Shown here one piece after another: positions 1-64,000 of a DNA stretch of 64,000 nucleotides. The notes under the pieces are model-generated. The model did not search any database. It had not been told where the DNA came from and was given only the letters and a program-made list of their open reading frames with translations. The DNA lies in assembly GCF_001723685.1 (NCBI RefSeq), contig NZ_MCBX01000001.1:1-64000 (forward strand), read 5' to 3'. Numbering within the stretch: the stretch's first letter is position 1; each line of letters opens with the position of its first letter. The position numbers were made by a program, and so were the translations under genes. This stretch comes from Candidatus Marithrix sp. Canyon 246 (GTDB lineage Bacteria; Pseudomonadota; Gammaproteobacteria; Beggiatoales; Beggiatoaceae).

Positions 1-5
1 AATTT

Positions 6-30
6 GTTTATCCACGTAATTCGCTGTACT
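6..30 (-). repeat. 25-bp dispersed repeat, copy A
   Basis: This 25-bp sequence (plus strand ends tccacgtaattcgctgtact) recurs exactly, in reverse complement, at 37067-37091 and 41088-41112, and with one mismatch in the same orientation at 41286-41310. It lies just past the truncated end of the toxin remnant at 49-135, so it may mark the edge of an inserted or deleted segment. The sequence left of it is outside the window. Confidence 0.8.
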
Positions 31-48
31 TAATATTATGTAAATATG

Positions 49-135
49 TTAAAATTTTAATTGAAACAACAACAAATCATTTTCATTGATAAGATCAATA
101 ATAACACAAGTATCACACATCAAAAGTTTACTCAT
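49..135 (-). pseudogene. Truncated PIN-domain (VapC-like) toxin remnant
   Basis: An ATG at 135 opens a 28-codon frame reading MSKLLMCDTCVIIDLIN, which looks like the first strand and acidic residue (CDTCVIIDLI) of a PIN-domain ribonuclease toxin. It stops at TAA after only 28 codons, whereas full VapC proteins have about 130. The ATG overlaps the stop of the upstream antitoxin-like frame (ATGAGTAA), the usual vapBC arrangement. The truncation lies about 20 bp from repeat copy A. The identification rests on a short motif and on gene context. Confidence 0.45.
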
Positions 136-308
136 TATGACCTCTTTCCCATAATTGTTCTCTTAATTCTCGACCAAATTCTGCACTGTTTTTTACCTGA
201 GAAAAAGGTTTTGCTTCATTTAAATCTTCCTCTACTTCATATTGAATTGAGTGCAGTTTCTAAGTTTTGATCATTGATATTTAAAATTAATTGCCTTGCT
301 TGATTCAT
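128..308 (-). pseudogene. Frameshifted antitoxin remnant upstream of toxin stub
   Basis: From ATG 308 one frame reads MNQARQLILNINDQNLETAL and stops at a TGA. A frame shifted by one base continues in protein-like sequence (YEVEEDLNEAKPFSQV, then ELREQLWERGHNE) and ends at TAA 128-130, overlapping the toxin ATG. The span from 308 to 128 is not a multiple of three, which fits a one-base indel. The size and the acidic, amphipathic C-terminus fit a VapB-type antitoxin, but the family is not certain. A plus-strand reading frame across this region is a shadow. Confidence 0.4.
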
Positions 309-429
309 TAACTCTTCCAACTTTAATAGAGTCTTCTTGATTTTCACCAAAAGGAGTTAGCGAAGCAATACTAATAATTTTATTATATTTATTGCTTATA
401 ATAATGATTATTATTTGCATTATCAACAC

Positions 430-458
430 TTGCAGTAAATATTTTTTATAAGTATAAA
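430..458 (+). promoter_or_regulatory. Candidate sigma-70 promoter of the apr operon
   Basis: TTGCAG at 430-435 is followed by a 17-bp spacer and TATAAA at 453-458, a good match to a housekeeping promoter. It lies about 80 bp upstream of aprM, leaving a 5' leader of about 70 nt. A near-palindrome around 402-418 (aataatgattatta) faintly resembles a Fur-type operator, but is too AT-rich to call. Apart from the toxin-antitoxin remnant, nothing else is seen between 309 and 536. Confidence 0.4.
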
Positions 459-536
459 TAAATTGTTTGCTTGTAATATAAGTTAGAATAATCCATTATA
501 GTTTATTTTTATAACTAACTATTTAAGGAGTATTGT

Positions 537-1364
537 TTGGTGATCACAATCAATCCATTCATCGAGCTTTCAGCTCTCATACCCCCTATTGCAATGCAGG
601 TTTATATCATTGCAATGTTTCTTTTGGTTTTGGGAGGTACATTACTAGATACCTATCATAAAAAAAGTGCCAAGTATTTTTTTGAAAATTCCAAAAAGGC
701 GAAAAAGGTAGCAACTCGCCAAGTTGGCGGTGGAGAAAAAGCATCTATTGCAATTAAAACTGCTACCAATGAAGTATTGACTTCTGCTGAATTTAGCAAT
801 CCTAAGCGTAGAATTTCGCATCTATTTACTATGTACGGTTTTATTACATTTGTAGTTACTACCGCACTTATGGTGTTTAATTACCCAACAGCAGAAATTG
901 CTACACCAGTTATTTTACCAATACTATGGCATATTGGCGCATTAATGCTTTGTTTTGGTGGATATTGGTTCTGGTTCTTTATTCGTGTTGACGTTTCAGC
1001 AGAAGCTAATCCTTGGTATCGCCTAGTACGTGCAGATATGTTTATTGTCTCACTTCTTACAACCGCAACCTTTGCATTGATCTGGTCTTTATTACAGTCA
1101 ATTGGTACAGGATGGTCAATGTTAGCTCTTGTCTTATTCATTAGTTCTAGCACATTCCTATTTAGTACTATTTTATGGTCTAAGTTTTCTCATATGTTCT
1201 TCAAGCCAGCTGCTGCTTTCCAGAAGCGAGTCACTAAAGCAGATGGTTCCAGAGAAAATTTACCAGAAATTACTGATAAAACTAGAGATTCTCTAATTGA
1301 ATTGAAAGACGCACCATTAGATATGGGGTTAGGTATCAAGCGTGAAGCTCCACACCACTACTAA
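537..1364 (+). CDS. aprM: AprM, membrane anchor of adenylylsulfate reductase
   Basis: This integral membrane protein precedes aprBA and probably tethers the cytoplasmic APS reductase to the membrane, passing electrons from sulfite oxidation to the quinone pool. The 275-residue product has an N-terminal hydrophobic segment (about residues 10-35), a charged cytoplasmic stretch (40-95) and four further hydrophobic segments between about 98 and 225, then a polar tail. It starts at TTG 537 or GTG 540, both correctly spaced from AAGGAG at 525-530. The order aprM-aprB-aprA is known from gammaproteobacterial sulfur oxidisers such as Allochromatium. The call rests on position and topology, because AprM has no catalytic motif. 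Confidence 0.85.
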   Translation: MVITINPFIELSALIPPIAMQVYIIAMFLLVLGGTLLDTYHKKSAKYFFENSKKAKKVATRQVGGGEKASIAIKTATNEVLTSAEFSNPKRRISHLFTMYGFITFVVTTALMVFNYPTAEIATPVILPILWHIGALMLCFGGYWFWFFIRVDVSAEANPWYRLVRADMFIVSLLTTATFALIWSLLQSIGTGWSMLALVLFISSSTFLFSTILWSKFSHMFFKPAAAFQKRVTKADGSRENLPEITDKTRDSLIELKDAPLDMGLGIKREAPHHY

Positions 1365-1413
1365 CATTTATTTAATAAACAATTAATATAGGTCAAAGAG
1401 AAAAAATAATACT

Positions 1414-1896
1414 ATGCCAACTTTTGTATATATGACACGTTGTGATGGTTGTGGACATTGCGTCGATATTTGTCCATCTGACATCATGCACATTGATAAA
1501 ACCACTCGCCGTGCTTACAACATTGAACCTAACATGTGTTGGGAATGTTACTCCTGCGTAAAAGCCTGTCCACATAATGCGATTGATGTCCGTGGCTATG
1601 CCGACTTCGCACCACTAGGTCACTCAGTACGTGTAAACCGTGATGAAGAGAAAGGTGTTATTGCTTGGAGAATCATCTTCCGTAATGGTAAAAAAGACTT
1701 CGAGCTATTTGCTCCTATTACTACTAAGCCTTGGGGTACAGCTATCCCTGATATGAAAGAAGCTTCTCAGCCAGATGATTCAATGCGTAACAGTCATCTG
1801 CTCTACAATGAACCAAAATATATTCGTCTGGATGATGGTGGTTTACACACACTGGAATCTAATAGTCTTAAAATGAAAGAAGGAGTGTACTACTAA
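1414..1896 (+). CDS. aprB: Adenylylsulfate reductase subunit beta
   Basis: This is the iron-sulfur subunit of dissimilatory APS reductase. It carries two [4Fe-4S] clusters that move electrons between the FAD of AprA and the membrane. Both ferredoxin motifs are visible near the N-terminus: CDGCGHCVDICPSD (about residues 10-23) and CWECYSCVKACPHN (about 43-56). The length of 160 residues is typical of the family, with a C-terminal tail that wraps around AprA. Its TAA shares a base with the ATG of aprA (TAATG), so the subunits are translationally coupled. Confidence 0.97.
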   Translation: MPTFVYMTRCDGCGHCVDICPSDIMHIDKTTRRAYNIEPNMCWECYSCVKACPHNAIDVRGYADFAPLGHSVRVNRDEEKGVIAWRIIFRNGKKDFELFAPITTKPWGTAIPDMKEASQPDDSMRNSHLLYNEPKYIRLDDGGLHTLESNSLKMKEGVYY

Positions 1897-3782
1897 TGGG
1901 TTACGATACTATTATTGAAGACAATATTGATGTCTTGGTTGTTGGTGCTGGTCTAGGTGGTACAGGTGCCGCTTTTGAAGCTAGATACTGGGGTAAGGAC
2001 AAGAAGATTGTTATTGCTGAAAAAGCAAACATTGACCGTTCTGGTGCAGTAGCGCAGGGTCTTTACGCAATCAACTGTTACATGGGTACTCGCTTCGGTG
2101 AGAACCAGCCTGAAGATCATGTACGTTATGCACGTATGGACTTGATGGGTATGGTTCGTGAAGATTTATTATTTGATATGGCTCGCCACGTAGATTCAGC
2201 TGTTCACCAGTTTGAAGAGTGGGGATTACCATTGATGAGAGACCCAAAGACTGGTACTTATCAGCGTGAAGGCCGTTGGCAGATTATGATTCACGGTGAA
2301 TCTTATAAACCAATCGTTGCTGAAGCTGCTAAGAAAGCTGCGGATAAAGTATTTAACCGTATCTGTGTTACTCATCTTCTAATGGATGACAACAAGGAAA
2401 ACCGTGTTGCAGGTGCAGTTGGTTTTAACGTGCGTACTGGTAATTACCACGTATTCAAATCAAAGACTGTTGTTGTTGGTGCTGGTGGTGCTTCAAACAT
2501 CTATAAGCCACGTTCAGTTGGTGAAGGTGCAGGACGTGTTTGGTATGCTCCTTGGTCATCAGGTTCTGCTTATGGTCTAATGATCGAAGCGGGTGCAAAA
2601 ATGACTCAGATGGAGAACAAAATCGTTCTTTGTCGTTTCAAAGATGGTTATGGTCCAGTTGGTGCGTACTTCTTACATCTTAAGACTTATACACAAAATG
2701 CTGCTGGTGAAGAGTATGAATCAAAGTGGTTCCCTGCATTATCTGAAATGGTAGGTAAGGAATATCTTGATACAGAGAATCAGCATCTTTCACACAAGCC
2801 AATCCCAACTTGTTTGCGTAACCATGCATTCATTAATGAGGTAAATGCTGGTCGTGGTCCTATCTACATGGTAACTAAAGAAGCGTTCCAAGATCCACAT
2901 CTTGAAGAGATTGGATGGCACAACTTCTTGGGTATGACTGTAGGTCAGGCGGTACTTTGGGCTGCAACAGACGTTGATCCTAAATATGAAAATCCTGAAT
3001 TAACAACATCAGAGCCTTATGTAATGGGTTCTCATGCTACAGGTTGTGGTGCATGGTGTTCAGGTCCTAAAGATCTTTCACCTAAAGAGTACTTCTGGGG
3101 TTATAACCGTATGACTTCAGTACAAGGTCTATTTGGTTGTGGTGACGCAGTTGGTGGTACACCTCACGCATTCTCTTCTGGTTCTTTCACAGAAGGTCGT
3201 TTAGCAGCAAAAGCCGCTGTTGAATACGTCAATGATGGTAAAGCAGACGGTATTTCAATTTCTAATGAGCAGATCGAGAAGCGTAAAGAGCAGATCTACA
3301 AGCCAATGGAAATCTACAACGTTTACCGTAATGCAATTACTGCGGGTACAGTGAACCCTCATTACATTAACCCAAGACAAGGTCTTGATCGTTTGCAAAA
3401 ACTGATGGACGAGTATTGTGGTGGTGTAACAGTTAGCTATATGACTAACGGTAACCTTCTTAAAATCGGTCTTAAGAAACTTGGTCTTCTTGTTGAAGAT
3501 TGGGAAGACGGTATGGCAGCTGAAAATATCCATGAGCTACTTCGTGCATGGGAACTTAGACACCGTATCTTGACTTCTGAGTCTGTAATACAGCACACAA
3601 TGTTCCGTGAAGAAACTCGTTGGCCGGGTTACTACTACCGTGGTGACTTCATGAAACTTGATGATAAGAACTGGCATGTATTAACAGTTTCTCATCGTGA
3701 TCCTAAGACTGGTGAGTACACAATGGAAAAAGCTCCACTTTACCATCTGATTGAAAATGAGGATAAAGAAGAAGCGGCATAA
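1896..3782 (+). CDS. aprA: Adenylylsulfate reductase subunit alpha
   Basis: This is the FAD-containing catalytic subunit. In sulfur oxidisers it condenses sulfite with AMP to form APS, releasing two electrons; in sulfate reducers it runs in reverse. The N-terminal dinucleotide fold (VVGAGLGGTGAAFEA, about residues 15-29) and the fumarate-reductase-like architecture are clear, and 628 residues is the standard length. APS is then normally converted to sulfate and ATP by ATP sulfurylase, which is not in this window. The gene ends the apr operon, followed by a strong terminator. Codon use is more conserved and GC-richer than in flanking genes, as expected for a highly expressed enzyme. Confidence 0.98.
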   Translation: MGYDTIIEDNIDVLVVGAGLGGTGAAFEARYWGKDKKIVIAEKANIDRSGAVAQGLYAINCYMGTRFGENQPEDHVRYARMDLMGMVREDLLFDMARHVDSAVHQFEEWGLPLMRDPKTGTYQREGRWQIMIHGESYKPIVAEAAKKAADKVFNRICVTHLLMDDNKENRVAGAVGFNVRTGNYHVFKSKTVVVGAGGASNIYKPRSVGEGAGRVWYAPWSSGSAYGLMIEAGAKMTQMENKIVLCRFKDGYGPVGAYFLHLKTYTQNAAGEEYESKWFPALSEMVGKEYLDTENQHLSHKPIPTCLRNHAFINEVNAGRGPIYMVTKEAFQDPHLEEIGWHNFLGMTVGQAVLWAATDVDPKYENPELTTSEPYVMGSHATGCGAWCSGPKDLSPKEYFWGYNRMTSVQGLFGCGDAVGGTPHAFSSGSFTEGRLAAKAAVEYVNDGKADGISISNEQIEKRKEQIYKPMEIYNVYRNAITAGTVNPHYINPRQGLDRLQKLMDEYCGGVTVSYMTNGNLLKIGLKKLGLLVEDWEDGMAAENIHELLRAWELRHRILTSESVIQHTMFREETRWPGYYYRGDFMKLDDKNWHVLTVSHRDPKTGEYTMEKAPLYHLIENEDKEEAA

Positions 3783-3838
3783 GTCATTTCTTCTAGTTCA
3801 CAGTCTATACGACTGTGGTTGTAATCATTAAATAGTAT

Positions 3839-3872
3839 AAAAAAGGCCAATAATTTTTTATTGGCCTTTTTT
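3839..3872 (+). terminator. Rho-independent terminator of aprMBA
   Basis: A perfect stem formed by aaaggccaataa and its complement, with a short T-rich loop, runs into a T tract about 57 bp after the aprA stop. The A-rich left flank could make it work in both directions, but no minus-strand gene ends here. Confidence 0.85.
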
Positions 3873-3897
3873 ATCTATACTTTAAAAGTAAAACGCT

Positions 3898-4251
3898 ATG
3901 GACATTGCTGGAAAAACTGACGAAGAATTATATGAAATTGCTAAACCTTGGTGGGAAGGGTTGATTAAATACTCTAACAACAAAAACTACCTAATGTTTA
4001 TCAAGAATTTTTCTCGCTCTTTACGTGATGGTGCCAATGAAATGGAAATTGGTAAACAGTTTGCACGTAGTGATTTGGCACATAATCTATCTAAAGAATA
4101 TGAAGTCATCGGTACGATTAGACGTGGTGAGCATGTTACTGTGCTGTTTAAACAAGGTCATAAGAAGAGGGAAGGTGAATGGCTTGGAAGAATGGTTCTA
4201 GGTATTGAAGATGATGATGAAGTGAAAATTTTTGGTGTATCACTTTTCTAA
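3898..4251 (+). CDS. Unrecognised 117-residue protein downstream of apr
   Basis: This is a soluble, charged, mixed alpha/beta protein with no signal peptide or membrane segment, and I do not recognise the family. The N-terminus is helical and acidic. The middle has a patch (KYSNNKNYLMFIKNFSRSL) and the C-terminus alternates strands (EYEVIGTIRRGEHVTVLFKQ, then FGVSLF). It lies 25 bp after the apr terminator with no clear Shine-Dalgarno and 8 bp before the FKBP-like gene, with glcF next, so it probably heads a small operon with them. A role linked to sulfur or glycolate redox enzymes is possible from position only. Confidence 0.7.
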   Translation: MDIAGKTDEELYEIAKPWWEGLIKYSNNKNYLMFIKNFSRSLRDGANEMEIGKQFARSDLAHNLSKEYEVIGTIRRGEHVTVLFKQGHKKREGEWLGRMVLGIEDDDEVKIFGVSLF

Positions 4252-4259
4252 GAGTCATT

Positions 4260-4769
4260 ATGAAAGACGTTATTGCAGAAAATAAGTTCGTTGAACTGAA
4301 ATATCAGGTTCTTGATAAAAAAACAGGCGAGCCACTCATTACTATTGAGTACCCCATACCCTATGTTCATGGTGGAAATGATATATTGTCACCTGAAATA
4401 AGTAGTGTATTGGAAGGTCATGCTGCTGGTGAAGTGATAGAGGTACCAATTGACTGTAATGATCTCTATGGCTCTAGAGATGAGTCACTTGTGTTTACCG
4501 ATCATATTGAAAATGTTCCTGAAGAATATTGTGAAGTAGGTACAACCATCACCATGGAAAATGAAAAAGGTGAGACCAAAAACTTCATTGTGACACGTGT
4601 TGATGATAAAACCATTACAGTGGATGGTAATAACCCGCTTAGTGGTAGAAAAGTTATTTTCAAGCTTGAAATATTGCAAGTACGTGATGCGACAGATGAA
4701 GAAATAGAAAGTGGTGGTAAGCCCGATACCGGACCAGACATTGAAGAAATTTTAAAAAAAAGTGAATGA
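4260..4769 (+). CDS. SlyD-like FKBP-type peptidyl-prolyl isomerase
   Basis: This is a probable cytoplasmic prolyl isomerase and chaperone of the FKBP class. The pattern YVHGGNDILSPEISSVLEGH, then GEVIEVPIDCNDLYGSRDES, follows the SlyD layout of an FKBP core split by an insert-in-flap chaperone domain (roughly residues 80-135). At 169 residues it is close to SlyD length, but it lacks the metal-binding His/Cys-rich tail of E. coli SlyD and ends in an acidic helix instead. Its last codons overlap the start of glcF by 4 bp (ATGA). It may assist folding or cofactor loading of the neighbouring Fe-S protein, which is inferred from context. Confidence 0.8.
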   Translation: MKDVIAENKFVELKYQVLDKKTGEPLITIEYPIPYVHGGNDILSPEISSVLEGHAAGEVIEVPIDCNDLYGSRDESLVFTDHIENVPEEYCEVGTTITMENEKGETKNFIVTRVDDKTITVDGNNPLSGRKVIFKLEILQVRDATDEEIESGGKPDTGPDIEEILKKSE

Positions 4770-5890
4770 AAACTACACTCAAAGAAAATTTCAAAAATAC
4801 AGCACTAGGCAAAGAAGCTGATAGTATTTTACGATCTTGTGTACATTGTGGCTTTTGTAATGCCACTTGCCCTACTTATCAACTTTTAGGTGATGAATTA
4901 GATGGTCCTCGTGGACGTATATATCTAATAAAACAAGCACTTGAAGATAATGAAGTGACTAAAAAAACTCAACTTCATCTTGATCGTTGCTTATATTGTT
5001 TAGCTTGTGAAACCACTTGCCCATCAGGGGTTCGTTATAGCCACTTATTAGAAATTGGCAAGAAATGGGTAGAACAGCGCGTTGATCGTTCATGGCATGA
5101 CAAATTAAAACGTTATAGTCTGCGTGCTATTTTACCTAACATACCAAGCATTTCCTCCTCACAACCCCGCCATTCTCGCACCATGTTAATACTAGATGGC
5201 TGCGTTCAACCATTATTAAAACCCAATATTAATACCGCTGCTACTAAAGTATTTGATCAATTAGGTATAAGCTTACACAAAATAAAAGGATGTTGTGGCG
5301 CGATCAATCAACATATGACAGCAACTGAAACAGCGGCTGAACAAATGCGTCGTAATATTGATAATTGGTTGCCATTAATAGAACAAATGAATGCCGAAGC
5401 TATAATGATAACAGCCAGTGGCTGTGGCACCATGCTTAAAGAATATGGCTATTATTTACGCGACGATCCTGATTATGCTGAAAAAGCGCAAAAAATTACT
5501 AATATGACACGCGACATCAGCGAAATCATAGCAGAATGTGATTTATCATCCTATTCAAACATAGGAAAACAAAGAAACATCACTTTTCACGCGCCATGCT
5601 CACTACAACATGCTCAAAAAATAACTGGAGTAGTAGAAAAAGTACTAGAATCAATAGGATTTAAACTAAACCCAGTAGAAGATGCCCACCTATGTTGTGG
5701 CTCAGCAGGCACCTATTCGATATTACAAAAAACCATATCAAAATCACTATTAGACAACAAGATAAAAGCACTAGAAAATGCTAAACCAGAACTGATAGCG
5801 ACAGCAAATATTGGTTGTTTAAAACACTTAGCCGGTGGAAGCTCAGTGCCAGTGGTGCATTGGATTGAATTGTTGACAGAGCATGAATAA
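4766..5890 (+). CDS. glcF: Glycolate oxidase iron-sulfur subunit (GlcF-like)
   Basis: This is an iron-sulfur electron-transfer subunit of a glycolate/lactate-type oxidoreductase. It has two N-terminal [4Fe-4S] motifs (CVHCGFCNATCPTY near residue 26 and CLYCLACETTCPSG near residue 74). Two cysteine-rich CCG domains follow (KGCCGAINQH, then HLCCGSAGTY and NIGCLKHL), which hold the heterodisulfide-reductase-like cofactor site. At 374 residues it is close to E. coli GlcF. The flavin subunits GlcD and GlcE are absent here, so the partner must be encoded elsewhere. Other CCG-domain oxidoreductases such as LldE/LutA are less likely, given the paired ferredoxin and paired CCG layout. Confidence 0.88.
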   Translation: MKTTLKENFKNTALGKEADSILRSCVHCGFCNATCPTYQLLGDELDGPRGRIYLIKQALEDNEVTKKTQLHLDRCLYCLACETTCPSGVRYSHLLEIGKKWVEQRVDRSWHDKLKRYSLRAILPNIPSISSSQPRHSRTMLILDGCVQPLLKPNINTAATKVFDQLGISLHKIKGCCGAINQHMTATETAAEQMRRNIDNWLPLIEQMNAEAIMITASGCGTMLKEYGYYLRDDPDYAEKAQKITNMTRDISEIIAECDLSSYSNIGKQRNITFHAPCSLQHAQKITGVVEKVLESIGFKLNPVEDAHLCCGSAGTYSILQKTISKSLLDNKIKALENAKPELIATANIGCLKHLAGGSSVPVVHWIELLTEHE

Positions 5891-6452
5891 AACACAACTA
5901 AGACAACTATACCTATCTAAAAGAAAAAATTTAACCCCTACACAAGTAGATAAATACAGTCAAACCATTAGTAATAGATTTTTTAGTAATTTTAATTTAA
6001 GCAAAATTACAAATCTGCATATTTTTTTACCGATTTTAAAACACAATGAAATCAATACATGGTTCATTATAAAAGAATTACGCCAGAATTACCCACATAT
6101 AAGCTTAATTACATCCAAATCTGATTTTCAATTTCATACAATGGAAAGTTATATCTTTGAGGATGATACTCAGATCATAGAAACTTCTTTGGGTATCCCT
6201 GAACCATATAATGCAGTCAAATTCGATAATATAATTGATATGATCTTAATACCATTACTATGTTTTGATCAATCAGGTTTTAGAGTTGGTTATGGTAAAG
6301 GGTTTTATGATAGGTTTTTGCTGAATTGTAATCAAAACATCATTAAAATAGGCTTATCATTATTTGAACCTATAGATAAAATTGATGATGTTGATAAATT
6401 TGATCTGAAAATGGACTTTTGCGTAACAACCTGTCAGGTTTTAAAAACCTGA
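5883..6452 (+). CDS. 5-formyltetrahydrofolate cyclo-ligase
   Basis: This is the folate salvage enzyme YgfA/Fau/MTHFS, which converts 5-formyl-THF to 5,10-methenyl-THF with ATP. The family signature is present: basic N-terminus (YLSKRKNLTP), a central LGIPEP, and the C-terminal loop GFRVGYGKGFYDRFL. At 189 residues it has normal length. It overlaps glcF by 8 bp. Its last eight sense codons and its stop are supplied by the dispersed acctgtcaggt palindrome, so the native C-terminus has probably been replaced (see the repeat at 6428). Confidence 0.93.
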   Translation: MNKTQLRQLYLSKRKNLTPTQVDKYSQTISNRFFSNFNLSKITNLHIFLPILKHNEINTWFIIKELRQNYPHISLITSKSDFQFHTMESYIFEDDTQIIETSLGIPEPYNAVKFDNIIDMILIPLLCFDQSGFRVGYGKGFYDRFLLNCNQNIIKIGLSLFEPIDKIDDVDKFDLKMDFCVTTCQVLKT

Positions 6453-6460
6453 CAGGTTTT
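6428..6460. repeat. acctgacaggt palindrome P1 (terminator-like)
   Basis: Inverted arms aacctgtcaggtttt and aaaacctgacaggtttt form a strong hairpin followed by a T-rich tail. It encodes the last residues of the cyclo-ligase and lies between convergent genes, so it can terminate both strands. Six relatives are found in the window, at 10104, 30414, 48147, 52612, 54176 and 54586. Confidence 0.85.
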
Positions 6461-6466
6461 ATTTAA

Positions 6467-7036
6467 TTATTTCTTCTTCAATCCAACCAACAAACCAGCC
6501 GTTGCTAAACCAGCGGAAGGTAAATTACTTTTCACAAATTCCTGCAATGTACTTGCATGAGGCTTCAACCAAACAAAGAACCCATCATAATATCCATTTA
6601 TAATTATCCAATCAACCTTAACAACTGAGGCATATTCAAGACCAAATAATAATAAAAATACAACCCCACAAACAATAAAAATTATTTTTAAAAATATTCT
6701 AAAAACATAGCCTAAACAAAAGCCTACAAAAAAACTAAAACCTACTTTAGTTAATAATATAGACCAATCACTCATATCAACTCCTAATAAATTAAATTTA
6801 TCACTTTCTGTTGAGCTTGCCGCTTCTGTTGAACGTGATTCTAAAGTCATTGCATTTCCGTCAGAACCAGCAGCTGTATTTTCTCCCTGAAAAAAGGCTA
6901 CTGCTTGTAAACTTAATCCAATCGCACTTAATACTAATGCTATTATTAATAAATATTTTTGCCAAGTTGGCACCGTATAATCTACTGGCTCAGAATGATC
7001 TGGCTTTGTTACTGGTGTTAATTTTTCGTTTGTCAT
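6467..7036 (-). CDS. FUN14-domain membrane protein
   Basis: The C-terminal half matches the FUN14 family pattern: a Gly-rich transmembrane hairpin (VGFSFFVGFCLGYVFRIFLK), a second hydrophobic segment, and the end LPSAGLATAGLLVGLKKK. A further membrane segment (about residues 30-50 from the chosen start) precedes a Ser/Thr-rich linker. I chose ATG 7036 (MTNEKLTP) over the upstream ATG at 7093, because the extra 19 residues overlap the intergenic region and look non-conserved; the Shine-Dalgarno is weak for both. Bacterial FUN14 proteins have no settled function. It follows the histidine kinase gene closely and is probably cotranscribed with it. Confidence 0.7.
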   Translation of the reverse strand: MTNEKLTPVTKPDHSEPVDYTVPTWQKYLLIIALVLSAIGLSLQAVAFFQGENTAAGSDGNAMTLESRSTEAASSTESDKFNLLGVDMSDWSILLTKVGFSFFVGFCLGYVFRIFLKIIFIVCGVVFLLLFGLEYASVVKVDWIIINGYYDGFFVWLKPHASTLQEFVKSNLPSAGLATAGLLVGLKKK

Positions 7037-7098
7037 TCTTAATGATCCTACATATAAAAGGTAAATTAGAACATAGTTGCTGCTTGTTTGCAATTATT

Positions 7099-7989
7099 TT
7101 AGGATAGATTTTTTGGAAAATCCACAATAAATGTAGATCCTTCACCTAATTCACTTTCACACACAATTAAAGAGTTCATCGCTTGAACTAATTTATTTAC
7201 AATAAATAAACCTAAACCGACAGAAAGTTCACCACCAGTAGGTTGTGCGCTTAAAGTGCTAAATTTAGTAAATAACTTTTGTTGATCATCTTTACTAATG
7301 CCCGGACCCTCGTCTTGTATTTCACAACGTACACGCCAATCATCTTGAGTTAGCTTAACAGTTAGTGTTTTCCCATAAAGAGAATATTTGATCGCATTTG
7401 AAACTAAATGACCCAAGACTTTATAAATTGCTTCTTCATCTGCTAAACAAACATATTCTGAATCCAGACTCTCAAATTCTATAGTGATTTCTTTTAATTT
7501 TGCCTTATTTTGATAGTCATCAACTAATGACTGTAAACAAGGTAAAATATTAATATTATCTAACTTCAGACTAATATTATTAGATTCTATATTAGAAATA
7601 CAGAGCATTTGACTAATTAAATCAAAGGCTTGGTGTGTAGTGTCTTTGATCACGGTGATTAATTCAATTACTCGTTCTTTTGGTAAATTATCAAAACGAT
7701 TTACAAGCAATTCAGCCAAATCCTGAATACCAACTAATGGATTTTTTAAATCTTCTGTAACAATTTTTACAAATGACTTGTGTTCTTGATTCTTTTCATC
7801 TAATTGATGTTGCTGGCGTTCTGTTAAAGTGACTAATAATTTCGTTTGTTTTAATAATTTGTCATAATCAGTTATAAGGTTTTCATATTCATTTAATTGA
7901 TCGGTACTTTGTCGTTTAAATTCATCTAGTCGCTTATTTGTTTTTTCTAAGATTTGTTCTTCGTTATAAAAAAGTGTTGAATTTTGCAT
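7099..7989 (-). CDS. Histidine-kinase-like protein lacking phosphoacceptor His
   Basis: This cytoplasmic sensor-kinase-like protein has an N-terminal coiled coil (about residues 10-75), a HisKA-like dimerisation helix (75-135) and a complete HATPase_c domain (about 165-293). The ATP-site boxes are present: N box LGHLVSNAIKYS, G1 DEGPGIS, F box KLFTKF and G2 GLGLFIV. At the phosphoacceptor site, where relatives read HDLKNPL, this protein has EDLKNPL, with Glu79 in place of His. It may therefore not autophosphorylate on the usual residue. No response regulator is adjacent. Start ATG 7989 is 41 bp from the divergent GT4 gene start. Confidence 0.8.
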   Translation of the reverse strand: MQNSTLFYNEEQILEKTNKRLDEFKRQSTDQLNEYENLITDYDKLLKQTKLLVTLTERQQHQLDEKNQEHKSFVKIVTEDLKNPLVGIQDLAELLVNRFDNLPKERVIELITVIKDTTHQAFDLISQMLCISNIESNNISLKLDNINILPCLQSLVDDYQNKAKLKEITIEFESLDSEYVCLADEEAIYKVLGHLVSNAIKYSLYGKTLTVKLTQDDWRVRCEIQDEGPGISKDDQQKLFTKFSTLSAQPTGGELSVGLGLFIVNKLVQAMNSLIVCESELGEGSTFIVDFPKNLS

Positions 7990-8030
7990 TGGCTGGAATT
8001 ATGTCATTTTTTTGTCAGAATGATATTCTT

Positions 8031-9179
8031 ATGTCTCGTATTCTCCATATTGGAAAATATTTTCCACCATTTGCAGGCGGTATCGAGAATTTTCTCGCTG
8101 ATATCATGCCAATTCAAACTAGTCAAGGTGAAGTTGTTGCAGCTATTGTTCATAATCATCGTTTTTCATTAAAAATGAAAGTTCAGGCAGAAATATGGCA
8201 ACAACAAACTATTTATCGTGTTCCTAGTTGTGGTCGATTATTGTATGCGCCAGTAAGCCCACAGTTCCCATTTTGGCTGAATCGGGTTTTGCATGAATTT
8301 CAACCAGAGTTGTTACATTTACATTTGCCTAATACTTCTGCATTTTGGGCTTTGTGGCAGTCTGAGGCGCGATACATACCTTGGGTTATTCATTGGCACG
8401 CTGATGTATTTTCAGTTTTAAATAAAAAATTGGCAATTGCTTATAAGGCTTATCGCCCGTTTGAACAAAAATTATTAGCACATGCTAAAAATATAATAGT
8501 TACTTCACCACCATATTTAACCGCTAGCACTGCATTAGATAAATGGCAATATAAGTGCCAAGTCATACCTTTAGGTGTAAACTTAGAGCATATGCCTACA
8601 ATTGAAACCACAAATCAATGGAATTCTAAAGGTGTAAGATTTCTAAGCGTAGGGCGTTTAAGTTATTATAAGGGTCATGAATTTTTAATACGCGCTATGG
8701 CTAATATAGACAAAGATAAAGCACAACTTATTATTGTAGGAAAGGGTGAACAGTATTCTGATTTGAATAAATTGATAAAACAATTAAATCTTAACGATAA
8801 TGTAAAGTTATTAGGATATTGTAGCGATACAGAATTAAATGCTTTATTTGCAAGTTGTGATTGTTTTTGTTTAGCTTCTTTGGAACGTACAGAGGCGTTT
8901 GGAGTAGTGTTTTTAGAGGCAATGCGTCATAATAAACCTATAATAGCAACTGATATTCCGGGTTCAGGTGTTGGTTGGGTGGTGAATGATGGAGGTTTAT
9001 TAGTAAAACCACAAGATGTAACTGCGCTTGCAAATGCCTTACAAAAAATCATCAATCAGCCATTATTAGCCGCGAATTTAGCAAAAAGAGGGCAACTACG
9101 TTTGAATCAACTATTTGATATTAAAAATGTATCCGCTAAAATATCTGATTTATATCAACAGGTGTTAAATTATGGATGA
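8031..9179 (+). CDS. GT4-family glycosyltransferase
   Basis: This GT-B glycosyltransferase probably adds a sugar to surface polysaccharide or lipid-linked oligosaccharide. The N-terminal KYFPPFAGGIEN is the typical acceptor-side loop. The C-terminal donor domain shows SVGRLSYYKGHEFLIRAM, IIVGKGEQYSDL, and the E-x7-E region ERTEAFGVVFLEAMRHNKP. ATG 8031 (MSRILHIGKYFPP) aligns with the family start, and the longer frame from 7938 runs antisense into the kinase gene. Its stop overlaps the next gene, making a coupled three-gene operon. The sugar and acceptor cannot be read from the sequence. Confidence 0.9.
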   Translation: MSRILHIGKYFPPFAGGIENFLADIMPIQTSQGEVVAAIVHNHRFSLKMKVQAEIWQQQTIYRVPSCGRLLYAPVSPQFPFWLNRVLHEFQPELLHLHLPNTSAFWALWQSEARYIPWVIHWHADVFSVLNKKLAIAYKAYRPFEQKLLAHAKNIIVTSPPYLTASTALDKWQYKCQVIPLGVNLEHMPTIETTNQWNSKGVRFLSVGRLSYYKGHEFLIRAMANIDKDKAQLIIVGKGEQYSDLNKLIKQLNLNDNVKLLGYCSDTELNALFASCDCFCLASLERTEAFGVVFLEAMRHNKPIIATDIPGSGVGWVVNDGGLLVKPQDVTALANALQKIINQPLLAANLAKRGQLRLNQLFDIKNVSAKISDLYQQVLNYG

Positions 9180-9618
9180 AGATGAATATCAACAAACTCG
9201 TAAGCAACTGAACCAATGCCCATGCCCATTTGAAAAGGCGATTTTAAGTAGTCGTTGTGGATGTGAAAAGTTTCAACGTTTAAATATTGCTGAACGCGAA
9301 GCAGCAGCTTGTGTATCTGTTTCTGCGCAAAAGCAATGTGTTGAACTATTGGAACAACTTTATCAAAATGCTCGTTTTGCTTTACAACAATCTGATATAA
9401 ATTCTCCATTAGCTCATGCTCAAATGATGAAATTGCAATGCGGTGGATTACAAGGTTTACAATCAATATTAAAACAAACAGGAAATATAAATAACATTAA
9501 TGGATTAGTAAAATATATATTTACTAATTTTGATGATCTCAACAAAATACCCTATCAAGAAGTAGTACAATTCATTAGTCATTACCAAGTTCGTAAAAAA
9601 CGGAGTAAAAAATTATGA
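9172..9618 (+). CDS. Unrecognised cysteine-rich 148-residue protein
   Basis: I do not recognise a named family. The N-terminus carries a cysteine cluster, NQCPCPFEKAILSSRCGCEK (residues 14-33), and another Cys in ERE-AAACVSV. This could bind a metal or Fe-S cluster. The rest is helical, with a basic C-terminus (RKKRSKKL). It starts 8 bp inside the GT4 gene and its stop overlaps the next start as ATGA, so expression is tightly coupled to the glycosyltransferase and to the secreted protein downstream. Confidence 0.75.
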   Translation: MDEDEYQQTRKQLNQCPCPFEKAILSSRCGCEKFQRLNIAEREAAACVSVSAQKQCVELLEQLYQNARFALQQSDINSPLAHAQMMKLQCGGLQGLQSILKQTGNINNINGLVKYIFTNFDDLNKIPYQEVVQFISHYQVRKKRSKKL

Positions 9619-10097
9619 TAGCACCAATAATATTAATGGCAGTTGCTGCCAACATAGAATGTTTAGCAACTTATGACAATGGCAATTTACAAATACCATG
9701 TGTTTCAGTAACAGGTGGAGAACAGATTTATTCTGCGGAATTATCAGAACAAAAAGCTGCTAATAATTTTGCAATAACAGTGATACAACAATGGGCACCA
9801 ATTGAAACAGTTCAGATTCAAATTCTCGAATCTTTGCCGGTACAAATAATAGTAATAGCTAAAGGTACTTTCCTCAATGGTTGCGGACAATTAGGTAAAA
9901 TAAATACCGTTCAAGCTGGCAATAAATTCACAATAACCATTGGTAAAAAACCTATAGAAAAACAAATGATGTGTACTCAAGCCTTAGTACCATTTGAACA
10001 AAAAATACCATTAAATATAAAAGGCTTAAAGGCAGGAACTTATAGTGTGAATGTTAATGGTATTAGTAAAAGTTTTAAGTTGGATGTTGATTCCTAA
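9615..10097 (+). CDS. Unrecognised secreted beta-rich protein
   Basis: A short hydrophobic N-terminus (MIAPIILMAVAANIEC) resembles a signal peptide or anchor, although it is brief. The body is beta-rich, with a conserved-looking cysteine pair (NGCGQLG and MMCTQALVPFEQ) and an Ig/Fn-like final strand pair (LKAGTYSVNVNGISKSFKL). I cannot name the family. It is the last gene of the GT4 operon and is followed within 10 bp by the P2 palindrome, which should terminate transcription. Position suggests a periplasmic or envelope role. Confidence 0.72.
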   Translation: MIAPIILMAVAANIECLATYDNGNLQIPCVSVTGGEQIYSAELSEQKAANNFAITVIQQWAPIETVQIQILESLPVQIIVIAKGTFLNGCGQLGKINTVQAGNKFTITIGKKPIEKQMMCTQALVPFEQKIPLNIKGLKAGTYSVNVNGISKSFKLDVDS

Positions 10098-10103
10098 CTA
10101 TTC

Positions 10104-10137
10104 AGACCTGACAGGTTTTTAAAACCTGTCAGGTCTT
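10104..10137. repeat. acctgacaggt palindrome P2 between convergent genes
   Basis: Arms agacctgacaggtttt and aaaacctgtcaggtct form a perfect hairpin followed by ttt. It lies 6 bp after the plus-strand stop and 15 bp before the minus-strand stop, so it is well placed as a bidirectional terminator. Confidence 0.85.
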
Positions 10138-10152
10138 TCGTCTTGTAGTTGC

Positions 10153-11769
10153 TTAGTATCTAGTAATGTATTCCATCTTCTCTGGATAAAATATACTTTC
10201 ATCTAATGCTGATTTTATCAGTGTCATGTTATAGACTTTTATCATGCCTGTATTTATAATTTGATCATTTGGTAGCTTGGCTGCATGGGGTATATCTACA
10301 TATGGAATGTTTAGTGTCTTGTTTTCGTAGTTATAGAAGGCGTAGCATTTTTCTTGGGGAAATTTGTTTCTATGAATTTCCTTAATATATTTCAGTTTGT
10401 CATTGTCTAAGGTTATTTTTAAGTCTTCTGTGCCTGCTTGTAGCTCTACTTTCATATTGGTACTAAATATACCTATGTAAATATATCTTCCTGTAATTGG
10501 ATCAATTAATGGTAATGCTAATTTTGGTACTTCTATTGTACCAAATTTTTGGTTTTTATAGGGGCTATGGTAAATTGCGTGTTTGCATGTGTCTGTGCAT
10601 GAGTTGAGGCTGTTATTTACGTTTAGTCTGCCTCCTGTTAGGATTTTGTCTGATAGTTGTTCTATTTTATCTACGTTTTTTAGTATTGCTTGTTTTATAT
10701 TACATTTTTTTGATAGTAGTAAGCTTGCTGCTCCTGTGACATAGGGGGCTGCCATTGAGGTTCCACTTAGTGATTTATGGCTTTTATTTGGGTAGCTGCT
10801 ATATATATTTACTCCGGGTGCGGCTAAATCTACTGATTTTTTGCCGTAATTAGAAAACCATGCTAGTTTGTCATCATTGTCTGTTGCGGCTACCGATATT
10901 ATGTTGTCTAAGTCGTAGCTTGATGGGTAGTTTGGTAGGTAATGATCATTGTCATATTGGCTATTACCTGCCGCTGCTATAAATAATACATCTTTGGCTT
11001 TTTTGATTGCATCATAAAGTGCTTGTGATTTACAGCCCATACATCCCCAACTTAAATTGGCAATTTTGGCTCCCATTTTGGTGGCATATTGTATGGCTGC
11101 GATGGCATCAGCTAGTGTTGCATAGCCTTTGTCTTGAAAAAATTTTATTGCCATTATTTTGCCTGAGCCTATTATGCCGCTGACGTGTGTGCCATGCCCA
11201 TGATTGTCAAATGGATCACCATCAGCATCAGCTACGTCACAGCCATAAATGTCATCTATACAGCCATTATTGTCATCGTCAATTCCATTGTCTGGAATTT
11301 CAGCTTCATTTTTCCACATGTTAGCGGCTAAATCTGGGTGGGTGTAATCAACGCCGGTATCAATTACTGCTATTATTTGATTACTAGATTGTTTCCATGC
11401 TTTAGCTGCCTGAATCTGCTTTAAGCCCCATTGATTTGGTGCTTGTTCTATGTTGATTATGTAATTAGGCTCAATATATTCAACGCGAGGATCACCTCTT
11501 AGTTGTCTTAATATATTGGTTCTGGTGTTTGAATTAAGTTGCCATAATTCATGAAATTGCCATAATTCAGCGTCAATTTCTAAAAATGTTTCTACAGTTG
11601 ACAGCCCTAAATTTTTCTGGATTGCTGGAACATTTAGGCTTTTACCGTATTCTGTTAGTTTGATTATGAATTGATTTGGTACTGCTGGTGGAGGGGGTTG
11701 GGTGGGTTCTGTTGCCCATGTATTAATAGATGTTAATATTAATAGTAGGGAAATTGTTGTGTGGTTCAT
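10153..11769 (-). CDS. Secreted subtilisin-like S8 serine protease
   Basis: This exported protease has a signal peptide (about residues 1-19), an I9-type propeptide (about 33-107) and a subtilisin catalytic domain (about 113-385). The triad is complete: Asp137 in AVIDTGVDY, His192 in HGHGTHVSG and Ser338 in LSGTSMAAP. An acidic insert (DNGIDDDNNGCIDDIYG) may bind calcium. A C-terminal beta-rich module (about 395-530) is shared with the next three genes. The start ATG 11769 follows a GAGGA Shine-Dalgarno. It is the last member of the minus-strand cluster, ending at palindrome P2. Confidence 0.93.
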   Translation of the reverse strand: MNHTTISLLLILTSINTWATEPTQPPPPAVPNQFIIKLTEYGKSLNVPAIQKNLGLSTVETFLEIDAELWQFHELWQLNSNTRTNILRQLRGDPRVEYIEPNYIINIEQAPNQWGLKQIQAAKAWKQSSNQIIAVIDTGVDYTHPDLAANMWKNEAEIPDNGIDDDNNGCIDDIYGCDVADADGDPFDNHGHGTHVSGIIGSGKIMAIKFFQDKGYATLADAIAAIQYATKMGAKIANLSWGCMGCKSQALYDAIKKAKDVLFIAAAGNSQYDNDHYLPNYPSSYDLDNIISVAATDNDDKLAWFSNYGKKSVDLAAPGVNIYSSYPNKSHKSLSGTSMAAPYVTGAASLLLSKKCNIKQAILKNVDKIEQLSDKILTGGRLNVNNSLNSCTDTCKHAIYHSPYKNQKFGTIEVPKLALPLIDPITGRYIYIGIFSTNMKVELQAGTEDLKITLDNDKLKYIKEIHRNKFPQEKCYAFYNYENKTLNIPYVDIPHAAKLPNDQIINTGMIKVYNMTLIKSALDESIFYPEKMEYITRY

Positions 11770-11788
11770 GATTGATCCTCAATTAATT

Positions 11789-11964
11789 CCCCTGAAAGGG
11801 GCTAACATACTAGCCTAGGGCAACGCCCTAGGATTGATTTATTTATAATTTTAGCCCTGAAGGGGCGAGACATACATGATGTATCGCCCTTTCAGGGCTA
11901 AATATGTCATTAATTTAAATCCTAGGGCGTTGCCCTAGGCTGATATGTTAACCCCTTTCAGGGG
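11789..11964. repeat. Nested inverted-repeat element (MITE-like, 176 bp)
   Basis: Two 44-bp arms (11789-11832 and 11921-11964) are near-perfect inverted copies, with three mismatches. Each contains its own small palindromes (cccctgaaagggg and cctagggcaacgccctagg). Between them, 11853-11900 forms another hairpin (tagccctgaaggggcga with its complement). It carries no coding capacity and separates two protease genes. This looks like a non-autonomous palindromic element that could fold into a cruciform. A degenerate relative of the 25-bp repeat follows at about 11978-12002. Confidence 0.85.
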
Positions 11965-12004
11965 CTTTAAATAAATCCGTTTATTCCGTAAATCCGTTGT
12001 ACTA

Positions 12005-12045
12005 ATAAAAAAAAAGCCTAGAACAGACGCTTACTATTCTAGGCT
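12005..12045 (-). terminator. Rho-independent terminator
   Basis: On the minus strand, AGCCTAGAA pairs with TTCTAGGCT across a 13-nt loop and is followed by nine T residues. It lies about 57 bp downstream of the protease gene ending at 12102. Confidence 0.88.
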
Positions 12046-12101
12046 ATACATTGAGTCTATTAATTACAGAGAACGTGCATGTTTTTTGTAATTAAGTTAC
12101 T

Positions 12102-14021
12102 TTATTTGCAAAAGTTTACCTTATCTGATTGTGGAAGTTCATCTTTACAACATCCTGCATCATTATCATAATTTCCACAAATCAATTCACTACTTGGGCT
12201 TAGATGGAAAACATCTGTTTTTTCTGGATCATAATAGTCATTAGTTAATGGTAGTTTATATAAAGTCATGTCAAATAATTGCATTCTTTTATTTAATTTC
12301 AATTTACCACTTGGTAATTTATATACTCTACCTAATCCCACTTTGGGTAGATGAATGGTTTCATCTTCATAAGTGTAGAAGGCATAACAATTATAATACT
12401 CTGGTTTGTCAAAAAAATCTTTTTTATAGACAGATTTTACATATTCCAGATTATCTTCCTCAAGTTTAATTTCAAAATCTTCTGTACCTTCATTTAATTC
12501 AACGGTTAATTCTGCTTTCAGAATATCAATATCTGTGTAACGTTCTGTAATAGGATCAATTGCAGGTAAAGCTAAATAAGGAACATCTACTGTACCGCGC
12601 TTATAATTTTTGTCACTATTACTTTGATAAACAGCTACTACACACTCATTAGGATTAGGTTTAGCTTTACTTGCTCCACAAACAGATTGTTTTAACATGG
12701 CTTGCTGTGCTTTATCCATATTAAGTCTTCCACCAGTCACAGTTTTACCTGATAAGGCTGATACTTCGTCAACTGAATCAAATATGATCTTTTTAAGTTT
12801 TTTACGATCTAACTTAGAACATTGTGACCATAATGAACTAACTACACCAGCTACATGAGGTGCTGCCATTGAAGTACCACTGAGATTACGATAGCTATCA
12901 TTTGGACTAGTACTATAAATATTCACACCGGGGGCACCTAAATCTACTGAAGTAACACCATAGTTAGAAAACCATGCTAAACCATCATTATGATTTGTAG
13001 CAGCTACTGCTATTATATTATCTAAATCATAACTTGATGGATAATTTGCTGGTTCTTGTTCATTGTCATGTGAACTATTACCAGCAGCTGCTATAAACAA
13101 ATGTCCTTTTGATTGAGTAGCTTTAATTGCATTCTTCAGTGCTTGAGAATTACAACCATGACAACCCCAACTGTTGTTACTTATTTTAGCTCCCATTTTC
13201 ACTGCATATTGAATCGCATTGATCGCACCAGCTATAGTACCACCATTAGTACCTAAAAATTTAACAGCCATGATTTTGGTTTTAGTTTTCCAACTAACAC
13301 CAACTATACCTTCACTATTATTACCAGCAGCAGCAATAGTTCCAGCTACATGAGTACCATGATAGTGATCGTCAAAGGGATCGCTATCGTTATTAGCAAA
13401 GTCATAACCATAAACATCATCTACATAACCATTGCCATCATCATCAATACCATTATCAGCTATTTCATCCTGATTTTTCCACATGTTTTCTATTAAGTCA
13501 GGATGATTATAATCAACACCAGTATCAATTACTGCGATAATCATATCATTTGCTGTTTTGATATTTCCCCAAGCTTCAATGGCATCAATATCAGCATCTG
13601 TTGTACCACCAGTTTGTCCAGTATTATTTAATCCCCATAAACTGGAAAAATTTGGATCATTTGGTGCAGTTTGATTTAACTTAATTACATAGTTAGGTTC
13701 AGCATATTCTACACGAGGATCAGCTTTTAATTGTTCAATTACTGTCTGTGTATCGCTTGTAATTTCCCAAAGTTGGGCACCAATACCGCTAAATGGCATT
13801 ACATTTGATACACCAAACTCTGCTTGCAGTGAATCAATAGATTCTGAATCTACAGCATCAGTTTTGAATTTCACAATTATTTGATTTGGAACAAATTGTG
13901 GTTCACTGATTTCTTGATATTCAGTATTTGAATTATCTTTTACTGGAGCTTCTTCTATACCCCATACAACTGATGCTGATAACAACATCGGTAAAACTGT
14001 ATATTTATATGGAAATTTCAT
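12102..14021 (-). CDS. Secreted subtilisin-like S8 serine protease
   Basis: This paralogue of the protease at 10153 has a signal peptide (MKFPYKYTVLPMLLSASVVWG), an I9-like propeptide, and a catalytic domain with AVIDTGVDY (Asp), DHYHGTHVAGTI (His) and LSGTSMAAPHVAG (Ser). A shared C-terminal module starts around residue 465 (AVYQSNSDKNYKRGTVDVP), followed by a short Cys-containing tail (CGNYDNDAGCC). ATG 14021 is chosen because it follows GAGGA at the right distance; ATG 14036 would put the Shine-Dalgarno inside the gene. The acidic DDDGNGYVDD loop may bind calcium. It is probably extracellular, and the substrate is unknown. Confidence 0.92.
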   Translation of the reverse strand: MKFPYKYTVLPMLLSASVVWGIEEAPVKDNSNTEYQEISEPQFVPNQIIVKFKTDAVDSESIDSLQAEFGVSNVMPFSGIGAQLWEITSDTQTVIEQLKADPRVEYAEPNYVIKLNQTAPNDPNFSSLWGLNNTGQTGGTTDADIDAIEAWGNIKTANDMIIAVIDTGVDYNHPDLIENMWKNQDEIADNGIDDDGNGYVDDVYGYDFANNDSDPFDDHYHGTHVAGTIAAAGNNSEGIVGVSWKTKTKIMAVKFLGTNGGTIAGAINAIQYAVKMGAKISNNSWGCHGCNSQALKNAIKATQSKGHLFIAAAGNSSHDNEQEPANYPSSYDLDNIIAVAATNHNDGLAWFSNYGVTSVDLGAPGVNIYSTSPNDSYRNLSGTSMAAPHVAGVVSSLWSQCSKLDRKKLKKIIFDSVDEVSALSGKTVTGGRLNMDKAQQAMLKQSVCGASKAKPNPNECVVAVYQSNSDKNYKRGTVDVPYLALPAIDPITERYTDIDILKAELTVELNEGTEDFEIKLEEDNLEYVKSVYKKDFFDKPEYYNCYAFYTYEDETIHLPKVGLGRVYKLPSGKLKLNKRMQLFDMTLYKLPLTNDYYDPEKTDVFHLSPSSELICGNYDNDAGCCKDELPQSDKVNFCK

Positions 14022-14039
14022 TATTATCATCCTCACCCT

Positions 14040-16241
14040 TTATTTACCATCATAGTCATCATAAGTATATAGATATTTGTAGTAGGTATATTGATTTTGA
14101 TCAACATCTACTTTAACTCCTGCATCTATATCTTCATCATTTGCTTGTTCTGCTTTTACACTTGCTTCTGCATCCATAGTGTGGCTAGCATCATAGAAAG
14201 GTTCACCTTCAACATGGAAAATATAATTTCCTACGCCATTTTCTCCAGATAAAGGCATTTGTTGCATTTTAGCTTCAAATACTTGTGTGGGACCTTTTCT
14301 GAATTTACCTAATGGTAAGATAACTACTGAAGGTACATCTATATAAGGCATCTTAAAGGTTTTCTCATTCCAAAAATAGGTAGCATGACATTTAATTTTT
14401 TTCTCTTGTTTACCAAGATCCTTAATGTCAATATTATTATTATCAATGCCTTTGATCATTTCTTTGTAATTCAGATCCTGATCAATATTAATAATAAAGT
14501 CTTCTGTACCATTTAGTAATTTAAAGGTTCCATCATATACTAATACATCTCTGCTAGGTTGTTGAGTTATAGGATCAACATTTCTAACATCAATCAAAGG
14601 ATGGTGAAGTTGTGTTGGTTCTAGTTTAATTCCATTAATTGTTTGTGGAGTAAGAGCATAAACACCATGACATTCATCATCAGCAATTCTAATTTTAACT
14701 TTTTTAAGTGAACCTAATGTAGCACCGCCAGTAACATCTGTTAATTCAAGAAAAAAGGTTTCATCACCTTCTTCTTTTTCATCGTTAATAAGGGGTATTC
14801 TGATGAATTTATCTTCAGCGTCGCCATGTTCCCAAGTTAGTATATCTTGTTGTTTAATTGAATAATCTTTACCAGCCTTTGCGGATTTTTCAGTTAAGGT
14901 ATAACTTATAGAGACTGCACCATTATCACCACCAGTACGTTTTAGTTTGATCTTTGTTGTACCATTATCTTCTCTGACATAATGATATTTACTAGTAAGT
15001 TCCAATGAACCATGTTGTAGGCGGAAGTAATAACGACCTTGTACATTTGAATTTAGATTGCTTGCTATTAAGGCATTAGCAGCATTATTGTGAAGTTGTC
15101 CACTACCAGAACCGGGTAATTCAAAATGTACGTTAGTACCATTAGAGTAACCTATGCGTGCTGGATTTCCAACATGATCTTCACTAACTTGCCATTGAAT
15201 GTTGTCATAATTAAATTCAATATCAAATTGACCAGAACCAAGATCAGAACGTTCAATAATAATTACTTGAAAGGTATTGACTTTATTAGTATTTCTATAA
15301 CATCTATAATGACGCACATTTTCCCAAGTTACCCCAAAGGCACGAAAGCCATTCACGTTACTAATACCATATTTTACAGTACCAGAACCGTTACAACGAG
15401 TATCAGCATCAGCCCAAAATGGCGCAATAATTTTTCTACCTGTTGATTTTAATGGACTAGGCCAATATTGATAATTGGAATTATTAAATGTCAAATTACC
15501 ATTATTATTAATGTAAAGCTTATCATAGTCTTTTCCGAAGAAATTAATACTAAAACCAATATCAGTAGAATATGAACCATCAAGAGTTCTTGGTATTGTA
15601 TTTGTATCAAAACCAACTCTGACAGCACCATTTCCAATGCTTTGAGTTTCTATAGAATCTACTTCAGCTTCTGGGAGAGAATCTAAAACTGCTGATGCTT
15701 CGCTACCAGTTGAAACAAAATCATCTGCTTTTAAAACAGCTTCTTGATCTTCTCCAACCCTTACAACTACATCATAATTACCATCTAATATTGGAGTGTC
15801 GTCACTAGAAGACCATACATTCTGATTAAAGCTAGTTGCATCAGGTGCCAATTGAAAGACATCAACATCTGGCTCAGTTTCTGAACCAGTAACATCCCTA
15901 AAATCATCACCAAGAACCCATTCAGATCTATGTTTTACAACATAAACTTGTATTGTAGCTCCAGCAGGGAAATCCTGACCATTGACGAACATATTTACTT
16001 GATCTTGTTCATCAGTAGAATTGAATATCACACCATTTTTGGATGCAGAACTAACAACTTCATTACTTTTATTGTAAAAATCTGCTTGAATGCTAGCGGC
16101 AAAACTAGTGGTAGGTAAAATACCACCAATAACAAGAACACTAATTGAAGCTCTGACCAAAGAGCCGAGACGTTTCTTTATTTCGGGCGTAGTTATACTG
16201 ACAACCGGATCAACCGGCGGAGAATTGTGAAATTTTTCCAC
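14040..16241 (-). CDS. Secreted nidogen-like/Calx-beta adhesin-like protein
   Basis: This 733-residue exported protein starts at GTG 16241 behind GAGGAAATAACT. After an extended signal region (hydrophobic about 30-48), residues about 195-410 form a NIDO-like domain (FGKDYDKLYINNNGNLTF, PFWADADTRC). A Calx-beta domain follows (about 415-525: AKAGKDYSI, then DEKEEGDETFFLEL). The C-terminal module (about 530-690) is the one found on the neighbouring S8 proteases. There is no protease triad. Such domains are typical of calcium-dependent surface adhesion. It ends 19 bp before the next protease start and is probably coexpressed with it. Confidence 0.85.
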   Translation of the reverse strand: MEKFHNSPPVDPVVSITTPEIKKRLGSLVRASISVLVIGGILPTTSFAASIQADFYNKSNEVVSSASKNGVIFNSTDEQDQVNMFVNGQDFPAGATIQVYVVKHRSEWVLGDDFRDVTGSETEPDVDVFQLAPDATSFNQNVWSSSDDTPILDGNYDVVVRVGEDQEAVLKADDFVSTGSEASAVLDSLPEAEVDSIETQSIGNGAVRVGFDTNTIPRTLDGSYSTDIGFSINFFGKDYDKLYINNNGNLTFNNSNYQYWPSPLKSTGRKIIAPFWADADTRCNGSGTVKYGISNVNGFRAFGVTWENVRHYRCYRNTNKVNTFQVIIIERSDLGSGQFDIEFNYDNIQWQVSEDHVGNPARIGYSNGTNVHFELPGSGSGQLHNNAANALIASNLNSNVQGRYYFRLQHGSLELTSKYHYVREDNGTTKIKLKRTGGDNGAVSISYTLTEKSAKAGKDYSIKQQDILTWEHGDAEDKFIRIPLINDEKEEGDETFFLELTDVTGGATLGSLKKVKIRIADDECHGVYALTPQTINGIKLEPTQLHHPLIDVRNVDPITQQPSRDVLVYDGTFKLLNGTEDFIINIDQDLNYKEMIKGIDNNNIDIKDLGKQEKKIKCHATYFWNEKTFKMPYIDVPSVVILPLGKFRKGPTQVFEAKMQQMPLSGENGVGNYIFHVEGEPFYDASHTMDAEASVKAEQANDEDIDAGVKVDVDQNQYTYYKYLYTYDDYDGK

Positions 16242-17045
16242 AGTTATTTCCTCAAATTTTTTCTCGAAAAATAAGCTTGTTTAATGTAAACAAACCACTT
16301 TTTATGGCAAATAAACGCTACTTTATAGTAGCAGCGACGCACCATCAAGACCTTGCCAAAAGCTAGGGCGCGATTTTAGACAACAAACAACACTATAAGG
16401 AATATTTATATGAAATTTATGAACTTGATTTTAATTGATTAAACTAAACGCCTCCTGCACTATTTGATAACCGGCAGAGAGATTTATCTCGAAGGTAGAT
16501 TGATATTTTCATGATTATTTCCTCAAATAATTTTATTTAATTTTACTAAGATAACTAGTTTTATGTAACTAGTTATTTAGGTTGAGTACATACTAACATC
16601 GTTAATATTTTTTTGCAACATGTTTTTGTAACTGTTTTTTAAAAAAGTATTACTATCAAGTAATTAGACAGTTTTTTTCCTAAATAACTTTAATTTTTAG
16701 GGACAAGTCTATTCTATAAAAGAATTCTATAAAAGTACAACGAATTAAGAAATAAACTAATTTACTCTAAGAAACTAATTAGTTTATTTCTTAATTCGTT
16801 GTACTAAATAAATAGTACAACGAAAAAGCCCTGATTAGGAGCTTTCAGATATAACGGCAAATTTATATCATAAGTGGATTAACTGCATATAATAATACCA
16901 CATAATTATTTCCTCAACACATAATTCTGTAATTAAATATACTAAAATTAATAGTGGGATGTCACTAATTAATTTAGCTAGTGTGCATTATAACACAGTT
17001 ATTTGTTTTTGCAACAACTTTAAACTCAAATACAAGGAATTCACT
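16242..17045. other. Gene-poor stretch with two orphan leaders and an inverted repeat
   Basis: No gene of credible length is seen. On the minus strand, two copies of the cluster's leader (TTGAGGAAATAAT plus ATG) sit at about 16512-16530 and 16903-16915. Each opens only a tiny frame: 22 codons from ATG 16512 and 11 codons from ATG 16903. They look like remnants of lost paralogues. The segment 16734-16805 is an inverted repeat whose ends read agtacaacgaat, the same terminal sequence as the 25-bp repeats. A small hairpin lies near 16310-16335. Confidence 0.6.
16734..16805. repeat. Inverted repeat with agtacaacgaat ends (MITE-like)
   Basis: Arms of about 29 bp (16734-16763 and 16777-16805) pair almost perfectly around a 13-bp centre. 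The outer ends, agtacaacgaatta, match the outer end of the 25-bp repeat family, so both may derive from the termini of one transposon group. It has no coding capacity. Confidence 0.75.
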
Positions 17046-17459
17046 CTAAATATTTAGAAAAGAGCCATCCTGTGAATCTTCGCTTGGTAATACAACTACT
17101 GATGGTAGATAAACATAAGGTATTTTAAAACTGTCAGTTTTCCAATCATATTCAGCATAACAATCAGCTTTTCGCTTATCAATATATTGAATTTGTGTAA
17201 CAAAATTAAATTGTTCTTTATTTGTCACATTAATTATAAAATATTTTTCTGCATTAATTAAGGTAAATCTACCTTTAAAGACACTAACATCCTCAGTAAC
17301 TTGAAATATGATAGGATCAAAAACAGGAATTGTCATTACAATATCAGAAACTCTATTTCCTGCACCATGACATTTTGAACTTAAAGACTTTTCAGCAGCA
17401 AAAGCCGTAGCCATACTACCAATAACAATAGTACTTATTAAATTTTGAATTTTATTCAC
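17046..17459 (-). CDS. Small secreted protein, stand-alone C-terminal module of the S8 cluster
   Basis: This 137-residue protein has a signal peptide (MNKIQNLISTIVIGSMATAFA). The rest corresponds only to the C-terminal module shared by the neighbouring proteases: a first Cys in SKCHGAG, then FDPIIFQVT, LINAEKYFIINV, ADCYAEYDWKTDSFKIPYVY and LPSVVVLPS. It starts at GTG 17459 behind GAGGAAATAACT, which overlaps the stop of the upstream protease pseudogene. It ends earlier than the module in its paralogues, so it may be truncated, or be a secreted binding partner. Confidence 0.65.
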   Translation of the reverse strand: MNKIQNLISTIVIGSMATAFAAEKSLSSKCHGAGNRVSDIVMTIPVFDPIIFQVTEDVSVFKGRFTLINAEKYFIINVTNKEQFNFVTQIQYIDKRKADCYAEYDWKTDSFKIPYVYLPSVVVLPSEDSQDGSFLNI

Positions 17460-17461
17460 AG

Positions 17462-19126
17462 TTATTTCCTCAAATCTTTTATTCCAACTATCGTTGGTTT
17501 ATCTGCTTGAGACAATCTCAAGTCTATTTCATACCAATTCTGACTTTCTAGTATCACAATATCATCATTAGCCGTCACATATTGTGGAAATCCTAATATT
17601 GGTAAATGCAATGTGTGCTTCTTATCATTATAGACAGCATAACATTTATAATTTTGGTCATCTAAATCTGGTTTAGACAGAGTTTTGATTAAACTTTTAG
17701 GATTGAAATCCAAAAAAATATTGAAATCCCCAGAATCCTCATTTAACTGTACATCCAACTTAGCATTTTCAAACAGACCAATCCCAGTATTCCTACCAAT
17801 TAAAGCTTGAACTAGGAATGGAAGTTCTACTTCTCCAAAACTACCATTATTTGTATATCTAAATTCAGGAATACCTCCTTTTCCACAAACCTCAAAACTC
17901 GGTGGCGGAGTAATATCTCTGTTTTCGCAGATTCTCATAGCTTCATGTTGTAAAGCTTGATCTATATTTACACGACCACCTGTTACAGTTTTACCATCTA
18001 GCGATGCTCTTGGATCAACAGTCTTCATCATAACTTGCTTCAGAACATTACCTTCTAAATCAGGGCATTTAGATAACATCAAGCTAACTGCACCAGCTAC
18101 ATATGAACTTGCCATAGAAGTGCCATCTAAAGACTTATAACTATCACCGGGAACAGTGCTATCAATATTCACACCCGGTGCCGCTAAATCTACAGTCATA
18201 GCACCATAACCAGAAAAGTAAGCTAAATCATCATTTTGATCAGTTGCTGCTACAGTAATTATATTATCTAAATCATCATAACGAATGGGATAATATCCAA
18301 TATCAGTATCATTATCCAATGACATATTACCAACCGCAACTACAAACAAATGTCTCTTTTCTCCAGCCGCTTTAATTGAATCATAAAGTGCTTGAGATTT
18401 ACAATCAGCACATGCTCAACTATTATTGCTAACTTTAGCTCCCATATTAGCAGCATAATTTATAGCATTAATAACATTAGATAATGTTCCAACACCATCA
18501 GCATCTAAAAATTTTAATGCCATTACTTTAGCATTGGGATTTACAGAAGTAATGGTACCAGCGATATGTGTTCCATGATAATTATCATCAAATGGATCAC
18601 CATCATTATTATGGAAATCATAACCATAAACATCATCTATATAACCGTTACCATCATCATCTTTACTGTTATTTGGAATTTCCCCTTCATTTTTCCACAT
18701 ATTAGCAGCTAAATCAGTATGAGTATAATCTACACCAGTATCTATGACTGCTATGACAGTATCCTTAGAATTTTCTATGTTTTGCCAAGATTCAATTGCA
18801 TTAACTTTAGCACCATTATAATTTTGGCTAGTTTCAAGCTTAATTAAAAAATTAGGTTCAGCATATTCAATGCTATTATTTTTATTTAATTGCTCAATAA
18901 CATTTTTTGTAGTATCACCGCTGACTTTCCAAAGCTGCATCCCAATACCGGATAATCTTCTTGCGCTGGCAACACTAAATTGATTTTGTAGAGCAGAAAT
19001 ATCTTGCGATCGCACACTTTTTTCTGCTTTAAATTTGACAATGACTTCACCTTCAACATATTTAGATGTTTCGGCTGATACAACCGAAGCAGAAAATAGC
19101 ATATGTAAAAGTATAGATAGTTTCAT
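17462..19126 (-). pseudogene. S8 serine protease interrupted by one in-frame TGA
   Basis: From ATG 19126 (MKLSILLHMLFSASVVSA signal peptide, GAGGAAATAATT Shine-Dalgarno) the frame runs through the propeptide, Asp (AVIDTGVDY) and His (NYHGTHIAG). It meets TGA at 18416-18418 and continues without a shift through the Ser motif (LDGTSMASSYVAGA) and the shared C-terminal module to TAA 17462. In the two intact paralogues the stop position is Trp (NLSWGC and NNSWGC), so a single TGG-to-TGA change explains it. Everything else appears intact, so the event is recent, or a sequencing error, or is read through. Translated alone, the 5' part would lack the catalytic Ser. Confidence 0.85.
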
Positions 19127-19174
19127 AATTATTTCCTCAAATAATAATTTAAAACAAAAAAATCCCGACACCAC

Positions 19175-19219
19175 AAAAGATTCTTAAATTAACCAAATTA
19201 ATTAATTTAAGAATCTTTT
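19175..19219. repeat. Short perfect inverted repeat
   Basis: Arms 19175-19192 and 19202-19219 (aaaagattcttaaattaa and its complement) surround a 9-bp loop. They are followed by gtact, as in the other agtac-ended repeats. A further leader-like GTGAGGAAATAT on the minus strand lies at about 19246-19258 without a following gene. Confidence 0.7.
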
Positions 19220-19391
19220 GTACTAAGTACAAGAGATTCTATGGTTATATTTCCTCACAGAAAACCATAAAAAAGTAATTAGTTTGGATGCAAACTAAGA
19301 ACTTCGTTTTATTGGCACTAATAATAGCACCATTGTTCATGAAAGTCAAGCATTATTTTAACTTTTATTGAAAAAAATAAAATTGCTTTAA

Positions 19392-19533
19392 TAGTATAGA
19401 ATGCAATCTTGAACAAAAAGGTCAGGGTATTTTTGCACAAAATATTTTTATATATATATATAAAGAGTAAAATCTCAAAGTTACTACTATAGAATGCAGC
19501 TCAGGAATTAAAGGTCAGGGCATTTTGCAAAAA
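19392..19533 (+). repeat. Two imperfect direct repeats of about 50 bp
   Basis: The blocks at 19392-19441 and 19486-19533 share tatagaatgca, aaaggtcaggg and ttttgca in the same order and spacing, separated by an AT-rich spacer with a (ta) run. They precede the small secreted ORF at 19595. They could be duplicated regulatory elements or decayed sequence. No gene is seen between 19220 and 19594. Confidence 0.55.
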
Positions 19534-19594
19534 AAAATTAAATTAATGGATATGCTTTTGCATAATTAAGCTTTATTTGAAAGGAGAGCAACTG

Positions 19595-19759
19595 ATGTAC
19601 CGTAATATAATTGTACTAATAATAAGCATAATGATTGCTTATGCAAATTTAAGAGCTGTTCACGCTCAAGTATATTCAGCACAAATATTAGGCGGAGTAC
19701 CTTGTGATGAAGATGAAGCAGAGGATTATGATGAATGTATAATCGAATTCAGACGATGA
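19595..19759 (+). CDS. Small secreted acidic protein, function unknown
   Basis: This 54-residue product has a clear signal peptide (MYRNIIVLIISIMIAYANLR, then AVHA before QVYS). The mature part is very short and acidic, with two cysteines (GVPCDEDEAEDYDECIIE). ATG 19595 is preceded by AAGGAG with good spacing, while an upstream TTG would include that site in the gene. There is no recognisable family. It is alone on the plus strand, between two minus-strand clusters. Confidence 0.5.
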   Translation: MYRNIIVLIISIMIAYANLRAVHAQVYSAQILGGVPCDEDEAEDYDECIIEFRR

Positions 19760-19776
19760 ATAATTGTAGGGGCAAT

Positions 19777-19969
19777 CTCAAACACCGCCTTGGAATAAAT
19801 TCCAAGGCTCAAAGCTAAAGTCTGCTTAAGCAGACTATGGAATATTAAATTTATTTAATTTTACATAAAAACATTAGGTTACTATATAAATAAGATTTAT
19901 TGTTATATTAGTCACCTTTAGGTGACTTTAGCTTTGAGCCTTGGAATTTATTCCAAGGCGGTGTTTGAG
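19777..19969. repeat. Element bounded by a perfect 46-bp inverted repeat
   Basis: Positions 19777-19822 and 19924-19969 are exact reverse complements over 46 bp. Each arm holds an inner palindrome (ccttggaataaattccaagg), and the about 100-bp centre adds two small hairpins (agtctgcttaagcagact and agtcacctttaggtgact). It has no coding capacity. It sits 12 bp beyond the end of the STAND/WD40 operon and probably also terminates transcription. Confidence 0.88.
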
Positions 19970-19981
19970 CATGTCAAAATA

Positions 19982-22900
19982 TTAATAAATAGATCCCAAC
20001 TTATAAGACACTAATCTTCCTTCCAATAGCGGCACTAGCATCCAACAATTCCTCTGCTTATCACAACGGAAATCAAAATCCCAGATCGCCTTATTACTAG
20101 GTAAATTCAGAGTAAATAAATGCGGTTCAATTGAATTTTTTGATAAATTCCAGACGCGCACTGTGCTATCTTGACTCGCAGTTATTACTTGTTGATTATC
20201 AGGGCTAAATATCACGCGAGTTATACTATCTGTATGACCCATCAATTGTTTAACTTTTTCAAATTTATCAGCATGATAAAGATTAATCAAATGCCCTTTA
20301 CCAACATTAGCTATCAATTTATCATTTGGACTAAAATTAACATCTATAATCCACTGCTTCTCATTTACTGATTTCAGCGGCTTATCATCATAAAGCTTCC
20401 AAAGTCGCATATGATTATCATCACCACCACTTAATAATTCTGTGCTTTTATTATTAAAAGCAATCGCAAATATTCTGCCCTTATGAGCCGCTTTATAAAA
20501 ATAAGCCTCACCTTCCAGATCAAATAAACCAATTTGACCATCAGCACCCGCTGTAGCTACATACTTATCATTAGCTGATATAGAAACACTATAAATTGAT
20601 TTTTTATGCCCCAAAAAAACTTTTTGTTCTATCAAACTATCCTTTTTCATTTGCCATAATTTAGCTGTTTTATCAAAACTAGCTGATACTAGTAAGTTAC
20701 CTTTTGAATTAAAAGCTAAGCGCGTTATCCTTTTTTGGTGAGCCTGTTGTTGCCATAATAATTTCAATGAACCAAGTTCATATAATTGCAACATTCCTGA
20801 ATTAAATCCTACAGCAACATATTGGTTTTCTGGAGTAACAGCTACTGATACCGGTTTCCCAGTCAAGTTATTAATGATTTTTTGCTTAGCAGATAAATTA
20901 GCATCCCAGCGTCTAATTCTTTTATTAGTGCTTGCTGTATAAATTTTATTGTTATAAGTGGCAATATCATTAATAGTACCTACAGGTTCTTGTAAAATTC
21001 TTAAAATCACCCCCGATTCGGTATCCCAAATACGCAAAGTTTTATCTTTACCAGCTGAAACTAGCCGTTTACCATTGGCAATAAAACTTAAAGCATAAAC
21101 CTTATCCTTATGATCTTGCAGACTATATTTAATTTTAAACTGTTCCCATAATCGCACTGTGGAATCACTACTAGCAGTAGCTAATAAACTACCATCCGGG
21201 CTAAAAGCCAGCTTTTCAACTGTATCCATATGAGCTGTTAAATGCTCAACAACATTACCAGTTTTTATATCCCATATATAAACAGAATTATCATGAGAAC
21301 CGCTAGCCAGCCACTTTCCTGTAGGATCAAAAACTAAACCACCATCTGAAATCGCCTTCTTATGCCCAACCAAAGTACGCACTTTCTCAGCAGTATCAAA
21401 ATCCCATAAAGTAATATCATTACCCTTTCCACCAGTAGCTAAATATTCACCTCTAGGGCTAATAGCCAATGCGTGAACAGCATCATCTGCAATCCATGTC
21501 TTTAATTTTTCGCCAGTGCTAGCTGACCAAAATATAATACGTTTATCAGCTCCAGCACTGATTAACCACAATCCATTTGGATGAAATCCAATACTAAATA
21601 CATGTTCTGTATGCCCCTCTAAAAGCTTAAATAATTTTCTTTGATTGTTGTGCTTAAACAAAGCCAAATAACCATCATATCCTGCGACAGCTATACGACT
21701 AGCATCTGAATTAACTGCTATGGCAAGCAAAGATTTCTCTGTTTCTGCATATTCCCACTCAGAGCCGCTACCCATTAACTTACTAAACCATTTTAATAAA
21801 TTTTTTATATGATTATCATCATCATCAATATTAGATAATACCGTTCTAGCTTTAGCGTAATTTTCAAATTTGGCTAACCAAGCCGCATTATTAAGTTGTA
21901 AATTGATTACTGCTTGTTCTGCTCGTTGCGTTTGTTTCTGAGTTTGAGTTAGACTAATAATAGAAATAAATGCCGCTAATACAGCAACAACTGCAAACAA
22001 GCGCATAACCACCAAACGATCATGTAATTTTTTAGCAACTTTAGCTTGTTGCTCAGCACGTTTAGCTTGTTCTCGTGCGCTTTCATCTAAAAAGCGCATT
22101 ACTAAATCAAATTTTTGACCATAACGTTTAGCCCATTGTGAAGTTGGCTTAAATTTATCGCGCCATGCCAAAGCATTATCTAATTCTGGAAATCGCAATA
22201 AAGAACATTCATGTTGCTGCCAACTACAAGCATCTTCTTCTAAACGTTTATATAATTTAGCTGATTCAGCTTCTTCTTTGCTCCATTTTTTTAAACGTTG
22301 CCAGTTACGAATTAAACTTTCATGAGTAATATCAATTATAGATTCTGAATTTAAAGCTTTCTCAATCGGCGGAGTTAAAAAACTGCGTGGTTCTTCACGA
22401 AAAACATCAATTACTTCAGCAACTTGTTGCCATGACACTTCAGCTTGTTGAGCAATTTTTTCTAATTTAATTGGGCGACGTGTATCACGACGATAATTAC
22501 CATGTTGACTCAGATTATGAAATAATATTTCAGCAATTTTTTGCTGTTTTGGTTCTAATTCATTAAATGCTTCATCAGCATGATGAGATAAAGCATGAGC
22601 TAAACCACCAACTTGTTCATAATCATTCAATGTTAAAACAATTTTGTCATCATTTTGCCGTAAATTCCACATGCGCATTAAGGCATGTTGTAACAACGGC
22701 AATTGATCAAAATCATTACCAGCATCATTCAATAGTTGATTAACTAAAACTGGATCAATATCACCACCAAATACTCGCGCTGGCGTAACAATCGCCTCAC
22801 GCAACTGTTCACGAGTTAAGCGTGGAGTAAGAAATTGCCCCTCATTAATAGCCTCTGGCAAACCATGAAATAAAGCACAATTACCAATAAAGTCTGAGCG

Positions 22901-23446
22901 CATAGTAATAACAACATATACATTACTAGCCAATAATAAAGCCACAAAAGCTTCAGCTTCATCTTCTTCACCTAAATCATAATAGCGAAAAATTTCTTCA
23001 AATTGATCAACAAACAACAACAAATTAGTACCATCTGGCAATGGAGATTGTTGTAAAATAGTATTTAAACTCAAACTACCACGCCGTAATTGCGCCTGTA
23101 AAAATATCTTCGCTTGTTCACGCTCAGTGAGTTCAGGCAAATAAGCCTTACTAAATTCAGTATCTAATAAAGCATCGACTAAATTAGTAAAAGGATGATT
23201 ACCCGGGCGCATTTCAGCGACTTGCCACTTAACACCAGCCTTGCTTAAAAAACCATTTTCCAAATCCGCCAATAAACCAGTGCGCACCAATGAAGATTTA
23301 CCACAACCAGAACGCCCTACAACGGCTAAAAAAGGGTTTTTTGCTAAACGTGTAATAAGTTGATCAATATGTTTTTCACGCCCAAAAAATAAGTCAATTT
23401 CATTACGTTGAAAGGAACGTAAACCGGGATAGGGAAATTTATTCAT
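19982..23446 (-). CDS. STAND NTPase with WD40 propellers (second receptor)
   Basis: This 1154-residue signalling NTPase is a probable sensor in a conflict system. The N-terminal NTPase has Walker A GRSGCGKSS (Lys50) and Walker B LLLFVDQFEEIFRYYD, and the start MNKFPYPGLRSFQ is shared with its paralogue upstream. A helical and winged-helix-like region follows, then one transmembrane segment near residues 475-500 (MRLFAVVAVLAAFISIISLT). About fourteen WD40 repeats fill residues 560-1150, enough for two seven-bladed propellers. They are more divergent from one another than those of the paralogue. It is the last gene of the operon: TAG of hicA, two bases, then its ATG. The trigger is unknown. Confidence 0.9.
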   Translation of the reverse strand: MNKFPYPGLRSFQRNEIDLFFGREKHIDQLITRLAKNPFLAVVGRSGCGKSSLVRTGLLADLENGFLSKAGVKWQVAEMRPGNHPFTNLVDALLDTEFSKAYLPELTEREQAKIFLQAQLRRGSLSLNTILQQSPLPDGTNLLLFVDQFEEIFRYYDLGEEDEAEAFVALLLASNVYVVITMRSDFIGNCALFHGLPEAINEGQFLTPRLTREQLREAIVTPARVFGGDIDPVLVNQLLNDAGNDFDQLPLLQHALMRMWNLRQNDDKIVLTLNDYEQVGGLAHALSHHADEAFNELEPKQQKIAEILFHNLSQHGNYRRDTRRPIKLEKIAQQAEVSWQQVAEVIDVFREEPRSFLTPPIEKALNSESIIDITHESLIRNWQRLKKWSKEEAESAKLYKRLEEDACSWQQHECSLLRFPELDNALAWRDKFKPTSQWAKRYGQKFDLVMRFLDESAREQAKRAEQQAKVAKKLHDRLVVMRLFAVVAVLAAFISIISLTQTQKQTQRAEQAVINLQLNNAAWLAKFENYAKARTVLSNIDDDDNHIKNLLKWFSKLMGSGSEWEYAETEKSLLAIAVNSDASRIAVAGYDGYLALFKHNNQRKLFKLLEGHTEHVFSIGFHPNGLWLISAGADKRIIFWSASTGEKLKTWIADDAVHALAISPRGEYLATGGKGNDITLWDFDTAEKVRTLVGHKKAISDGGLVFDPTGKWLASGSHDNSVYIWDIKTGNVVEHLTAHMDTVEKLAFSPDGSLLATASSDSTVRLWEQFKIKYSLQDHKDKVYALSFIANGKRLVSAGKDKTLRIWDTESGVILRILQEPVGTINDIATYNNKIYTASTNKRIRRWDANLSAKQKIINNLTGKPVSVAVTPENQYVAVGFNSGMLQLYELGSLKLLWQQQAHQKRITRLAFNSKGNLLVSASFDKTAKLWQMKKDSLIEQKVFLGHKKSIYSVSISANDKYVATAGADGQIGLFDLEGEAYFYKAAHKGRIFAIAFNNKSTELLSGGDDNHMRLWKLYDDKPLKSVNEKQWIIDVNFSPNDKLIANVGKGHLINLYHADKFEKVKQLMGHTDSITRVIFSPDNQQVITASQDSTVRVWNLSKNSIEPHLFTLNLPSNKAIWDFDFRCDKQRNCWMLVPLLEGRLVSYKLGSIY

Positions 23447-23448
23447 AA

Positions 23449-23622
23449 CTAACTCAAACTCTTAATTATATGTTTAGCAAGATATTCATTGATTTCACGA
23501 TGCCTTGGTATTGGTTGAGAAACTTGTGTTTCTGGATTCTGATACCAATCATGCTTTCCCCCATGACGAATAAAAATACATCCCATTTTTTCAAGTCTTG
23601 AAATCAAATCTCTTCTCTTCAT
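23449..23622 (-). CDS. hicA: HicA-type mRNA interferase toxin
   Basis: This 57-residue frame starts at ATG 23622, overlapping the stop of hicB by 4 bp (ATGA). It reads MKRRDLISRLEKMGCIFIRH, then GGKHDWYQNPE, then QPIPRHREINEYLAKHIIK. The pattern R-L-x3-G-[FC]-x3-R-x-[GS]-[GK]-H, with the likely catalytic His24, matches the HicA double-stranded-RNA-binding fold. HicA cleaves mRNA and is blocked by HicB. Here it lies between two STAND NTPase genes and ends 2 bp before the next start, so it belongs to one long message. Confidence 0.88.
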   Translation of the reverse strand: MKRRDLISRLEKMGCIFIRHGGKHDWYQNPETQVSQPIPRHREINEYLAKHIIKSLS

Positions 23623-23801
23623 GCTGCTATTAACTCCGCTTGATGTCTTACAGCAGGAATATAACTACTGTCAAGTTCCTTATAAACATCTATGAGATTT
23701 TCTTTCAATTCATCTAACGTTTCTCCTTGAGTCATGTAATCAGGATATTCATTAAGATATCCTAACCACATATCTTTATCTTGCCAGTATGTATATTTCA
23801 T
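23619..23801 (-). CDS. hicB: HicB-type antitoxin (short form)
   Basis: This 60-residue protein starts MKYTYWQDKDMWLGYLNEYP and continues with DYMTQGETLDELKENLIDVY, the partial RNase-H-like fold of HicB (strand pair, then a helix with L-x-E-L-x-x-N-L). The C-terminal DNA-binding domain of long HicB proteins is missing, so it may not repress its own promoter. Its ATG overlaps the stop of the upstream STAND gene (ATGA). Antitoxin before toxin is unlike E. coli hicAB but is common among short HicB pairs. Confidence 0.85.
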   Translation of the reverse strand: MKYTYWQDKDMWLGYLNEYPDYMTQGETLDELKENLIDVYKELDSSYIPAVRHQAELIAA

Positions 23802-26800
23802 TTGCTTTTCTCCATTTCAAATTTAGACTTCAGTTCTTTTATTCTTTGCTCATAAACTTGCAAACATAATGGCACTGATTGTTCACATTGAGGATTTCGT
23901 ATGTTATGTAACCAAGGTATTAAATACTGATGTTTAAATTTATCTTGTGCTTGCTTGGTAAAATCCTTTATTAATCCATGATATAAATTATAATTTTGAT
24001 TCTCAATTTCCCATAATAATGGATTGTGACAAATAAAAGCTTCGGCTTTTTCTTCAATATTATTACAGAAATGAGGTTTATTTGTATTGCTATCCCTACT
24101 AGTTTGTCTTTGTCGTATAAATTCCACTTCTTTTTTTACGATTACTTTTTTATAATCTAAAAAGAAGTCTTTACGTTGTTCATTAGTAAGATGGCGTGGA
24201 ACAATCTTATTAGCATAATTAATTAATTCTTGAGTATTTGGAAATAAGTGCCATATGTTTGCTGTATTATCTTTGGAGGCAGTAATAATACTCTTGCTAT
24301 CTGGACTAAATTCGGCATAAGCAACAATATCTTTATGTTCATCAAGTAAATATAACATTTTACCAGTTTCAACATCCCAAACACGAGCTGTCTGATCTTT
24401 TGAAGCAGTAATTACTTGATTTCCATCGGGGCTAAAACTGACATGATAAACATCAGATTTATGTCCAGTTAATATATGAAGTACTTTACCAGTTTTTACC
24501 TCCCATAAGCGTGCTGTATCATCCCAAGAACTGGTTGCAATCATTGATCCATCGGGACTAAATTCAGTATTATAAACAGTTTTTTTATGCCCATTCAATA
24601 TTTTTAATAAATCACCAGTTTCAACATTCCATATACGCGCAGTATGATCTTTTGAACTAGTAACTATCATTGAACTATCAGAATTAAAAGCTACATTTTT
24701 GATGACTTTGTCATGTCCAATAAAATCTTTAATAAAAATACCACTATCAGCATTCCATAATTTAGCAGTGGTATCAGAAATAGTAATAATATATTTACCA
24801 TTTTTACTAAATTTTGCTTTAACTACTTTCTCTTTATGTCCTGACAATACCTTAATTAATTTTCCAGTTTTCACATCCCATAAACGAGCCTTTTTATCCC
24901 AAGATGCTGTTATTACACGTAAATTATTATAATTAATAGCTACATCATAAATTACATTTCCATGTCCCTTTAGCACATGTAATAAATTTCCATTTTTGGC
25001 ATTCCATAAGCGAGCAGTATTATCAAATGATCCTGTTACAATTAATTTGCCATTAGGGCTAAAAGCTGATTGATATACACGTTCTTTATGCCCAGCCAAT
25101 ACCTTTAGCGTTTTACCAGTTTTCACATCCCATAAACTCGCAGTTTTATCCCATGAACTAGTTAATGCTAATTTGCCATTAGGGCTAAATATTGCTCTTC
25201 TAACCCCTTCTTTATGTCCAATTAAAGTTTTAAAATAATCTTGATTATTAATATCCCAAAGACGAGCAGTATTATCCATTGAAGCAGTTGCTATATGTTT
25301 ACCATCTGGGCTTAGAACAACTTGAGAAATAAACTTATTATGTCCAGCCAATAGATTTAAGTGATTACCAGTTTCAGCATCCCATATACGAACTGTTGTA
25401 TCTTTAGAAACACTTATAAGTTTGGAACCATCAAGATTAAATATTGCTTGAGATACCCAATCTTTATGCCCAGAAAATGTTTTCTTAAGTTGACCTGTTT
25501 CCACTGACCATAAACGTATAGTATTATCCATAGAACTAGTAACTACACTTAAACCATCAGGGCTAAAAGCAGCATGAAAAATTCCTGCTGTATGTCCTTT
25601 TAAAATATGAATTAATTCACCGCTATCGCTCCATAAACGCGCAGTATTATCCATTGAAGCAGTAACAATTTTATTACCATCAGGGCTAAAAGCGGCATAA
25701 TATATACCATATTCATGTCCCATCAGAGTCTTTAATGGTTTACCTATTTTAAAATCCCATAAACGAACTGTTTTATCTAAAGATGTTGTAAGAATTGTAT
25801 TAGCATTAAAGCTTATATGAAATATTGCCTTGTTATGCCCTTTTAAAACTCTTACTAATTTACCATCAGATACTGACCATATTCTCACATTACCACCACC
25901 TCCAGCAGTAACTACATAATCTCCATCTGGGCTAAAAGCTGCATGTAAAATACCCTTTTTATGCCCTAATAACCTTTTAAGACGCTTACCGCTTTTAATA
26001 TCCCATAAAGATGCGATATTATCCATTGAAGCAGTAATAATCATTGATCCATCTGGGCTGAAACCAGCATAAGACACTGCTTGATTATGTTTATTAAAAT
26101 TTTTAATTGGAATACGACGTTTAATATCCCAAAGTACAGCTGTTTTATCAGCTGAAGCTGTTAGTAAATATTTACCATTTGGGCTAAAAGCTACATGATT
26201 AACTGCATCAGTATGAGCATCCATCACTAAACGTTCACGTTGCTTAATCACAGCTCTATACAGTTTTTCTTTAGCTTCAGGTAAATAAGGTTTATCTTGT
26301 GCAGACATATCTTTAGGTAAGGCTTCTAAAGCTAATAAAATACCATTGGTAGTATTACCTTTTTCAGTTTCCTGTCTTGACAAATCAGATAAAAATAAAC
26401 CCTTAGATACTTTCGCAGCTTGTTCAGCTTTTTGTGCTTGAACGCCAAACCATCCTGCTAAGATAGCAAAACTTAAACTAACTAAAAAACCTATACCAAT
26501 AAAAGTGACTTTTTGACGTACTTTTTTTAACTGTTCTTGTTGTTCTCGTACATGTTCTTGTTCACTAGCCTCTAAAAAACGCATTACTAAATCAAAATGT
26601 TTGCCATAACGCGCTGCCCATTGAGCCGTAGGTTTTCTATCAGAATTATCACGCCATGCAATCGCCATTTCTAAATTTGGAGAATGTAAAAGAGCTTCTT
26701 CTTTTTTTTCCCAAAACTCAGCTTTTTCTTGTAAGCGCAGATACATTTTGGCAGCGTCAGCTTCTTCTTCACACCATTGTGTTAAACGTTGCCATTGACG

Positions 26801-27913
26801 AATTAAAGCTTCATGACTAATATCTAAGATATTATCATCAACTGGAGGCATTAAAAAATTACGTCCATTTCTACGAAAGACTTCAACCACTGCCATCACT
26901 TCATCAAATGAAACCTCAGCCAGTTTTGCCACTTCATCTACAGATACTAAACGACGAGTATCACGATTCTCATGACTACGCTCACTAAGATTTTTAAATA
27001 AAATCTCAGCAATATGCTGTTGTTCAGCAGTTAATTCTGCATAAGCTTCATCAGCATGTTTAGATAAGGCATGGTTAAATCCACCAATACGATCATAATC
27101 ATCTAAAGTTAAATGTTTTTTGTCAGATAAATGCCACATGCGCATTAAAGCATGTTGTAACAATGGTAATTGATCAAAATCATTACCAGCATCATTCAAT
27201 AATTGATTAACTAAAATCGGATCAATATCGCCATCAAATACTCTAGCAGGAGTAACAATAGCCTCACGTAATTGATCACGAGATAAGCGCGGGGTTAAAA
27301 ATTGACTCTCATTAATAGCTTCCGGTAAATTCTGAAATAAAGCACAATTACCAAGAAACTCAGAACGCATGGTAATTACGACATAAATATGATTAGCTTT
27401 ACTACTAGCTAATAATAAAGACACAAAAGCTTCAGCTTCTTCAGAATAACCACGATCATAATAACGAAAAATTTCTTCAAATTGATCAACAAACACCAAC
27501 AGATTAGTATCTTTAGACTGCCATAACTTATCTAAAGCTAAAGAACCACGTTGTAATTGTGCTTGTAAAAATAACTCAGCTTCATCACGATTAGTCAATT
27601 CTGGTAAATAACCATCATTAAAACTAGTCTCTAATAAAGCCTTGCTTAAACGAACAAATGGACGATTACCCGGGCGCATTTGGGCAATCTGCCAACGCAC
27701 GCCGGCACTAGCTAAAAAACCAGTTTTTAAATCAGCTAATAAACCGGTGTTTACTAAGGAAGATTTACCGCTACCAGACAAGCCTACAACTGCTAAAAAA
27801 TGGCTTTGCCCAAGACGGGTAATTAATTGATCTACATGTTGTTCACGCCCAAAGAAGATGTCGATTTCATCACTTTGAAAAGGGCGCAAACCGGGATAAG
27901 GAAAATTACTCAT
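23798..27913 (-). CDS. STAND NTPase with 16 WD40 repeats (first receptor)
   Basis: This protein has 1371 residues from ATG 27913 (MSNFPYPGLRPFQ). I chose that start because it overlaps the TIR gene stop as ATGA and aligns with the paralogue; the longer frame from 27946 only reads through the TIR gene end. The NTPase has Walker A GLSGSGKSS (Lys50) and Walker B LLVFVDQFEEIF (about 138-149). A transmembrane helix (about 490-512) is followed by a linker, then sixteen WD40 repeats (about 575-1240) that are strikingly alike (GHK...FSPDG...TAS.DNTARLWD). A 130-residue helical tail follows. The architecture fits a membrane-anchored sensor of the bacterial STAND/NLR-like class, working with the TIR effector upstream. 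Confidence 0.92.
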   Translation of the reverse strand: MSNFPYPGLRPFQSDEIDIFFGREQHVDQLITRLGQSHFLAVVGLSGSGKSSLVNTGLLADLKTGFLASAGVRWQIAQMRPGNRPFVRLSKALLETSFNDGYLPELTNRDEAELFLQAQLQRGSLALDKLWQSKDTNLLVFVDQFEEIFRYYDRGYSEEAEAFVSLLLASSKANHIYVVITMRSEFLGNCALFQNLPEAINESQFLTPRLSRDQLREAIVTPARVFDGDIDPILVNQLLNDAGNDFDQLPLLQHALMRMWHLSDKKHLTLDDYDRIGGFNHALSKHADEAYAELTAEQQHIAEILFKNLSERSHENRDTRRLVSVDEVAKLAEVSFDEVMAVVEVFRRNGRNFLMPPVDDNILDISHEALIRQWQRLTQWCEEEADAAKMYLRLQEKAEFWEKKEEALLHSPNLEMAIAWRDNSDRKPTAQWAARYGKHFDLVMRFLEASEQEHVREQQEQLKKVRQKVTFIGIGFLVSLSFAILAGWFGVQAQKAEQAAKVSKGLFLSDLSRQETEKGNTTNGILLALEALPKDMSAQDKPYLPEAKEKLYRAVIKQRERLVMDAHTDAVNHVAFSPNGKYLLTASADKTAVLWDIKRRIPIKNFNKHNQAVSYAGFSPDGSMIITASMDNIASLWDIKSGKRLKRLLGHKKGILHAAFSPDGDYVVTAGGGGNVRIWSVSDGKLVRVLKGHNKAIFHISFNANTILTTSLDKTVRLWDFKIGKPLKTLMGHEYGIYYAAFSPDGNKIVTASMDNTARLWSDSGELIHILKGHTAGIFHAAFSPDGLSVVTSSMDNTIRLWSVETGQLKKTFSGHKDWVSQAIFNLDGSKLISVSKDTTVRIWDAETGNHLNLLAGHNKFISQVVLSPDGKHIATASMDNTARLWDINNQDYFKTLIGHKEGVRRAIFSPNGKLALTSSWDKTASLWDVKTGKTLKVLAGHKERVYQSAFSPNGKLIVTGSFDNTARLWNAKNGNLLHVLKGHGNVIYDVAINYNNLRVITASWDKKARLWDVKTGKLIKVLSGHKEKVVKAKFSKNGKYIITISDTTAKLWNADSGIFIKDFIGHDKVIKNVAFNSDSSMIVTSSKDHTARIWNVETGDLLKILNGHKKTVYNTEFSPDGSMIATSSWDDTARLWEVKTGKVLHILTGHKSDVYHVSFSPDGNQVITASKDQTARVWDVETGKMLYLLDEHKDIVAYAEFSPDSKSIITASKDNTANIWHLFPNTQELINYANKIVPRHLTNEQRKDFFLDYKKVIVKKEVEFIRQRQTSRDSNTNKPHFCNNIEEKAEAFICHNPLLWEIENQNYNLYHGLIKDFTKQAQDKFKHQYLIPWLHNIRNPQCEQSVPLCLQVYEQRIKELKSKFEMEKSK

Positions 27914-29310
27914 TGCTGTAAAACCTGTATAAAAGTTGGCACACAAGTATCAGGATATGGCACCGAACCATCTAATATATGTAAATTAGGTAAATTAATA
28001 TTTATTGGTGACTTTTCTCTATCAGGGTGGTTATATACTGCAATTGCTTTTAAAGCCTCTCTACCGTCACGTTTACCTTCAGCACGACGACACTGTAACA
28101 CTTGCTGTCGTACCCAAACTAAATCTGTATTTATATTATTTAATATAATTACAGCATCACAAAACTGTAAATTATTATCTAAATCTTCGCGTATTTTAGC
28201 AGGCGGTGTGTTATGATCAATTGCCATAGGTAAACTACATGCAAACCCTGATTTCACTAATTCTCTTTCAACTACTTTTGCTAAGTCTAATTCTTGAGGA
28301 GCAGCATTAATAAAAATAAACTCACCATTTGTTGTCAATGGTTCCTCATCATTTCTTTTTTCTAAAGCCTGCATGATTTGTTGTTGAAATTCCACCATAC
28401 TGACAGCCATAACTGTGCTACCAGTTAATAACTTACGATGATTTAAATCTGTAATTTCATTTAATTTTAATTTACGATTGCGCCATTGTAAAATTGGTAA
28501 TCCTAACTCTTTAGCGCAATCATATTGTAATTGTGGTGTACTCATACCCGGTGGGCGTTGAGGTGCAATTGCACTTAATAATTGCACAAATAATACCGAT
28601 TTTTGTAGATCAGAGTCAATAGCATTTTTTAATTCTTGTTTAGTATTAAAAGCATAGAATTTATTGGGTAATACGCGCAAACCTTGTAATTCTAAATTAC
28701 GCTTTAATTCATCGCGTTGAAAAAATAAATCATCACTGACTTCTGCTAAAAAAATAGTATATTCTGATGAAACAGGAACAATATCAGTTTTTAATACATC
28801 CAACTTTTCTACTATATCAATAGCTAAATCTTCAGTTTTCCAATGATATTGTTTAGAATCAAAACTTAAAGAACGTGGGCGAGCATTGATTGGATCAGCT
28901 TCCCAAAAAGTATAACCTCGTAAATCACTCAAGGATTCTATGCGTTCAGCGGCTTGATATTCAATAATAAACACCCTACCCGAGTCAACACCAACTTGAG
29001 CTAAAAAAGCGTTTAATTCTAAACGACACTGTTCTGATTTCAAATAAGCTGGAGATAAAACCAACAAAAATACTGCGGAATTTTCTAAGTATTGAATGGA
29101 GTTATATGTTGGGGCTAAATGACCGGGTAAAATTTGATCTAACCACAATGAATAAGCATTTGCACTACCGATTTTTTGAGCTAAAAAAATTTTTAATGTG
29201 TCAACCAGTGTTGTTACCCAGCCTTTATTTACACCGGCAAATATTTCATTATCAACATGAGCATAACTAACAAAGATGTCATATTGATATTGAGGTACAT
29301 AAACGGACAT
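27910..29310 (-). CDS. Triple TIR-domain protein, probable effector
   Basis: This 466-residue protein has three TIR-like units in tandem: about residues 8-135, 183-315 and 328-455. The first is canonical (YDIFVSYAHVDNEI start, SLWLDQ strand, VFLLVLSPAYLKSEQCRLEL), and Glu98 in CRLEL is placed like the NADase Glu of active TIR domains. The second (YTIFLAEVSDDLFFQRDEL) and third (FIFINAAPQELDLAKVVERE) keep the fold pattern but lack that Glu, so they probably serve in assembly. Bacterial TIR effectors degrade NAD+ or make signalling nucleotides. It is the first gene of the operon, with its stop overlapping the first STAND gene. Activation by that receptor is inferred. Confidence 0.88.
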   Translation of the reverse strand: MSVYVPQYQYDIFVSYAHVDNEIFAGVNKGWVTTLVDTLKIFLAQKIGSANAYSLWLDQILPGHLAPTYNSIQYLENSAVFLLVLSPAYLKSEQCRLELNAFLAQVGVDSGRVFIIEYQAAERIESLSDLRGYTFWEADPINARPRSLSFDSKQYHWKTEDLAIDIVEKLDVLKTDIVPVSSEYTIFLAEVSDDLFFQRDELKRNLELQGLRVLPNKFYAFNTKQELKNAIDSDLQKSVLFVQLLSAIAPQRPPGMSTPQLQYDCAKELGLPILQWRNRKLKLNEITDLNHRKLLTGSTVMAVSMVEFQQQIMQALEKRNDEEPLTTNGEFIFINAAPQELDLAKVVERELVKSGFACSLPMAIDHNTPPAKIREDLDNNLQFCDAVIILNNINTDLVWVRQQVLQCRRAEGKRDGREALKAIAVYNHPDREKSPININLPNLHILDGSVPYPDTCVPTFIQVLQQ

Positions 29311-29327
29311 AATGATGATACTCTATT

Positions 29328-29356
29328 ATTATATTTTAAAAATGGTTATCTTTAAA
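29328..29356 (-). promoter_or_regulatory. Candidate promoter of the TIR-STAND operon
   Basis: On the minus strand, TATAAT (29328-29333) lies 17 bp from TTTAAA (29351-29356) and 18 bp from the TIR ATG. The -10 is perfect and the -35 weak. The 81-bp gap is shared with the divergent apbE gene. Confidence 0.35.
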
Positions 29357-29391
29357 TAATTCCTAATTAACTTTAATTGTGAGATATTAAT

Positions 29392-30465
29392 ATGAAAAAA
29401 ACAAGTTATATATTGATTTTAATTTTATTCTTAACTGGTTGCAATAAATCATTACATCAAGCACAGTTATATGTGTTTGGAACATTAGTTGGAATCACGG
29501 TTTGGGGCGTATCTGAACGCGAAGCCAATGAAACCTTTGATATTATTTCTAAAGATTTGCAATCTATGCACAATCAATGGCATTCTTGGCATAAAAGTCC
29601 ATTAAATGAGTTAAATCAAAGTATTGCAAAAGGACAAACTTATACTGTAAGCGATGATTCATTGTTATCTATTTTAATCGCTGCTAAAGAGTTATCACTT
29701 AAAAGTGATGGATTATTTAATCCAGCGATTGGACAATTAATCAAATTATGGGGCTTTCATGAAGATGAATTAAAACAAGATCGTCTTCCACCAAGCAAGG
29801 AAAAAATATTTCAATTACTAGCATTAGCTCCAACTATGAATGATTTAAACATTCAAGATAACAAGATTTCATCAAATAATCCAGCATTACAATTAGATTT
29901 TGGTGCTTTTGCTAAAGGTTATGCAGTTGATATACTAATAAAAAAAATGCGTGAATTAGGTATAAAGAACGCGATTATAAATCTAGGCGGTGATTTAAAA
30001 GCCATAGGCAAAAAAGGCAAACAAAATTGGTTTGTCGGCATTCGCCACCCAAGCGGCACTGGAGTATTAGCCGCTGTAGTTGTTAATGATGGTGAAACTG
30101 TTATGACATCCGGTAATTATGAACGCTATTATAAAAATAAAGGTAAACACTATTCACACATTATTGATCCGCGTAATGGCAAACCGGCTACAGATTTTAC
30201 TTCTGTGACTGTAATAGATACTAATGGCGCACTTGCCGATGCCGCTGCCACTGCTTTAACGGTAGCTGGCAAACAAGACTGGCATCGAATAGCTACGGAA
30301 ATGGGAGTGAAATATGTTATGTTAGTAGATGAGGCAGGTACAGTATATTTTACACCAGCAATGGCAAAAAGAGTGCAATTTCAACCTAATAAATTGCCTA
30401 AAATTGTTATTTCAAACCTGTCAGGTTTAATTCTAGGCACAGATCATCTGCACTTCAGGTTCTAA
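29392..30465 (+). CDS. apbE: FAD:protein FMN transferase (ApbE), lipoprotein
   Basis: ApbE covalently attaches FMN to Thr/Ser of target proteins such as NqrB/NqrC and RnfG, using FAD and Mg2+, in the periplasm. A lipoprotein signal peptide ends in LTGC. The family core is present: LDFGAFAKGYAVD, NLGGDLKAIG, and SGNYERYY plus HIIDPRNGKPA. At 357 residues the length is typical. The C-terminus contains half of the acctgtcaggt palindrome (P3) and overlaps the convergent murB end by 33 bp, so the last residues are probably recently acquired. Confidence 0.95.
   Translation: MKKTSYILILILFLTGCNKSLHQAQLYVFGTLVGITVWGVSEREANETFDIISKDLQSMHNQWHSWHKSPLNELNQSIAKGQTYTVSDDSLLSILIAAKELSLKSDGLFNPAIGQLIKLWGFHEDELKQDRLPPSKEKIFQLLALAPTMNDLNIQDNKISSNNPALQLDFGAFAKGYAVDILIKKMRELGIKNAIINLGGDLKAIGKKGKQNWFVGIRHPSGTGVLAAVVVNDGETVMTSGNYERYYKNKGKHYSHIIDPRNGKPATDFTSVTVIDTNGALADAAATALTVAGKQDWHRIATEMGVKYVMLVDEAGTVYFTPAMAKRVQFQPNKLPKIVISNLSGLILGTDHLHFRF
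30414..30428. repeat. acctgtcaggt half-palindrome P3 inside apbE
   Basis: aaacctgtcaggttt lies within the apbE 3' coding end, encoding NLSGL. It is a single arm rather than the full two-arm unit. Confidence 0.7.
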
Positions 30466-31452
30466 ATGAATACCAAATTTTTGTTCCACATCATTTTGAA
30501 CTTGAGTTGCTAAATTTTTCACTTCAGCTCCAGTGGCATTTCCTAAGTTAATTATTACTAAGGCGTGATTTTCTGAAATAGCCGCTCTACCAACTTGTTT
30601 GCCTTTCCAACCTGTTTGTTCAATCAACCAAGCCGCTGGTATTTTATAATGTTGATTCGAGATTTTGTAATGAGGAATATCAGTATATTGCTCAGATAAG
30701 CTATTAAAATGCTTGATATCAATAACAGGATTCTTAAAAAAACTGCCAGCATTACCGTATTTATTAGGATCAGGTAGTTTGCTTTGTCTGATTTTAATAA
30801 CGGTGTTATAGACTTCTAAGGGAGTTAATTTATTTTTATCTAAAGCATCTTTAAGATGCTTATAAGATAAATTAGCGGTTCCAGCATCAAATTTCTTTAA
30901 TTTAAAACCTACCTTATGTACCAGCATTTGATTTAAATATTGCTCTTTAAAAATACTAGTACGATATCCAAACATACAATCAGTGTTACTAAATACATGA
31001 GATTGCCCATCAAATAAATTAAATGTGTGAACATCAGTAATAATATCTTTCGCCTCAGTGCCATAAGCACCAATATTTTGTACCGGTGCGGCTCCAACCG
31101 TACTTGGAATCAGGGCAAGATTTTCTAAACCCCAGAAATTATTTTCAACGCTATAAGTAACAAGATCATGCCATTCAACACCAGCACCTACTGATAAATA
31201 AACATTATCATCATCTTCATTCACAATATTGATTTCATTATAATTACAACGAATAACAACACCATCAATATCTTCAGTAAACAATAAATTACTACCATCA
31301 CCAATAATATGATATTGCAGAGAAGTGAGACGAGGATCAGCTTTTAAAGCTAAAATATCGCTATGACTTTGAATTTCAACATAAAAGCGAGTATTTGCAT
31401 CAATATGAAAAGTATTATGAGGGAGTAGGGAATAATTTTGTAGAATTTTCAA
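30433..31452 (-). CDS. murB: UDP-N-acetylenolpyruvoylglucosamine reductase
   Basis: MurB reduces UDP-GlcNAc-enolpyruvate to UDP-MurNAc with NADPH and FAD, in peptidoglycan precursor synthesis in the cytoplasm. The N-terminal HNTFHIDAN and FAD-binding IIGDGSNLLF and IPSTVGAAPVQNIGAYG are clear. GNAGSFFKNPV holds the catalytic Ser, and WLIEQTGWKGKQVG follows. The 339 residues and the layout match the type I (E. coli) enzyme. It begins 31 bp downstream of tRNA-Glu on the same strand and may be cotranscribed with the two tRNA genes. Its 3' end overlaps apbE. Confidence 0.96.
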   Translation of the reverse strand: MKILQNYSLLPHNTFHIDANTRFYVEIQSHSDILALKADPRLTSLQYHIIGDGSNLLFTEDIDGVVIRCNYNEINIVNEDDDNVYLSVGAGVEWHDLVTYSVENNFWGLENLALIPSTVGAAPVQNIGAYGTEAKDIITDVHTFNLFDGQSHVFSNTDCMFGYRTSIFKEQYLNQMLVHKVGFKLKKFDAGTANLSYKHLKDALDKNKLTPLEVYNTVIKIRQSKLPDPNKYGNAGSFFKNPVIDIKHFNSLSEQYTDIPHYKISNQHYKIPAAWLIEQTGWKGKQVGRAAISENHALVIINLGNATGAEVKNLATQVQNDVEQKFGIHLEPEVQMICA

Positions 31453-31483
31453 GAGGAAAGAGAGTTTGGGAATTTGGGAAATG

Positions 31484-31559
31484 TGGCGTCCCCAAGGGGA
31501 TTCGAACCCCTGTTGCCGCCGTGAAAGGGCGATGTCCTAGGCCTCTAGACGATGGGGAC
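31484..31559 (-). tRNA. tRNA-Glu (UUC)
   Basis: A 76-nt cloverleaf: acceptor GTCCCCA paired with TGGGGAC, anticodon loop CTTTCAC with anticodon TTC, T-arm GGTTCGAATCC, discriminator G and an encoded CCA. It lies 8 bp downstream of tRNA-Ala. Confidence 0.97.
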
Positions 31560-31567
31560 ATACAATT

Positions 31568-31640
<73 letters not shown>

Positions 31641-31705
31641 TCTACGAGATAGACGCACATTCTAAAGACTTGCTTGGATTTTGTCAAGCATTTTTTTAAT
31701 TTTTT

Positions 31706-32467
31706 TTACAAATTACTCAAACCTTGTTGTAATCGTTGACGATTCACAATTTCCAATTGTCTATCCTGTTCAGGATGCCATAAATGCAATACTGGCACTG
31801 CAAAACGCCCTTCTTTGCGAATCACCCCATGTTGTAATAAACGTACAACAAATTCAGCATCTTCATGTCCCCAACCTTGAAAATCTTCGTCAAAGCCCTT
31901 GACTTGAAAAAAATCATCTCGCCAAACAGCTAAGTTGCAAGTCTTTGCTCCTTGCCATTTTTTATGTTTATATTTGCGCCATTTATGATCTGGCAGACGT
32001 ATTAAAGGCAAAATACGATTGATATCGCGCCGTAAATAAGCGGCTAAATATTGTTTAATATTCCATTGCCAAATTGGGGTATTAGGCAATATTTGATCAG
32101 TGAATTTCTGGCTTAATAAAATACGATTACCAGCGACAAAGCAATTTTTTTCAGCTAATAGTTGATGCCTAAAAATAAAATCAGTAGTAGGCACACAATC
32201 GCCATCTAAAAAAATAAAATAATCACCTTGAGCAGCGGCAGCGGCGCGATTTCTTGCCATAGCTGCACGAAAACCTTGATCTGGTTGCCAAATATGCTGT
32301 ATAGAATAAGGTAATTCTAATTGTTGAATTAAGTCAAAAGTAGGTTGGCTGGAACCATCATCAGCAATAATAACCTCAAAATTCTGACAAGATTGCGCCG
32401 CTAAAGCATTTAATACTAAGGCTAAAGCATCTGGGCGATTATATGTGGTTATTATTATGCTGTTCAT
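31706..32467 (-). CDS. GT2-family glycosyltransferase
   Basis: This inverting GT-A enzyme has the nucleotide-sugar start IIITTYNRPDALALVLNAL, DDGSSQP, and the metal-binding DGDC motif (FLDGDCVPTTDF). The C-terminal VKGFDEDFQGWGHEDAEFV is the galactosyltransferase-type (Glyco_transf_7C) acceptor region. It has 253 residues and no membrane segment. It overlaps the upstream GT2 gene by 29 bp, at the end of the serC-serA-glycosyltransferase run. A role in surface glycan or LPS core assembly is inferred; the sugar is unknown. Confidence 0.9.
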   Translation of the reverse strand: MNSIIITTYNRPDALALVLNALAAQSCQNFEVIIADDGSSQPTFDLIQQLELPYSIQHIWQPDQGFRAAMARNRAAAAAQGDYFIFLDGDCVPTTDFIFRHQLLAEKNCFVAGNRILLSQKFTDQILPNTPIWQWNIKQYLAAYLRRDINRILPLIRLPDHKWRKYKHKKWQGAKTCNLAVWRDDFFQVKGFDEDFQGWGHEDAEFVVRLLQHGVIRKEGRFAVPVLHLWHPEQDRQLEIVNRQRLQQGLSNL

Positions 32468-33212
32468 TGTTTTCTTGTAAATACATCAATTTCAGATAAC
32501 GATAATAAGTACCTTCAGCATTTGATACTGCCAACATAAAACCCTCTCTGCCATCTAAAAAACCCAGACGTAAAAAATAAGTTCTGATAAAAGCCCATAA
32601 GCCATGAAAAATGGCTTTTTTTAAACTCGATTTTTTGGTTGGATTTTTTAAGGCATTTGCTGAGGAGTAGCGATTTACTTTATCCAGAACTTCTTCTAGT
32701 GAATCAAAAGAATAATGTAGTAAAGGAGTGTTTAAAGTGGCGAGTTTGCCTTGTAAAATTTCTACTTTTTCATGAACAATATCATCACTAAAACGAGCCG
32801 CATCACGTCGAAATAAACGTATTACATAATCTGGATACCAGCCACTATGTTTTATCCAACGCCCACAATAACGCGAACGACGCGGCATACGAAAAGCTGT
32901 CTCTGTCGTCGCATTAGCGATAGCATCTTTAATTTGTTGTTGTAAAACTGGTGTAACGCATTCATCTGCATCAATGGATAATATCCATTCACCACTAGCC
33001 TTAGCTAAAGCCCGATTTTTTTGCCTTCCAAATCCAAGCCAATTATCATTAATAAAGATTTTATCAGTAAATGCGCGACATAAAGACAAAGTATTATCAG
33101 TGCTACCAGAATCTAAAATGATAATTTCATCAGCCCATGCAACCGAATTGAGACAAGTATCAATATGAGCGGCGGCATTTTTAGTAATTATAATAATAGA
33201 AAGTTTTATCAA
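32439..33212 (-). CDS. GT2-family glycosyltransferase (WaaE/KdtX-like)
   Basis: This 257-residue GT-A enzyme follows the WaaE/KdtX pattern: SIIIITKNAAAHIDTCLNSV, ILDSGSTDNTL, LGFGRQKNRAL, SIDADECVTP (DAD metal site) and RSRYCGRWIKHSGWYPDYVI. Members of this family add glucose to the LPS inner core heptose. Its ATG overlaps the stop of the membrane glycosyltransferase upstream (4 bp), and it overlaps the following GT2 gene, so these three glycosyltransferases are one unit. Confidence 0.9.
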   Translation of the reverse strand: MIKLSIIIITKNAAAHIDTCLNSVAWADEIIILDSGSTDNTLSLCRAFTDKIFINDNWLGFGRQKNRALAKASGEWILSIDADECVTPVLQQQIKDAIANATTETAFRMPRRSRYCGRWIKHSGWYPDYVIRLFRRDAARFSDDIVHEKVEILQGKLATLNTPLLHYSFDSLEEVLDKVNRYSSANALKNPTKKSSLKKAIFHGLWAFIRTYFLRLGFLDGREGFMLAVSNAEGTYYRYLKLMYLQENNEQHNNNHI

Positions 33213-34765
33213 AATTTGTATAAATAAGCTGAACTACCGGGCTGTAAATTCTCATCTAAACGAGTTCCAATACTGTCAAGATAATTGAGAAAAAGTGGTC
33301 TTTCATGTTCTCCAAGATGAGAAAAAATAAACCAAACTCTACCCTGCCCTTTTAATTGTTCTAAATCTTTCAGAGATGGATGAAAAAATTCAGAATTACC
33401 TAATATACATTGAGTATCATTTACAGCAACTGGTTTTAAGTCGCGTTGCATACGAGAAAAATCAACTTCTTTAATATGTTCTGTTTTAGCTATTGGATTA
33501 ATAATATGGCAATTTTCATAATTAAAACCATAATGATTAGCATAATATCTAAATGCTGGTTCAGCCCAATAATATATATAAACCTTATCCGTGTTCAGGC
33601 GATGCCCTTGTACAGTTTCTAAAACTGGTTTTATTTCTTCAATAACATGATTATCTTTAATGATAAAATTTTGATAGATTGGAAACAATATGAGAATAAG
33701 CACTATAAGTATTTGGGCTACTATTGTAGGTATTTTTGCAATACCTTCAGCAATCATTAAGTATAATACAGGTAAAATAAACAGTAACAATCTATCTGAA
33801 AACACATACATTTGAAAAAATGATAAACACAATGCAATCACTATTGGCATAGTAAATAAGAACCAAGCTGGTTTTTTATTTAGCAATAAAGTCATAAAAC
33901 CAATGATCATCAGCACAGCCGCAACTTTAATAGCCCCTAAACTGGCTAGATTATTTAATATAAGAGCAAATTTCGTATAAAGCCATTGAATACCTTCCAT
34001 TGAGAATGGTGCAGGCATAAACCCACCATTAATGATCCAAAATTCATGCAACCATTTATCATAAACAGTTTCTACACTCAGAAGAAAAAAGAAGATAATC
34101 GCAAAATTTACTAACCATAGCATATAAACCAGCGTCAACTTTGCTACTTGTTTCCATTGCTGATTTAACAAATAAGGAAACGCTAAATAAATACCTATTG
34201 TTGCTAAAATAAAAACAGAAGGATGAGAAAACCAAACCGCAATACTACCTACAATCGTCAACAGCAATAGTCTACTAAAGTTTAGGCTATGTCTGCGAAT
34301 ATAATCTGCTAATAAATATAAAACTATAGCTATTAGAACATCACTAGAATATTGCTTAAAATCAGAAGAATAGATAATTAATTGGCTACAAATAGCAAAC
34401 AACAATAAGGCAAAAGGAACAGCGTGTTCAGAAACATAACGCTTTGCCATTGGATAATAGAGTATTAAGGCAAGAATACCACTAATAAAAGGAAATAACC
34501 TCAGAATAAAATCGCTATTACCAAACACAGTAATAGACAATTTTGCCATTAACAGAAAACCCGGAGGAGTAATATAACCAGTATATTCAAGCGGTGCCTG
34601 AAATAGTTCTAACCAACTACGGTTAATAACATTAATAACCACAAAAGATTCATCTAACCAAAGAGAACGATTAAATAAATATTGATCAAGGCGTAAAATA
34701 ATACCTAAAGCTATTATCAGCCACGGTAGCCAGATGAGTAGTGTGGTTTTTAAGTTTTTTGTCAT
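33209..34765 (-). CDS. Membrane GT39/ArnT-like glycosyltransferase
   Basis: This 518-residue polytopic protein has about eleven hydrophobic segments in the first 360 residues and a soluble C-terminal domain. The first external loop carries FNRSLWLDESF, the Asp-Glu motif of GT-C enzymes (PMT/ArnT type), which use polyprenyl-phosphate sugars on the periplasmic side. It is coupled by 4-bp overlaps to serA upstream and to GT2 downstream. The likely role is addition of a sugar to lipid A, LPS or a surface protein; the acceptor cannot be read from the sequence. Confidence 0.85.
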   Translation of the reverse strand: MTKNLKTTLLIWLPWLIIALGIILRLDQYLFNRSLWLDESFVVINVINRSWLELFQAPLEYTGYITPPGFLLMAKLSITVFGNSDFILRLFPFISGILALILYYPMAKRYVSEHAVPFALLLFAICSQLIIYSSDFKQYSSDVLIAIVLYLLADYIRRHSLNFSRLLLLTIVGSIAVWFSHPSVFILATIGIYLAFPYLLNQQWKQVAKLTLVYMLWLVNFAIIFFFLLSVETVYDKWLHEFWIINGGFMPAPFSMEGIQWLYTKFALILNNLASLGAIKVAAVLMIIGFMTLLLNKKPAWFLFTMPIVIALCLSFFQMYVFSDRLLLFILPVLYLMIAEGIAKIPTIVAQILIVLILILFPIYQNFIIKDNHVIEEIKPVLETVQGHRLNTDKVYIYYWAEPAFRYYANHYGFNYENCHIINPIAKTEHIKEVDFSRMQRDLKPVAVNDTQCILGNSEFFHPSLKDLEQLKGQGRVWFIFSHLGEHERPLFLNYLDSIGTRLDENLQPGSSAYLYKF

Positions 34766-35925
34766 AATGTTCTAACCATCAATACACCGTCTTTAGAACT
34801 AATATCATCCACAACTGTTTGTGGTATTGGATTATCAACATCAACTAAAGTGCAGGCGATATCATTGCGTGAACGATTTAGCATGTCAATAATATTTAAA
34901 TTTGCCTTTGATATTGAGCTAGAAATATGCTCAATCATACTAGGTACATTAGAATTAATCACCAATAAGCGATGCCCACCATTACGTGGCATTTCTAATT
35001 CTGGAAAATTAACTGAATTATGTATAGTTCCATCTTCTAAATAGTTACGTATTTCATCAGCAACCATCATCGCACAGTTTTCTTCTGCTTCTTTGGTAGA
35101 TGCTCCAAGATGAGGAAAAGTTATCGCCTTTTTATTATTTTTCAACACATTACTTGGAAAATCACATAAATAGCCATTGATGCTTCCGGCTTCCAATGCT
35201 TCACAAATTGCCACATCATCAACAATGCCATCGCGAGAGAAATTAATAATTATTAATCCTTCACGAGCATTTTTTAATCGTTCAGCATTAATAATATTGC
35301 GAGTGGCATCAATTAATGGCACATGTAAAGACACAAAATCTACTTGTGATAATAAGTCTTCTACACTTAAAGCTTGTTTTACGTGTGCTGACAGTTGCCA
35401 CGCATTTTTAACTGTTATATGAGGATCATAACCAACTACTTTCATTCCTAATGCTTGAGCTGAATTTGCTACTTTTACTCCAATCGCACCCAAGCCAATT
35501 ACGCCTAATGTACGATTTTCTAATTCAAAGCCAACATATTTTTTCTTACCAGCTTCAACTTGTTTAGAAATTTCAGCATCAGTTCCTTCTAATTGATCAG
35601 AATATTGCCATGCTGGAATCAGGTTACGAGCTGATAGCAACATACTGGATAAGACTAATTCTTTTACAGCATTAGCATTTGCACCGGGGGCATTAAAAAC
35701 CGGAATACCACGAGCACTCATTTTATCAATTGGAATATTATTCACGCCCGCGCCTGCACGCCCAACTGCTTTTAAGCTATCAGGTATTTGCCAATCGTGC
35801 ATTTTAAATGAGCGTAATAATACTGCATCAGGATTTGGAATTTCTGAGGCAATTTCATAAGCTTCACGCGGTAATAATTCCAGCCCTTTTACTGAAATAT
35901 TATTTAAAGTTAGTATTTTATACAT
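34762..35925 (-). CDS. serA: D-3-phosphoglycerate dehydrogenase
   Basis: SerA oxidises 3-phosphoglycerate to phosphohydroxypyruvate with NAD+, the first step of serine synthesis. The NAD-binding motif GVIGLGAIGVKVANSAQALG, catalytic region RAGAGVNNIP, INFSRDGIVDD and the His motif FPHLGAST are present. A C-terminal ACT-like domain (about 315-387) suggests serine feedback. At 387 residues it is a short-form SerA. Its ATG shares a base with the serC stop, so the pathway genes are coupled. Confidence 0.95.
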   Translation of the reverse strand: MYKILTLNNISVKGLELLPREAYEIASEIPNPDAVLLRSFKMHDWQIPDSLKAVGRAGAGVNNIPIDKMSARGIPVFNAPGANANAVKELVLSSMLLSARNLIPAWQYSDQLEGTDAEISKQVEAGKKKYVGFELENRTLGVIGLGAIGVKVANSAQALGMKVVGYDPHITVKNAWQLSAHVKQALSVEDLLSQVDFVSLHVPLIDATRNIINAERLKNAREGLIIINFSRDGIVDDVAICEALEAGSINGYLCDFPSNVLKNNKKAITFPHLGASTKEAEENCAMMVADEIRNYLEDGTIHNSVNFPELEMPRNGGHRLLVINSNVPSMIEHISSSISKANLNIIDMLNRSRNDIACTLVDVDNPIPQTVVDDISSKDGVLMVRTL

Positions 35926-37004
35926 TAGCCATTCCGTTTTGCAAAATCGTTCATAAAATCAATTAATGCTTGTACACCTTGTTGCGGCATCGCGTTATAA
36001 ATACTAGCTCGAATTCCACCAATTGAGCGATGCCCAGCTAAAGTAACTAAACCATGAGTTTTAGCTTCAGCTAAAAAGTCTTTATTTAAATCAGCATTAT
36101 TTAAGGTAAAAGGTACATTCATCCAAGAACGATAGGCGGGATTGATTGGATTATTATAAAAATCAGACTTATCTATGGCGGCATATAAATTTTCTGCTTT
36201 AGCTTGATTATGTTTAGCCATTGCAGTTAAACCGCCTAAGTCTTTAATCCATTTAAATACTAATCCAGCCAGATACCATCCATATGTTGGTGGGGTATGG
36301 TACATAGAATCAGCATCAGCATGGGTTTTATAACTAAATATACTGGGAGGAGTATTGATTTTATTAACTAAATCCTCACGAATAATCACAATAGTTAAGC
36401 CGGCTGGTCCAATATTTTTTTGTGCGCCGGCATAAATAACTCCAAATTTTGATACATCTATAGGGCGAGATAAAATAGTTGAAGACATATCTGCAACTAA
36501 TGGCTTATCACCAACATCAGGAATAGATTGAAATTCTAAACCATTAATAGTTTCATTAGGAGTGTAATGAACATAAGCGGCATTTGGATTCAAATTCCAA
36601 GTATTGGGATTAGCAATATCAGTAAAGCTATTAGCTTCAGAATCTGTAACTATATTGACATCACAATAACGCTTTGCTTCAGCAATAGCCTTTTTGGACC
36701 AAATACCAGTTTTAAAATAATCTGCCTGCTTTAAATCACCCAGTAAATTCATTGGAACCATAGCAAATTGACTAGAAGCACCACCTTGTAAAAATAAGAC
36801 CTTATAATTATCAGGGATTGCTAATATTTCTCGTAAATCAGCTTCAGCTTGTTCAGCAATTGAAATATATTCTTTACTACGATGACTCATTTCCATCACC
36901 GACATGCCACTGCCATTCCAATCAAGCATTTCGGCTTGTGCTTGTTCTAATACTGCTTGAGGTAAAGTCGCGGGTCCTGCGCTGAAATTAAAAATTCTTG
37001 ACAT
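35925..37004 (-). CDS. serC: Phosphoserine aminotransferase
   Basis: SerC is a PLP enzyme that makes phosphoserine from phosphohydroxypyruvate and glutamate; it also serves pyridoxine synthesis in many gammaproteobacteria. FNFSAGPATLP at the start, GGASSQFAMVP, the PLP-Lys motif GVIYAGAQKNIGPAGL and the C-terminal HRSIGGIRASIYNAMP are diagnostic. Its 359 residues are standard. It heads the serC-serA-GT-C-GT2-GT2 run on the minus strand. Confidence 0.97.
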   Translation of the reverse strand: MSRIFNFSAGPATLPQAVLEQAQAEMLDWNGSGMSVMEMSHRSKEYISIAEQAEADLREILAIPDNYKVLFLQGGASSQFAMVPMNLLGDLKQADYFKTGIWSKKAIAEAKRYCDVNIVTDSEANSFTDIANPNTWNLNPNAAYVHYTPNETINGLEFQSIPDVGDKPLVADMSSTILSRPIDVSKFGVIYAGAQKNIGPAGLTIVIIREDLVNKINTPPSIFSYKTHADADSMYHTPPTYGWYLAGLVFKWIKDLGGLTAMAKHNQAKAENLYAAIDKSDFYNNPINPAYRSWMNVPFTLNNADLNKDFLAEAKTHGLVTLAGHRSIGGIRASIYNAMPQQGVQALIDFMNDFAKRNG

Positions 37005-37066
37005 TGTTGATTGCTTTAATAAGTTATTAAAGTGGCTTATTATAACAAATTTATTATATATATATG

Positions 37067-37091
37067 AGTACAGCGAATTACGTGGATAAAC
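37067..37091 (+). repeat. 25-bp dispersed repeat, copy B
   Basis: This is an exact copy, in the same orientation, of 41088-41112 and the reverse complement of 6-30. It lies 62 bp before serC and about 140 bp before the AAA-TOPRIM-DUF262 cassette, so copies B and C bracket that cassette as direct repeats. Confidence 0.85.
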
Positions 37092-37099
37092 TAATAAGA

Positions 37100-37128
37100 T
37101 TGACTTTAACTCTCCTTTAATTTAAATA
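37100..37128 (+). promoter_or_regulatory. Candidate promoter for the AAA-TOPRIM-DUF262 cassette
   Basis: TTGACT (37100-37105), a 17-bp spacer and TAAATA (37123-37128) give a plausible promoter immediately after repeat B. A second perfect TATAAT at 37163-37168 lies nearer the gene but has no good -35. Confidence 0.3.
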
Positions 37129-37228
37129 TTATTAATTATTAGCAAGATAATCGCAAACTTACTATAATATGATAGAATATCTAGGTGAAGCATTGCCAAT
37201 GCACCCTACAAAACAATTTTGACAGTAT

Positions 37229-38485
37229 ATGATCATTCAATCTTTTAGCTTAAAAAATTATCGTTCGTATGTTGAACACACCCGTATTGAATTACGCCCC
37301 TTAACGCTTTTGTTTGGGTATAACAATTCTGGTAAAAGTGGATTATTGCGTGCTTTGCCATTGATTGCGGATTCAGTTAATGGGCAATCATCTCGTACCG
37401 CATTAGCATTAGATAGTGCCGCTGTGCGGGGGAGCCATTTTAGTGATTTATTATCTCGTCTCGGTGGGAGACAAGAATTTGATTTAGAATTATCTTTGGG
37501 TGATACTGACATTCATACTCTAAAATGGACATTTCGTGAATTGCCAAGCTTGAGAACCCATATTATTTCAAATTTCAGTATATTAGACTCAGATAAAACA
37601 ATACTTATGTCTGCTGAATGGAATCTTGATTCTTCAACAAATCAAAAACTAAGTAACGAGTATGATGTTCAAAAGCCGGTTATTTATAAAAAAATACTTA
37701 AATTTGAAGGACTATTACCATCATTTTTGCATGATAACTCAGAGTTGCCCACTAAACTGCGCTCTTTGATTGAACAATGTCAGCAATTGAAAAATATCAA
37801 TATACAATGGTTAGGTGCTGTTCGGCATCTACCAATTAGAAATAATCCATTTCAAGGTGCTGCGCCTCAACAGTTAGAAGCAGATGGGCGCGGCGCAGCT
37901 GATATTTTGGCTTATGATCAGATTTTTGAAGACTTATTAATTTTACCAAAAGTCTCTGCTTGGTATGAAAAAAATGTGCAACAAAAAATTGTGATCGAAA
38001 AAATGCCGGATCATTTCCAGATTAAGTTACAAGCTTTAACTAATTTGCCTTTTCAGGTAAATCTTGTTGATGTAGGAGAAGGATTGATACAGCTCTTACC
38101 AGTGCTGGTTGCTGCTACTATGGCAAGCGAGGGTAGTATTTTAGCTATAGAAGAACCGGAATCACATCTTCACCCACGATATCATGCCGCACTAGCAGAA
38201 TATTTTTTTGATCTTGCTAGGCAAGATAATCCTCCTCAACTTTTACTTGAAACCCATTCTGAAAATTTTCTATTGCGAACTCAACTTGAGATTGCACGAG
38301 GAAAACTGGATCCAAAATCGGTGATGGTTTATTGGGTACGTCAATTTGATGATGGTCGGAGTATTGCTGAGCCGGTCACTTTTGACCAGCAAGGACGACC
38401 ACAAGGTGAATGGCCAAGAAATGTTTTTTATACTGATATAGAATTATCTAAACAATTGGTCCAAGAACGGCGTAAACATCTATGA
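37229..38485 (+). CDS. AAA/ABC-type ATPase with DUF3696-like C-terminus
   Basis: This 418-residue SMC/RecF/OLD-class ATPase has Walker A GYNNSGKSGL near residue 31. Walker B and the D-loop form LAIEEPESHLHPRYHAALAE (about 308-327), then LLLETHSENFLLR (switch His). The tail VTFDQQGRPQGEWPRNVF resembles the DUF3696 ending. It is soluble. It is the first gene of a tight three-gene unit, overlapping the next by 4 bp (ATGA). In OLD and PARIS-type systems such ATPases sense phage products and control a TOPRIM nuclease. The same logic is inferred here from the neighbour. Confidence 0.88.
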   Translation: MIIQSFSLKNYRSYVEHTRIELRPLTLLFGYNNSGKSGLLRALPLIADSVNGQSSRTALALDSAAVRGSHFSDLLSRLGGRQEFDLELSLGDTDIHTLKWTFRELPSLRTHIISNFSILDSDKTILMSAEWNLDSSTNQKLSNEYDVQKPVIYKKILKFEGLLPSFLHDNSELPTKLRSLIEQCQQLKNINIQWLGAVRHLPIRNNPFQGAAPQQLEADGRGAADILAYDQIFEDLLILPKVSAWYEKNVQQKIVIEKMPDHFQIKLQALTNLPFQVNLVDVGEGLIQLLPVLVAATMASEGSILAIEEPESHLHPRYHAALAEYFFDLARQDNPPQLLLETHSENFLLRTQLEIARGKLDPKSVMVYWVRQFDDGRSIAEPVTFDQQGRPQGEWPRNVFYTDIELSKQLVQERRKHL

Positions 38486-39477
38486 GAGTGATTTTAAAAG
38501 CTGAGATGTTTGCTTGCCAACACATCAATCAACTTGATCTTATTTCATTAATAAAATTAGGCTTTGATTGTCGTCATTTGATACAGGTAGAGCCACTAGA
38601 TGCTAATGAAGTGTCTAATTGGCTTGATAAACAAAGTGATGATATTCGTGATGAATGTGAATGGGTATTTGAATCAGGCTATAGTTTAGATAGAGACGAA
38701 TATGGTCAATTTTCACCACTTACAATACAAGTTGCTGATGTTGATAAACCTCAATGGCTCTTAAAAGTTCCGGTATTACCATTAAAAATCGCCTTAAAAT
38801 TTTTGGCTCAAGATTTCATTATATTTGTTGAAAATAGACGTAATGATTCTGCTTTTTTGAGAGCCACGGCTACTGGGTGGCGAAAAGATAAATTAGAAGA
38901 ACTTTTAAAAAATGGTGGAATAAAATTTGAGGGAGGCGGTGGAATTGGTGAAATTTTGAAATGGATTGAAGAAATTGCCAATTTTCCAGAAAAATGTCAG
39001 CGTAGTTTTGCATTGTTTGACAGTGATGCTCTTAAACCTAATAAACCAAGTAAACAATCTACTAAAATTGTAACAGCTTGCAAGGAAATAATTCCTTATC
39101 ATCAATTAAAACGAAGGGCGATTGAGAATTATTTGCCTTATGGAGTGTTGTCAGCATGGATGGGCATGAATGTGCATCAAAAAATTCAAGATGTTTCTAA
39201 GAAAAATATTGTTAATGCTTTCAAACAACTAAGCTATGAGCAACGTCATCATTTTAATATGAAAAAAGGTTTTAAAGCTGATGAAAATAAAGATGTTGGT
39301 GACTTTTATGATAATATTTCTAATGAAGTGAAAAAAACCTTAGAACATGGCTTTGGAGATGATATTGCTGAATTATTTAAAGAGCAACAATTCAAAATAC
39401 AAGAAGATTGGTTGTTAAAAGATAATTTAACAGAAGAGCTTAACCCAATGTTGGAAAAACTGTTGTCATTAGTATAA
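38482..39477 (+). CDS. TOPRIM/DUF4435-like putative nuclease
   Basis: This 331-residue protein has no close family that I can name, but its central part carries the TOPRIM landmarks: FIIFVENRRNDSAFLRA (Glu in the E-x5-D position), a Gly-rich turn (FEGGGGIGEI), FALFDSDALKP (D-x-D) and LKRRAIENYLP, a signature common in DUF4435 proteins such as AriB of PARIS. About 110 residues precede this core, and the C-terminus is helical. Overlap with the ATPase gene and a 1-bp gap to the DUF262 gene tie it to one functional unit. Nuclease activity is an inference. Confidence 0.65.
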   Translation: MRVILKAEMFACQHINQLDLISLIKLGFDCRHLIQVEPLDANEVSNWLDKQSDDIRDECEWVFESGYSLDRDEYGQFSPLTIQVADVDKPQWLLKVPVLPLKIALKFLAQDFIIFVENRRNDSAFLRATATGWRKDKLEELLKNGGIKFEGGGGIGEILKWIEEIANFPEKCQRSFALFDSDALKPNKPSKQSTKIVTACKEIIPYHQLKRRAIENYLPYGVLSAWMGMNVHQKIQDVSKKNIVNAFKQLSYEQRHHFNMKKGFKADENKDVGDFYDNISNEVKKTLEHGFGDDIAELFKEQQFKIQEDWLLKDNLTEELNPMLEKLLSLV

Positions 39478-39478
39478 A

Positions 39479-41029
39479 ATGAGCATTCAAAATTCTATCT
39501 CTGATCCACAAATTAAATATCTCTACCAATTACTTGATCAAATTGAAAGCGGTAAATTGTTTGTGCCTAAATTTCAACGTGGTTTCATTTGGAAAGATGA
39601 ACAACGTTTAGATCTTTTGCGGAGTATTAAATCTGGCATACCAATAGGCAGTCTTCTCGTTTGGGAAACGACCAAATATCGTCTGGCAACATTTGATAAA
39701 ATTGGGGGACTTTCTGTACCCAAACCGCCAGAATCCGGTATAACGCGCACCTATTTGTTAGACGGACATCAAAGACTTTCAACACTTTTTGGGGCACTGA
39801 AATGTCCTGTGAATAAATCGAATATCGTCGATGATATTGATTGGAGAGTGTATTATGACTTAGAAGAACAAGATTTTCTGTTGCAATTACGCAAAGACGC
39901 TAAATCCACATGGATGCCGGTTAATGTTTTATTGGATAATTTGGCATTGTTGAAGTTTTTGCGTAAGTTGACGGATGATGAACTCATTGAGCGAGCTGAT
40001 CAAGTTTCCAAAATGTTTTTAAGTTATAAAATACCACTGGTGGTGGTTGAAACAAACGACTTAGAACATGCAACTACCACCTTTCAACGCATTAATAGCA
40101 GCGGCACTCGTATGAGTGATCTTGATATGGTTGCTGCTTTAGTTTGGAGTAAACAATTTGATTTAAGAGAAAAAATATTAGAGGTACAAGAAAGACTAGC
40201 CGAGGTGGGCTGGGAAAAGTTGGATGAAAAATTCATTTTGTCAGCTTGTAGAGGGATTTTAAATTTAGCACTTTATAAACCGAATGCTGAGCAAACAAGT
40301 AATGAACTCAAGAAAAATCCAAAAATACTTGATCAGGCGGCAGGCTATTTGATTCAAGTGGCGAAATTTCTTAAAGAGTGTGGTATTTTTTCTCCAAAAG
40401 TCTTGCCTTACAATTATCAGAGTGTCCTATTAGCTGAGGCTATGAGAACTAACCTACTCCCGAATGATGCTGTTTTTCAGGAACTGAAAAATTGGCTGTG
40501 GCGATCCGCTTACACTGAAGCGTTTATTGGTATAAACGACACTAGTATGGCAAATGCGGTTAAAGATATTATCTCGTTAGCCAAGGGAAATGTTTATAAA
40601 ATTGGAATCAAGGAAAAAATTGCGCCTTTACCAAAAGGGTTTCATTTTAAATCCTCGCGTGCCAAATTATTGGCATTAAGATTAGCTGAACTGACACCGC
40701 AAACAGTCGATGGAAAAACTTTAAATGTGGGTGAATTGCTTGGCTTACATGGGAGTTATGCCATACTACGCCTTATTTCTACTTCGTCAGCACCCGAAAA
40801 CTGTTTTATTATTGAACCGCAAGCATTTTCTCAATTTAGAAATTATTTGTTGAATTCCGAAACAATTTGGACAAATGATTTTCTACGCAGTCATGCCATT
40901 TCTGAGACAGCCACACAAGCACTTAAAAAAGGTGACTATAAAAGTTTTCTGTCAGAACGCAGAAAAACGCTCATTGAATTGGAAAAAGAGTTTATACAAC
41001 CATTGGGGCTTGACTATGATGTTGAATAG
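39479..41029 (+). CDS. DUF262 (ParB-like/GmrS-type) protein
   Basis: The N-terminal 120 residues contain the DUF262 signature: FVPKFQRGFIWKDEQRLDLL, SGIPIGSLLVWE and YLLDGHQRLSTLFGAL. DUF262 has a ParB-related fold that binds nucleotides and occurs in type IV restriction (GmrSD) and other defence proteins. A further conserved stretch, TTFQRINSSGTRMSDLDMVA, follows near residue 205, typical of the long DUF262 group. The rest (250-516) is helical with no HNH motif seen, so it lacks the fused DUF1524 nuclease of GmrD. It is the third gene of the cassette. Confidence 0.88.
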   Translation: MSIQNSISDPQIKYLYQLLDQIESGKLFVPKFQRGFIWKDEQRLDLLRSIKSGIPIGSLLVWETTKYRLATFDKIGGLSVPKPPESGITRTYLLDGHQRLSTLFGALKCPVNKSNIVDDIDWRVYYDLEEQDFLLQLRKDAKSTWMPVNVLLDNLALLKFLRKLTDDELIERADQVSKMFLSYKIPLVVVETNDLEHATTTFQRINSSGTRMSDLDMVAALVWSKQFDLREKILEVQERLAEVGWEKLDEKFILSACRGILNLALYKPNAEQTSNELKKNPKILDQAAGYLIQVAKFLKECGIFSPKVLPYNYQSVLLAEAMRTNLLPNDAVFQELKNWLWRSAYTEAFIGINDTSMANAVKDIISLAKGNVYKIGIKEKIAPLPKGFHFKSSRAKLLALRLAELTPQTVDGKTLNVGELLGLHGSYAILRLISTSSAPENCFIIEPQAFSQFRNYLLNSETIWTNDFLRSHAISETATQALKKGDYKSFLSERRKTLIELEKEFIQPLGLDYDVE

Positions 41030-41087
41030 AATATCGCCATGCTGGAATTAGATTCCTGAAATTAAAAATATTTGATTAATATACGTG

Positions 41088-41310
41088 AGTACAGCGAATT
41101 ACGTGGATAAACTATTGAAGCCTAATCCATTGCCACAGATGCGGTTAGCTTATGATAGGGTTCAAGAGAATGTTAGCTCAATATGATGTAAAAAAATATA
41201 TGTCTATAGAGATTGGGTAGCACATGGTAAAAACCAAAAAAAACCACCATCATCAGATATGAAACCTTTAGAATTTATAAAATTAGTTTATCCACGTAAT
41301 TCGTTGTACT
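41088..41310. mobile_element. MITE-like element bounded by 25-bp inverted repeats (copies C and D)
   Basis: Copies C (41088-41112) and D (41286-41310) are inverted, with one mismatch, and enclose about 170 bp. One plus frame spans the whole element, repeats included, from agt 41088 to taa 41312. It reads NYVDKLLKPNPLPQMRLAYD, a single TGA, then IYVYRDWVAHGKNQ and FIKLVYPRNSLY. It looks like the decayed remnant of a small gene whose ends coincide with the repeats. The region 41030-41362 holds nothing else. Confidence 0.65.
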
Positions 41311-41401
41311 AATTATAATTATATGGAGTCGAGATAATCCTTTTGTACTAGACAAACAAATTTTGTCTGCAATAATGGCAATTATTAGTACCTTATTTAA
41401 A

Positions 41402-41815
41402 ATGATAGAATATTTGAGTCTTTTTATTGTTAGTTTTTTAGCAGCAACATTACTTCCGCTTGGTTCGGAAATTTTTGTTGCGACTATGACTATTTCTGGC
41501 TATAACGCTTGGTTGATTTTTGCAATCGCAACTACAGGTAACACTCTTGGTTCTATCACAAATTACTATATTGGTAAGTTAGGAGCTAACTTCATATTAT
41601 CACGATACATTAAAGTAAATTCTGATAAACCACAAAAAACCGAACAAATTTATCAAAAATGGGGATCGCCAATTTTATTCTTTGCATGGATTCCGATAAT
41701 AGGAGATCCATTGACAGTAGTGGCAGGAATTTTTAAGCTTAATTTGTATATTTTTATTTTTTGGGTAGCTTTAGGAAAAGCCTTTCGTTATTTTGTTGTT
41801 ATTATCTCATGTTAG
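41402..41815 (+). CDS. YqaA-family (VTT/DedA-like) membrane protein
   Basis: This small integral membrane protein is of the SNARE-associated/VTT superfamily. Start MIEYLSLFIVSFLAATLLP matches the usual YqaA N-terminus, followed by GNTLGSITNYYIGKLG and FFAWIPIIGDPLTVVAGIF, the conserved re-entrant loop motifs. It has about four hydrophobic segments in 137 residues, near E. coli YqaA length. ATG 41402 is preferred by family alignment; ATG 41375 and TTG 41363 are possible, and none has a clear Shine-Dalgarno. Relatives are linked to lipid flipping or membrane homeostasis. Confidence 0.82.
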   Translation: MIEYLSLFIVSFLAATLLPLGSEIFVATMTISGYNAWLIFAIATTGNTLGSITNYYIGKLGANFILSRYIKVNSDKPQKTEQIYQKWGSPILFFAWIPIIGDPLTVVAGIFKLNLYIFIFWVALGKAFRYFVVIISC

Positions 41816-41825
41816 GCATTGTTAA

Positions 41826-42230
41826 TCAATCAAGATAAACACCATAACTAGCAAACCAAGATTTATCTATCTGCCAATTTACTCGATTAACATCAGCCTG
41901 CATTAAAATGAATTTTTTAGCTTTAGATTGAAGATTAGCTAATTCTTTTTGAGCGGCTATTACTTCAGGGCTATCAGAATCCTTATGACGTAATTCTGGT
42001 TTTACAATTGATAAGAATTTTAACACCGATACTTGAGCTGATCTAGGGCTTGACATAATAGCATTTCCATCTTTTAATTCTATTACTGTAAATTGATAAG
42101 GATAGTTAGCTAACTCAACATCTTCTGATAATAAATCATTTAATTCACCCACACGAGGATTATAATTCCAAATCCAATTGCCTATAAAAGCGACAACTAT
42201 AGTTATTAAAAATAAATTGTATTTACTCAT
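41826..42230 (-). CDS. Unrecognised membrane-anchored 134-residue protein
   Basis: An N-terminal hydrophobic helix (residues 5-23, LFLITIVVAFIGNWIW) is followed by a small soluble domain of unknown family. This domain has strands (YQFTVIELKDGNAIMSS) and a charged helix (VIAAQKELANLQSKAKKFIL). No catalytic motif is seen. It is divergently oriented to the large secreted-protein operon, with a 70-bp shared gap, and converges on the YqaA gene. Confidence 0.65.
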   Translation of the reverse strand: MSKYNLFLITIVVAFIGNWIWNYNPRVGELNDLLSEDVELANYPYQFTVIELKDGNAIMSSPRSAQVSVLKFLSIVKPELRHKDSDSPEVIAAQKELANLQSKAKKFILMQADVNRVNWQIDKSWFASYGVYLD

Positions 42231-42300
42231 AAATTTCCTTGTTATGATAATATTAGAATATAAATTATAATATAATAAGCTTATTTTTCAGGAATCTATT

Positions 42301-44607
42301 ATGAATATATTTAATAAGATAATAATTTTTATTATTTGTTACCCATTAGCAGCAAATAGTCTTACTATAAATCCTCAATCTATTTCTTTAAAACCCGGAG
42401 CTACTCAAATTTTTTCGGTTACTGGAAATGTTGGAAAATTACATTGGTTATCTGCAAAAGGTAAGTTCAATATTCTAGGCACTAGTGTCGAATATACCGC
42501 TCCACAAGAAGCTGGATTTTATAGTATTGCTGTTGCAGATAGTAACAGTGTAGCTGTTGCTGAAATTGAAGTTTATAAAAATGTGGTTTTGGCAATCGAA
42601 ATTTTAGGTGGCAATCAAGTTTTAGCTGTTGGTGCTAAACAAAGTTTATTATTGCAAGCATGGTTATCTGATAAGACTAAACGCAATTATACTCAAGCGG
42701 CTGTTTGGAAAAGTAGTGATGCTTCAATAGTTGAAGTTAATAATGGTGTTATTACTGGGCATGTTGTCGGTAAAGCTATAATTTCTGCTACTTTAGAAGG
42801 CAAAACAACACAGATAGAAGTAGAAATTAAGGATACACAAAGCGTTGGTTTGGCAGTACAACCATCCCCTCTCTATATTAATACCGCTAGTAAACAACAA
42901 CTGAAAATATTTAAAATCTTAAAATCTGGTGCTTTAAAAGCACAAGATTCTGCCGCTTGTAATTTCACATCTAATAATAAGTTGATTAAAGTAAATAAGG
43001 CATTGATAGAGGCTGTTAGTCAAGGATATGCCGTTATTGAATGTGTGTGTGATAATTTACATGCCAGTGTGCCAGTTTTTATTAGTTCAGATTTAGCCTT
43101 AGAAGCTTTTCCAATACAATTTAATGTTGGTGTAGGAACATCTAAAGCTTTTAATATTAGTGGCGGTTCACCACCTTATATTGTTACTGCTGAAACTGGT
43201 AGAGTTAATGGTAATGGTGAAAATTGGTATTATCATGCAGCACGAAGTACAGGTAATGATATTATCAATGTGATTGATCAAGCAGGAACAGAAATTTCTT
43301 TAAGTGTGACAATTACTAAAGGCTTAACTTTATCACCACAAGCAGTGAATTTATTAGCTAATAGTCAAGCAGAATTTAATGTTAGTGGTGGTATTGCGCC
43401 ATATAGATGGCAAATATCAAGTGGTCAATTTGATAATTCGCAAGCTGCAACAGTTACTTATACTGCATCCCAAGCAACTGGAGTTTATGAAGTCAGTGTA
43501 TTTGATCAAACAGGGCAAGTTAAAAGAGCAATTATTAATGTTGGTAATACATTAATTGCTACTCCTAATGAATTTATTCTTAATTATAATGAAGAAAAAC
43601 GCTTTTATATTATAGCTGGAGAAGCTCCTTATAAAATATCAACAACTGCTGGCACATATCAACAAGAAAATGATATTTATTATTATCAAGCACCATCAGT
43701 AGCTGGTAATTATACTATTAACATCACAGATAGTGAAGCGCGTAATACTGAAATTAAAGTCACTGTTCAATCTAAATTGCTAGTCACACCTAATGAGTTA
43801 TTTTTAAAGCTAGGGCAAAAAGCCAAGTTAAATATTAGTGGTGGTTATGGCAAATATAAAGTTACTGCCAAAACTGGTGATGTTTCAGAAACCAGTTATA
43901 CAGCCGCTAACACAGCCGGGCGCGATGTTATTACTATTTCTGATCAAGCTGGTACAGTAGTACAAGTTGAAGTCTTAGTAAGTATAAACGGTTTTTATTC
44001 TTCTCCGGGTGAAAGTTATATTTTACCCGGCAAACAAGTCAAACTACGTGGTTTAGGTGGCACACCACCTTATAGTTGGTCAGTGAAAGGTGAAGGTGAT
44101 TTATCTAAAAATGATGGTGAACGTGTTACTTTTACTGCTCCAAAAGTAGCAGGTAATTACACAATTGTAGTTAAAGATAATAGTGGAGAAACCACAGAAA
44201 GTCGTGTGGTTGTTTATCAAGGTGAATTGCAATTTACTCCAGAATCTTTAATTTTAGCAGCGGGTAAACAGGCTGATTTACAAGCTTTATTAGGAGTAGC
44301 TGATTATACTTGGAGTGCTAAATTTGGACAACTATCTAATACTGAAGGTAAAATAGTAACTTATACAGCTCCTAGTTCAAAAACTGAAGATATAATTCTA
44401 CTTGAAGATGCTACCGGCACCGTTAAAAACTTACGTGTCTTTATTAACAATAAAACTATAGCTAGTATTCCTGATATATATGCAGGTAGTGATGGCAAAT
44501 TAGATGATAATGAAATGAATAAAGCTTTAAATGACTTTTTCCAACGACAAGGCTGGATTAGTCGTACAGAATTATTTGTGATTACAGAAATGTTTTTAGG
44601 AGAATAA
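42301..44607 (+). CDS. Large secreted Ig-like repeat protein with EF-hand-like C-terminus
   Basis: This 768-residue protein has a short signal peptide (ends about residue 19). It contains about seven repeats of a 75-residue beta module (pattern GG-x2-PY-x-W, then YTAP, then G-x-Y-x3-V-x-D). A BIG2-like domain (about 95-180) and a related unit interrupt the run. The last 45 residues (DIYAGSDGKLDDNEMNKALN, then FFQRQGW) form a calcium-loop-like motif followed by helices, also found at the end of the next gene. It is probably extracellular, with an adhesive or structural role. Its stop is 3 bp before the next ATG. Confidence 0.82.
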   Translation: MNIFNKIIIFIICYPLAANSLTINPQSISLKPGATQIFSVTGNVGKLHWLSAKGKFNILGTSVEYTAPQEAGFYSIAVADSNSVAVAEIEVYKNVVLAIEILGGNQVLAVGAKQSLLLQAWLSDKTKRNYTQAAVWKSSDASIVEVNNGVITGHVVGKAIISATLEGKTTQIEVEIKDTQSVGLAVQPSPLYINTASKQQLKIFKILKSGALKAQDSAACNFTSNNKLIKVNKALIEAVSQGYAVIECVCDNLHASVPVFISSDLALEAFPIQFNVGVGTSKAFNISGGSPPYIVTAETGRVNGNGENWYYHAARSTGNDIINVIDQAGTEISLSVTITKGLTLSPQAVNLLANSQAEFNVSGGIAPYRWQISSGQFDNSQAATVTYTASQATGVYEVSVFDQTGQVKRAIINVGNTLIATPNEFILNYNEEKRFYIIAGEAPYKISTTAGTYQQENDIYYYQAPSVAGNYTINITDSEARNTEIKVTVQSKLLVTPNELFLKLGQKAKLNISGGYGKYKVTAKTGDVSETSYTAANTAGRDVITISDQAGTVVQVEVLVSINGFYSSPGESYILPGKQVKLRGLGGTPPYSWSVKGEGDLSKNDGERVTFTAPKVAGNYTIVVKDNSGETTESRVVVYQGELQFTPESLILAAGKQADLQALLGVADYTWSAKFGQLSNTEGKIVTYTAPSSKTEDIILLEDATGTVKNLRVFINNKTIASIPDIYAGSDGKLDDNEMNKALNDFFQRQGWISRTELFVITEMFLGE

Positions 44608-44610
44608 ATC

Positions 44611-47600
44611 ATGGCAAAATATTTAATATTAGTAGTTTTGTTACTACAAAGCGCGTTTGTTAAGGCTGATGATAATGTGGATCTAAAAGCAGATGTAAAT
44701 ATAAAAATTACACAAACAGATAGCCCTGATCCTATTGAACCAGATAGTGAACTTAGTTATACATTAACTATAGAAAATATAGGCGATAATAATGTAGGTT
44801 TTATAGAAGTTGAAGATACATTACCAGCAGGAGTTGCATTTATAAGTGCTGATGGCATTGATTGGAAATGTTCTGAAAATAACAATAAAATTAAATGTGA
44901 TTTTCAAAAAGGCTTTTTAAAACCCGGAGATACTACATCAGACATTGTTATTAAAGTTAAGCTTCCATCAGATGCTAACAATATTTTAACTAATATTGCA
45001 ACTGTAAGTTCTAGTGGTGTAGAAACAGATAGTTCTGATAATACCAGCACTGAAGAAACTAAAATTGCTACCGAGGCAGAAGTAAATCTTAAAATTACTC
45101 AGACTGATAGCCCTGATCCTATTGAACAAGGTAAGGAATTGACTTATACACTAAGCATAGAAAATATAGGTAAAGACGATGTTAAACTTATACAAGTTGA
45201 AGATACTTTACCAAAGGATGTTGAATTTATAAGTGCCAGTGGCTGCTCTGAAAAAGACAATAAAGTTGTATGTGATATTCAGTCTGTAAAAGCTGGAGAA
45301 ACTGCATCAGACATTATTATTAAAGTTAAGGTTTCATTGAATGCCAAGGATAGTTTAACTAATACTGTAACAGTAAGTGCTGATGGTAAAGAAATAGATA
45401 CTGCCACTGAAGAAACTAAAGTTAAAATTCGTGCTTTTGAGTTAAAAACTAGTGTCTCACCAAAAAATAGTGGTGAAATAAAAACTGAGTCTGATAAAGA
45501 CAAAGTTAATCTAATCGCTATCCCTAAATCAGAATGTTATGACTTTTCTCATTGGGAAGGTGCTTGTAAAGACAGTCTTAAAGAATGCAATTTAACTTTG
45601 GATAGCGATAAAGAAACCGTTGCGCATTTTAAAATCAAAACTGTCAAATTAAATGCCACTGCGGAAAATGGACAAATAGATATTCAACCTCAACAAGCAG
45701 AATATCGTTGTGATGATAAGGTGACATTAATTCCAATTGCAGATGAAAATTATGAATTTTTAGTTTGGAGTGGAGATATATTTGGTAAACAAAATCCGCT
45801 TAACTTAGTTTTAAAACAACCAAAAATAGACATCAGCGCGATATTTCAAAAATTTAGTGATTTAGAAATTAAGCCTAGTAATGTTCAGGCAGTTGCTAAA
45901 CAAAAGTTAAAATTTACTGCTAGTGGTGGTGCTGGTAATTTCTTTTGGGCAGTGACACGTGGTAATATTCAAGCTAGTGCTGATGGTAAAACTGCTATAT
46001 ATACAGTGCCTGAAGAAACTGGTAGCTTTGATGTTTGGATAAGCGATGGAATTAATTTAACTTTTGCATCAGTAAATAATGATTCAGGTGAAAAACCGAT
46101 TGTATTTATTCGTATTATACCTAATAGTTTGAATTTATTCGTAGGAGATAAGCAAGCTATCACTGTAAAAGGATATCAAGCTGATGGTAAATCAAAAGAT
46201 TTAATAGCTAATGTCAATTTTTCTATTGAAAATCCTGATATTATAGAGATTAATTCTAACAATGCTCAAATTATTGCTAAAGCAATTGGTGCTACTAAAC
46301 TCATAGCAAAATATCAAGATTTTACCGCTGAAAGCAGCATTCAAGTACAAGCTCAAAGCAGTATTTTACAAGTAGAACCAAACATATTATCTTTAGAACA
46401 AGGTTCGTCTAAAACAATAAATATTTCTTTAGTCAATCAAAGCGGCGTTAAAACCATTATTGATAATGCTACTTTAACTATTGATTCTAATATCGCTTCC
46501 ATTGAGAAATATACTATTACTGGTACTAATAAAGGAGTCAGTTCCTTAAAAATTACTGTTAATGATCAAAGTTTATCTATTCCAATCTTAGTGCGTTCTA
46601 ATCCTAAATTAGAAATTACACCACATCGTGCATCAATAGTAGTCAATGAAACTACAATATTTAAAGTAACTGGTGGCAAACCGCCCTATCAAATTCAAAC
46701 AGATAAAGGTGATTTACAACAACAATCTAAAAATAGTTATATATTTCAATCTAAAGTTAGCGGCACTGCTGTATTGAATGTCATTGATAATGCACAGAAC
46801 CAAGTTCAAGCCACTATTAATATAGTAGCTCCATTAAGCGTCACACCAGAAAAAGTAGTAACTGCTAGCAATAAAACAGTTAGTCTTACAGCTAGTGGAG
46901 GTGATGGTAATTATACTTGGAATATGAACCAAGGTAAGTTGGACAAACAAAACGGCAAGACTGTTAATTATAATGCGCCTGCAAAAACTGGATTATATGT
47001 TGTTACAGTTATTGATGGTTTAGGTAATAATAAGGAAGTTTTAGTTTCAGTTGGTGAAAAATTATTATTAAGTCAACAACAATTATTTATGAAACCTGAA
47101 GAAACAACTAAATTACGTGTTTTAGGTGGTATTCAGCCTTACAGTTTAAATATCAGTGCAGGCAAAGCTACTTTAGAAAATGGAGTAATTAATTATACAG
47201 CACCTAAAGTAGCAGGTACTCATACATTGAGTGTCATTGATGCTAAAGAAAATCAAGTAAGTGCTGAAATTACAGTTGCTTTAGATCTATTAATAACACC
47301 TAAATCTGGTCGTTTAGATGCAGAAGATAAATTAACTTTACATGCTAGTGGTGGCTTTGGTAAAAAACGTTGGGTTGCTAGTAAAGGTGAGTTAGATAAA
47401 ATTGAAGGGCAAACTGTAATATGGACAACTCCCAAAAATTTTGGACCAGCCTTTATTCATGTAATTGATGCAAAAGGAAATAAAGCAACCGCTTCCTTAG
47501 AAGTATCCTCAAGTGGCTTTGTAATAACTCCATCAATGCGACATGTTTATCCAGAAGATAGTGCTAATTTAACTAGTATTGGAGGTGCCGCGCCTTATAA

Positions 47601-48144
47601 GTGGATAGTTGAGGCTGGTGATTATGTACAAAAAGATGATAACATTACTTATACAGCTCCAAAAGTAAGAGGTAGTTATCAAGTAAAAGTGCAAGACAAT
47701 AGTGGCAAAACTGCACAAGCTCAAATCAATGTATATTCTACTAGATTATTTGCCTCACCTAAAACTCTATATATTAATCGTAATGAAACACAAGAGATTT
47801 CAATAGGTGGTGGCACAGGAAGTTATACCATAACAGCTAATTTAGGTAAAATAGCAGACAATGAGCTTAAATTAGCAGAACAAAAAAACATTATAAAAAC
47901 TACCTATACAGCCCCTAAAAATTATGAAGGGCATGATGCAATTAATATTTTAGATAGTGCTGGAAATTTAGCTAATATTGAAGTACAAATTGACAAAAAG
48001 ACTGATATTATAAGTATTTACGCTGGTCCAGATGGGATAATTAATGATGCAGAAATGCAAAAAGCAATAGATGACTTTTTTGATGGGCAGGTTTGGTTAG
48101 ATAGAATTATTTTATTTGAAATCATTGAAAAATATAAACAATAA
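44611..48144 (+). CDS. Giant secreted DUF11/Ig-like repeat protein
   Basis: This 1177-residue protein starts with a signal peptide (MAKYLILVVLLLQSAFVKA) and two DUF11 domains (about 28-155 and 156-275; TQTDSPDPIE, YTLTIENIG, VEDTLP). Two InlB-like 'bacterial repeat' units follow (about 280-420; FSHWEGAC, FLVWSGD). Then come a BIG2-like region and about six copies of the same 75-residue beta module as the previous gene. It ends with the shared motif IYAGPDGIINDAEMQKAIDD. Cotranscription with 42301 and shared termini suggest partners of one surface assembly. The P4 palindrome follows directly. Confidence 0.85.
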   Translation: MAKYLILVVLLLQSAFVKADDNVDLKADVNIKITQTDSPDPIEPDSELSYTLTIENIGDNNVGFIEVEDTLPAGVAFISADGIDWKCSENNNKIKCDFQKGFLKPGDTTSDIVIKVKLPSDANNILTNIATVSSSGVETDSSDNTSTEETKIATEAEVNLKITQTDSPDPIEQGKELTYTLSIENIGKDDVKLIQVEDTLPKDVEFISASGCSEKDNKVVCDIQSVKAGETASDIIIKVKVSLNAKDSLTNTVTVSADGKEIDTATEETKVKIRAFELKTSVSPKNSGEIKTESDKDKVNLIAIPKSECYDFSHWEGACKDSLKECNLTLDSDKETVAHFKIKTVKLNATAENGQIDIQPQQAEYRCDDKVTLIPIADENYEFLVWSGDIFGKQNPLNLVLKQPKIDISAIFQKFSDLEIKPSNVQAVAKQKLKFTASGGAGNFFWAVTRGNIQASADGKTAIYTVPEETGSFDVWISDGINLTFASVNNDSGEKPIVFIRIIPNSLNLFVGDKQAITVKGYQADGKSKDLIANVNFSIENPDIIEINSNNAQIIAKAIGATKLIAKYQDFTAESSIQVQAQSSILQVEPNILSLEQGSSKTINISLVNQSGVKTIIDNATLTIDSNIASIEKYTITGTNKGVSSLKITVNDQSLSIPILVRSNPKLEITPHRASIVVNETTIFKVTGGKPPYQIQTDKGDLQQQSKNSYIFQSKVSGTAVLNVIDNAQNQVQATINIVAPLSVTPEKVVTASNKTVSLTASGGDGNYTWNMNQGKLDKQNGKTVNYNAPAKTGLYVVTVIDGLGNNKEVLVSVGEKLLLSQQQLFMKPEETTKLRVLGGIQPYSLNISAGKATLENGVINYTAPKVAGTHTLSVIDAKENQVSAEITVALDLLITPKSGRLDAEDKLTLHASGGFGKKRWVASKGELDKIEGQTVIWTTPKNFGPAFIHVIDAKGNKATASLEVSSSGFVITPSMRHVYPEDSANLTSIGGAAPYKWIVEAGDYVQKDDNITYTAPKVRGSYQVKVQDNSGKTAQAQINVYSTRLFASPKTLYINRNETQEISIGGGTGSYTITANLGKIADNELKLAEQKNIIKTTYTAPKNYEGHDAINILDSAGNLANIEVQIDKKTDIISIYAGPDGIINDAEMQKAIDDFFDGQVWLDRIILFEIIEKYKQ

Positions 48145-48146
48145 AA

Positions 48147-48180
48147 AAAACCTGACAGGTTTTAAAAACCTGTCAGGTTT
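48147..48180. repeat. acctgacaggt palindrome P4 between convergent genes
   Basis: The hairpin aacctgacaggtttt / aaaacctgtcaggttt lies 2 bp after the plus-strand stop and 8 bp before the minus-strand stop. It is well placed as a terminator for both giant genes. Confidence 0.85.
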
Positions 48181-48188
48181 ATATGCTA

Positions 48189-51100
48189 CTATTCAGTAGC
48201 TACTGCTGGTGGTAAAGCAAATAGTTTTTGCTTGTCACCTTGAGGATAGGTAATCAAAAAGTCTTTTACGCCATCTCCATTGATATCTTCAATGTCGGTA
48301 ACCTCATAACTTTCTGTTGCTTCTCCTGTTTCTATTCCATAATCCAATCTACCTGTATAAGCTTTTTCACCAAATTTAAAGGATAAAATTCCTTCTTCGC
48401 TTAATGAAGCTCCTCCAGATTGTTGAATTATCCCATTTGATGCTGGTGCTGGATATAGCACTTGTTGACGTTTTTCGCCATTGCTATTTTCAAAGACTAA
48501 TACTACTAAATCGCCTTTAAATTTGAAGCCAGTTTGTTCTTGAGCTTCAGCCGGTTCACTGGATAATGCCGCTCTGCCGCTAATCCAAAGTCTATCATCA
48601 AGAGTTGGCACTTTCAGATTACCGTCTTCTGTGATAGTGAATTTGGTGATGTTAAGTGCAGCTAATAGGGCTTTTAGCGTTGTTATGCTTTGCACTACTG
48701 GGTAAGCTTCAATTTCCAGACCATCTTTAGTTGTAAAGATAACTGTATTTCCAAAGCCTAATCGTACTGACTCAGTACCATCACCTGTTTTAGAAGCACG
48801 TTTTACTTTAATTGGAGCAACTTCAAAAATTAAGCCTTCAATTTCAAGTTGTAGATTACCAGTTTTATTGCTTTGATCCATTTGTAAATCATTACCTGCA
48901 AACTCAGGTTGTTCATTAATTTTTTGTAATAAACCTTTACCATTTACAACTGGATCAGCAGATAAATCAATTGCTGCTGGTTGTTGTACTTCTGCTACTG
49001 GAGCTGTAAAGCCGGGTAGAGTTGCAGTTATGTCAAGACCAATCGGTATATCATTTGCTGCGGTAAATTTAACACCAGTACCTAATTTAATATCAAGAGG
49101 TATAGTTACACCCTCAGCAAATATAACATTTTTTAGACTGACACCTGCGCCAAAAGTAACATCTTTACCAATAGTTACATTACTTACTTCGCTATTAGCA
49201 GAAATTTTTAAATTATCTAATTTAACAAACCCATTCTCTGGTCCAACAATTTTGCCTTCTAGAATACCACCTTCTATCACAGTATCTTTTAATAAAGTAA
49301 TATCTGTCAGTGTTGTTCCTGTATTGTCAATTTTGCCCTCTATTGGTTTAAGAGGCTCAGTAGGTTCAGTAGGCTCGGTAGGATCAACAGGATCAGGATC
49401 AGTAGGAGTTGTTGGCTGCTGTTGAACAGGAGGGCTACTACTATTGTCTGCAACTTTAAATAGTTTTTGCTTTGTACCATCAGTATAAGTAATTAAGAAA
49501 TGATCTGAATTATCAGTAACTGCAAATGCTGTTGACGTTCCTGTTTCTACATAATAATCTAATGTTCCTTCATAAGTTGTACCATCAAACTCAAACTTCA
49601 GTTTACCATCTTCTGGATAAGAATCATTCATTTGATTATTCTGAGTAAGCATAGTAACAGATGTTTCAGTCATGTTATCAAGTGATACAGGTGCTGGATA
49701 TAGAACTTGTTCACGTTTTTTTCCGCTTTCATCATCTTCAAAGATGAATGTCACTAAACCACCGTCTTTAAATGATTTATTATTTTGAAATCCAAGCGTT
49801 CCGTTCTGATCTTCCAAGCTTGTTATAGAGGGTCTGAAAATAATAGTCTTACCATCTTTCTCTACAGATATATTACCATCATCTTTAACTGTTAAATTTG
49901 TGAATCCTTCATCTGTTAAATATGAAGTTAAACTTTCTAAGTTTTGTACTGATGGTTGACTTTTTATTTCTACACCATTAGTTGTAAGATATAATGCATT
50001 TCCAAATCCATATTCATTTCCAGTAGAAATGCGAAGACTTCTTCTGTTTCCACCACCTGAATTTGCACTAGATGGTCTAAATCCACACATTCCACCGTCA
50101 CTCAGTTTAATTTTTAGTCTTCCACTTACTAAGTTAATTTCTGCACCAGATCCAAAAACTGAAACCGTGCTTGCCGGAGTTATTTCAGATAACAAGGTTG
50201 GACCATTTACTATAATACTAATATTTAAATCTATTATTGCTGGTAAAGTTACGCCACTTATAGGAAATGTAAGAATTGGTAGAATTGAAGTTAAGTCAAA
50301 ACCTGCTGGTAGAATTGATAAACTTTGAAATTGAATTCCTAAACCAAAAGTAATTGTAGTAAGTGGAGAAGGTAAAACGACAGTACTACTCAAAATTACA
50401 TAACTTAATGTGGCACCAGAGGCAATTGTCACACCATCCAATGTAGGTGGATTTGTCGCATCACCTGTTATTGTACCAGCTAGTGTGCCACCTGTGATTG
50501 TTGCGCCTGCTTCAATAGTAATATTAGTAAGAGTTTTACCTGTATTATTGTAATTACCACTAATATTAGTTAAAGGAGCAAGTGTAGTGAACGAGAATGT
50601 TTCAGCAGTTGCAACATTACCTTCAGCATCTTCTGCTATTATGTAAAGATCATAACTAGTTGATGAAGTTAAACCAGATATAGAAGCAACAGCCCCTGTA
50701 TTAGCAGTTAAGTCTAAATTTCCTTTTTTATTCTCAGCTACATCCTCGTTAGCATTATCTTGTCCATTCTTAACTTGTGCCTCTGTTGGTGCTGTGGCAT
50801 TATCATCTAAAACTACATAATAAGCTGTACCATCTTCATTGATTTTCACTTCAAAATCAATTGTAGTTGCTCCAACAGTTTTGGAATTACCAAGACTATC
50901 AAACACAGGCGGAGTAGTATCACTAGGTGCTGCCGCTGTGGTAACATTCACTACCACTTGAGCATTTAGAGTTTCAGCAGAATCTTCAGCAACTACATAA
51001 ATATCATAATCAGTTGCTGCTGTTAAACGGATGATATAACTATTAGCTTCAGTATCAGCAGTTAAAGTTAAAACACCTTTTTTATCAGCGTCAACAGCAG

Positions 51101-51371
51101 TACCTTGATCATCTTGCCCAGCTTTGATTTGAGCATCACTAGGTGCGGCTGCTCCATCTGCTAATACAACATAATAAGCTTTACCAATTTCATTGGTTTG
51201 AACTTTTAGCTCTAAGGAACTATGTTTGGTATCAGCAGCATCTACTTTAGGATAACCAGATGTAAAGGTTGGTGCCGCTGCATAAGCAGACACTTGTGAC
51301 AGGAATATTAAAGCAAATAACCACCACCTAAAAATCGGTGGTGCTGCTTTTTTAAATGAATCAGGTTTCAT
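48189..51371 (-). CDS. Large secreted two-fold duplicated protein with Fn3-like N-terminus
   Basis: This 1060-residue protein has a signal peptide (RWWLFALIFLSQVSAYA). Two Fn3-like units follow (about 33-150 and 152-265; AYYVVLADGA / AYYVVLDDNA, YDIYVVAEDS / YDLYIIAEDA). A large unit of about 400 residues is then repeated after a Pro/Thr linker (TPTDPDPVDPTEPTEPTEP). Each copy opens with a right-handed beta-helix-like stretch (ITIEAGATITGGTLAGTI / ITLLKDTVIEGGILEGKI). Each copy ends with VLYPAP and a strand ending ITYTDGTKQKLF / ITYPQGDKQKLF. No enzyme motif is seen. It is probably a surface or matrix protein. Confidence 0.8.
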   Translation of the reverse strand: MKPDSFKKAAPPIFRWWLFALIFLSQVSAYAAAPTFTSGYPKVDAADTKHSSLELKVQTNEIGKAYYVVLADGAAAPSDAQIKAGQDDQGTAVDADKKGVLTLTADTEANSYIIRLTAATDYDIYVVAEDSAETLNAQVVVNVTTAAAPSDTTPPVFDSLGNSKTVGATTIDFEVKINEDGTAYYVVLDDNATAPTEAQVKNGQDNANEDVAENKKGNLDLTANTGAVASISGLTSSTSYDLYIIAEDAEGNVATAETFSFTTLAPLTNISGNYNNTGKTLTNITIEAGATITGGTLAGTITGDATNPPTLDGVTIASGATLSYVILSSTVVLPSPLTTITFGLGIQFQSLSILPAGFDLTSILPILTFPISGVTLPAIIDLNISIIVNGPTLLSEITPASTVSVFGSGAEINLVSGRLKIKLSDGGMCGFRPSSANSGGGNRRSLRISTGNEYGFGNALYLTTNGVEIKSQPSVQNLESLTSYLTDEGFTNLTVKDDGNISVEKDGKTIIFRPSITSLEDQNGTLGFQNNKSFKDGGLVTFIFEDDESGKKREQVLYPAPVSLDNMTETSVTMLTQNNQMNDSYPEDGKLKFEFDGTTYEGTLDYYVETGTSTAFAVTDNSDHFLITYTDGTKQKLFKVADNSSSPPVQQQPTTPTDPDPVDPTEPTEPTEPLKPIEGKIDNTGTTLTDITLLKDTVIEGGILEGKIVGPENGFVKLDNLKISANSEVSNVTIGKDVTFGAGVSLKNVIFAEGVTIPLDIKLGTGVKFTAANDIPIGLDITATLPGFTAPVAEVQQPAAIDLSADPVVNGKGLLQKINEQPEFAGNDLQMDQSNKTGNLQLEIEGLIFEVAPIKVKRASKTGDGTESVRLGFGNTVIFTTKDGLEIEAYPVVQSITTLKALLAALNITKFTITEDGNLKVPTLDDRLWISGRAALSSEPAEAQEQTGFKFKGDLVVLVFENSNGEKRQQVLYPAPASNGIIQQSGGASLSEEGILSFKFGEKAYTGRLDYGIETGEATESYEVTDIEDINGDGVKDFLITYPQGDKQKLFALPPAVATE

Positions 51372-51455
51372 ATTAAAAATACTCTCAAATTAATTAGAGA
51401 AAATATAATAACACTATTAATATGTATAAACAACAATAAGGAATGAAATAAGATT

Positions 51456-52592
51456 ATGTCATCAAACGACCGTTATATCGCAATACGCAACGTTACCCTT
51501 GTCGGGGTATTAGTTAATATTTTATTAACTATCATAAAATTTATATTTGGAATTATTGGACATTCTCAAGCCTTAATTGCTGATGCCTTACATTCTTTGT
51601 CTGATTTAATCAGTGATAGCTTAGTGTTAGTTGCTGCTAAGTTTAGTAGTGCAGATGCTGATAATGAACATCCATATGGTCATGCTCGGTTTGAAACCGT
51701 TGCTACTGTTGCTGTTGGTTTATTATTAAGCTTGGTAGCAATCGGCATATTTATAGATGCTATACGACGCTTATTAGTTCCGGAATTATTATTAGAACCC
51801 ACAGCAATTACCTTGGTAATAACCGCCATCGTATTGGTTGCAAAGGAAATTTTATATCAATATACAATTTATATTGCTAAACAAGTGCGTTCGCCAATGT
51901 TACGCGCTAATGCTTGGCATCATCGTAGTGACGCTATATCTTCATTTATTGTATTAATTGGTATTGCTGGAACTTTAGCTGGTTTTTCTTGGCTAGATGC
52001 GGTGGCTACAATTGGAGTTAGTTTCATGATTGCTCATATTGGATGGTCATTAATGATGAGTAGTTTCAAGGAATTAGTTGATACAGGATTAGATCAAAAT
52101 AAACTCAATCAAATTACTGAAACTATTGAATCAGTAGAAGGAGTATGTGCTTTACATGAATTACGTACTCGCAAAATGGCACATAATGCTTTAGTTGATC
52201 TGCATATTTTAGTTGATCCTCATATCAGTGTTTCAGAGGGGCATTATATTGCTGAAATAGTTAAATCTACTTTGATTGAGAAATTTGAAGAAATCAGCGA
52301 CGTAATGGTGCATATTGATCCTGAAAATGATGAAGAATTTAAATTGAATTTGAATTTACCTTTACGTAGCAAGATTGTTAATGATTTGCAAGCATGTTGG
52401 TATGGCTTAGCTGTTACCAAACATATTGAACAAATTACCTTACATTATATAGCAGGTAAATTAACAGTTGATGTTTATTTACCATTAAATATCGTAACAA
52501 GTCTTGATGAAGCGGCAGATTTATCTCAAGGTTTTAATGAATTAGCTGCTAATACAAAGGATATTAATACTATTAATATTTATTATCGCTAA
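51456..52592 (+). CDS. Cation diffusion facilitator family transporter
   Basis: This membrane antiporter probably exports Zn2+, Fe2+ or Mn2+ against protons. It has six membrane segments, with the metal-site helix II motif ADALHSLSDLISDSLVL (the H/D-x3-D pairs) and helix V motif WHHRSDAISSF. A cytoplasmic metallochaperone-like C-terminal domain (about 205-290) is followed by about 85 extra residues with a second ferredoxin-like fold. This makes it longer (378) than FieF (300). ATG 51456 lies 84 bp from the divergent giant gene. The 3' end is duplicated downstream around palindrome P5. Confidence 0.92.
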   Translation: MSSNDRYIAIRNVTLVGVLVNILLTIIKFIFGIIGHSQALIADALHSLSDLISDSLVLVAAKFSSADADNEHPYGHARFETVATVAVGLLLSLVAIGIFIDAIRRLLVPELLLEPTAITLVITAIVLVAKEILYQYTIYIAKQVRSPMLRANAWHHRSDAISSFIVLIGIAGTLAGFSWLDAVATIGVSFMIAHIGWSLMMSSFKELVDTGLDQNKLNQITETIESVEGVCALHELRTRKMAHNALVDLHILVDPHISVSEGHYIAEIVKSTLIEKFEEISDVMVHIDPENDEEFKLNLNLPLRSKIVNDLQACWYGLAVTKHIEQITLHYIAGKLTVDVYLPLNIVTSLDEAADLSQGFNELAANTKDINTINIYYR

Positions 52593-52671
52593 CTAGAAAA
52601 TGATAAACTTCAGACCTGACAGGTTTTTAAAACCTGTCAGGTCTTTTGATATTAATATTTATTATCGCTAA
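52571..52671 (+). repeat. 22-bp direct repeat bracketing palindrome P5
   Basis: The 22 bp ending the transporter gene (52571-52592, attaatatttattatcgctaa) recur exactly at 52650-52671. The 57 bp between them contain the P5 palindrome. This looks like a target duplication or tandem duplication that accompanied insertion of the palindrome. Confidence 0.8.
52612..52646. repeat. acctgacaggt palindrome P5 (terminator-like)
   Basis: A perfect hairpin agacctgacaggtttt / aaaacctgtcaggtct followed by tttt lies 20 bp after the transporter stop and should terminate its transcription. Confidence 0.85.
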
Positions 52672-52759
52672 ATTAATTTATGTATGAGTTTCATGATTGA
52701 TGAACTATGATAATATTAAAGCTGACTAATTTAATAAATTGCATTTATAGGAGTATATT

Positions 52760-54169
52760 TTGTCCATTGATAACGTACTAAACATAATCAAAGACGAAGA
52801 AGTTAAGTTTGTTGATCTACGTTTTACAGATACTAAAGGTAAAGAGCAGCATGTAACTATACCTACACATCAAGTTGATGAAGATTTTTTTACTGAAGGT
52901 AAAATGTTTGATGGTTCATCCATTGAAGGTTGGAAAGGTATTAATGAATCTGATATGATTTTAATGCCTGATCCATCAACTGTTGTTATGGATCCATTCT
53001 TTGACGATGCAACCTTAAATATTCGTTGTTCTGTAGTAGAACCTAATACTATGCAAGGTTATGAACGTGATCCACGTTCATTGGCAGAACGCGCAGAAAA
53101 TTATTTAAAATCAACTGGTATTGCTGATACTGCCTATTTTGGTCCAGAAAATGAATTTTTCATTTTTGATGATGTACGTTGGGGTTCAGATATTAGCGGT
53201 TCATTTTGTGAAATTGATTCAAAAGAAGCTGGTTGGAATTCTGAAAAAGTCTATGATGATGGTAATATGGGGCATCGTCCATCTACTAAAGGCGGTTATT
53301 TCCCAGTTCCACCAGTTGATTCCTTACATGACATTCGTGCAGCAATGTGCTTAACGATTGAAGAAATGGGAATCAAAACTGAAGTTCATCATCATGAAGT
53401 AGCCACAGCTGGACAATGTGAACTTGGTGTAGATTTTAATACCTTAGTAAAAAAAGCTGATGAAGTTCAAATACTTAAATATGCCATATTTAATGTTGCT
53501 CATGGCTATGGAAAAACTGCTACTTTTATGCCTAAACCAATAGTAGGTGATAATGGTAATGGTATGCATGTGCATCAATCTTTAAGTAAAGATGGTAATA
53601 ACATATTTGCTGGTGATAAGTATGGTGACTTATCAGAAGATGCTCTCTATTACATTGGTGGAATTCTAAAACATGCTCGTGCTATCAACGCCTTTGCTAA
53701 TGCAAGTACAAATAGCTATAAACGTCTAGTTCCCGGCTTTGAAGCTCCAACATTTTTAGCTTATTCTGCACGTAATCGTTCAGCATCAATACGTATTCCT
53801 TATGTAAGTAATCCTAAAGGACGTCGTATTGAAATCCGTTTCCCAGATTCAACAGCAAATCCATATTTTGCTTTTAGCGCAATGTTAATGGCAGGTATAG
53901 ATGGAATTAAAAACAAGATTGATCCCGGCGAAGCTATGGATAAAGATTTATATGATCTTCCAGCCGAAGAAGCCAAACAAATACCAACCATCTGTTCTTC
54001 ATTAGATCAAGCTTTAGAAGCATTAGATCAAGATCGTGAATTCTTATTAGAAGGTGGCGTATTTACTAATGATGTAATTGATGCTTATATTGAACTAAAA
54101 ATGGAAGAAGTCACACGCTTACGTATGACAACTCATCCAGTTGAATTTGATATGTATTATAGTTTATAA
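52760..54169 (+). CDS. glnA: Glutamine synthetase type I
   Basis: GlnA makes glutamine from glutamate, ammonia and ATP in a cytoplasmic dodecamer. The N-terminal [53 protein letters not shown] and the catalytic [10 protein letters not shown] are diagnostic. DLYDLPAEE near residue 397 carries the Tyr that GlnE adenylylates in gammaproteobacteria. At 469 residues it is standard GSI-beta length. It starts at TTG 52760, chosen by the AGGAG at 52749-52753 and by alignment. No clear sigma-54 site was seen upstream. Confidence 0.97.
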
Positions 54170-54175
54170 ACTATC

Positions 54176-54190
54176 AGACCTGACAGGTCT
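54176..54190. repeat. acctgacaggt short palindrome P6
   Basis: agacctgacaggtct forms a short palindrome 6 bp after the glnA stop. It lacks the second arm and T tail of the full unit, so termination would be weak, and the next gene could be cotranscribed with glnA. A sister, P7, lies at 54586-54600, and both are followed by ctaaact or aaact. Confidence 0.7.
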
Positions 54191-54211
54191 AAACTTGGTA
54201 GGTGTAAATAG

Positions 54212-54469
54212 ATGTTAAATAAATATACAGATAAAGTAACTGAAGGATATGAGGGTTTTAATAACACCGTATTGCGGCTATCTGATGATATAGGCAAAAT
54301 GGCAGATAGAATTGGTGAAATGTCAGAGCGTATTCTGGAAACTCAGAGAATTCAAGCTGAAAACATTGCATTAACGCAAAAATCCATGATGGAAATTATG
54401 AAAATGGTGAGTAAACAAATGGAAACAAGTAATCAATTCATGGAATTGATGGCGAATAAGGCTGCTTAG
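54212..54469 (+). CDS. Small coiled-coil protein, function unknown
   Basis: This 85-residue protein is almost entirely helical, with heptad-like spacing (VLRLSDDIGKMADRIGEMSE, then RILETQRIQAENIALTQKSM) and many Met residues. There is no signal peptide or catalytic motif. It lies 42 bp after glnA and may be expressed by read-through. It could be an assembly or phasin-like protein, but I do not recognise a family. Confidence 0.6.
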   Translation: MLNKYTDKVTEGYEGFNNTVLRLSDDIGKMADRIGEMSERILETQRIQAENIALTQKSMMEIMKMVSKQMETSNQFMELMANKAA

Positions 54470-54480
54470 TAATTTTTTTT

Positions 54481-54574
54481 GTAGGGTGGGTAGAGCGAAG
54501 CGATACGAAGTCAGCGAAGCTAAACCCACCATTTGACGTGATTGGTGGGTTTCGCTTCGCTCTACCCACCCTAC
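54481..54574. repeat. 94-bp palindromic repeat (gtagggtggg type)
   Basis: The ends gtagggtgggtagagcgaag and its complement at 54553-54574 pair, with an inner tgggttta/taaaccca-like arm. The whole stretch can form one long imperfect hairpin. Elements with these gtagggtggg ends are scattered in many bacterial genomes. It is GC-richer than its surroundings. Confidence 0.8.
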
Positions 54575-54585
54575 GAAAACTATGA

Positions 54586-54600
54586 AAACCTGTCAGGTCT
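54586..54600. repeat. acctgtcaggt short palindrome P7
   Basis: aaacctgtcaggtct lies 11 bp beyond the 3' end of accC (minus strand) and is a single-arm copy of the dispersed palindrome. Confidence 0.7.
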
Positions 54601-54611
54601 AAACTTTAATA

Positions 54612-55955
54612 TTAATTCATCCCTAATTTATTCTCTAAGTAATGAATATTAATTCCACCAGCCTGAAATCCTGAATCATTTAATAATCTTTGGTGTAATG
54701 GTATATTGGTTTTAATCCCATCAATAATTATTTCACTTAATGCAATTCTCATGCGTGCCATCGCAGATTCACGACTGTCACTATGTGTTATTAATTTTCC
54801 TATCATCGAATCATAATAAGGTGGTACTTTATACCCATTATAAATATGGGTATCTAAACGTACACCCGGTCCACCAGCAGCATGATAAAGTTCAATTAAA
54901 CCCGGGGATGGCATAAAATTATCAGGGTTTTCTGCATTTAAACGACATTCTATAGCATGACCCTTTATCTCAATATCTTCTTGCTTATAAGATAAAGCCT
55001 CATTATCAGCAATACGTAATTGTTCACATACAATATCAATTCCTGTAATCTCTTCAGTAACAGTATGTTCAACCTGAAGACGAGTATTCATTTCAATGAA
55101 ATAAAATTCTCCATTTTCATACAAAAATTCAAAAGTACCAGCTCCATGATAACCAATATCTCGACAAGCTTGGGCGCAGCGTTCGCCAATTTTATTACGT
55201 ATTTCTTCACTTAAACCCGGGGCTGGAGCTTCTTCTATAACTTTTTGATGACGACGCTGCATTGAACAATCGCGTTCACCTAAATGAATTGCATTACCAT
55301 GCTTATCTGCTAATACCTGAAATTCTATATGACGTGGATTTTCCAGATATTTTTCCATATAAACTTCATCATTACTAAAAGCAGCAGCGGCTTCACTTTT
55401 AGTTAAAGTAATAGCATTAAGTAATGCAGCCTCACTACGCACTACTCGCATACCACGCCCACCGCCACCACCAGAAGCTTTAATAATAACTGGATAACCA
55501 ATTTCACGTGCTAATTTAAGATTAAGATTACCATCTTCACCAAGAATTCCATCTGATCCCGGAACACAAGGCACACCAGCTTTTTTCATAGCGGCAATTG
55601 CTGATACCTTATCACCCATTAAACGAATGGTTTCAGATTTTGGACCAATAAAAATAAATCCACTTTTTTCAACTTGTTCCGCAAAATCAGCATTTTCTGA
55701 TAAAAAACCATAACCCGGATGAATAGCAACCGCATCTGTAACTTCAGCGGCACTAATAACAGCAGGAATATTTAAATAACTTTCAGCAGAGGGATTTGGA
55801 CCAATACAAACAGATTCATCTGCTAATCGTACATGTTTCAAATCACGATCAGCGGCTGAATGTACTGCAACTGTTTGAATCCCCATTTCCCTGCAAGCTC
55901 TTAAAATTCTTAAAGCAATTTCTCCGCGATTTGCTATAACGACTTTAGATAACAT
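54612..55955 (-). CDS. accC: Biotin carboxylase subunit of acetyl-CoA carboxylase
   Basis: AccC carboxylates biotin on AccB with ATP and bicarbonate, the first half-reaction of fatty acid synthesis. The N-terminal [20 protein letters not shown], the ATP-grasp Gly loop [31 protein letters not shown] and [16 protein letters not shown] are diagnostic. At 447 residues it is standard. It lies 12 bp downstream of accB in the aroQ-accB-accC operon. Confidence 0.98.
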
Positions 55956-55967
55956 GACCTTTTCACC

Positions 55968-56405
55968 CTATTCAATCACAAATAAATTTTCATCATATTC
56001 AACAGGGGCACCGTTATCTACTAAAATCTTAGTAACAACACCAGATTTATCAGCAGTGATTTGATTAAGTATTTTCATTGCCTCAATAATACATAAAGTC
56101 TCACCTTCCTTAACAGTTTGCCCTTCTTTAACAAAAGGCTTACTGGTAGGAGAAGCAGCCTCATAAAAAGTACCTACCATTGGAGACTTAATAATATGTC
56201 CAGTTAATTCATTTGACTTAGGTGGTGCTGGAATGCTTACTTCTTGTTGAACTGGGGCTGCAACGGGTGCAACGGGTGCAACTGGTGCAACCACATTTGA
56301 ATAACGGCTGATACGTATAGAATCTTCACCCTCATTAATTTCGATTTCAGATATTTCTGAAGCCTCAACTAATTCTATAAGCTGTTTAATATGATTTATG
56401 TCCAC
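55968..56405 (-). CDS. accB: Biotin carboxyl carrier protein
   Basis: AccB carries the biotin shuttled between AccC and AccAD. The C-terminal biotinyl domain has the [11 protein letters not shown] motif with the biotinylated Lys. The N-terminal helical domain is followed by a Pro/Ala/Val linker with tandem VAPVAP units. At 145 residues it is typical. It starts at GTG 56405, sharing the G of the aroQ stop (TAGTG) and preceded by AAGGAG. The alternative of a downstream ATG would lose the conserved N-terminal helix. Confidence 0.97.
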
Positions 56406-56851
56406 TAAATACTCCTTGAATCCGATAAAATAGATAATGCAGCTTTTAAAGCTAAAGTATATCCTTGTGCTCCCAATCCACTAATGACACCTACGGCAAT
56501 ATCTGAAAAATAAGAATGATGTCGAAAAGGCTCACGAGCATGTACATTAGATAAATGTACCTCAATAAATGGGATATTGATTGCCAATAAGGCATCACGC
56601 AAAGCGATACTTGTATGCGTAAAAGCTGCGGGATTAATAATAATAAAATTTATATTGTTATGACGTGCCGTATGTATTTGTTCTAATAATTTATATTCGG
56701 CATTGCTTTGAAAGGTGATTAAATTATGATCAGCCGCTTGTGCAATTAATTGTTGATTAATTGCATCTAAGCTCATTTGACCATAGTGACTTGGTTCACG
56801 TTCACCCAACAAATTCAAATTCGGCCCGTGTAACACGAGTATGTTATACAT
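56405..56851 (-). CDS. aroQ: Type II 3-dehydroquinate dehydratase
   Basis: AroQ dehydrates 3-dehydroquinate to 3-dehydroshikimate in chorismate synthesis and works as a dodecamer. [19 protein letters not shown] holds the catalytic Arg/Tyr lid, [17 protein letters not shown] follows, and [20 protein letters not shown] holds the catalytic His. At 148 residues it is standard. Position directly upstream of accBC is the normal gammaproteobacterial order. Confidence 0.97.
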
Positions 56852-56933
56852 TTATGATAATATTAAAGCAAGTATATGTAAATATCAATGACATTGTGGT
56901 AAAAAAATAATAACTCAATACATAAATAATAAA

Positions 56934-58577
56934 ATGCACAAAAAACTAAAAGTTGTACTATGTTGGCATATGCACCAACCTATTTATTACGATGGTAGCA
57001 CTCAACAATACCAATTACCTTGGACTTATTTACATGGCATCAAAGATTATGTAGATATGGCTGCACATTTAGAAGCAATACCTGAAGCTCGTGCAGTTGT
57101 GAATTTTACACCCACTTTATTGGAACAATTGGATGATTATGTTCAACAAGTTCAAGCATTTTTACACGATGCCACTCCAATCCGCGATCCATTACTAGCA
57201 GCATTAAATGATAATAATTTCACAACAGGGCGATTAAATCTAATTCAACAATGTCTGCGTATTAATAAAGAACATGTTACTGAACGCTTCGCACCTTTTA
57301 AAGAATTAGTCGAATTAGCACATTCTATCACTACCACACCTAAATTAATAGACTATATCCATGATCAATATTTTATTGACTTATTAATGTGGTATCACTT
57401 AGGATGGTTAGGTGAAACTGTACGTCTTAATGATCAGAGGGTTCAAGCTCTAATAGAAAAAGGTGAAGCGTTCACTGATGCTGATCGACGACAATTATTA
57501 GAAATCATAGGCGAATTATTGAGTGGAATTATACCTCGTTATAAAGCTTTAGCTGAGGCAGGAAAAGTAGAATTATCTTTTACTCCTTATGCTCATCCTA
57601 TTATGCCTTTAATGCTAAATATGTTTTCAGCTCGTGAAGCTTTACCAGAGATTGATCTATCAGGTATTAGTTGCTATCCAGATGGTAAAGATAGAATACG
57701 TTGGCATATACGTGAAGGCATTAAAGTTTTTGAACACTATTTTGGCTTTAAGCCGCATGGCTGTTGGCCTTCTGAAGGCAGTATTAGCAATGCAACTATA
57801 CGATTAATGGATGAATTTAATATTTCTTGGTTAGCTACTGGCGAAACTGTACTACATAATAGTTTGAATGAAGCTTCAATACATCGCCCTTATTCATTAA
57901 TAAATAATTCTGTGGCTTGCTTCTTTAGAGATGACAAATTATCCGATGATATTGGTTTTGAATTTGCTAAATGGCATGGTGATGATGCTGTTAATAACTT
58001 TGTACAAAATTTAGAAAATATTGCTAAAACAGATGCAGAAGTAGTTTCTATAATTCTTGATGGTGAAAATGCGTGGGAATATTATCCTAAAAATGCTTAT
58101 TATTTTCTCAGTGCTTTATATAAACAACTATCTGAACATCCTGATTTAGAACTTACAACATTCTCAGAATGCTTAAATAACGAGAGAATTACTTTACCTT
58201 CTTTGGTTGCAGGAAGCTGGGTTTATGGTAACTTTACTACATGGATAGGCAGTAAAGATAAAAATCGCGGTTGGCAAATGTTAATAGATGCAAAACATGT
58301 GTTTGATCGAGTTCATCCCTGTTTAGATGCTGCACAACAAGCAGCAGCATCCCGTCAATTAGCTATTTGTGAAGGCTCTGATTGGTGTTGGTGGTTTGGA
58401 GATTATAATTCTACATCGACAGTAGCAGATTTTGATAAATTATACCGTTCGCATTTACTACATTTATATCAACTTCTAGCTGAATCGCCTCCTGATTATT
58501 TAAATCAAGAATTTACTCATGGTGGTGGTGATCCAGCGGCTGGTGGTACAATGCGCAAGGGTCAGGAGAATATATAA
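56934..58577 (+). CDS. Glycoside hydrolase family 57 protein
   Basis: This is a probable glucan-active GH57 enzyme (amylase, branching or glucanotransferase type). The N-terminal LCWHMHQPIYYD is the family motif 1. HPIMPLML, GCWPSEGSIS (nucleophile-Glu region), and IILDGENAWEYY (acid-base Asp region) follow. At 547 residues it is a single-domain form with no signal peptide, so it acts on intracellular glycogen. Its stop overlaps the ATG of malQ (TAATG), so the two enzymes are coupled. Exact specificity cannot be read from the sequence. Confidence 0.9.
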   Translation: MHKKLKVVLCWHMHQPIYYDGSTQQYQLPWTYLHGIKDYVDMAAHLEAIPEARAVVNFTPTLLEQLDDYVQQVQAFLHDATPIRDPLLAALNDNNFTTGRLNLIQQCLRINKEHVTERFAPFKELVELAHSITTTPKLIDYIHDQYFIDLLMWYHLGWLGETVRLNDQRVQALIEKGEAFTDADRRQLLEIIGELLSGIIPRYKALAEAGKVELSFTPYAHPIMPLMLNMFSAREALPEIDLSGISCYPDGKDRIRWHIREGIKVFEHYFGFKPHGCWPSEGSISNATIRLMDEFNISWLATGETVLHNSLNEASIHRPYSLINNSVACFFRDDKLSDDIGFEFAKWHGDDAVNNFVQNLENIAKTDAEVVSIILDGENAWEYYPKNAYYFLSALYKQLSEHPDLELTTFSECLNNERITLPSLVAGSWVYGNFTTWIGSKDKNRGWQMLIDAKHVFDRVHPCLDAAQQAAASRQLAICEGSDWCWWFGDYNSTSTVADFDKLYRSHLLHLYQLLAESPPDYLNQEFTHGGGDPAAGGTMRKGQENI

Positions 58578-59884
58578 TGAAACGTCGCACTGGTATTTTA
58601 TTACATCCAACTTCTTTACCAGAAATTAAAGATACATATAGGTTTATAGATTTTCTAGCAGATAGCGGTATATCGATTTGGCAAATCCTGCCATTAGGAC
58701 CACCGCATCATGATTTATCACCTTATAATTGTCAATCAGTACATGCAGCTAATCCTGCGTTAATTAATTTAACTAGCAAAGTCAATAAAGTTGCTTTTGA
58801 GCAATTTATAGAAACACAACAATATTGGTTAGAAGACTATGCACTATTTGCTGCTTTACATAAAAAATTGCAAACTGGCTGGTGGCAATGGGAACCTGCC
58901 TTACGTGATCGCCAACAACAAGCATTACAGAATGCACGACAAAATTTAGCAGAACAAATTCAACACCATCGTTTGGAACAATTTCTATTCTTTAGTCAAT
59001 GGCAACAACTAAAACAATATGCTAATCAACGTGGTATCTTAATATTTGGCGATATTCCAATTTTTGTAGCTCAAGATAGTGTTGATGTATGGGCAAATCG
59101 CGAAAATTTTTTACTAGATGTACAAGGGCAACCCACCGTTGTTGCTGGAGTTCCGCCAGATTACTTCTCTGCCACTGGGCAACGCTGGGGTAATCCACTA
59201 TATGATTGGCATTATATGCAAAGTAATGATTTTAGTTGGTGGAAACAGCGTTTAAAAACCGCCTCAATACTATATGATGTAGCGCGAATTGATCATTTTC
59301 GTGGTTTTGAAGCTTGTTGGACAATACCAGCCGCTAGTAAAACCGCTATAGATGGTGAATGGATAAAAGCACCCGGAGCAGCTTTATTTAAAAGTTTAGA
59401 ACAAAGCAACATTAAATTACCACTAGTCGCAGAAGACTTAGGAATTATAACAGACGAAGTAAAAGCTTTACGTGATCAATTCGCCTTACCCGGAATGAAA
59501 ATCCTACAATTTGCTTTTGATGGCAATCCAGATAATCCGTATTTACCGCATAATCATATTGAAAAATGCGTAGTTTATACCGGCACGCATGATAACAACA
59601 CCACTTTAGGCTGGTTTCAAGAACAAGCAAATCAACAGTATATTTGTGAATACTTAAATACCACACCAGACAAAATGCCTTGGGCTTTAATTGAAGCAGC
59701 TTTTAAATCAAAAGCCAATTGGGCGATTATTCCAATGCAAGACATACTATCACTAGACGCTAATCATCGTATGAATACCCCGGGTATCGCTACAGGCAAT
59801 TGGAATTGGCGTTTTAATTGGTCACAATTATCACCAGAAATAAATAATAAATTACGAGATCTTTCATATGAACACTCTAATTAG
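58577..59884 (+). CDS. malQ: 4-alpha-glucanotransferase (amylomaltase)
   Basis: MalQ (GH77) transfers glucan chains between maltodextrins, releasing glucose. RRTGILLHPTSLP, WQILPLGPPHHDLSPYNCQS, FGDIPIFVAQDSVDVW, ARIDHFRGFEACW (nucleophile Asp), LPLVAEDLGIIT (acid-base Glu) and YTGTHDNNTTLGW are present. At 435 residues it is shorter than the usual 500, with a compact C-terminal part, but all catalytic regions are kept. It overlaps pgi by 17 bp. Confidence 0.95.
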   Translation: MKRRTGILLHPTSLPEIKDTYRFIDFLADSGISIWQILPLGPPHHDLSPYNCQSVHAANPALINLTSKVNKVAFEQFIETQQYWLEDYALFAALHKKLQTGWWQWEPALRDRQQQALQNARQNLAEQIQHHRLEQFLFFSQWQQLKQYANQRGILIFGDIPIFVAQDSVDVWANRENFLLDVQGQPTVVAGVPPDYFSATGQRWGNPLYDWHYMQSNDFSWWKQRLKTASILYDVARIDHFRGFEACWTIPAASKTAIDGEWIKAPGAALFKSLEQSNIKLPLVAEDLGIITDEVKALRDQFALPGMKILQFAFDGNPDNPYLPHNHIEKCVVYTGTHDNNTTLGWFQEQANQQYICEYLNTTPDKMPWALIEAAFKSKANWAIIPMQDILSLDANHRMNTPGIATGNWNWRFNWSQLSPEINNKLRDLSYEHSN

Positions 59885-61529
59885 TCACACACCAATTTGG
59901 GCAAAATTAAAAACGCATCAGCAATATATTGCGCAACAGCACCTACGTGATTTATTCGCCCTTGATCCTAAACGCTTTGAGAAGTTCTCTATTGAAACAG
60001 AAGGTTTTTTATTAGATTACTCAAAAAATTACATTACTGATGAAACAGTAAATTTATTACTAAAACTAGCAAAAAAAGTTCAATTAGAAGAAGCGATTAA
60101 TCGTCTATTTTCAGGAGCAAAAGTTAATAATACCGAACAACGCGCCGCTTTACATACTGCGCTTCGTAATCGAAGTAATACACCTATTAAAGTAGATGGC
60201 AAAGATATTATGCCTGATATTAATAAGGTATTGGTAAAAATGCAACAGTTTACTGACAAGGTAAGAAATAGAGAATGGCGTGGTTATACTGGTAAACCTA
60301 TTGAATCTATTGTTAATATAGGCATTGGAGGCTCAGATTTGGGTCCAGCAATGGTGACAAAAGCCTTAAAAAGCTATCATCACCCTCGCTTAAAGGCTTA
60401 TTTTGTCTCTAATGTAGATGCAACTCACCTAAACAATACTTTAGCAACACTTGATCCAGAAACTACTTTATTTATAATTGCATCAAAGACTTTTACCACT
60501 CAAGAAACCTTACTCAATGCACATAGTGCGAGACGTTGGTTAATCAAGCATTTAGGCGATCAACAAGCAGTAGCTAAACATTTCGTTGCTATTAGTACCG
60601 CCAAGCAAAAAGTGATAGAATTTGGCATTGATCCAATCAATATGTTTGAATTTTGGGATTGGGTTGGTGGACGTTATTCTTTATGGTCTGCAATTGGTTT
60701 GCCTATTGCAGTGATGATAGGTATGGATAAGTTTGAGGAACTATTGGATGGCGCACATAAGTTAGATCAACACTTTAAAAATACCGAATTGGCAAATAAT
60801 TTGCCTGTATTATTAGCCCTGCTAGAAGTATGGTATAGTAGTTTTTTTGGTGTTAAAACCCAAGCAATATTACCATATGATTATAGTTTAGAGCTATTTC
60901 CAGCTTATTTACAACAATTAGCAATGGAAAGTTTGGGTAAACGAGTAACTCGTGAAGGAAAAAATATTGATTATCCAACTTGTCCAATTATTTGGGGATC
61001 AGCGGGTAATAATGGTCAACATGCCTTTTATCAACTTTTACATCAGGGTACTCAACTAATACCAGCAGATTTTATCATTGCAATTGATAGTCAAAACGAT
61101 TTAAATGGACATCAAGATGCAGTATTATCTAATGCATTAGCACAAACTCATGCCTTAATGATGGGTAGATCAGCGAATCAAACACAACTTCAGATATTAA
61201 AACAGGAGGATAAAAATTTAGAGCAGTTGATCAACCAAGTTCCACATAGAGTTTTTATGGGTGATCAACCAAGTAATAGCTTAGTTTACCAAAAACTCAC
61301 ACCATCAATATTAGGAAAACTTATTGCTCTATATGAACATAAAGTTTTTGTAGAAAGTGTATGCTGGAATCTAAACCCTTTTGACCAATGGGGAGTTGAA
61401 CTAGGTAAGCAGGTAGCAAATATGCTATTACCCGCTCTCAGCAGCCAAAGGGATACAAATATTAATCTTGGAGTTGATTCATCGACGATAGGTTTATTGA
61501 AATATATATTTAAGGGTTCTTTAAGCTAA
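59868..61529 (+). CDS. pgi: Glucose-6-phosphate isomerase
   Basis: Pgi interconverts glucose-6-phosphate and fructose-6-phosphate. NIGIGGSDLGPAMVTKAL, FIIASKTFTTQETLLNAHSA, GRYSLWSAIGLPIAV and NPFDQWGVELGK are the family signatures. At 553 residues it matches E. coli Pgi. As the last gene of the GH57-malQ-pgi operon it links glucan breakdown to glycolysis. A truncated ferredoxin frame overlaps its last codons on the opposite strand. Confidence 0.97.
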   Translation: MNTLISHTPIWAKLKTHQQYIAQQHLRDLFALDPKRFEKFSIETEGFLLDYSKNYITDETVNLLLKLAKKVQLEEAINRLFSGAKVNNTEQRAALHTALRNRSNTPIKVDGKDIMPDINKVLVKMQQFTDKVRNREWRGYTGKPIESIVNIGIGGSDLGPAMVTKALKSYHHPRLKAYFVSNVDATHLNNTLATLDPETTLFIIASKTFTTQETLLNAHSARRWLIKHLGDQQAVAKHFVAISTAKQKVIEFGIDPINMFEFWDWVGGRYSLWSAIGLPIAVMIGMDKFEELLDGAHKLDQHFKNTELANNLPVLLALLEVWYSSFFGVKTQAILPYDYSLELFPAYLQQLAMESLGKRVTREGKNIDYPTCPIIWGSAGNNGQHAFYQLLHQGTQLIPADFIIAIDSQNDLNGHQDAVLSNALAQTHALMMGRSANQTQLQILKQEDKNLEQLINQVPHRVFMGDQPSNSLVYQKLTPSILGKLIALYEHKVFVESVCWNLNPFDQWGVELGKQVANMLLPALSSQRDTNINLGVDSSTIGLLKYIFKGSLS

Positions 61530-61604
61530 GTAAAAAGCGTTGGCGGCACATTCAGGTACGCATAGTGTACAATCAATACAGTTATCAGTCACAATAAAAG
61601 ACAT
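61521..61604 (-). pseudogene. Ferredoxin remnant cut off after first cluster motif
   Basis: ATG 61604 opens MSFIVTDNCIDCTLCVPECA, then ANAFYLA and TAA. The C-x2-C-x2-C-x3-C pattern and the MSF-x-VTDNC start are those of a 2[4Fe-4S] bacterial-type ferredoxin (usually about 80 residues or more), but only 27 codons remain. The loss coincides with the pgi 3' end, suggesting a deletion that fused pgi to the ferredoxin gene head. It has no partner second motif. Confidence 0.6.
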
Positions 61605-61641
61605 AAATTAAATCCTTAGATATTATAATAATTATAATTAA

Positions 61642-61667
61642 TAAAACGCTGAAAAATAAGCGTTTTA
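61642..61667. terminator. Hairpin between pgi and the next gene
   Basis: taaaacgct and agcgtttta pair across an 8-nt A-rich loop. With flanking A/T runs it could act as a weak terminator for the pgi operon. The rest of 61668-61793 is AT-rich with no feature recognised. Confidence 0.45.
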
Positions 61668-61793
61668 TCATTAAGGGGATCACAAAGTAATGCGATTGTT
61701 GTTGTCTTTCGTATTAATGTTCAGATAGATTATTTTTAATGGTAGCAAAATTGAAAATAACTATTTTTATAAAAAAATGAAAGATTTGTTATT

Positions 61794-62339
61794 ATGTTTA
61801 AAGCAATAATTAAAATATTTGTTTTATTTACTTTAATAGTATTTAATGTAGCCTTATTAATATGGGGTATTAATCAATTAGATCTAAATAAAACAGTAGA
61901 AACAGAAATGCCTGCTTTTAATAAGCAAGTGCAAGTAATCCATAACACTCTAAGAATTGTTCAACAAATTGAGGTTGTAGCTCATAACTCAATTAAAAAT
62001 GATTCTTTTAGTGTTAATTCTAAAATTAAAATGGGAAATGATTCTAAAAAACATTTAGTTCTACAATTTCAACCAGTTAAAATAGAATTAGATAATACTG
62101 AAACCGTGAAACTAGAAAATTTATTAGCTAATTTGGATGTTAATCCTTCTTATTCTGCAAAAATATTTTTTGGTGTAGCACTATCTGAAAAGAATGTACC
62201 ATATCCCCAAATGGCAAAGATACGCGCCCAAACTATTGCACGGATGATCTATCCTTATACACAAACTGTTAAGATGTACTATAGACCATCTATGGCGAAT
62301 AATCAAGTTATTGTGGAAGTATCAGAGCCAAAAAAATAA
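61794..62339 (+). CDS. Unrecognised membrane-anchored periplasmic protein
   Basis: An N-terminal hydrophobic helix (about residues 5-25, IIKIFVLFTLIVFNVALLIW) is followed by a 155-residue soluble domain. Its C-terminal part (PYPQMAKIRAQTIARMIYPY) has the helix-then-strand look of OmpA-like or SIMPL-type folds, but no signature is firm. It lies 47 bp upstream of the fmdB-like gene, with a small hairpin between. Function unknown. Confidence 0.65.
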   Translation: MFKAIIKIFVLFTLIVFNVALLIWGINQLDLNKTVETEMPAFNKQVQVIHNTLRIVQQIEVVAHNSIKNDSFSVNSKIKMGNDSKKHLVLQFQPVKIELDNTETVKLENLLANLDVNPSYSAKIFFGVALSEKNVPYPQMAKIRAQTIARMIYPYTQTVKMYYRPSMANNQVIVEVSEPKK

Positions 62340-62386
62340 GAATAAGGCGGGATTTATTCCGTCTTTTTAAAAAATGAGATTTAATC

Positions 62387-62617
62387 ATGCCTATTTATGA
62401 ATACGCTTGCAACTCATGTGGTCATGAGTTGGAAATTATACAAAAAATGAGTGATGACGCTGTGGAAGAATGTCCAAGTTGTCACAAAAACACTTTAAAA
62501 AAACAAATATCTGCTGGTGGCTTTCAATTGAAAGGTACTGGTTGGTATGAAACTGATTTTAAAAACCCTCCTAAATCCAACCCTGCTCCTTGTAGCGGTG
62601 GTTCTTGCCCTAGTTAA
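62387..62617 (+). CDS. FmdB-family zinc ribbon protein
   Basis: This 76-residue protein has a CxxC...CxxC zinc ribbon: MPIYEYACNSCGHELEIIQK, then VEECPSCHKNTLKK, and FQLKGTGWYETDF. This is the standard FmdB/PF09723 layout. Members are regarded as small regulatory zinc proteins without a settled role. The Cys-containing tail PCSGGSCPS is typical. It lies 18 bp upstream of aspS, the usual gammaproteobacterial order. Confidence 0.93.
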   Translation: MPIYEYACNSCGHELEIIQKMSDDAVEECPSCHKNTLKKQISAGGFQLKGTGWYETDFKNPPKSNPAPCSGGSCPS

Positions 62618-62635
62618 GTCAGCTTAAGGAATATC

Positions 62636-64000
62636 ATGCGTAGCCACTACTGTGGACAAATTAATGAATCTTTATTAGATCAACAAGTTTTTTTATGCGG
62701 TTGGGTACATCGTCGTCGCGATCATGGTGGATTAATTTTTATTGATCTACGTGATCGTGAAGGTTTGGTTCAAGTTGTATTTGATCCAGAAACTGCTGAT
62801 GCCTTCGCTATGGCTGAAAAAGTACGTAGTGAATACGTTTTACGAATCACTGGAATTGTACGTTATCGCCCTGAAGGTACTGAAAATTCAAACTTATCTA
62901 GTGGTAAAGTAGAGGTTTTAACTCAAAAAGTTGAAATCTTTAATAGTGCTGACACTCCGCCTTTTCAGTTAGATGAAGAACATATGAATGTAAGTGAAGA
63001 AATTCGCTTACGTCATAGGTATATTGATTTACGTCGCCCTAAGATGCAACAACGATTGCAATTACGCGCTAAAGTCAATAGTTTTTTACGTAATTTCTTA
63101 GATCAAGACGGCTTTTTAGAAATAGAAACGCCGATGCTGACTAAGGCTACACCTGAAGGCGCACGCGATTATTTAGTACCTAGTCGCACACATGACGGAC
63201 AATTTTTTGCCTTACCACAATCACCACAATTGTTTAAACAATTATTGATGATGTCTGGCATGGAACGCTATTATCAAATAGTACGCTGTTTCCGTGATGA
63301 AGATTTACGAGCAGATAGGCAACCAGAATTTACTCAATTAGATATTGAGATGTCGTTTATTGATGAAACAGCCATCAAACAATTGATGGAATCAATGATA
63401 CGACAATTATTTAAAGAAATTTTAAATCAAGAATTGCCCGATCCATTTCCAAGCATGACTTATGAAGAAGCTATGCGTCGTTATGGAAGCGATAAGCCAG
63501 ATTTACGTGTGCCTTTAGAATTAGTTGATGTTGGTGACTTACTGACTGATGTAGAATTTAAGGTATTTGCTAAACCAGCTCAAGATTCAGAAGGGCGGGT
63601 TGCTGCATTATGTATTCCTAATGGCAATAGTCTATCACGTAAAAAAATTGACGAATATACTAAATTCGTTGGTATTTATGGTGCTAAAGGTTTAGCCTAT
63701 ATTAAAGTTAATCAAGATGGGCTGCAATCACCGATTTTAAAATTCTTACCCGAAGAAGCAATAAAAGAAATTTTAGAACGTACTAAAGCTGAAACTGGTA
63801 GCCTAATTTTCTTTGGCGCAGATAAAGCTAAAGTTGTCAATGAAGCTTTGGGTGCTTTACGTGTAAAAGTTGCAGAAGACATGGAACTAGTCGAAGCGGG
63901 ATGGAAACCGCTATGGGTAGTTGACTTTCCGATGTTTGAAAAGGATGGTAAAAATTGGACATCTTTACACCATCCATTCACCGCACCAGATGTTGATGAT
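62636..64000 (+). CDS. aspS: Aspartyl-tRNA synthetase (5' part, runs off the window)
   Basis: This class II synthetase charges tRNA-Asp. From ATG 62636 ([21 protein letters not shown] upstream) the 455 visible codons cover the OB-fold anticodon domain ([20 protein letters not shown]), motif 1 ([12 protein letters not shown]), and the Asp-AMP loop ([19 protein letters not shown]). They also cover motif 2 ([18 protein letters not shown]) and the bacterial GAD insert (about 280-420). Motif 3 lies beyond the window. The frame is open to base 64000. Confidence 0.97.

What the first reader, a model, noticed from the sequence alone, without database searches (positions are those of the whole stretch)
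37229..41029. AAA ATPase + TOPRIM/DUF4435-like + DUF262 cassette: candidate anti-phage system
Seen: three genes joined by a 4-bp overlap and a 1-bp gap: an OLD/RecF-class ATPase, a protein with E-x5-D, D-x-D and RRAIENYLP landmarks, and a DUF262 protein without an HNH tail. Established: ATPase plus TOPRIM nuclease pairs act in OLD, Gabija and PARIS defence, and DUF262 occurs in GmrSD-type restriction. Inferred: this is a three-component variant. I am not aware of a described system with this composition.
Basis: partly seen in the sequence, partly recalled or inferred. Interest (0 to 1): 0.78.

Follow-up and report, generated by a model that had tools for sequence, protein, structure and literature searches.

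The report
Three-gene candidate anti-phage cassette (PDC-M55)
A compact set of three genes (an ATPase, a nuclease of the TOPRIM fold and a DUF262 protein) that travels together through many bacteria and is probably a phage-defence system; a defence database already lists it as an untested candidate, but which protein probably cuts, and what the parts are related to, was worked out here.

Summary
In detail: three intact co-directional genes at 37229-41029, joined by a 4-bp overlap and a 1-bp gap. The claim that the composition is undescribed is too strong: PADLOC-DB 2.0 holds all three, full length and in order, as candidate system PDC-M55A/B/C (E 5e-72, 3e-41, 9e-97). No paper in the held library names or tests it. 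Added here: (1) the 331-aa protein, without any Pfam match, has a TOPRIM fold (AlphaFold2 pLDDT 92; best solved relatives OLD nucleases, Z 9.4, and PARIS AriB, Z 8.3; profile match to DUF4435 with every motif aligned) and an invariant acidic site; (2) the trio is inseparable: ATPase beside it in 44 of 45 and DUF262 in 47 of 48 non-redundant loci; (3) the ATPase is sister to Menshen's NsnB, not to AriA, yet the third gene is not NsnC, and a separate (broken) Menshen locus sits in the same genome; (4) one relative fuses the DUF262 protein to TIR-NB-ARC-WD40, another to TPRs. Best reading: a Menshen-like ATPase/DUF262 sensing pair that controls a PARIS/OLD-like TOPRIM nuclease. Function is inferred, untested; an unread 2025 paper on Menshen polymorphism may lower novelty.

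The parts
37229..38485 (+). Gene A: OLD-family ABC ATPase, 418 aa (PDC-M55A). Walker A G30...G35-K36-S37, invariant G283/G285, Walker B E308-x-P310-E311, H-loop T342-H343; no fused TOPRIM
   Evidence: sister to Menshen NsnB in tree
38482..39477 (+). Gene B: 331-aa TOPRIM-fold protein (PDC-M55B); N-terminal part ~1-105 of untested fold, TOPRIM part ~107-331 with E117, D122, G153-G154, D180, D182, R212, E215, Y217
39479..41029 (+). Gene C: DUF262 (GmrSD_N, ParB/Srx-type NTPase) protein, 516 aa (PDC-M55C); FQR (32-34) and DGHQR (95-99) motifs intact, no DUF1524/HNH
37066..37093 (+). copy of a dispersed 28-bp repeat just upstream of gene A
   Evidence: 60 copies genome-wide with up to 3 mismatches, 0 with the reversed control pattern
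41087..41114 (+). identical direct copy of the same repeat just downstream of gene C
41284..41311 (-). inverted copy of the repeat (2 mismatches)
   Evidence: sister-genome homology on the left stops at 37048

Best explanation
A three-protein immune cassette of the PDC-M55 family. Shown (by sequence or model): intact ABC ATPase, TOPRIM-fold nuclease candidate with complete acidic site, DUF262 NTPase without HNH tail; the three are co-inherited. Inferred: A (ATPase) oligomerises and holds B in check or scaffolds it; C (DUF262, ParB-like NTP pocket) together with A senses infection, either a feature of incoming DNA or a phage protein; on sensing, B becomes an active two-metal nuclease that stops the infection, most likely by an abortive-type cut of nucleic acid. 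Because B resembles DUF4435/AriB by profile more than the OLD TOPRIM, I slightly favour RNA (tRNA-type) over DNA as substrate, about 55 to 45; the fold scores do not decide this.
For: All three PADLOC PDC-M55 profiles match full length in order. B model pLDDT 92.4, pTM 0.88; the solved chains that align best are TOPRIM domains of OLD (6nk8 Z 9.4, 171 aligned, 4.3 A; 6njv 9.2), PARIS AriB (8ux9_A Z 8.3; 8v46_D 7.9), OLD 6p74 8.3, GajA 6.4 and retron Eco2 6.4, with the first non-TOPRIM row at 5.7. Strand 112-116 ends at E117, strand 175-179 at D180-x-D182; alignment ranges (110 to AriB 19) put E117 at about AriB E26, the residue whose mutation kills AriB (PMC12409363; register inferred from range starts). 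hhalign to a DUF4435 set: probability 87, E 4e-6, with E117, D122, GG, DSD and IENY in register. E117, D122, G153, G154, D180, R212, E215 invariant in 31 sequences. A beside B in 44/45 and C in 47/48 non-redundant loci with room; pairwise identities of A, B, C correlate at r 0.86-0.91. C of one relative is one 1748-aa frame with TIR-NB-ARC-WD40, another ends in TPRs. Four copies lie on viral contigs, one beside a CI repressor and integrase. Patchy distribution: 11 of 398 phylum genomes, 10 of 42 in the family, absent from the one sister species held.
Against: No phenotype anywhere. In most named genomes the trio sits alone between housekeeping genes (serC here; others) rather than in a clear defence island. 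Foldseek alone gave no E below 0.001 for B; the TOPRIM call rests on VIA-align, profile-profile comparison and motif topology. Another PADLOC candidate (PDC-M63AB) showed no defence when tested (PMC12409345). Nothing tells substrate, trigger or whether A represses or activates B.
Confidence: 0.6

Rival explanations
1. A modification-dependent restriction system: C reads modified phage DNA as GmrSD/BrxU do, and the A-B pair replaces the missing HNH tail as the DNA-cutting part, without killing the cell.
For: C is closest in the PDB to the type IV enzyme BrxU (7p9k, 7e-18 by sequence; Foldseek 1e-11) and lacks the HNH tail; A is closest in the PDB to OLD and GajA, which cut DNA. Dazbog's DUF262 has been linked to methylated DNA (review PMC10952713).
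Against: B is nearer to DUF4435/AriB, a tRNase family, than to OLD TOPRIM by profile (87 against 4 percent probability). A DNA methyltransferase next door was seen only in two Vibrionaceae copies.
Confidence: 0.3
2. It is simply a subtype of Menshen (NsnABC).
For: ATPase family is sister to NsnB, apart from OLD/AriA with support 96/93; DUF262 present; NsnB profile hits A at 6e-44. A 2025 paper on Menshen domain polymorphism exists (NAR gkaf357, in the reference lists of PMC12839542 and PMC12704722) and may include it; it is not held, so unread.
Against: Third gene not homologous to NsnC (hhalign probability 0.0-0.1); gene order differs (ATPase-TOPRIM-DUF262 here; NsnA-NsnB-NsnC there); the same genome holds a separate locus that meets the Menshen profiles at 3e-110 and 5e-115 while the trio's C meets NsnA only at 8e-10.
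Confidence: 0.12
3. Not a defence system but a genome-maintenance or element-stability module (RecF/OLD-like ATPase with a TOPRIM repair nuclease).
For: TOPRIM and RecF-type ATPases also serve repair (general knowledge); the trio often lies alone among core genes.
Against: Patchy distribution, absent from the sister species, presence on viral contigs, fusion to TIR-NB-ARC-WD40, kinship of the parts with Menshen, PARIS and OLD.
Confidence: 0.08

Closest known systems
PDC-M55 (PADLOC-DB 2.0 candidate system, profiles PDLC04707-04709)
   Same: All three proteins match full length, in the same order; all 31 aligned B proteins match PDC-M55B
   Different: Nothing at the level tested; PADLOC gives no function or mechanism
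Menshen (NsnA DUF262, NsnB ATPase, NsnC)
   Same: ATPase is sister to NsnB; a DUF262 partner is present
   Different: Third gene is TOPRIM-fold and not NsnC, gene order differs, DUF262 protein only distantly similar
PARIS (AriA ATPase + AriB DUF4435/TOPRIM)
   Same: Separate ABC ATPase and TOPRIM genes; B fold and motifs resemble AriB
   Different: B is below the Pfam DUF4435 threshold that defines PARIS, has about 90-105 extra N-terminal residues, the ATPase is not in the AriA branch, and there is a constant DUF262 gene
OLD / Gabija GajA / retron Eco2 nucleases
   Same: ABC ATPase plus TOPRIM; best fold and sequence matches in the PDB
   Different: The two domains are separate proteins here and a DUF262 partner is added
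GmrSD / BrxU type IV restriction enzymes
   Same: DUF262 domain with DGxQR pocket
   Different: No DUF1524/HNH nuclease

Membership tests
PDC-M55 (PADLOC candidate) | PDC-M55A, B and C profiles matched by three adjacent genes | tested here: met
   4.9e-72, 2.9e-41, 9e-97, full length, adjacent, same strand
PARIS | AAA_15 or AAA_21 ATPase over the score used to define PARIS (PMC9122126) | tested here: met
   AAA_15 93 bits, AAA_21 66 bits
PARIS | DUF4435 (PF14491) at 27 bits or more next to the ATPase | tested here: not met
   no PF14491 match in the window protein or any of 31 homologues; only profile-profile similarity
PARIS | ATPase of the AriA branch | tested here: not met
   groups with NsnB, apart from DUF4435-linked ATPases and OLD (96/93); the AriA set is small
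Menshen | NsnB-type ATPase | tested here: inconclusive
   sister group, not inside; NsnB profile 6e-44 against 5e-115 for the genuine NsnB in the same genome
Menshen | NsnC as third component | tested here: not met
   no PADLOC NsnC match; hhalign probability 0.0-0.1
TOPRIM nuclease (OLD/DUF4435 type) | TOPRIM fold with E after strand 1 and DxD after strand 3 | tested here: met
   (predicted model, not a solved structure)
TOPRIM nuclease (OLD/DUF4435 type) | metal-dependent nuclease activity | not testable with these tools
   needs biochemistry
GmrSD / type IV restriction | DUF262 domain | tested here: met
   4.4e-27
GmrSD / type IV restriction | DUF1524 HNH nuclease domain | tested here: not met
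   no Pfam match, no conserved HNH pattern
anti-phage defence system | protects cells from phage | not testable with these tools
   no assay possible; none found in the held literature

The most novel reading that the evidence does not exclude
A mechanistically new immune type in which a DUF262 (ParB-like) NTPase and a Menshen-type ATPase jointly gate a PARIS-like TOPRIM nuclease, i.e. the sensing pair of one system wired to the killing domain of another, with further natural fusions of the sensor to TIR-NB-ARC-WD40 or TPR modules.
Probability: 0.35. Interest if true: 0.62.

Novelty: new member of a known kind. Interest (0 to 1): 0.45.

Why it matters
It turns an anonymous catalogue entry (PDC-M55) into a testable model with named catalytic residues, and suggests that ATPase/DUF262 pairs swap their third gene (NsnC in Menshen, TOPRIM here). 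If confirmed it would link Menshen, whose mechanism is poorly known, with PARIS, whose mechanism is known.

Tried and rejected
Single-sequence relatives of the 331-aa protein in genome contigs: none; an alignment-derived pattern was needed. Full 12-sequence alignment as a genome-contig query: no stretch conserved enough. Sequence-profile search of B against the PDB: nothing meaningful. Foldseek on B: no E below 0.001, AriB only rank 4; VIA-align resolved it. B against NsnC: unrelated. B in phage records: none; in plasmids three partial weak matches. Papers: no hit for PDC-M55 or for DUF4435 with DUF262; the Menshen polymorphism paper is not held. Promoter scan no better than shuffled sequence, so operon structure rests on spacing only. 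The N-terminal ~105 residues of B were not folded alone, so their fold is open.

Full report
Observation. All are intact. Pfam sees AAA_15/AAA_21 in the first and GmrSD_N (DUF262) in the third; the middle protein has no Pfam match. One small correction: the acidic motif is E117-x4-D122.

Identity. PADLOC-DB answers the naming question: the three proteins match PDC-M55A (4.9e-72), PDC-M55B (2.9e-41) and PDC-M55C (9e-97) over their whole length and in order. PDCs are putative candidate systems found by guilt-by-embedding, mostly without experimental test (PMC12988326); another PDC that was tested showed no activity (PMC12409345). I found no paper that mentions PDC-M55 or DUF4435 together with DUF262.

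The trio is a unit. Starting from the middle protein I collected homologues from sampled whole genomes, GTDB contigs and viral contigs. Of 48 non-redundant copies, 45 have room upstream and 44 of those have gene A there; all 48 have room downstream and 47 have gene C. The exceptions are a fragment (L111) and L075. Pairwise identities of A, B and C over 22 loci correlate at 0.86 to 0.91. Hosts include Gammaproteobacteria (Thiomargarita MAGs, Chromatiaceae, Veronia), Alphaproteobacteria, Magnetococcales, myxobacteria, Desulfobacterales, Acanthopleuribacter and an actinobacterial MAG. The survey was baited with B, so it shows that B comes with A and C, not the reverse.

The middle protein. AlphaFold2 with a 31-sequence alignment gives pLDDT 92.4 and pTM 0.88. 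From residue 107 on, the order of elements is that of TOPRIM: strand 112-116 ending in E117, strand 147-151 followed by GG153-154, strand 175-179 ending in D180-S-D182. VIA-align ranks OLD TOPRIM domains (Z 9.4, 171 residues, 4.3 A), PARIS AriB (8.3), Thermus OLD (8.3), GajA (6.4) and retron Eco2 (6.4) above every unrelated chain (5.7 and below). Z values near 8 would be weak on their own; the coherence of the list and the profile result carry the claim. hhalign against a DUF4435 set gives probability 87 and E 4e-6 with E117, D122, GG, DSD and IENY in register; against OLD TOPRIM 4 percent, same register; against NsnC 0.1. E117, D122, F125, G153, G154, D180, R212, I214, E215, Y217 and P219 are invariant in 31 sequences. 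The AriB alignment starts 110 to 19, which puts E117 on AriB E26, the residue whose mutation abolishes tRNA cleavage (PMC12409363); this register is inferred from the range starts.

The other two. A has intact Walker A, Walker B and H-loop residues, invariant or nearly so in 26 sequences. In a tree with ATPases from Menshen loci, DUF4435 loci and OLD proteins, the PDC-M55 ATPases form one group (97/96) joined to NsnB (100/100) and apart from OLD and AriA (96/93); the AriA and OLD sets are small and hold long branches. C has the FQR and DGxQR residues in all or nearly all of 27 sequences, no HNH pattern, and BrxU as nearest solved protein.

Menshen in the same genome. The host genome holds a separate Menshen locus on contig C19 (L114): NsnA 3e-110, NsnB 5e-115, and an NsnC reading frame cut short at 171 aa. 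This is a useful internal control: Menshen profiles fit that locus very well and the trio poorly.

Hints of function. In L030 (genome G101, a Magnetococcales MAG) gene C is a single 1748-aa frame: DUF262, then TIR, NB-ARC and WD40. In L025 it continues into TPR repeats. Such tails are typical of sensing and immune proteins (general knowledge). Two Vibrionaceae-type copies have a C5 cytosine methyltransferase on the other strand downstream, and one lies between a CI repressor and an integrase. A Sphingomonas copy has a CAP12/Pycsar-type TIR protein nearby. Many other copies stand alone among core genes.

Local setting. The trio lies between serC and a VTT/DedA-type gene. It is flanked by identical direct copies of a 28-bp repeat (37066, 41087) plus an inverted one (41284); the genome has 60 copies, often as inverted pairs 49 bp apart, and none of the reversed control pattern. 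In the only other genome of the genus, which lacks the trio, homology to the serC side stops at 37048, just before the repeat, and the right-hand neighbour is on another contig. So the cassette came in, or the region was rearranged, near repeat copies; which, I cannot tell. The flanks are 91-92 percent identical to the sister species, so the contig is native to the host.

Mechanism. Shown: composition, predicted fold, motifs, co-inheritance. Inferred: A and C sense, B cuts. By analogy with PARIS, where an AriA hexamer holds AriB until a phage protein releases it (PMC12409363), A probably controls B. The role of C is the open question: it may bring DNA-modification sensing (as in GmrSD, BrxU) or NTP-state sensing (ParB fold). 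I give 0.6 to the TOPRIM-effector immune cassette in general, and only a slight lean to RNA as target.

Verdict. A real, conserved, probable defence cassette, already catalogued as PDC-M55 and not functionally described as far as I could find. An unread 2025 paper on Menshen polymorphism could lower novelty further.

Noticed in passing
G000 contig C19:18462-21192 (L114:3462-6187): A separate Menshen locus in the same genome: NsnA (3e-110), NsnB (5e-115) and an NsnC frame that stops at 171 aa where relatives have about 310, so probably broken.
   Followed up: partly
window 19982-29310 (-): TIR protein (466 aa) overlapping an nSTAND1-WD40 protein, followed by a second protein of the same build; no PADLOC match for the first two; looks like an NLR-type locus 8 kb from the trio.
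   Followed up: partly
L030:2984-8230 (-): Gene C of a Magnetococcales copy is one 1748-aa frame: DUF262 + TIR + NB-ARC + WD40.
   Followed up: partly
window 37066, 41087, 41284 and 57 other places in G000: Dispersed 28-bp repeat, mostly inverted pairs 49 bp apart, REP-like; single copies flank the trio.
   Followed up: partly
L055:8281-9420 and L056:10640-11806: C5 cytosine DNA methyltransferase downstream on the opposite strand of the trio in two copies on viral contigs; possible modification partner.
   Followed up: no
L060:4442-6225: A second ATPase gene with a 189-aa partner directly upstream of the trio in a Thiomargarita MAG; by eye another small ATPase + nuclease-like pair.
   Followed up: no
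G000 C15:37138, C11:17591, C43:62449: Three further DUF4435 genes in the host genome (one broken by stops), two of them next to ATPases: PARIS-like loci.
   Followed up: no
window 10153-19174 (-): Run of related subtilisin-like proteases, one apparently split over two frames (17462-18349 and 18416-19174).
   Followed up: no
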